Part shown: piece after piece, positions 1-23,790 of the stretch
Layout of the letters: each line of letters opens with the position of its first letter
How positions within the stretch are numbered: position 1 is the stretch's first letter
Source of the DNA: a virus
IMG/VR virus record: IMGVR_UViG_3300031851_000186
Location: 1-23,790 of that record
Reading direction: 5' to 3' (one strand)
DNA length: 23,790 nucleotides
The notes under the pieces: generated by a model
What the model was told of the DNA's origin: nothing
Database searches by the model: none
Seen by the model: the letters and a program-made list of their open reading frames with translations, nothing else
Program-made: the position numbers and the translations under genes

Positions 1-1026
1 TATTTCTTTTTCTATATAGTTACTGGGGACCTTTACTTTTTTTAATTTTAAATGAAATGATCTTTGAGGTGGACTGCCAAAAGATTCTGCACTCACTTCT
101 GAGGCGATTAATGCTGATGAAGGGTATTTAAAATTTTGATCTATTATTTCAGTTACAGACTCTAATGCTCCAGCAAATTTTGATTTAAATGAAGTCGATG
201 CTTGAGTTATGTTTCTTATATAAACTTGTCTAGGTCTATTTTTCTTAAGATCTTTAACATCTTTTAGTTTTAAAAAAACATCTTCCCTGTAATTTGATAA
301 AGCTAAACCTTCTACATCTACAAATAAATTGTGTTCATTTACTCCATCGTCTATGATTGCCCCTGTTGTGCCAGCAGGAAGGCTCCTATGCACATATCCA
401 GTTATATCTCCCCATATATGGAAAGCTCCTTTATTTGGTTTTTGCTCTCCTTCGGAATCAATACTGTAACATTGACTTATACCTAAAGTAACACCAAGCC
501 AATCTACATCCTGGTCTATAACTGAATGAGTGCCTTGAGATAAAAGCTTTAAAGCTTGTCCGTTCGGTTGTCTTTCAACAATAGTTTGATTGTCTAAATT
601 TACATTTTTAGGTATCGTTTGAGATGCATAAGAAAAATCCTGTAGCCAATAAAAATTATCTACTTGAGTGGAGCCGCAGCCACACCCTTGTCCCGTAAAA
701 AATGGTTGCTGGTGTGCATCGCCTTTTTTATATGCCAACTGTATGTTTCTGAAATTATACTGACCAAACGGATCAAAATCATTAGTTTGTTTTATCGGCA
801 CTTCGTTCAGGTATACTGCTTCGAGTATATTTTGCCCTGAAACTAGTTTTCCAGTTTGGTTGCAAAACCCCTCGATTGGACCTTCGCATATAAGGTCTAA
901 TGCTTTTAAGAAAGAAGTGGATTGCAACTTTTCTCTATCTTCTGCTGATGGATTAAACTGACCAGTGATTGTTCTAAAAAACAATCTTGGTTCAGTGTTA
1001 GATGCATTAGCGTCAATAGTAGCCAT
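1..1026 (-). CDS. gpJ-like tail tip / host-specificity protein, N-terminal part (cut by window edge)
   Basis: This is the N-terminal 342 codons of a central tail-tip protein of the lambda gpJ family; the C-terminal part, which normally carries the receptor-binding fibre, lies outside the window. The ATG at 1026-1024 sits three bases after the stop of the gpI-like gene. The family signature is visible near residues 34-53, where LQSTSFLKALDLICEGPIEG matches the start of lambda gpJ, ending in the G-P-I-E-G hallmark. A second gpJ-like block near residues 290-335 contains TEII, YP-SALI, E-FGSPPRSFHLK and VPSNY. In lambda, gpJ trimerises at the distal end of the tail and binds the receptor. A local oddity is a GCGCG cysteine pair near residue 115, which could bind metal or form disulfides. 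No good Shine-Dalgarno is seen, so coupling to the upstream gene is likely. Family assignment is confident; receptor specificity cannot be read from this part. Confidence 0.88.
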   Translation of the reverse strand, partial: MATIDANASNTEPRLFFRTITGQFNPSAEDREKLQSTSFLKALDLICEGPIEGFCNQTGKLVSGQNILEAVYLNEVPIKQTNDFDPFGQYNFRNIQLAYKKGDAHQQPFFTGQGCGCGSTQVDNFYWLQDFSYASQTIPKNVNLDNQTIVERQPNGQALKLLSQGTHSVIDQDVDWLGVTLGISQCYSIDSEGEQKPNKGAFHIWGDITGYVHRSLPAGTTGAIIDDGVNEHNLFVDVEGLALSNYREDVFLKLKDVKDLKKNRPRQVYIRNITQASTSFKSKFAGALESVTEIIDQNFKYPSSALIASEVSAESFGSPPQRSFHLKLKKVKVPSNYIEKEI

Positions 1027-1029
1027 AAT

Positions 1030-1734
1030 TTATATTTCTGAATATTGATCGATGCTTATTGCACCAACTGTATTGCCGCTTTCATCAACAGTTTGACCCG
1101 CAACACTATCAAATGCATTCAACCTGCAATTCATTATCGATGAAGATATTACATGACTCCCTACCCTTAATCTTCCATAACCCAAAGGTACTGGGGCTCC
1201 TTGAATTGTATTATTAAGAGGTCTTGAAAATATATAAGAACTGGTGTTTTTTGCTGATGGCCCTTGTGGTTCCGTAGGAGGCGGTGGGGGGTCCTCCATC
1301 AATCCCCCTATAGCTCCTTGAAGAAAAACAGCAGCACCAATTTCAAAAAGCACGTCTCCAGTCCAGGATATCAGATTACCGTACCATGTATCACCCATTG
1401 ATTCCCCCCAAGCGCTTAACCCTGCACCCACACCCATACCCGCTGCGCCGTACATCATGTAGTCTCCGTTTTGGTCTTTTCCTTTTATTCTGGGAAAAAA
1501 ATGCAAATCTTTTTTATTTTGAATGTTAACTCCCATTTCTTCGGAGCACATAACTGGAACTTTATCTATATAAACCCTGTATTTTATATTTTGATTTTCT
1601 TTATCTGCAATGTATTTGAAAAAACCATTAGTGTTCGCGTCTATTGCCCTCAAGGCTTCGTTTGGAGTTTTTATATTTAAACTCCACTCCTTGCCAAACT
1701 TCTCTCCTAACTTGCCATGCAAAAAAACATTCAT
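1030..1734 (-). CDS. gpI-like tail assembly protein
   Basis: A 234-residue protein of the lambda tail assembly protein I family, needed to assemble the tail tip and normally encoded just before gpJ, as here. The N-terminal 80 residues resemble the ubiquitin-like half of gpI (VFLHGKLGEKFG, then NEALRAIDAN, then a DLHFFPRIKG strand). A Gly/Ala-rich hydrophobic stretch (about residues 95-145) follows, as in gpI. After a five-proline linker comes the conserved C-terminal block S-x-I-F-S-R-P-L-N-N-x-I-Q-G-A-P-V-P-L-G-Y-G-x-L-R-V-G-S, the best match to lambda gpI. The start at 1734 is supported by a double Shine-Dalgarno directly upstream. There is a 21-base gap after the JAMM gene and a three-base gap before gpJ. 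In lambda, gpI does not remain in the finished tail; I assume the same role here. Confidence 0.85.
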   Translation of the reverse strand: MNVFLHGKLGEKFGKEWSLNIKTPNEALRAIDANTNGFFKYIADKENQNIKYRVYIDKVPVMCSEEMGVNIQNKKDLHFFPRIKGKDQNGDYMMYGAAGMGVGAGLSAWGESMGDTWYGNLISWTGDVLFEIGAAVFLQGAIGGLMEDPPPPPTEPQGPSAKNTSSYIFSRPLNNTIQGAPVPLGYGRLRVGSHVISSSIMNCRLNAFDSVAGQTVDESGNTVGAISIDQYSEI

Positions 1735-1735
1735 A

Positions 1736-1748
1736 TCCTTATTCCTTA
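1736..1748 (-). promoter_or_regulatory. Tandem ribosome binding site for the gpI-like gene
   Basis: On the minus strand this reads TAAGGAATAAGGA, two AAGGA motifs in a row. The proximal copy ends only one base before the ATG at 1734, which is too close to be useful; the distal copy is eight bases away, an ideal spacing. The same 13 bases occur before the tape measure gene. It supports the chosen start. Confidence 0.65.
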
Positions 1749-1755
1749 ATATAAT

Positions 1756-2142
1756 TTACACTACAACAGCCTTTTCTTTTTGAAAAAAAGAATTAATTTT
1801 GTTATGTCTTTTTTTTGACGGGTTGTAAAAGTTTATATTATTTGTTTTTAAACTGTAAACTATCATAGGTATATCCAGCTCGTCAGAGATGCCTAAATCT
1901 TCTTTTGAGAAAGTCTCGTCCCCCAAAACATGAGAATGAAAAATAGATATTATTTCGTAATTCTTGAAAGCGAATAGATATTCTTTATTTGATATTTCAA
2001 AATTAGTTTCTTGATTATCGGAAACATTTTCACATTCTACTGTTAAATATTTTTTATTTTTTTTTAAAATAAAACCGCAAGCTTCAAAAGGTTTCTTTCT
2101 TTCAGATATCAGCTTTATTTGATCGATATTTTTTTTTGTCAT
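1756..2142 (-). CDS. JAMM/MPN metallopeptidase, gpK N-terminal-like tail tip protein
   Basis: A 128-residue JAB1/MPN (JAMM) domain protein. The zinc motif is intact: His69-x-His71-x7-Ser79-x2-Asp82, with a likely catalytic Glu20 in the FEACGF segment typical of bacterial and phage JAMM proteins. Position between gpL-like and gpI-like genes is that of lambda gpK, whose N-terminal half is a JAMM domain and whose C-terminal half is an NlpC/P60 peptidoglycan peptidase. Here the protein stops after the JAMM domain, so no cell-wall hydrolase half is present. Catalytic residues being intact suggests real peptidase activity, possibly processing of tail proteins; this is inference. The ATG at 2142-2140 shares its A with the TAA of the gpL-like gene (TAATG), and is followed by a run of nine adenines. 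The family call is firm; the substrate is unknown. Confidence 0.88.
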   Translation of the reverse strand: MTKKNIDQIKLISERKKPFEACGFILKKNKKYLTVECENVSDNQETNFEISNKEYLFAFKNYEIISIFHSHVLGDETFSKEDLGISDELDIPMIVYSLKTNNINFYNPSKKRHNKINSFFQKEKAVVV

Positions 2143-3053
2143 TAAAAAATTCTACTACCTGGGAAACCTCCAAAAGGAATACCTTCCCCCCAGGAGGTTG
2201 GAAACCTTAATTTACACCCAGTTAAAGTTTTTGAGCAAGCATCTGTTACCCACTTTTTAGTATTGACCGAGGGTTTTGTTTCTGTAGTTGACGCGTGATC
2301 CTCTGTGCATATATATACAACATTCCTAGTGCCATTGCCCTCTTGTGTAACTAGATAGACCACATCTTGCTTAACATAGTTTTGACCTTCTTGCCATTTT
2401 CCTTGTGGTGTTAAGGAAGTTTTATCAAATTTAACATTATTGTAATCCGCACAAGGGTTGCCGTTATAACCACAATTTTTTCCCCTATATTTCCATGTGC
2501 AATAGTTGTTTATAATTTGCCTTCTTGGCAAGGTTGCACCTTCTAAATCTAAAGCATTTGACAGTTCAAATTCAACAAAATATTTATTCTCTTCAATTTT
2601 TTGATTTATATACCAAATATCAGGTCTTAATGTAGAAGTTGGATCTGGATTAACTCCAGCCTGAGACCAATAATCCCTTTCGTTATCGTAGTCTAGGAAA
2701 TTTTCTTTATCAAGAAATCTTAAGAAAGTTCTTTTTCTTACCACTTTAGCTTTAAGCATATCATCTTTTCCTATTATGTATCTAGATAAAAACCCCGAAA
2801 AATTTATTATTTTTATCTTTGGCCTCTGAAGTCCTCCGTCAGACCTAGTACTGAAATCGGAACCTTCGTGCGGTATATAAAAATACTCTTTACTATCAAA
2901 GAATAAGGAATAGAACATATTATTAACTCCTCCATGAAACCTTATAACTTCATCAGTATTTGCTATTTGAGATATTTCCCAAAAAGTAACCATTAAACTT
3001 TTACTATTTGCAAAAATTTCTTGATTTATGCTTTGTGTTTTTTTGAAAGACAT
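2142..3053 (-). CDS. gpL-like minor tail protein with Fe-S cysteines and an inserted domain
   Basis: A 303-residue protein of the lambda minor tail protein L family. The N-terminal 170 residues form the beta-rich part (K-x-x-N-F-S-G-F-L-S-R-Y, EFELSNALDLEGATLPRR). The C-terminal cysteine block matches gpL: Cys185-x8-Cys194 in the CTWKYRGKNCGYNG segment and Cys273-x6-Cys280 in CSKTLTGC. In lambda gpL the C-terminal cysteines hold a [4Fe-4S] cluster needed for tail-tip assembly, so a cluster is likely here. Between the two cysteine pairs there are 78 residues, far more than the roughly two dozen I recall in lambda. The extra piece (about 216-270) has a W-x-x-G-x-x-Y-x-x-x-D-V-V-Y ... V-Y-x-C ... 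P ... W pattern like a small carbohydrate-binding CBM5/12 module. A 36-base gap separates it from the gpM-like gene, and no strong ribosome binding site is seen. Confidence 0.85.
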   Translation of the reverse strand: MSFKKTQSINQEIFANSKSLMVTFWEISQIANTDEVIRFHGGVNNMFYSLFFDSKEYFYIPHEGSDFSTRSDGGLQRPKIKIINFSGFLSRYIIGKDDMLKAKVVRKRTFLRFLDKENFLDYDNERDYWSQAGVNPDPTSTLRPDIWYINQKIEENKYFVEFELSNALDLEGATLPRRQIINNYCTWKYRGKNCGYNGNPCADYNNVKFDKTSLTPQGKWQEGQNYVKQDVVYLVTQEGNGTRNVVYICTEDHASTTETKPSVNTKKWVTDACSKTLTGCKLRFPTSWGEGIPFGGFPGSRIF

Positions 3054-3089
3054 GCTTTGTTATAATAAATTGTTATTAGTTATTTTCGA

Positions 3090-4061
3090 TTAATATCCCC
3101 AATTATATCTTCTTCTGATATAATCTTCTTCTATTCTTACTGTTAAGTCGTTTGAGTTTTTATATAAATACGTATGCTCAATATTAACACAGAAAAAGTT
3201 TAATGTTTTTTCTTCTGGTTTTTTTAGGGTGAATGTGAATGTTTCATGCCCTTGTTTTGAAAAAAAGAATGATAATAGTTTTAATAATATTTCATCAGTA
3301 ATTCCGTTGTAGCTTAATTCTAAATTTGTTACCGACCTATTTACTCCACCCTTATCGTCAAAAGCTCTTGAACTTGCAAAATTAAACCTTGTTAAATGAA
3401 GGGGCTCGTCCCTCGTTATGGCATAAGAAGGCTCTATGTCTAAATGATATTTAGAAGAGTATTCATCTATTATATCTTTTTTGTGTTGCGGCATACTGTT
3501 TATTTTTAATAAATTTTTAACAGAAAACTGTGAATAATCTTGATTTATAAAATTTAAACTAATGTTATTATGATCTATGTATTGATGCTCTATATCTATG
3601 TTATTACAAGAAAATTCTTGAGAAAAATACGGCTCAATAGAATATAAAGATTTGTATGAATTTTGTTGGGAAAGTCCTGCATTAGCAGTTGGTTGAAATA
3701 TAAATTTTTGCCCACCTTCTTTAGATTTTATATAATTTATAATATTTTCTGATTCTAAATCCCCCCTGCTTGAGAAATTCAAATTAAGACTAATAGCTAT
3801 CCTATTTAAGACGCCGCCTTGATTTGAGTTTGTGTAATTATCTCCGAACTCCTGCATGTTAGAATAAAAACCAACAGATACCGAAGAGCCATACGAAGGT
3901 ATGAAATTAAAAGGATCTTCGTATTCAAAATTTTTCAACACATTATCGACCTTAGAGCCCGTAACGAATTCTTTATATGTATTATAATTTGCAGGGCTAG
4001 CGTTTGTGGGTTCGCTATAAAAATCTTTTTCTAGATTCCAAAATTTACCGCTATTAAACAT
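3090..4061 (-). CDS. gpM-like distal tail protein, apparently a tandem duplication
   Basis: A 323-residue protein in the gpM slot. A longer reading back to 4151 is possible, but the ATG at 4061-4059 overlaps the upstream TAA as TAATG and has GGAGAG nine bases ahead, so I use this start. Lambda gpM is about 110 residues. Here two gpM-like halves can be seen. Half one (about 88-171) has RIAISLNLNFSSRGD, NYIKSKEGGQKFIFQP and FSCNNIDIEHQY. Half two (about 243-310) has VTNLELSYNGITDE, FFFSKQGHETFTFTLKKP and FFCVNIEHTY. Both share the order beta strand, helix, K-x-G-x-x-x-F-x-F, then F-x-C-x-x-I-x-x-x-Y. In lambda, gpM forms the ring joining tube to tip; a fused dimer would make that ring from three subunits. 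Very AT-rich: 12 of 60 bases are G or C at 3541-3600. Confidence 0.7.
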   Translation of the reverse strand: MFNSGKFWNLEKDFYSEPTNASPANYNTYKEFVTGSKVDNVLKNFEYEDPFNFIPSYGSSVSVGFYSNMQEFGDNYTNSNQGGVLNRIAISLNLNFSSRGDLESENIINYIKSKEGGQKFIFQPTANAGLSQQNSYKSLYSIEPYFSQEFSCNNIDIEHQYIDHNNISLNFINQDYSQFSVKNLLKINSMPQHKKDIIDEYSSKYHLDIEPSYAITRDEPLHLTRFNFASSRAFDDKGGVNRSVTNLELSYNGITDEILLKLLSFFFSKQGHETFTFTLKKPEEKTLNFFCVNIEHTYLYKNSNDLTVRIEEDYIRRRYNWGY

Positions 4062-4822
4062 TATCTTAAGCTCTCCATAACTTCCACCGACCCAGCTAGT
4101 AAACCATTTGATGAGATAGATAAATTTTGAGAATTTATTATTCCTTTGCACTTTAAGGTTTGACCTCTTGCTGCATAATCTATATTTCTTGGTGATACTG
4201 TTATTTCACCGAAATCTCTACCTGAAAAATTTATAACAGAACCAATGTTTTCTCCTCCTACGGACATCTTTCTTCTCACGGTTCCATATCTCACATCTTC
4301 AGGAAACTCTGAACCTATTACATAATTAGGTGTTCTTTCGCACTCAACATCATAGTTTATTGTTTGAGGGAAATCTATTCCAATACTATTTTGGTTGAAG
4401 TTTAATAATTCTGTATAAGCTCCATTAGGCAGCCCAGTAGATGCTCCCCCAAACGATCCAGTCTGTGTTAACCCCCTGTACCCGCTATATATAGAAAAGC
4501 TAGCGTTAAACTCAACAGGTTTATAGGCTTCTATTTTTATGGAATAATTGGATAGATATGCTCCAGAAAATTCTATACCACAAAACCTGCCAGAGCACGA
4601 AAAATCTCCAGTTAGATTTCCTATAAAATCTTCTTTTCCTGTTATGTAATAATTAAAATCAACAGAAGCTGAAAGTGGAGATGATGCGGCATAATACCTC
4701 AACTCTCCACCGTAAACTCTTTCTTCCGTTGAATTAGATGAAGCCGAAAGCCTAGCGCTTTTTGCAAATATTTTTTGTTGATTGATTTCAACTTCACATT
4801 CTTGATGTCTTATGTATTTCAT
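4061..4822 (-). CDS. Tail-tube-like protein, second paralogue after the tape measure
   Basis: A 253-residue beta-rich protein without an obvious enzymatic motif. Two blocks are shared with the protein just upstream (4819-5649) and the major tube protein. These are GAYLSNYSIKIEA ... ASFSIYSGYRG (about 87-117) and ERTPNYVIGSEFP ... VRRKMSV (about 162-186), whose counterparts are DHSPVYKIGSIFP and SRSPIDRIGTRFAF. I infer a tube-fold ring protein stacked between the tube end and the gpM-like ring, comparable in principle to the extra rings in T5-type tail tips. It starts at an ATGA overlap with the upstream gene and ends in a TAATG overlap with the gpM-like gene, so expression is probably coupled. 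It could instead be an assembly-only protein. Confidence 0.6.
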   Translation of the reverse strand: MKYIRHQECEVEINQQKIFAKSARLSASSNSTEERVYGGELRYYAASSPLSASVDFNYYITGKEDFIGNLTGDFSCSGRFCGIEFSGAYLSNYSIKIEAYKPVEFNASFSIYSGYRGLTQTGSFGGASTGLPNGAYTELLNFNQNSIGIDFPQTINYDVECERTPNYVIGSEFPEDVRYGTVRRKMSVGGENIGSVINFSGRDFGEITVSPRNIDYAARGQTLKCKGIINSQNLSISSNGLLAGSVEVMESLR

Positions 4823-5649
4823 CTGTATATTATACTTGGCTTATGTCTTGAAACTGTAGAGTAATTTAACTTTACCTTAGTATTGTTATCTGCATCTGTT
4901 GAAAATTGTTCTGATAAAAGGTGAGCATCATTGAAATTGTATTCTATTTGTCGGTCTTGGCTACATTGATCCCTTAAAATAACTTTAATATCTTCGAAAT
5001 GTATTCCTGTCTTCATGTAATCATATACGGATCTAGTTTGATAATCATCAACCTCTATTTCTATAGAAAAATTTTGTCTAATAGGAGTTCCTAGAACTAC
5101 CTCACACGGAAAAATAGACCCTATTTTATAAACAGGACTATGATCTAAGTTCATAGAAAAAGAAAAACTTAAAACCCTATTAGTTTCTCTGCCATCAAAA
5201 TCAATACTTATTCCACTGCTTGTTGGGGTAAAAAGCTCTCTTTGATTGACTGGGTTTTTTTGTTTAACAACAAATGGTCCGACCTCTCCATATGCAGATA
5301 TTGATACTGTTGACTGGGGTAAACTATCTACAGAAAACGAACATTCATAAGAGTTTATATATCCGCTTTGAAAATTTATTTCTTGAGAATTAAATTCGAC
5401 CCCTCCGTCAAAACCTTCTTCCATTAAAAGAAGTTCTGTTATAGGTTCATCGCTAGACATCATAACTCTCTGGAAGGAGAAATTACCTACTCCAGGAGCA
5501 TTCTGTATTAAGTCAGCTGGGCCTACATATCCTAAAAAATTATTTTCTTCTGCTGGTATTGAGTAACTGGCATCCAAAGAAGAGACTCCTGACATTTGCA
5601 GACCATTTATGTAAAAAGATTGTTCTGCATTATGAACAAATCCCTTCAT
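4819..5649 (-). CDS. Tail-tube-like protein, first paralogue after the tape measure
   Basis: A 276-residue beta-rich protein whose ATG (5649-5647) directly abuts the tape measure stop (TAGATG), with GAGG three bases ahead. Block one (about 97-124, YINSYECSFSVDSLPQSTVS then ISAYGEVG) matches the major tube protein's FLSDYTIEASVGSIPTASAT then IELYNAK. Block two (about 162-198, FSFSMNLDHSPVYKIGSIFP and then GTPIRQNFSIEIEV) matches the tube protein's FSLSLPLSRSPIDRIGTRFA and LPVVASMSVSALL. An earlier stretch at 29-61 (SYSIPAEENNFLGYVGPADL) may be another copy of the same half-domain. I infer a structural ring protein near the distal end of the tube. The role is by analogy and position; no catalytic motif is seen. 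Confidence 0.62.
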   Translation of the reverse strand: MKGFVHNAEQSFYINGLQMSGVSSLDASYSIPAEENNFLGYVGPADLIQNAPGVGNFSFQRVMMSSDEPITELLLMEEGFDGGVEFNSQEINFQSGYINSYECSFSVDSLPQSTVSISAYGEVGPFVVKQKNPVNQRELFTPTSSGISIDFDGRETNRVLSFSFSMNLDHSPVYKIGSIFPCEVVLGTPIRQNFSIEIEVDDYQTRSVYDYMKTGIHFEDIKVILRDQCSQDRQIEYNFNDAHLLSEQFSTDADNNTKVKLNYSTVSRHKPSIIYR

Positions 5650-8600
5650 CTACCTCAACGATCCCCCTACCCTTTTCTCTTTTCCTATGATTTCTACTAC
5701 AGCATTTTTTACTTTACTTGCAAACTCTTTTGTGTTCAATGGGTTGCTGGCTGTAGTTGTAGTGCTTCCATTGCCCGAAACATTTATGGAAATATTCACG
5801 TCCCCATGAGTTACGGTGCTTTGAGATTGATTAGTAGATCCTCCTGATGAACCCAAAGAACCATCATTTATACTTTTCATCATTGAGGATCCGTATGTTT
5901 TTACTGCAGATGGATTCATTACATATTCTCCTCCTGTAAGTAACGAAGGCACTCCACCCCCTTTATTTCTTCTCAATTCCACCTTGTTAGCATCTAGAGA
6001 TCCTCCTTGGTTATTCTGCCACATTGTTCTTGCTGTGACTACAGGTCCTGCTACCTGTCCGTTCTGGTCAGGCTTAGTCAACATGTTTTGGTAGAATTTT
6101 TGCACACTACTTCTGTCTGACGGAGATTCGAATTTATCTGTTAAACTTCCTCCTTTAACACTAGTTGTGCCTTTCGTAGCTAAATCTTTTGCGGTTTTTT
6201 TATCAAAACGTTTTTGACCAAAAGAAGATTGTTTATATTTGTCTTTTGCGAAATCAATACCTTTGCTCAATAGAGCCCCTCCGATTATTCCGTAAACAAG
6301 ACCTAATAGAGCATTTTTTTCTGCTTTTTTCCTTCTTTCCTTATTTTTCCCGCGCATTTCTTCTTGTCTTTTTGTTGACAAGTCTTCGTTGAATTGAGTC
6401 TCTTGATCTCTATAGAATTCTTGTATTTTTCTATCATTAGCCATTGCATAACCAGTTAATCCACGGTTAATTCCCACTTCTCCTTTTTTAACTTTGTATC
6501 TAGTTACATTCCCGTCTTTATTCTCTTCTGTAAATTCTTCTCTTTCAGCAGCCCTAGGAGCTCCTATAGCTAAGTTTACCCCTCCTCCATTCTTATATCC
6601 AGTCAAGCTTCCACTATTTAATCTTTCCAGGAAGTTGACTCCGTATTTATCAACAGATGACTTTTTGATAACGTATTCACCTCCCATTAGCATTGCAGGG
6701 ACATCATCCTTGACCCCACTACCTCCACTAACCATACCTCCGCTATTTCCTTCGACTCGATCCAAGCCAGTAACAGAGCCAATCGCGCCAACCACCCTAC
6801 TCGCAGCACTTTCAAGAAATGCTCTTTGTATCATTTGCAAGAAAGATATTCCTATTGCCGATAATTTTCCTTCTAAATCGTCTGCTCCACTAAGGGCGGC
6901 TTGCATAGCATCAACCATTCCGTTCTTCATGGCAAATGGCATGTCTTGACCCAGTCTTGTATATATACCTTCAGCAGAATTTTCTACTCCAGCAAATCCG
7001 CTTTGTAGACCGTTCCCTAGATTTGTTTTAATTTCATTAACGACTCCGCCTTCTCCTCTTGGCGTCGATCTCTGCATAGCAAGAGCAAGAAGTTGAGCGT
7101 TTTTATTAAGCGTTTTTAGTTGAGATTCAAGGCCCGCAATATTCGCGTCTGCTTTTTTTATCGCTTCCTTGTCTCCCGAATCAACAAGTTCTGTTCTGTT
7201 AAATCTCGCCGTGGTTAGGCTGGCTGCTAAATCAGCTTCCTGAGTGCTCATTTGTGCGAACCTATCCCTTTGACCTTGAGTTCCTATTGTTTGAGACTCC
7301 AAAGCTATTCTAGCTTCTGCTTTTTGTAAATTGGTTGCTGTCGGGTCTCCAGATATTATCTCAAATTCTTTTTGTCTTTGAATTTGACCAGTTGCACCCC
7401 TCAATGCTGAGCTAGCTGATTGAGCATTAACATCGAGATTTGTTAAAGCATTTATTTCCGAAAATGAACCTTTGCTATAATCAAAAAATTTCAATGTTTT
7501 ACTAAAATTCTCAACAGCCATTTTTGCTTCGCGCAAATTAAATCTTCTTTCCATCTCCTTAATACCTCGATTCATTTGCTCTGATATTTCTTTCAAAGAG
7601 TTTGCTTTTTCTCTTAAAATGCCTTTCGGATCATTATTCCCAGCAATCGCTACAGCTTGATTAATTAAGTCTAGGGATTCATTTATACCTTCCGCTTTAT
7701 CTACGGAATTTAACATCATATTAGTTAATCCAAGGTCAATGTTTTCCAGACTTACAACTTGACCTTTTAGTTTTTGAGCTATATCATTTTTAGATGCCCC
7801 TTGCCGCGCCTCACTTCTTGCGCTTACTGCCTTTCCTTGCTCATCCTTTAATGATAATAATTGAGATTCAAGTGTTTTTTGTTCTTTCTCTGCTCCAGAT
7901 AAACCTGTTTCCTGTTTTTCTATTCTTAAGGATGATTTCAGATTTTCTAAATATTCCCCCAACAATTGCACACTTCCTTTTCCTGCTCCAGTTGCGGGGT
8001 CAAGCACTTGCCCAGATTTTCTTTGTTCGCTCGACTCAAATGGGCGAAGGTAACCATTTTTATCAAAAAGAAGATCAGCTCTTCCAGTATCTTTAGCTAT
8101 TTGATCTGCATACTTTTCAGCGAATTCTTGCTGAGCATTAAACATTTCATCATCAAAAAAGAAACCTGCTCCAGAATGAGTCCCAGAAGAACCAGATTTA
8201 CCACTATTTGCAACAGCGTTTAGGCGGAGAATGTGCTTCTCCACGGGCTCTAATCTGGCCTTTGAAAAATCTAAATCTGCTCTTTTTTTCTTTACTTCAT
8301 TCTTCTTACTGGTTAATTTTTCTTGAAGTGTATCTATAGATTTAGTCCTTGCTTTTATATCAGATAAACCATTTCCCGCAAGAGCATTTGCAACAGTTGC
8401 ACCTCCTTTGTTATTGTTCACAATTACAGTTGCTCCATTGCCAGCCCCAGAAGGCGAACTGGCAGGTGATCCAGGAGAGCTTTGTGCGGTAGAGGTTTTT
8501 GGGCCTCCACTTTCAGATGCTGCATTATCTAGTATTGGAGAAATAGAGTCTTTAAGATTGTTTAATGCATCTATTAAGTTTTTTTCAGACATTAATCTTT

Positions 8601-11600
8601 CTGCTTCTTTTTTAAATGTCTCAAGATTTTCCGCCTTCTGAATTTTCAATTCTTCCTGAAATATTTTCTTTCTTAATCCTGTTTGCCTAGCAGCTTCAGA
8701 TTCATCATCTCGTGAACCCCTAAACCTTTCATTGGTTAGAGTCTTGAAATTGCTTACCTTGCCTGAGCTGATTCCTTTTTGTTTTATTAATGCTGTATCT
8801 CTTTCAATGTTTCTAGTTCTCAATCGTGCTTGATATAGTTCAAGCTCTTCTTGTATTTTGGATTGTATTCTATTTTGTGCTATTTGAATGCTAGCGCTTT
8901 TTCTCATTGCTGTTATTTGAGCTTCCATCAATTTCTTTTGCCTAGCTCTGTCGTCTAGTAGCTCTTCTGCTGCTTTAGCATCTTCTTTATTAAATTGCGC
9001 TAAGTAATCATATGAAACTCCTCCGCCTTGACCGATTACTGAATCTTCAAAATTTACCCGTCGGGTCGTACTTGAGTCAGGGTTTCTAGTGGAAACTGAG
9101 CTGGCTAAATCAATCTTTTTTAATGCATTGGATATATCGTCATCAGAGGTTACTCCTAAAAGCATACCGAGCCTACTTCTGGATTCGTCTTTCTTCTCTG
9201 CATCCAATGCATTAAATGAGCTAAATAAAGGAGATGTTCGAACTCCGCCTATAGTATTGAATGCCATACCGCGCATTCTATCAACTCGATCCCCATTTGT
9301 TGGATCTTCTATCCCAACAGCTCCAGCGAGTTGGTTGATTTGATCCCTAGTAAAACTTTGATCTTTTATTGTTCCTCTGAAAGCTCTAGAAGCAATGGAA
9401 TCTTCAGCAATACCAATCCCTCTTTCTTCTACCGCACCTATTAAATCTTGCTTTTGTCTAGGAGTGACGGATTTTAAGTTCATACTACTGGAGTTTAATT
9501 TTCTGAGAAAATCTATGTCTGCCTGACCCGAAAATTCACTCATTTTAAATCCTATTTCTTTTTCAAGCAGACGTCCTTGCTGGTTAGACATAAACTCAGA
9601 AGAACGGCTTGGAGACATGAATTGAGACAGAAATTGAGTATTAGAATTTTCAGCTTGAAGATCAGAAGAGTTTTCTATTTTTTGAACTTCAAGTTTTAAT
9701 GTCATTCTTGACAAAGCTAATTTTAATTTTTTATCTAGGTTGAACAATGCATTAGATGCACTCTCAGTTGCTTTTCTAACATTATTAAAGTCTCTTACCG
9801 CCCCCTCTGCCTCTTTAGCGATTTCCTCTATCCCTACTTCACCCTCTTTGAATGCAGCTACCATGGCATTCATTGATGATTCGGTAAGAACTCCAGCTTG
9901 AACTAACTTGTCAAACTGCATGAGTTCGTCCATACCCATAGATTGTGCCCCCCTGAGTTGAGTCTCAGCGGTCATTGATTCAGCCTGACGCCCACCATAC
10001 GCACCAGCTGCTGCTCCAAGAGCAGTCAGAACTAAGCCAGCAGGGAGACCAACACCAGTAAAAGCAGCGAGCGCCCCCGCCGTCATAAGCCCTGCCCCAA
10101 TCCCTCCTGCAAGAGTTCCAGTGCTTGTCATATCCTGCCTACCTTCGGCCCTGGTCCTGAGATCATTCATTTTTTCAGTGCTCAACATTTGCCCAGACAT
10201 TTTTCGAGAGTCTACATTTTTTCTTATATCATTTAATAAACGAAGAGAGTCATCTTCATCAACATCTCCATTCCTAATCCCCTGTGCTATAATTGAACCC
10301 ATTGCAACACCAGCATTTCTGGAGTTTTTATTTTTAATGGCCATTCCGAAATTTTGTGCGCTTGTGGCTACGGTCATTTGATCCTGTAAATCTTTTTGTA
10401 AGGCAGCCATCGCATCGTCATCTCCAGCCGCTAAAGATAATTTGGAAAGAATATCCTTGTCGGTAATGCCAGATAAGGTTCTGTTTACCATAGCATCAAG
10501 CTTAGCAATTTGACTTTTATCTCCTTTTTCAAAAGCTGATTTTCTTGCGTTTTGTAGGTTTTGTATATTTTGTGTGGCTTGAACATTTTGGCCTATTACT
10601 GCAATTTCTTTTTCCCTCATTCTTATTTGCTCATCAATAGTTAAAGTGGCTTTCTTCATAGAGGCAAAGAATCCCCCCATAGCACCAACCACCATTCCTG
10701 CTGGTCCAAATAAAGCTCCCATACCAGCCCCCATAAGAACACTAGAGGCTATGTCCCCCCCTCTGTCATTTACATCAAACGATCCTGTAGTTTTATTAAA
10801 TGTAGCTCGCTCCGCTCTATCTTGCTTATTTGACACCATGCCAGCAATCATCGGGGCAATAAAAGACATACCTAACCCCATAGTTCCCCCAAATTTACCA
10901 AGACCTTGGGTTCCAAAATTTTTAGCGGCCCTTGTAATACCTCCAGACAACCTCCCTGCCGCACGAGCAGTTCCAGTCCCCAAACCAGAACCTATAATAC
11001 CAGCTCCAGATCGACCAGACATAAATGACCCTGTTAATTGATTGCCGAAAATTTTACTAGACAAATTGGCAAGCTTGCCTCCGCCAGTTCCTCCTCTTAG
11101 TCTATCTCTTGCCGCTGTTTGTGCAGCTTTAGTATTATCACTTTTAATAGCATTCTTAGCATTATCCTTTGATGTCTGTACCAGCTGCTGTAATGCTTTC
11201 GTTGATTGAGTGTCTTTACCAATTCCTATGGCTCCTGAATTCAAACTTCTTTCTAACCTTTTAGCGGTTTTTTTGTCTCCATTTTCTAGAGCTTTTTGGA
11301 ATTGACCTAATTTTTTTGTAAATTGATTAGCTGCGAGAGAAGATGTGCCAGCTTGACCACCAACTAACTGCCTGAATTGACCAGATTGCAGCCCAGCTGA
11401 AGCAAGAGCTTTATTTGAAGACATTACTCCTTGTTGTTGAAGGTAGTTTTTAAATTCGTTTTGCCCAGTTTTACCCATCATAGCCATTATGCTATTAGCT
11501 TCCCTCTGACCTCCAGAAAAATTTGGATCACGTGCCCTTAAAAAATCTTGCGCAAAAAACTTAGTCGCTGTGCTTTTGTTGAAACCACCTGTTCCTTGAA

Positions 11601-14600
11601 ATTTCTCTCTAGCTCGAATTTCTCCTGAATTTTGTTTCAGAGCTCGCTCTATCATCTTAGCGGACTCCCTGGGTCCACTCATTGCATTCCTGGCTCCCCT
11701 CTCCATTGAGCTGTCTATCTTTCTTAATGCATTTAACGTTTCTGTGTCTCCAGATTTTCTAGCGACACCTTGTTGGAACAATAACGCATCCTCAAATTTA
11801 CCCCCAGGAGCATTCATTAAGTTCTTAGCTAAACCTCCCAGAGGTCCTCCACTGGCAGCTATATTCTTTAACTCGTCTTTTCTAAACATTTGTCTAGCGA
11901 ATTGGTTTCTCTCGACACCATCTTTGGAGCTTAAGCCTTTGGTTTGAGCTTTTTGCCTGATGTTTGCCTCTTTAATTAAGTTGGCATTTTTTCCATACTC
12001 TTTAGACAAACCCGCCAAGAATTTTCTACCCCGATCTGTAGAAGCTGTCATCTTGTCTATAGCAGAACTAGCCTTAAAGAAGGAATCCTGCATAGCCTTT
12101 AATCCGTCTTGTCTAATAGCCTGCCTTGTGTCTTGTCGCATTGACATTACATCTGCACCAGTGAGGCTTCTAACTGGCGAAGCATAATTAGGAACACCGC
12201 TTTTTTGTTTTGGGTTCAATCCTCCATGCAAAATTCTGGCTTTAGCCAAAGAACCACCTTCTTGTTCTTGGTTGACTACAGCAAGACCAGGGTTGGTTGA
12301 GCTTTTTAAAGAAGGAGCTTGTACTACTCTGGGAGTTAACCCAAAAGACGCCTCTCTAGATACTGCATCTTTTACGGCTCCTGAATACTGTGGGTTTTTT
12401 GATAATACTTTAGAGGCTCCTCCCGAAAAAAGACCAGCATAATTAGGAACATGACCTTGGTTTGATATTTTATATGTAAAATTCTCCCCAGCCCACATTC
12501 CATCTTTTTCACCGATATCTTTGTTGAATTGAAGGTCTTCAGCTTTTTCTACTTTAAATTTCTTCCCCTTAGCTATGCTATCAACAACTCTCATTGCAGA
12601 AATAGATGTGCCCATGTCTCCATACAACCCAGTGTAGCCATTTTTCTTAGAGTATTGAGCCATATGTTCATACAAATCTTTTCCGTAACCTCTTCCCCTT
12701 AAAGAAGGATTAGCCTCTGAAGTCATTATTACCTGCAATGCTCTTTTGCTTGGGTCTTTAAAGTCGGGGATATCTATAGCATGAGATGTTGCAAAATTTT
12801 TACCACCCACACTGGACTCAAAAAATACCTGCTTAGGAGGTCCGTCCGTATCATCTCTCGACCCATCATCCCTAACCTTGGTTTTATATTTAGCTGGAGT
12901 TCTTGCAAAATTAGGAATAAGACCTTTGCTAGCCATATCTGGATCGACTTTTAAATGCTTTCCTTGAGATACAACGCTTTGAATTTTATCGAGATGCAGC
13001 CTTCTGTATCCCCCAGCCCCTTTACCAGCTGAAGCTGCATGCACTACCCTGGACTTTCCTAGGGGCGAATTCTTATCAAAATCCGCCCAAGACGAAAATC
13101 CCTTTGGAGCACTCGCTCCTTTTTTGTGAGCATGGACTCCATGCCTTGCTCCTGTAAATGTTAGATCTTGAGCACTTCCTGATTTAGGTTGGTATTTTAT
13201 GGATTTAAATAAACCATTTGTTATGATTTTATCCAGTTCCGACATCCCTATCGTACCATCAAACTTATCGGAATGTATTTTCGCTTTAGGCTTAGATATA
13301 GATTTTATCTTAGAAGCATTTATTCTTAATGCAAAATTAGGGATTTTTCCAAAACTTCGAAATTTTCTTAGTTTTAAAAGTTCTTTCAAAGTAGGTGTGC
13401 TTGAAATCGAGGGAGAGCCACCAAACCTTTCTTTCGCCATTCTCAACAAATCCTTAAGTGTATAGTTTTTGTATATAGAAGGTAGTTCCTGGATTTTTTT
13501 TGGTAATCCATCGTTTTTATTTAATGACAATAATTCTTCTAATGTAGGAAGGGCGTTTAATTTTGGATTTTTCTTTTCTGTTATTGGCGACTTCTTTGAT
13601 AAATTAGTAAAGTTCTTTCCAAAAAGTTTTTTATGACGCTCTTTTCTCTCTCTCATTAACGCATCAATATCGTCACTTTTCTGGAACCTTCCAGCCATCA
13701 TTTTTTCCGCTTGACGTATAGTCTTTTTATCATCCTTAAGATTATCCTCAAAATCTTCAAAAGATCGATTGTTTATTAGGTTTTTAGCTCCAGGACTATT
13801 TTTTAAAATTTTACTTAATTCTCCCTGCTGGGCGCTCCCAGAAGCAGAAGCTTGTGTGTTTAAGGCTGCCTGGCTTTCAAGATGTCTAGCTTCTACTCTT
13901 TTTTGAATTTCGGATTGTTTTGCGATGGAAGCGTCGCTCCCTCTGAACCTCCCGCTAGTTTCCCCAAAATAGCCAGGCCCAGTAAGCCCTGGCTTACTTG
14001 TAAATCCACTACCACTCCTATACAGTTGAGCCAGAACTCCAGCCATTGGCCTAGCTTTAACTATACCTCTTTCTGGATCATGCCCAAGTTTTAAAACATC
14101 TCTAGATAACACTTCCATCTGAGTGTTGTTTATTCTATTTTTACTTTTTCTTATAGAGCCTATTTGTTTTTTTATTGTATTAGAAACAGAAGTTCTTCCA
14201 ACCATATCCTGAACTACTTGAGACCTTTCTTTATGATCCATTAATCTAACAAAAGAACCAGGAACATTTCCCTGTATCCTGTCGGTATTCCCAGTTAAAT
14301 AGTTTAATATATCCCTAGGCGAAGCCTGCCTTAAAACAGAAGCTACATCTGCTTTAGGAGGAGCCCCTACTCCTGATTTAACCATTTCCCAATCTTGACT
14401 TCCCAGTAAACCATTGGCAGTCATAGATTTCTTAACTTCACTTAAACCCTTATTATCTAAATATTTTAAAGCTTCAACAGTTTTTTGTGGGCTAGCTAGT
14501 AGATCATTAAGTTTTGTTGGATCTTTAAATGTTTCATATTTAGCTATTGTAGCTTCATTGTAATTAGCTGGCTGAGCTCTCTGAAGTCCAGATAGGTATT

Positions 14601-17600
14601 CCGTACCAATTGGGGTATTTGAAAGTGCATAGTTAGGAATCAAACCTCCATTAAAAAGGTCCTTCAAGCTCCAGGTTAATTCCAGATCAGCGGCTTCCTT
14701 TAAATCTATTTTCTTTTTGGCTAATTCGTCTCTTATATCATCATGAAACCTCCCCATATACGTAGATCCATCTTTCGTGACAACAGCCGCTCTGTAATCT
14801 CCCCCGAACCTTACCGAATCAATCTTATTACCCTTCATATCGAAAAGTTTTGACATTCCAGGTGTTTCGTATGGTTTGGCTGCAGAATCCAAAGCTCCCC
14901 TTTTCAATATAAAACTTTTTAATTTTGATGCTTGTCTTGATTGAGACGGATTCATCTTGTTTCTCGCATGCATAACCATTTGTTCTGGCCTAAACATCAT
15001 ATTAGGAATAAATCCATCTGACATACCGAGTTCATCCAATATTGATTTCGGAACAAAAGATGTTTCGTTCCCATATCTAGGATTAGCTTTCATTCTTCCA
15101 ATAGCTATTCTTTGCAAGTCTCCAGGAAGATCTGAAACTTTTAAATTAGTCCTAGTCTTTCCTTTGTTTTTTAACTCTTGCCCTACTTTATTTGATTTTT
15201 CTTGTTTCCTCATCCTAAGAATATCATCTAATAATGTAGAACCTAATACAGAGACTGGGATAATTCCACCAAGCACGCCAGATATTAAATCTATATGACT
15301 TGTTGGATTCTGAAATATATCTAAAGCTCCTTTACCTAGCTTACCTCCCATTTCAAGAGCTTTGGGTCCGTATTTTTGAATAGCATTCATTATTTCATCT
15401 TTAAATGCAAATCCTGCTCCTCCACCGCCACCATATAAAGTTGTGCGAGGAAAGTTTTTCATAAAATCAAAACCTTTTCCTAAAAGATGCTTACCTGTTT
15501 CAAAAATATTGGTATATGCATTATATCCTCCTTTAGCGGCTCCAAGTATACCCTTTCCTAAGAAATCAGTGCCTTTCATGTATGCACCATACCCACCTTT
15601 TATCAAAGAGCCTATATCTTTAAAAGGTGTGCTTATTAATTTTCCTGCGGCACCGAGGCCCTTACCCATAAAGTCTCTGTCTGATGTTTTGGGCTTCTGC
15701 CTTCTAAAAAGATTACCAAGTCCGTAATTCGGAACATGCCCGTGGCTCATAGCTCCGCCCATAAACGGATCCCTTTCAGGCCCCAGCTCTCTTCCTGGAG
15801 GCAACTTATGGGGGCTACTTAATCCCCTTGACTGAGCTCTTTTCATATTTAAATCAAAAAGCATTCCGTCAATATACCCGCTCCCTCTAGACCAGCCAGA
15901 TGGAACATTATTGCCGAAACCAGCTAAAGAGTCTTCGACTTGTTTTATAAATGTCGAATCTTTTTTAGATAGAAATTTTTTGTAAACAAGTGTTCTTATA
16001 GAATCTAGTTCTGTGCTCGTAGCTAAAGCGGGCTTTGATGAGTGCCATGAATCTTTTAAAACACGGCCTCCTCCAGTATCAAGATTTAGAGCTCTTCTTT
16101 TCCCGTGAACCAAAGCTGATGCTATATTATGAGGGGTAGGTTTGTATGATGAGATTTTACGTGCTCTATTGTAATTTGGAACATAACCTCTGTTTGCATA
16201 AGGATCCATTCCGTGAACATTGGAAAATGCTTTTCTGTATTTTCTTCCAGCTCTACTTGACTCAGGCGGCATAATTGCTGGCTGTGATAACCCACTAAAC
16301 TTCTTAACAGTTTCAGCTGAATTAAAAATAACTCGACCTTCTCCTTTAAGATTCATGCTTTTAACCGCTCCAGCCGTATAACCTCCTTGCCTAGCTCCTT
16401 TTTTCTCACTAGAACGCTCCGAGCTTGATACATAATTGGGAATATGACCATCGCTCTTTCTCCTCAAGTCCCCGCCAAACCCAGCACGAGATATTCCTGG
16501 GGACATAGCTCTAGCTGCTGCTGCTATTTTTGCCTGCTCTCTTGATTGTTGCTGTAATATATTTAAAATAGTTTTTTCTTGAGCTGCTCTGTTTCCTTCT
16601 TGAGAAAGTATTCTTTTTTGTAAAGCACTATTTTCATTTAATACAGTTACTATAGAAGCTTGTATTTGTTTTTGTTTTTCAGCCGCCGTAACAACCCCTA
16701 AAAGCTCTTTTCCGCTACCAGCAAGAAAAGAAAATGTTTTTACAAATAATTTCGACAACACAGCTAATGTTAAAAATAAACCTGGGCCAGTTAATACATT
16801 CCCTATTCCCGCTATAACACCTTTTGCGAAATCTGACCCCGCTGACTCTCCTTGTTTCTGACCCAAGAAATCTGATATTCCACTAACTTGATCTTTTATA
16901 AAAGTTAAATAATCACGTATTTGGTCTGCGAAAGCTATTTCACCAAGAGCTCCAGCAAGTTCTTTTAGGCTAGTCGCTGCTTGAGAGGATAACGCGGCTA
17001 GTGACCTATTTAAAATTTCATTCTTTTTGTATGCTTCATCTGTTGCGCTGGCTGATATTTGAGTAGCTCTACTTAATATACTATTTTCAGAACTTAAATC
17101 TTTTATCGCAGCTTTTAATATGTTTATTTGAAACACTCCACCAACTTGTTCTGCTACTGCGGCTTTCGTTGTGTCTGCCAATTTATCGTAAGTTTTAGCT
17201 AAGTTTTGTAAAACATTAATTGCTGGTAATGTATTTCCAGATATATCTCTTACCGCTATACCTAACTCTTCTAATCTTGTTATAGTGCTAGACCTTTGAA
17301 CTCTTGTGAAAATTGTTTTAAAACTATTACCTATTACCTTTCCCCCTCTAGCAGTCATTTGTTGAGCCGCCGTAACCGCACCCAAAAGTTCATCAAAACT
17401 TACTCCAGCATCGCTCGCAACAGCTCCAGCTCTAGAAACTGCATCTATTAAATCTTCCGTACTTACCGCAAACTGAACGTCAACAGCGGCCATTTTGCTT
17501 AAAATTTGAGTGGAGTCTAATCCAACATTATTAAAAGTATTTAATGCTGCAGTCAAACCGCTTACTGCGGCTGCGGCATCCAAACCTGTTAATCGTGTTA

Positions 17601-18066
17601 ATATTAATGCGTCATTCGCTCTTTTTAATGTTTCTTCGACTCCCAGACCCTGTCTTGCGAGTTCTGTTGCCGCTGTAGCTACCGTGTCAAAGCTTTGTGC
17701 TGTATTCTTTGCTACTTTAAATAAACTTTTACCAAAATCTTCTAATTGGGAATTGGTTAACCCCATGACGACATTTATTTCAGTTAGCTTTTGTTCTACC
17801 TGTATAGTCGTTGTTACTAGAGAGGCAAAAGCCTTTTGGACCGCCTGTATAATACCTACAGAAGCTCCAAACGCTAAAACACGAGCATTGGACGCTTCTA
17901 GTGATTTATTAAATTCACTAACGGATCCAGTTATCTTACCTAAGGGTCTAGAAAAATTCCTATCATTTATCGACAGATTAAGCCCTCCCCTAGAACTTAC
18001 GTTTCTAACGGCTCTTTTTATGGACTTTTCTAGCCCTGTCTGAACTGTTGGTATCTTGAGAGGCAT
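5650..18066 (-). CDS. Giant tape measure protein (TP901-type) with an embedded multi-domain insert
   Basis: A 4,138-residue tape measure protein, which sets tail length and lines the tail lumen before DNA ejection. Residues about 90-325 are the TP901-1 type tape measure core (EINVVMGLTNSQLEDFGKSL, TAATELARQG, a GVSFDELLGAVTAAQQMTAR block, SFKTIFTR). A hydrophobic stretch follows at 413-446. Residues 540-1961 hold the motif-bounded insert described separately. After this come long Gln/Lys/Glu-rich helical regions, and two Gly/Ala-zipper membrane-like segments near 2438-2470 and 2653-2692. Two copies of a typical tape measure C-terminal motif lie near 3789-3821 and 4039-4071, and the tail end KEKRVGGSLR is common in this family. 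For comparison lambda gpH is 853 residues for a tail of about 135 nm; scaling gives roughly 620 nm for the full length, or about 400 nm without the insert. The start is supported by a tandem Shine-Dalgarno. Plus-strand open frames inside it are shadows. Confidence 0.95.
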   Translation of the reverse strand: MPLKIPTVQTGLEKSIKRAVRNVSSRGGLNLSINDRNFSRPLGKITGSVSEFNKSLEASNARVLAFGASVGIIQAVQKAFASLVTTTIQVEQKLTEINVVMGLTNSQLEDFGKSLFKVAKNTAQSFDTVATAATELARQGLGVEETLKRANDALILTRLTGLDAAAAVSGLTAALNTFNNVGLDSTQILSKMAAVDVQFAVSTEDLIDAVSRAGAVASDAGVSFDELLGAVTAAQQMTARGGKVIGNSFKTIFTRVQRSSTITRLEELGIAVRDISGNTLPAINVLQNLAKTYDKLADTTKAAVAEQVGGVFQINILKAAIKDLSSENSILSRATQISASATDEAYKKNEILNRSLAALSSQAATSLKELAGALGEIAFADQIRDYLTFIKDQVSGISDFLGQKQGESAGSDFAKGVIAGIGNVLTGPGLFLTLAVLSKLFVKTFSFLAGSGKELLGVVTAAEKQKQIQASIVTVLNENSALQKRILSQEGNRAAQEKTILNILQQQSREQAKIAAAARAMSPGISRAGFGGDLRRKSDGHIPNYVSSSERSSEKKGARQGGYTAGAVKSMNLKGEGRVIFNSAETVKKFSGLSQPAIMPPESSRAGRKYRKAFSNVHGMDPYANRGYVPNYNRARKISSYKPTPHNIASALVHGKRRALNLDTGGGRVLKDSWHSSKPALATSTELDSIRTLVYKKFLSKKDSTFIKQVEDSLAGFGNNVPSGWSRGSGYIDGMLFDLNMKRAQSRGLSSPHKLPPGRELGPERDPFMGGAMSHGHVPNYGLGNLFRRQKPKTSDRDFMGKGLGAAGKLISTPFKDIGSLIKGGYGAYMKGTDFLGKGILGAAKGGYNAYTNIFETGKHLLGKGFDFMKNFPRTTLYGGGGGAGFAFKDEIMNAIQKYGPKALEMGGKLGKGALDIFQNPTSHIDLISGVLGGIIPVSVLGSTLLDDILRMRKQEKSNKVGQELKNKGKTRTNLKVSDLPGDLQRIAIGRMKANPRYGNETSFVPKSILDELGMSDGFIPNMMFRPEQMVMHARNKMNPSQSRQASKLKSFILKRGALDSAAKPYETPGMSKLFDMKGNKIDSVRFGGDYRAAVVTKDGSTYMGRFHDDIRDELAKKKIDLKEAADLELTWSLKDLFNGGLIPNYALSNTPIGTEYLSGLQRAQPANYNEATIAKYETFKDPTKLNDLLASPQKTVEALKYLDNKGLSEVKKSMTANGLLGSQDWEMVKSGVGAPPKADVASVLRQASPRDILNYLTGNTDRIQGNVPGSFVRLMDHKERSQVVQDMVGRTSVSNTIKKQIGSIRKSKNRINNTQMEVLSRDVLKLGHDPERGIVKARPMAGVLAQLYRSGSGFTSKPGLTGPGYFGETSGRFRGSDASIAKQSEIQKRVEARHLESQAALNTQASASGSAQQGELSKILKNSPGAKNLINNRSFEDFEDNLKDDKKTIRQAEKMMAGRFQKSDDIDALMRERKERHKKLFGKNFTNLSKKSPITEKKNPKLNALPTLEELLSLNKNDGLPKKIQELPSIYKNYTLKDLLRMAKERFGGSPSISSTPTLKELLKLRKFRSFGKIPNFALRINASKIKSISKPKAKIHSDKFDGTIGMSELDKIITNGLFKSIKYQPKSGSAQDLTFTGARHGVHAHKKGASAPKGFSSWADFDKNSPLGKSRVVHAASAGKGAGGYRRLHLDKIQSVVSQGKHLKVDPDMASKGLIPNFARTPAKYKTKVRDDGSRDDTDGPPKQVFFESSVGGKNFATSHAIDIPDFKDPSKRALQVIMTSEANPSLRGRGYGKDLYEHMAQYSKKNGYTGLYGDMGTSISAMRVVDSIAKGKKFKVEKAEDLQFNKDIGEKDGMWAGENFTYKISNQGHVPNYAGLFSGGASKVLSKNPQYSGAVKDAVSREASFGLTPRVVQAPSLKSSTNPGLAVVNQEQEGGSLAKARILHGGLNPKQKSGVPNYASPVRSLTGADVMSMRQDTRQAIRQDGLKAMQDSFFKASSAIDKMTASTDRGRKFLAGLSKEYGKNANLIKEANIRQKAQTKGLSSKDGVERNQFARQMFRKDELKNIAASGGPLGGLAKNLMNAPGGKFEDALLFQQGVARKSGDTETLNALRKIDSSMERGARNAMSGPRESAKMIERALKQNSGEIRAREKFQGTGGFNKSTATKFFAQDFLRARDPNFSGGQREANSIMAMMGKTGQNEFKNYLQQQGVMSSNKALASAGLQSGQFRQLVGGQAGTSSLAANQFTKKLGQFQKALENGDKKTAKRLERSLNSGAIGIGKDTQSTKALQQLVQTSKDNAKNAIKSDNTKAAQTAARDRLRGGTGGGKLANLSSKIFGNQLTGSFMSGRSGAGIIGSGLGTGTARAAGRLSGGITRAAKNFGTQGLGKFGGTMGLGMSFIAPMIAGMVSNKQDRAERATFNKTTGSFDVNDRGGDIASSVLMGAGMGALFGPAGMVVGAMGGFFASMKKATLTIDEQIRMREKEIAVIGQNVQATQNIQNLQNARKSAFEKGDKSQIAKLDAMVNRTLSGITDKDILSKLSLAAGDDDAMAALQKDLQDQMTVATSAQNFGMAIKNKNSRNAGVAMGSIIAQGIRNGDVDEDDSLRLLNDIRKNVDSRKMSGQMLSTEKMNDLRTRAEGRQDMTSTGTLAGGIGAGLMTAGALAAFTGVGLPAGLVLTALGAAAGAYGGRQAESMTAETQLRGAQSMGMDELMQFDKLVQAGVLTESSMNAMVAAFKEGEVGIEEIAKEAEGAVRDFNNVRKATESASNALFNLDKKLKLALSRMTLKLEVQKIENSSDLQAENSNTQFLSQFMSPSRSSEFMSNQQGRLLEKEIGFKMSEFSGQADIDFLRKLNSSSMNLKSVTPRQKQDLIGAVEERGIGIAEDSIASRAFRGTIKDQSFTRDQINQLAGAVGIEDPTNGDRVDRMRGMAFNTIGGVRTSPLFSSFNALDAEKKDESRSRLGMLLGVTSDDDISNALKKIDLASSVSTRNPDSSTTRRVNFEDSVIGQGGGVSYDYLAQFNKEDAKAAEELLDDRARQKKLMEAQITAMRKSASIQIAQNRIQSKIQEELELYQARLRTRNIERDTALIKQKGISSGKVSNFKTLTNERFRGSRDDESEAARQTGLRKKIFQEELKIQKAENLETFKKEAERLMSEKNLIDALNNLKDSISPILDNAASESGGPKTSTAQSSPGSPASSPSGAGNGATVIVNNNKGGATVANALAGNGLSDIKARTKSIDTLQEKLTSKKNEVKKKRADLDFSKARLEPVEKHILRLNAVANSGKSGSSGTHSGAGFFFDDEMFNAQQEFAEKYADQIAKDTGRADLLFDKNGYLRPFESSEQRKSGQVLDPATGAGKGSVQLLGEYLENLKSSLRIEKQETGLSGAEKEQKTLESQLLSLKDEQGKAVSARSEARQGASKNDIAQKLKGQVVSLENIDLGLTNMMLNSVDKAEGINESLDLINQAVAIAGNNDPKGILREKANSLKEISEQMNRGIKEMERRFNLREAKMAVENFSKTLKFFDYSKGSFSEINALTNLDVNAQSASSALRGATGQIQRQKEFEIISGDPTATNLQKAEARIALESQTIGTQGQRDRFAQMSTQEADLAASLTTARFNRTELVDSGDKEAIKKADANIAGLESQLKTLNKNAQLLALAMQRSTPRGEGGVVNEIKTNLGNGLQSGFAGVENSAEGIYTRLGQDMPFAMKNGMVDAMQAALSGADDLEGKLSAIGISFLQMIQRAFLESAASRVVGAIGSVTGLDRVEGNSGGMVSGGSGVKDDVPAMLMGGEYVIKKSSVDKYGVNFLERLNSGSLTGYKNGGGVNLAIGAPRAAEREEFTEENKDGNVTRYKVKKGEVGINRGLTGYAMANDRKIQEFYRDQETQFNEDLSTKRQEEMRGKNKERRKKAEKNALLGLVYGIIGGALLSKGIDFAKDKYKQSSFGQKRFDKKTAKDLATKGTTSVKGGSLTDKFESPSDRSSVQKFYQNMLTKPDQNGQVAGPVVTARTMWQNNQGGSLDANKVELRRNKGGGVPSLLTGGEYVMNPSAVKTYGSSMMKSINDGSLGSSGGSTNQSQSTVTHGDVNISINVSGNGSTTTTASNPLNTKEFASKVKNAVVEIIGKEKRVGGSLR
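5854..5952 (-). repeat. Tape measure C-terminal motif, copy 2
   Basis: Residues about 4039-4071, reading VPSLLTGGEYVMNPSAVKTY and ending in KSINDGSL. It aligns without gaps over 33 residues to copy 1, including VPxxLxGGEYV, the A/S-V-x-x-Y-G step and the final N-x-GSL. Confidence 0.75.
6604..6702 (-). repeat. Tape measure C-terminal motif, copy 1
   Basis: Residues about 3789-3821, following GGSGVKDD. It contains VPAMLMGGEYVIKKSSVDKY and ends in ERLNSGSL. The G-G-E-[YF]-V-[IL]-x-x-x-[AS]-V-x-x-Y-G pattern is common near the C-termini of phage tape measures. It is repeated 250 residues later. Confidence 0.75.
12463..12864 (-). other. GNAT acetyltransferase-like domain inside the tape measure
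   Basis: Between the seventh and eighth motifs (about residues 1735-1868) the sequence reads as a GNAT fold. A strand ALQVIMTSEA leads into the acetyl-CoA pyrophosphate loop and its helix: Arg1790-Gly-Arg-Gly-Tyr-Gly1795 followed by KDLYEHMAQYSKK, which fits the Q/R-x-x-G-x-G/A signature of motif A. Next come a GYTGLYGD strand and SAMRVVDSIAKGKKFKV, like the C-terminal GNAT strand and helix ending in a 'GFK'-type element. The loop residues needed for cofactor binding look intact. The substrate is unknown. If the domain is delivered with the tape measure during ejection it could modify a host target; that is inference. Confidence 0.65.
12925..13335 (-). other. Possible WYL-like domain inside the tape measure
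   Basis: Residues about 1578-1714, between the sixth and seventh motifs. A helix-like ELDKIITNG is followed by SIKYQPKSG (Tyr1625), then a strand-rich stretch with VVHAAS, and then YRRLHLDKIQSV (1687-1698). This order (I-x-Y strand, middle strands, then R-x-(F/L)-x-(L)-D-(K/R)-I) recalls WYL domains, which sense ligands or nucleic acids in bacterial regulators. The central W-Y-L residues themselves are not present, so this is a weak call; another small beta-barrel is equally possible. Confidence 0.3.
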
Positions 18067-18069
18067 TTT

Positions 18070-18082
18070 TCCTTATTCCTTA
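18070..18082 (-). promoter_or_regulatory. Tandem ribosome binding site for the tape measure gene
   Basis: The minus strand reads TAAGGAATAAGGA, then AAA and the ATG at 18066. The proximal AAGGA is three bases and the distal one ten bases from the start. These 13 bases are identical to those ahead of the gpI-like gene. No convincing promoter is visible in the rest of the 18083-18148 leader. Confidence 0.65.
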
Positions 18083-18148
18083 CTGGAAATTACACCTAAA
18101 ACAGAACAACTATCTATAATAAATTTGTTTAATAATTGATGAATCATT

Positions 18149-18187
18149 AAAAAACAAAAGAACCCCCTTTTTCAAGGAGGTTCTTTT
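18149..18187 (-). terminator. Intrinsic terminator after the major tail tube gene
   Basis: A stem pairs 18156-18169 with 18174-18187 (14 positions, one mismatch). On the minus strand the loop is GAAA, a stable tetraloop, and the stem is followed by G and six T (complement of 18149-18154). It lies 27 bases past the tube gene stop. The symmetric A/T ends mean it may also work in the other direction. It separates the highly expressed tube gene from the tape measure operon. Confidence 0.85.
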
Positions 18188-18214
18188 AAGAAAAAGTAGA
18201 AATAGATTCTTCTT

Positions 18215-19918
18215 TTATTTATTAGGGATACCGTAATGTTCTGGAATTACATTACTATTAGCTCCAGATATGAAAACTCCATGAAGCAAGTCTTCTGGTC
18301 CACCAATTTGAGTCGTAAATGTGAAGTCTACGCTCTTGTTGCTTCCGATATCTGAGGAGATAGACTCGCTGTCTATTCTTGCTCCCTTGAAGTCGATATC
18401 CAAAGAGTCGAATGTTGCTCCTCCAACGCAAGGAACTCCGCCCTTCATCTTAATTTTAACATCATGCTCCTTACAGTCATCCAATAGAAGAGCAAGGTTG
18501 CCTGTTCCAATTTCTGACAGCAAAGCACTTACGCTCATGCTAGCAACCACTGGGAGATCAACAACCCTAGAGAATGCAAACCTAGTTCCAATTCTATCAA
18601 TTGGGCTTCTGCTTAGCGGCAAGCTTAGGCTGAAGTTTTGAACATGAACCGCACCTTCTCCATTAACTTTAGAGAACATTGATAGTTCATTAGGAAGTTC
18701 TAGGGTAATATCACCAGGCTTTAAGGCGGTTAAAGCTGAAGCTCCAAATTCACCTGTGCTTGGAGAAGATCCTTCATTATCTCCTCTAAGGGAGTTGGGG
18801 TGAGCTAAACTGAAATTGATACCAGTAACTGGTGTTCCTTTTTGGAGATTTATACCAGGTATAGTCACACCCGTAGTTCCTATATCAGATTTAGCATTAT
18901 ACAATTCAATTGTTGCTGAAGCTGTTGGGATCGACCCAACAGAAGCTTCAATAGTATAATCGCTCAAGAAGCCGTTGCCCAAACCGATAACAGATCTCTT
19001 GTCAATGGCTTCGGTGCTCGAAAATGCATCGGTAGATTCTGGAGTAGTAACTATGAAAAAGTTTTTGCCCGCAGAGTCGCTCTTTAAGTGGTTGGTCGCA
19101 GCATTAGAAACTGCTGTTCCCATTCCAAGGCCGAGGCTATTAGAATCCCCTTGGAGATAAAAACCAAGATTTCTTTCGTTAAAACCGTCTGTTGGGAAAT
19201 AAGTGAAATCAAGATTAACTGTGGGCGGCTCAAGAGTAATCGCATCAATTCTAGCGAGTTGACCAAATGTATTTACATCTGTTCTGTTGATTGTAAAGCT
19301 ATAGTTAGCACTTTGTACTCTATGAACTTGTTGAACTAAGTTCTTATAAGTACCACTCCAGGGTTGTACAAGCACGCCAAAACCAACATCATTTTTGTCA
19401 GCGATGGAATTCGCAGGATTTTTATCATTATTTGAATAAGCTACATTAGCATTGTCCCATGCAGACTTATTATAATAAAGCATAATATCACCAGAAGTAC
19501 CCCTCAAACCAGCAAGAGTCGTTTGTTTTACACCCATTTGAATGCCGCCTGCGCCTGCACCAGGGTAAACACTTGTTCCGAAGGCTCCTGTAAAAGCTTG
19601 TTGCACTGCTCCACTAAGGTTATGTAAATCACTAAGAGCTAAAGTACTTGGTGTGTTTACCTGGCCTTGAGTCGTTCCAGCTGAAGTGGAGTTCCATGTA
19701 AGGTACGGATCCTGATGTAATCCAATTGGACTATTTAGCGCCATTAATGCAGGTTTGTTTCCACTTCCTCCTCCATAATTTGCAGTGGTCATTGAGGTGG
19801 CAGTGTGCCCTGTTGGTCCGAGACCAGTCAATACTGCGGAACACGTGAAGTGGGCTCCAGTTGCGTTAGGGCTTACGAATAGTGCCTCACTTTGATAAAT
19901 TACTCTGTTTCTAGCCAT
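18215..19918 (-). CDS. Major tail tube protein
   Basis: A 567-residue beta-rich protein, upstream of the tape measure where tube genes lie. The best recognition points are YSFTINRTDVNTFGQLARID and PPTVNLDFTYFPTDGFNERN (about 206-250), which I associate with long-tailed phage tube proteins. A second half follows: GNGFLSDYTIEASVGSIPTA (about 315-334) and SLSLPLSRSPIDRIGTRFAF (about 430-449). The two halves share a strand, Arg, Gly, strand, Pro, strand pattern, suggesting a duplicated tube fold as in T5 pb6, which builds three-subunit rings. The N-terminal 200 residues are Gly/Ser/Thr/Ala-rich and not matched in the paralogues; they may form a surface domain. The gene has its own terminator, lacks a Shine-Dalgarno, and is richer in G+C than its neighbours (26 of 60 bases at 18301-18360). 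This fits abundant expression. The tube role is inferred from position, length and motifs. Confidence 0.75.
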   Translation of the reverse strand: MARNRVIYQSEALFVSPNATGAHFTCSAVLTGLGPTGHTATSMTTANYGGGSGNKPALMALNSPIGLHQDPYLTWNSTSAGTTQGQVNTPSTLALSDLHNLSGAVQQAFTGAFGTSVYPGAGAGGIQMGVKQTTLAGLRGTSGDIMLYYNKSAWDNANVAYSNNDKNPANSIADKNDVGFGVLVQPWSGTYKNLVQQVHRVQSANYSFTINRTDVNTFGQLARIDAITLEPPTVNLDFTYFPTDGFNERNLGFYLQGDSNSLGLGMGTAVSNAATNHLKSDSAGKNFFIVTTPESTDAFSSTEAIDKRSVIGLGNGFLSDYTIEASVGSIPTASATIELYNAKSDIGTTGVTIPGINLQKGTPVTGINFSLAHPNSLRGDNEGSSPSTGEFGASALTALKPGDITLELPNELSMFSKVNGEGAVHVQNFSLSLPLSRSPIDRIGTRFAFSRVVDLPVVASMSVSALLSEIGTGNLALLLDDCKEHDVKIKMKGGVPCVGGATFDSLDIDFKGARIDSESISSDIGSNKSVDFTFTTQIGGPEDLLHGVFISGANSNVIPEHYGIPNK

Positions 19919-20013
19919 AATATTAGTATTTAATTTTTTTAAAAGATACGGGTTTAACTTAAATTACAGATAACTTGGCTTAATGTGAAATTTTTTATTA
20001 ACTTTAAAATAAT
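19919..20013 (-). promoter_or_regulatory. AT-rich leader of the tail tube gene
   Basis: A 95-base gap, the second largest on the minus strand, between the 287-residue gene and the tube gene. It is very AT-rich and probably holds the tube promoter, but I cannot point to a convincing -35/-10 pair. The bases just ahead of the ATG (AAATACTAATATT) contain no Shine-Dalgarno. Translation may depend on an unstructured A-rich leader. Confidence 0.3.
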
Positions 20014-20877
20014 TCAACAAACCCTTGGGAATCTTGGTTTCGTTATTTCAAAATCTAAAAATCCAACAAAAAGCCCTGGAGCTATTGTGTTTCTTATAGT
20101 TTCGCTTATTTTAGATGTAGTGACTCTTTCTATATTAAACGGGGCTTCTAGAGTCTTTTTAGCTGGGTCTTGATATAAATATTTACCATTTTTTAAATCT
20201 CCATATTCATTAATAGGATGAGATGAAAAATCCAAACAAGGTATTACTGAGTTTCTTGTATCAGCGAATAAAGATAGTATCGCATCTAATTGATATAGAT
20301 TTTCAGCAAAAACAACTGATTTAAAATTTAGAGTAGTTTTGTCTTCTCCTCCGAATGCAAAAGGTTCGTTTTCTATATATTCATTATTGATAAAAACAGC
20401 TGGGGTCACAAAGTCATATGGAGCTATTCCACTTTCTGGAACAAAAAACCTACTATTACTATCGAATTTAGATTCAACTATTAAAGCTTCTTCTGTTTGG
20501 TTGGTATTATATATATTAAACTCTTTTACTGAAAAGGATCCGCTGAGATTCATATTTACTGAGGCCGCATTTCCAGTAACAACTATTCCGCCATTATTAA
20601 AATCAAAGAAATAACCATTAGTAAGGTCTTTTTTATCAATTTTTCCTGCTGACCCAGATACATGAGTAGGCACAAATGCGCCTCCCCCAACCCCACTTTC
20701 AGTAACCCATTGTTTGTAAGGGCTACTGTATCTATAAAAATCACTAGGAAGGCGTTCGTCAGATGTATAATAAAGTTTTCCCGTGAAGTTTTGGTATGCT
20801 TCTCCATATTCTAACAAGTGATGTTCAAACCACATTGTAAAACTAGTTGTAGCATCATGTCCAAAGTTATTTTTCAT
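20014..20877 (-). CDS. Unrecognised neck or tail-completion candidate (287 residues)
   Basis: I do not recognise this protein. It begins with an aromatic-rich segment (TTSFTMWFEHHLLEYGEAYQ) and continues as a beta-rich soluble protein with no signal peptide, membrane segment or catalytic motif. A distinct C-terminal stretch includes LYQLDAILSLFADTRNSVIP and DFSSHPINEYGDL. It begins at an ATGA overlap with the upstream gene, so the two are probably co-translated, and it is the last gene before the tube gene. In siphophages this position usually holds tail terminator, tail completion or neck proteins, and I infer a structural role of that type. The exact role is open. Confidence 0.55.
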   Translation of the reverse strand: MKNNFGHDATTSFTMWFEHHLLEYGEAYQNFTGKLYYTSDERLPSDFYRYSSPYKQWVTESGVGGGAFVPTHVSGSAGKIDKKDLTNGYFFDFNNGGIVVTGNAASVNMNLSGSFSVKEFNIYNTNQTEEALIVESKFDSNSRFFVPESGIAPYDFVTPAVFINNEYIENEPFAFGGEDKTTLNFKSVVFAENLYQLDAILSLFADTRNSVIPCLDFSSHPINEYGDLKNGKYLYQDPAKKTLEAPFNIERVTTSKISETIRNTIAPGLFVGFLDFEITKPRFPRVC

Positions 20878-21542
20878 GACAAAGTTAAAGACCTTAACCT
20901 TTCCACCGATTTCGCAAAATCTTTTAATATGCCTGATATATATGAAACTCTCTTGTATCTAGACCTTTGCATTCCTATTGCCCCACCAGTACTCCCTCCC
21001 CCAAAAGCTTTTTCGGATTTTTTTCCGCCTCTTATTTGTATGGCATTCCCAGATCTAGAAGAGTCAAAGTTTTTCTTTTGATTGTACAAGTAAAACCCCA
21101 GACCAGACAATCCAGTCTCTATGCCGTCTAACCAACTCCTTCCCCCCTCAAATTCAGTCCTAAAGGACGATATTTTAGTCATAGAAAATAATTCTTCTCT
21201 AGAGGGTTCATTAGTTATAAAATCAAACACCCCATTTTTTTGACTAGTTTTTCTAATCGTGGTGCTTTTTAGTCTTTGCCTAACTGGGCCAAGAGGATCA
21301 GACCCTTCAATAAAACCTATAAATGAAAATAAATTACCATAACCACCAAGAGTCCTACTCGTGTTTGTCGAGTTTGAACCGTTTTCTATTTCTACGGTGA
21401 CTGGGTGAGAGTCGAAACTTTTTAACATTTCAAGTTTTACTATTTGGAACTGTTTGGTAACCATAGCTTCCACCTGTTTACCTATCTCCCTTGGTAATTG
21501 CGAGTTTATTGATTTAGTTACGTCTCTTGGTAATATAGCCAT
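20874..21542 (-). CDS. Unrecognised head-tail connection or tail-completion candidate (222 residues)
   Basis: A start at 21596 would add 18 hydrophobic residues and overlap the upstream gene by 53 bases; the ATG at 21542-21540, one base after the upstream TAG, is far more likely and gives 222 residues (MAILPRDVTKSINSQLPREI). The first 50 residues look helical, ending in a SHPVTVEIENG segment; residues 65-85 carry a conspicuous GGYGNLFSFIGFIEGSDPLG block. Then follow a basic region, a Gly-rich patch (KAFGGGSTGGAIG) and a helical basic C-terminus. The early helix followed by a HPVT strand recalls HK97 gp10-type tail completion proteins, but the match is weak. No enzyme motif. Ends in an ATGA overlap with the next gene. 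Confidence 0.55.
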   Translation of the reverse strand: MAILPRDVTKSINSQLPREIGKQVEAMVTKQFQIVKLEMLKSFDSHPVTVEIENGSNSTNTSRTLGGYGNLFSFIGFIEGSDPLGPVRQRLKSTTIRKTSQKNGVFDFITNEPSREELFSMTKISSFRTEFEGGRSWLDGIETGLSGLGFYLYNQKKNFDSSRSGNAIQIRGGKKSEKAFGGGSTGGAIGMQRSRYKRVSYISGILKDFAKSVERLRSLTLS

Positions 21543-21543
21543 C

Positions 21544-22008
21544 CTATTTAGATTTGTCGGTAGGAAGAAGGAAAAAAGTATAATAATTCGGTTCAAATAA
21601 ACCGTGCGGTCTTACATCGCTCTCTATAGAAAATCTTCTATTATCAAAGTCAACTCTTTTCGTCGTTGTTAATGTATTATAGCCACTCATGTCAACTTTT
21701 ATTCTTACATATCCATCTGGAAGCTTTAATTTCAATTGAGAATCGATCTCTGGGGAACTCATTTGTGTTTGACTTCTGTCTGTGTCATATGTAATCCTTG
21801 CATTAAAACTTCCTGATTGGATTACTTTCTTAGTAGTATTGGATTGTATTGAGTTTTGTTGATATATCGAGTTAAATCCTGGATTAGTAGATAATACTAT
21901 TGTTTTAGCTTCTTTGAAATAATAAACAGGTCGAGCGAATGTATCATGAAGATCGTTAAATGATTTCTGCAAATCATCTTTTTCAGTATCTGTTAATAAG
22001 CTACCCAC
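21544..22008 (-). CDS. Head-closure or head-tail adaptor candidate, GTG start (154 residues)
   Basis: First gene of the minus-strand block. No ATG is available near the N-terminus; the start is GTG at 22008-22006, with AAGGTG about 11 bases ahead and an in-frame stop a few codons upstream. The 154-residue protein begins with an acidic helix (LTDTEKDDLQKSFNDLHDTF), followed by beta-rich sequence (RPVYYFKEAKTIVLS, KLPDGYVRIKVD, TTKRVDFDNRRFSIESDVRP) and ends in YYTFFLLPTDKSK. Size, beta-strand pattern and location at the start of the tail module fit head-closure or stopper proteins such as SPP1 gp16, but this is inference from context and not a recognised match. Confidence 0.5.
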   Translation of the reverse strand: MGSLLTDTEKDDLQKSFNDLHDTFARPVYYFKEAKTIVLSTNPGFNSIYQQNSIQSNTTKKVIQSGSFNARITYDTDRSQTQMSSPEIDSQLKLKLPDGYVRIKVDMSGYNTLTTTKRVDFDNRRFSIESDVRPHGLFEPNYYTFFLLPTDKSK

Positions 22009-22098
22009 AAAACTAATTACACCTTATTAGATTGTAAGTAAAATTATTTATATTTTTATTGAAAAAAAAAAGATCAATCATATTATATAATACTTACG
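22009..22098 (+). promoter_or_regulatory. Divergent intergenic region with a candidate plus-strand promoter
   Basis: The 90 bases separate the minus-strand tail block from the plus-strand genes. For the plus strand a TATAAT lies at 22086-22091, and an alternative TATTAT at 22081-22086 is 16 bases from TTGAAA at 22059-22064. With TATAAT as the -10 box, transcription would start about at the ATG at 22099, giving a leaderless mRNA; no Shine-Dalgarno is present. A minus-strand promoter must also lie here or upstream of it, but I cannot place one. Confidence 0.4.
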
Positions 22099-22416
22099 AT
22101 GAGTGACGGAGATAAGGAGATTCTACAGGAGAGGTATGAAAAACATATTAAGAATTTGTTTAAGTCTTTTTTATTTATTCTTGAAGACTTAAATGACGAT
22201 CATAATATTAATTTCACAAAGCTTAAAAAAGGATTACCTGAAATGTATCATTCATTAATAAATCAAGCTAATTATTTTGATTATGACAAAATGCAATTTC
22301 TCAGAAAGAGGGTTTTGGATTTAGGAAACGATTCCTTGCGCGGACAAAATGAAGATTTAGAAAAATTTACTGTAGAATTTAAATTTAAAGAATATTATAA
22401 AAAACAAATACAATGA
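22099..22416 (+). CDS. Unrecognised small phage protein (105 residues)
   Basis: A charged, probably all-helical soluble protein with no recognised domain. Helical heptad-like stretches run through residues 3-35 (EILQERYEKHIKNLFKSFLF), followed by YFDYDKMQFLRKRVLDLGND and a C-terminal FTVEFKFKEYYKK. It is the first of three overlapping plus-strand genes; its stop overlaps the next start as ATGA. It starts without a Shine-Dalgarno directly behind a possible -10 element. Its base composition and reading-frame integrity support a real gene. Role unknown; a head-tail or chaperone-related function is only guilt by association. Confidence 0.65.
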   Translation: MSDGDKEILQERYEKHIKNLFKSFLFILEDLNDDHNINFTKLKKGLPEMYHSLINQANYFDYDKMQFLRKRVLDLGNDSLRGQNEDLEKFTVEFKFKEYYKKQIQ

Positions 22417-23174
22417 AAGAAATATATAGTTTTAGTGTTGATATTGAACGTGAAGTACAAGAGACCGTAATCAAGAAGAAAAAGAATAAAGATTCTGGAA
22501 AGATGGAAGAGGTGTCTGAAGAGGTAACCGTAAAGAAACCCATTCCAGTAAGAGTTATAGTTAAGGAGCCGAATAGAAAAGATCTTGAGGAAGCTGATAT
22601 TGAGTACAGTATAGAAATGAGCAAATGCATAAAAAGGGGCATACTCACGAAAGCAATGCTTGCTAAAAAGTATAGCGATACAGGTGGACTTCTTACCGAA
22701 GAGGATGCTAAACTTTTAACCAGAAGATATAGCGAACTAGGAGATCTTCAGAATAAATATACCAGACTAGGGTCCAAGCCCAAGAAAACTAAAGCTGACG
22801 AAACCAAGCAGGGCGAACTTCTTGGCGAGATGTCTGAAAAAAGAAGAGATATTGTAGATATGGAAACCAGTTATTCTTCTTTGTTTAATCATACTGCGGA
22901 CAGTAAGGCTCAAAACAAAGTTATACTTTGGTACGTGGTTCACTTGTCTCACTTCCAAAACAACGACGAAGATGATATAATCCCCTTTTTCAATGCAGAA
23001 GATTCTGAAGACAAGATTAATCAATATTATGATATTGATGAAAATGGGCATGATGTTTTTGACGTTATTAAAGATAAATTAACAGCGATTATTAGCTTTT
23101 GGTATTTTAGTGCAAATGCCACCAAAGAAGATTTTGATTCTTTGAATAAAGATATAGACGCTGGGGATGTATGA
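22413..23174 (+). CDS. Candidate tail assembly chaperone or virion assembly protein (253 residues)
   Basis: A 253-residue acidic protein. The N-terminal 60 residues look like a beta-rich module with a very basic loop (TVIKKKKNKDSGKMEE) between strands. The middle has CIKRGILTKAML followed by GGLLTEEDAKLLTRRYSELG, then a coiled-coil-like charged helix (KKTKADETKQGELLGEMSEK). The C-terminus is acidic and aromatic, ending near ISFWYFSANATKEDFDSLNK. The same order of elements (KRGI, G-x-x-TEED, charged helix, aromatic C-terminus) recurs in the next gene, so the two are probably paralogues. Such a protein pair next to a tail module could be tail assembly chaperones, whose gene is otherwise missing here. 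I have no direct motif proof. Confidence 0.5.
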   Translation: MKEIYSFSVDIEREVQETVIKKKKNKDSGKMEEVSEEVTVKKPIPVRVIVKEPNRKDLEEADIEYSIEMSKCIKRGILTKAMLAKKYSDTGGLLTEEDAKLLTRRYSELGDLQNKYTRLGSKPKKTKADETKQGELLGEMSEKRRDIVDMETSYSSLFNHTADSKAQNKVILWYVVHLSHFQNNDEDDIIPFFNAEDSEDKINQYYDIDENGHDVFDVIKDKLTAIISFWYFSANATKEDFDSLNKDIDAGDV

Positions 23175-23790
23175 TCCAGATAGCGAGTATTTTTATAAAA
23201 GAATATTTCTAGATATAGGTAAAGGGTTTACCCCATTATCTTATTTAAATGAAAGTGTTTTTATAAAACATCTTTCTATAAGCGATTATACATTAGCATC
23301 CGAACAGGAAAGCCTGATTTTTAAAAAAGCTTTAAAAAGAGGAATCCCTCAAAAAAAAGATATAATAGACAATGCTATTCGAGACGGCTTCTGGACCGAA
23401 GAAGATGAAAATTTTGTAGAATCTCAAACGATTTTTGTTGAAAATTTAAACAAAAGCAAAGGTCATTTATTATTGAAATCCGATAAAGAACTTCATCAAG
23501 AAACAATTGATAAAGAAACTAAAAAATTAAACGAAAAGATCCATCAAAAAAGAAATATCACAAATGACAGCGCGGAAGAATATGCCTCTAGACAAGTAAA
23601 TGATTATTACGTAGTTCGAAGTTTGTTCAAAAATAAAGAGTTAACAAAACCTTACTTTACTTTTGAATCTTTTTCAGAATTATCGTATACCGAAGTTGCT
23701 GAAGTTATTAAATTAAACAATTCCCACGCGAATGTTTTTTCGGAATTAAATATTCAAAAAATGATTTTAGAAGAGTTCTTTTTCCCCTAC
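23167..23790 (+). CDS. Paralogue of the preceding gene, candidate tail assembly chaperone (cut by window edge)
   Basis: An open frame of 208 codons without a stop before the window ends. I take the ATG at 23167-23169 (MYDPDSEYFYKRIFLDIG), overlapping the previous gene by eight bases with GGGG just ahead; the other overlapping ATG at 23171 leads to a stop after a few codons. The protein has KKALKRGIPQKKDI, then DGFWTEEDENFV, a charged helix (DKETKKLNEKIHQKRN), an E-x-Y-A-x-R-x-V-N-x-Y segment and an aromatic ending. These correspond in order to elements of the 253-residue neighbour, although that protein's first 60 residues are replaced by a shorter leader here. Role inferred from this similarity and context only. 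Confidence 0.55.
   Translation, partial: MYDPDSEYFYKRIFLDIGKGFTPLSYLNESVFIKHLSISDYTLASEQESLIFKKALKRGIPQKKDIIDNAIRDGFWTEEDENFVESQTIFVENLNKSKGHLLLKSDKELHQETIDKETKKLNEKIHQKRNITNDSAEEYASRQVNDYYVVRSLFKNKELTKPYFTFESFSELSYTEVAEVIKLNNSHANVFSELNIQKMILEEFFFPY

Follow-up and report, generated by a model that had tools for sequence, protein, structure and literature searches.

Classical tape measure proteins (TMPs) can carry domains that degrade the cell wall, peptidoglycan hydrolases used for entry, and an enterococcal survey reportedly found TMPs with cell-wall-degrading domains. The arrays described below differ from these, as they contain GNAT, SNase, cytidyltransferase-like and similar domains rather than peptidoglycan hydrolases. 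Their nearest precedents are the TMP-fused RNA polymerase of P23-45 and the polyvalent proteins. Like the TMP studied here with its predicted enzyme, gp96 of Thermus phage P23-45 is a giant TMP that bears an enzyme towards its N-terminal side, in that case a virion RNA polymerase hypothesised to work at a TMP-formed pore in the cell envelope; metallopeptidase and transmembrane domains are also mentioned (PMC10770324, available text). In contrast to the present protein, gp96 contains one RNA polymerase, and the same text describes neither a shuffled array nor a punctuating motif.

Polyvalent proteins, known from phages and from conjugative elements, may resemble the array in combining unrelated enzymatic domains within one large polypeptide (Iyer et al., 2017, PMC5512222), and they include ADP-ribosyltransferase (ART) and GNAT domains and are thought to be injected (PMC7824862; accessible portions of both papers). 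Zincin-like peptidases are their most common, although not universal, domain type, whereas the array of the window has no HExxH; as far as the available sections go, the polyvalent proteins lack a shared punctuation motif and the word ‘tape’ is not mentioned (PMC5512222). The Tme and Sle1 effectors are similar in being TMP-like, loaded into a tail-like particle and provided with a variable functional domain, for example an endonuclease, but they belong to bacterial contractile injection systems and carry the functional domain at the C-terminus rather than in an internal punctuated array (PMC11126660, PMC13277306, in the parts accessible). Shuffling of domains within proteins, as seen in the array, is also the subject of a survey of phage-protein mosaicism, the available text of which confirms no genuine recent mosaicism in TMPs (PMC10684548). 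In the open-licence PMC literature, no description of the motif or of such an array was found.

The tape measure protein and its internal array

The window, that is the whole stretch of 23,790 nucleotides analysed, encodes a TMP (Table 1) that matches PhageMin_Tail (PF10145, residues 117-310, E 3.7e-24) and PHROG 4211 (1.9e-47). Its gene adjoins tail-tip genes with PHROG matches to the central tail fibre J, to tail assembly proteins and to minor tail proteins such as minor tail L, together with a gene at 4061-4822 without match and one at 4819-5649 with a weak virion-protein match, and the source phage is long-tailed with lambda-like tail-tip genes. The N-terminal core shows 74-100% identity in 19 of 21 relatives, and the region beyond the array is likely the ruler and membrane part of the protein. 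The original prediction placed the motif-bearing region at 12181-16449, which is correct, and described its flanks as normal tape measure sequence, with a core before and membrane-like regions after; the PF10145 core does precede the array and hydrophobic peaks do follow it (residues 2442-2470, 2651-2690 and 3919-3938), but such peaks are also found ahead of the array (63-81 and 416-450) and within it (923-950, module H).

Table 1. Positions of the tape measure protein gene, its modules and its motifs in the window.
Feature	Position	Strand	Remarks
Tail genes	1..5649	-	central tail fibre J, tail assembly, minor tail protein matches (PHROG)
TMP gene	5650..18066	-	4,138 aa; PF10145 and PHROG TMP matches
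N-terminal TMP core, residues 1-539	16450..18066	-	PhageMin_Tail at 117-310
Module A, residues 540-626, first bookend, starts with motif 1	16189..16449	-	conserved
Module F, residues 627-775	15742..16188	-	helical domain, partly confident in model
Module H, residues 776-1017, hydrophobic and helical	15016..15741	-	model mostly low confidence
Module I, residues 1018-1140	14647..15015	-	C-terminal part folded in model
Module C, residues 1141-1572, long, divergent	13351..14646	-	position differs between arrays
Module B, residues 1573-1714	12925..13350	-	alpha/beta domain in model
Module E, residues 1715-1870, predicted GNAT-type acetyltransferase domain	12457..12924	-	RGRGYG at 1790
Module D, residues 1871-1955, last bookend	12202..12456	-	conserved
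Post-array TMP region, residues 1962-4138	5653..12183	-	near-constant length in close relatives
Motif 1, GHIPNY, residue 540	16432..16449	-	pattern match
Motif 2, GYVPNY, residue 627	16171..16188	-	pattern match
Motif 3, GHVPNY, residue 776	15724..15741	-	pattern match
Motif 4, GFIPNM, residue 1018	14998..15015	-	pattern match
Motif 5, GLIPNY, residue 1141	14629..14646	-	pattern match
Motif 6, GKIPNF, residue 1573	13333..13350	-	pattern match
Motif 7, GLIPNF, residue 1715	12907..12924	-	pattern match
Motif 8, GHVPNY, residue 1871	12439..12456	-	pattern match
Motif 9, SGVPNY, residues 1956-1961, variant closing motif	12184..12201	-	looser pattern

The eight segments of the array are mutually dissimilar, as first proposed, the best match between any two having an E-value of 0.030 over 52 residues. 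A regular tape-measure repeat is ruled out by this dissimilarity and by the range of module lengths (<100 to >500 residues), and an RNA polymerase fusion by the absence of DxDxD from the N-terminal part, the sole occurrence in the protein (DVDED at 2601) lying beyond both that part and the array. Structure models show modules F, I and B folded at least in part; the model of A-F-H-I is poor (mean pLDDT 55.6) and gave no Foldseek match in the PDB at E <= 0.001, and a PDB profile search with module B returned no matches. Segments clustering with module A are present in 79, and those clustering with module D in 84, of the 92 array-bearing loci. Some segments may serve as something other than cargo, A and D being conserved bookends and the model of H being mostly of low confidence.

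A conserved motif at the module boundaries

The punctuation was originally read as nine near-identical motifs, all of which do lie within residues 540-1961, but only eight conform to the strict pattern G-x-[IV]-P-N-[YFM], the ninth being a variant that matches a looser pattern only. Alanine directly follows in five of the nine copies, and the general form at module boundaries is G-[FYHL]-[IV]-P-N-[FY]-A. Shuffled sequences (2,000) contained the strict motif 0.0025 times on average and never more than once. Among the fetched loci, which include some contigs twice, 83 motif-bearing open reading frames (ORFs) of more than 900 residues are all array-bearing TMPs, with 413 copies, and six further copies fall in L012 and L048, two truncated reads of one TMP; no copy occurs in the remaining 2,082 stop-to-stop ORFs of the same loci (80-900 residues). 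Six TMPs with a related core from cultured phages, drawn from 91 records, contain no strict copy and one loose match.

At most synonymous positions within the motif, variability is about the same as elsewhere in the gene, so most of the constraint acts on the protein, and a purely DNA-level recombination seam is ruled out on the same ground. Some codon bias is nevertheless present, as illustrated by the motif valine, which is encoded by GTT in 26 of 33 copies versus 44% overall; the shifts at isoleucine, proline and alanine are milder. A simple linker repeat is likewise ruled out, the motif being too conserved and marking TMP module boundaries. Exceptions to the pattern are the array of L014, where F is joined to C across a boundary without the motif, and five distant arrays (L058, L089, L095, L096 and L099) with a decayed motif ahead of A. 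In two structure models, seven motif copies touch stretches with pLDDT below 50.

It is the role of the motif of which we are least sure. A recognised site for proteolytic release of the modules is the likeliest function, at somewhat less than even chances; a site for docking or handling at assembly or ejection is a weaker candidate, and a mere linker is on a par with it. A motif that is conserved, recurs at almost all boundaries and falls in linkers of low model confidence does resemble a processing site, and the protein might accordingly be a polyprotein that is cut before or during assembly, freeing late-acting modules in the producing cell that are never injected. This we regard as quite unlikely, given that no protease was identified (HExxH being the only signature sought), that fusing late-acting enzymes to a TMP brings no obvious benefit, and that P23-45 illustrates how an enzyme can belong to a virion TMP (PMC10770324, available text). 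The HExxH peptidase motif is absent from all 92 array proteins, some of them truncated, which rules out self-processing by a zincin.

Exchange of modules among related phages

Whether the same segments recur in different orders and numbers among relatives, the check suggested with the original prediction, was examined directly, and they do. The neighbour analysis comprised 34 of the 92 array loci and the breakpoint analysis 14, hand-chosen as non-redundant. From a separate set of 21 loci, seven were dropped as duplicate or too short (L002, L010, L015, L017, L018, L019 and L020). Ten complete, non-duplicate arrays of the window clade display nine distinct module orders, the pairs B/C, E/C and H/I are found in both orders among relatives, and module F has five kinds of right-hand neighbour. 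Both B and C are present in all ten complete arrays, which makes part of the array obligatory among them. Of 848 internal HSP ends, 607 lie within 10 residues of a motif versus 11% at random, each array pair being counted both ways so that the ends are not independent.

Several modules also depart from the history of the remaining protein, as illustrated by approximately unbiased (AU) tests against the core topology (11 taxa; for L013, which has two B copies, the first was used). The core topology is rejected for B (p 3e-5) and C (3e-54; 11 taxa each), E (1e-4, 8 taxa) and D (0.009, 9 taxa), and is not rejected for A (0.079, 11 taxa) or the post-array region (0.265, 8 taxa). The correlation of sequence identity with that of the core is 0.12 for B, 0.28 for C and 0.01 for E, compared with 0.92 for the post-array region; B, C and E leave the TMP tree where the post-array region does not. 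Array length in the window clade (n = 8) ranges from 592 to 1,331 residues (CV 0.25), and the remainder from 2,116 to 2,268 (CV 0.02), with the same ranges when duplicates are included (n = 12). In 51 loci from outside the clade, some of them near-duplicates, the separation is less clear: the array tends to be longer where the remainder is shorter (r -0.52), and the remainder is less constant (CV 0.12). The length comparison covers those of the 72 loci bearing A and D that have a closed C-terminus, 63 in all, and leaves out the open-ended L003 and L146.

Chimeric metagenomic contigs could mimic shuffling of this kind: the array-bearing loci are all uncultivated contigs or bins, and tblastn against 50,697 phage records returned no match to the cargo region of the window (E 0.01), module A of L071 (0.01) or module D of L089 (0.05). 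The breakpoints, however, coincide with the motif, the same arrays occur in separate contigs (L004 and L018; L014, L015 and L017), and L146, which comes from a genome bin, shares the module order of L004, all of which makes an assembly artefact highly improbable. Open frames are no evidence against it, because the arrays were extracted as open frames. Judged from sequence comparison, the array segments are exchangeable modules, cassettes that phages acquire, lose, rearrange and swap with one another, and the window TMP family appears to be a case of genuine recent TMP mosaicism.

Enzyme-like domains within the arrays

Module E has, in its structure model, a GNAT acetyltransferase fold and is a predicted enzyme. 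Foldseek identified the GNAT fold at 5.6e-5, with 54 PDB matches at E <= 1e-3 that, among the matches listed, are nearly all GNAT, GNAT-containing or GNAT-related; a VIA structural alignment gave Z 10.7 over 120 residues (rmsd 3.2) and covered essentially residues 149-299 of the model, which correspond to module E, with module B barely included. Sequence comparison is less decisive, with Pfam GNAT matches weak and below cut-off and weak acetyltransferase matches in a PDB profile search (best 0.33). Relatives of the module share RG[RK]GYG, with R76, G77, G79, Y80 and G81 invariant in nine of nine aligned, which we take to be the acetyl-CoA-binding motif (Q/R)-x-x-G-x-(G/A). The expectation of at least one enzyme-like segment is therefore borne out, clearly by structure and weakly by sequence. 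The broader expectation of a cargo array holds in part: several of the modules represent folded domains or can be recognised as enzymes, but E is the only recognisable enzyme among the eight segments of the window.

In more distant arrays (16 loci, hand-picked for Pfam scans), an SNase domain (2.3e-5) and a cytidyltransferase-type domain, HIGH_NTase1_ass (1.6e-7), exceed the Pfam cut-offs, in one array each (L089 and L097). Matches below cut-off (PGDYG, TetR_C_43, TraF_2, RhoGAP and others) were set aside. A PDB search with the L097 array gave one weak prefoldin match, and an NCBIfam scan of six arrays one weak SurE match far below its cut-off. Module n7 contains a nuclease-like E...D-F-D...D-x-K arrangement, with E170, D189, D191, D218 and K220 invariant throughout an alignment of 15 of its 19 members, presumably the PD-(D/E)XK nuclease signature. 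A PDB profile search with n7 returned no nuclease, only a weak miniGq match (0.0016) over other positions, and n7 is thus a candidate nuclease on its conserved residues. A crude residue-order pattern, which likewise weighs against the nuclease reading, is found in 21 of 21 n6, 12 of 19 n7 and 6 of 10 n9 modules. In module c16, R13, S78, E216 and E218 are invariant in four of four sequences, an R, S, E-x-E set that we assume to be the ADP-ribosyltransferase signature; a Pfam scan of c16 gave no ART match.

Many minimal arrays carry nothing but nuclease-like modules as cargo, as might be expected if nuclease modules were selfish in-frame elements that insert by homing at the motif-encoding sites of TMP genes and bring other domains with them. 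The codon bias in the motif is in keeping with this, as are homing endonuclease genes adjoining TMP genes in two cultured phages, and nuclease genes are reportedly located at phage exchange boundaries. The motif, however, is conserved mainly as protein, the window clade shuffles its modules without a recognised nuclease, and the bookends are stable, and we therefore consider such homing very unlikely.

A structural array is the more serious alternative, in which spacer, chaperone-docking or neck-proximal tail domains vary by co-evolution with tail or head proteins and nothing is delivered. TMPs are structural proteins, A and D are conserved, B and C are constant members of the ten complete arrays, and H is helical or disordered in appearance. 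Against this stand the enzyme folds or active-site motifs found in modules, the replacement of one domain by an unrelated one at a given place in the array among relatives, and an array length that varies within the clade while the remainder hardly does; taken together, we judge a purely structural role unlikely.

Possible function and distribution of the arrays

Exchangeable domains that include an acetyltransferase fold and are separated by one motif indicate that the ruler may carry a changeable set of enzymes. We consider it probable that the array is an exchangeable set of effector domains within a TMP that serves as both carrier and ruler, with delivery inferred. The array, with its conserved ends A and D, sits between the N-terminal core and the ruler and membrane region of constant length, and would enter the infected cell together with the TMP; there its domains may act early on host molecules, by acetylation in the window phage and by nucleic-acid cleavage or ADP-ribosylation in relatives. 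The probable purpose would be to counter the defences of the host or to redirect its machinery. A difficulty is that the tail lumen may be too narrow for the folded domains of several TMP copies to lie next to one another. More tentatively, the TMP could be a programmable polyprotein chassis, in which GxIPNFA, as a tag dedicated to processing or handling, would allow a phage lineage to place interchangeable effector cassettes in its tail in fixed copy number, with tail length unchanged and release in the host at DNA entry. In phages, such a chassis would parallel the loading of cargo into injection systems.

Were the delivery of effectors correct, the arrays would supply an apparent case of the TMP mosaicism that a large survey, in its accessible text, could not confirm (PMC10684548), and would raise the question of how folded enzymes pass through the tail tube. 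Phage effectors that act early could then also be sought by splitting TMPs at the motif. In a sizeable group of phages, all uncultivated, a structural protein would at the same time be a magazine of exchangeable effectors; in IMG/VR, 204 stretches encode a relative of module A.

Motif-bounded modules in the tape measure protein

On the evidence of a Pfam match to PF10145 (residues 117-310, 3.7e-24) and further matches to several PHROG families, we identify the product of the largest gene in the window as a tape measure protein (TMP). Behind the TMP gene come genes with matches to families for central tail fibre J, tail assembly and minor tail proteins, which is the arrangement of lambda-like tails, and the L-type protein has relatives in cultured phages named minor tail protein L.

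Within the TMP there are eight copies of the motif G-x-[IV]-P-N-[YFM], followed at the end of the series by a variant ninth, SGVPNY, with all copies lying within residues 540-1961; shuffled TMP sequences contain a mean of 0.0025 copies (maximum 1). The original prediction of a motif-cut array was right in both place and kind. The segments are also mutually dissimilar, as had been proposed, with a best segment-to-segment E value of 0.030 and no significant similarity. From 461 instances, counted with duplicates, we derive the consensus [AS]-x-G-[FYHL]-[IV]-P-N-[FY]-A, in which the search pattern itself dictates G, P and N. Among the fetched loci the motif is restricted to TMPs, and strict copies are absent from six of six cultured-phage TMPs examined that have a core (the N-terminal region, residues 1-539 in the window TMP) related to this one.

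In two predicted models, all seven motif copies touch residues with pLDDT <50, mostly between domains, and those at the starts of modules H and I sit in long low-confidence stretches. Synonymous positions of the motif are mostly free, although V is biased to GTT and the codons of I, P and A are shifted more mildly. One boundary in L014 lacks the motif, and the copy preceding module A has decayed in the distant arrays L058, L089, L095, L096 and L099, where G-x-[IVL]-P is kept and N-[FY] lost. Unlike most internal copies, the closing motif is loose in the clade of close relatives (SGVPNY, TSAVPNY, TGEVPNF and TSMPNY in the window, L004, L005 and L014). Taken together, the free synonymous positions and the missing, decayed or variable copies indicate a signal that resides chiefly in the protein sequence and is not absolutely required.

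Coordinates of the TMP gene, its neighbours and selected features of related loci
Feature	Coordinates	Strand	Remarks
TMP gene	window 5650-18066	minus	4,138-residue product
567-aa protein	window 18215-19918		adjoins TMP gene; no PHROG match at 0.01; may be a tail tube protein
Two ORFs	window 22413-23790	plus	face the minus-strand tail genes
Closing motif	window 12184-12201
L013 array	L013:11612-16753		runs off the contig
Compound module	L014:12239-13744		F-like stretch (118 aa) fused to module C without a motif between
L007 array module	TMP residues about 2144-2244		weak PF14083 PGDYG match (0.0011), below Pfam cut-off
Homing endonuclease genes	L148:16795-17736; L150:7376-8098		in Lactococcus phage AM1 and Bacillus phage Staley, next to tape measure genes or lying between them

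Reordering and independent inheritance of modules

A core search of IMG/VR returned 21 loci, 19 at 74-100% identity and two at 44-47%; one of these, L002, has a core identical to that of the window and the same motif list. Cut at the motif, the arrays of the window and 14 relatives yield 99 segments, which fall into 25 families (13 with a single member). The window order is A-F-H-I-C-B-E-D, and relatives include A-E-C-B-K-D, A-B-E-C-K-D, A-C-B-E-D and A-C-B-K-D. Among ten complete, non-duplicate arrays there are nine different orders, and both relative orders are found for B/C, E/C and H/I. The L013 array carries two copies of J (95% identical) and two of B (56% identical), which are 87% and 56% identical to the B of the window.

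A scan with module A found 204 relatives, of which 80 were fetched. Among array-bearing loci (some contigs fetched twice), A is present in 79 of 92 and D in 84 of 92, and the other internal segments form 55 clusters, many single. Scans with E, B, F and I gave 15, 16, 7 and 5 loci, which, matched by contig name, are known array contigs plus four new ones (L105/L125, L117, L122/L142 and L136); the motif is present in the TMPs of these four as well.

When 14 arrays were compared whole and uncut, 607 of 848 internal alignment ends (72%, every pair counted in both directions) fell no more than 10 residues from the centre of a motif, versus 11% for random positions. In 34 arrays picked by hand, module E has five kinds of left and four of right neighbour, B six of each, and D nineteen on its left.

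Pairwise identity of the post-array region (residues 1962-4138, the presumed ruler) tracks that of the core (r 0.92), and the core tree is not rejected for it (AU p 0.265, 8 taxa). For modules B, C and E the correlations are 0.12, 0.28 and 0.01, and the core tree is rejected (AU 3e-5, 11 taxa; 3e-54, 11; 1e-4, 8), the value for C being less clean because its alignment includes the L014 compound module. Of the bookends, A does not reject the core tree (p 0.079), and D gives a mild rejection (p 0.009). Within the clade, the A-to-D array spans 592-1,331 residues versus 2,116-2,268 for everything after it (n=8; the same ranges at n=12 with duplicates added), and the cargo can thus change without change to the presumed ruler. 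For 51 loci that lie outside the clade, counted with near-duplicates, the coefficient of variation is higher for the array (0.43) than for the rest (0.12), and the two lengths are negatively correlated (r -0.52).

Predicted nature of the modules

Module E, which contains RGRGYG, is predicted to fold as a GNAT acetyltransferase: its model has ten-residue pLDDT means of 63-92 (13 of 15 blocks at least 80) and 54 PDB matches at E <= 1e-3, and its VIA alignment gives Z 10.7 and rmsd 3.2 over 120 residues. Module B is modelled as an alpha/beta domain, for which no relatives were identified; F is partly a confident helical domain, module I shows a folded C-terminal portion, and H is hydrophobic and poorly predicted, and the model containing these three has no PDB match at E <= 0.001.

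In distant arrays, matches above Pfam cut-offs comprise SNase in L089 and, in L097, a region associated with cytidyltransferases; one further scan of ten arrays and another of fifteen returned nothing above a cut-off. Minimal arrays consist of a single module of 243-327 residues, at times with a second of about 100. Family n7, from distant relatives, has E, D-F-D and D-x-K invariant in the 15 aligned of its 19 members, and is read as a putative PD-(D/E)XK-like nuclease; a PDB profile search with n7 found no nuclease. Families n6 and n9 may be nuclease-like too, judged by eye and by a crude pattern. In c16, R, S and E-x-E are invariant in all four members, a pattern also seen in ADP-ribosyltransferases, and the Pfam scan gave no ART match. 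P-loop-like sequences were seen by eye in modules of L073 and L097, without Pfam confirmation.

Possible delivery with the tail

TMPs are thought to occupy the tube of the tail and, at DNA entry, to pass into the cell envelope, as restated in PMC10770324. Placed ahead of the ruler and behind the core, the array would travel with the TMP, reach the cytoplasm together with the DNA and act immediately, ahead of phage gene expression; for the motif, the most economical role would be that of a putative cleavage site at which the domains are released. A search of the 92 array proteins for the HExxH peptidase signature found none. All these steps, from packaging onward, are inference. Parts of this picture have precedents: in phage P23-45, whose TMP is fused to an RNA polymerase (PMC10770324), in polyvalent proteins (PMC5512222), and in effectors of injection systems that are related to TMPs (PMC11126660, PMC13277306). 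For TMPs, a survey of phage protein shuffling was unable to confirm genuine recent mosaicism (PMC10684548), and no description of a motif-punctuated TMP array was found in the open-licence PMC literature searched. One array-bearing contig, L146, with the same module order as L004, is binned to Candidatus Neomarinimicrobiota, a weak hint as to the host.
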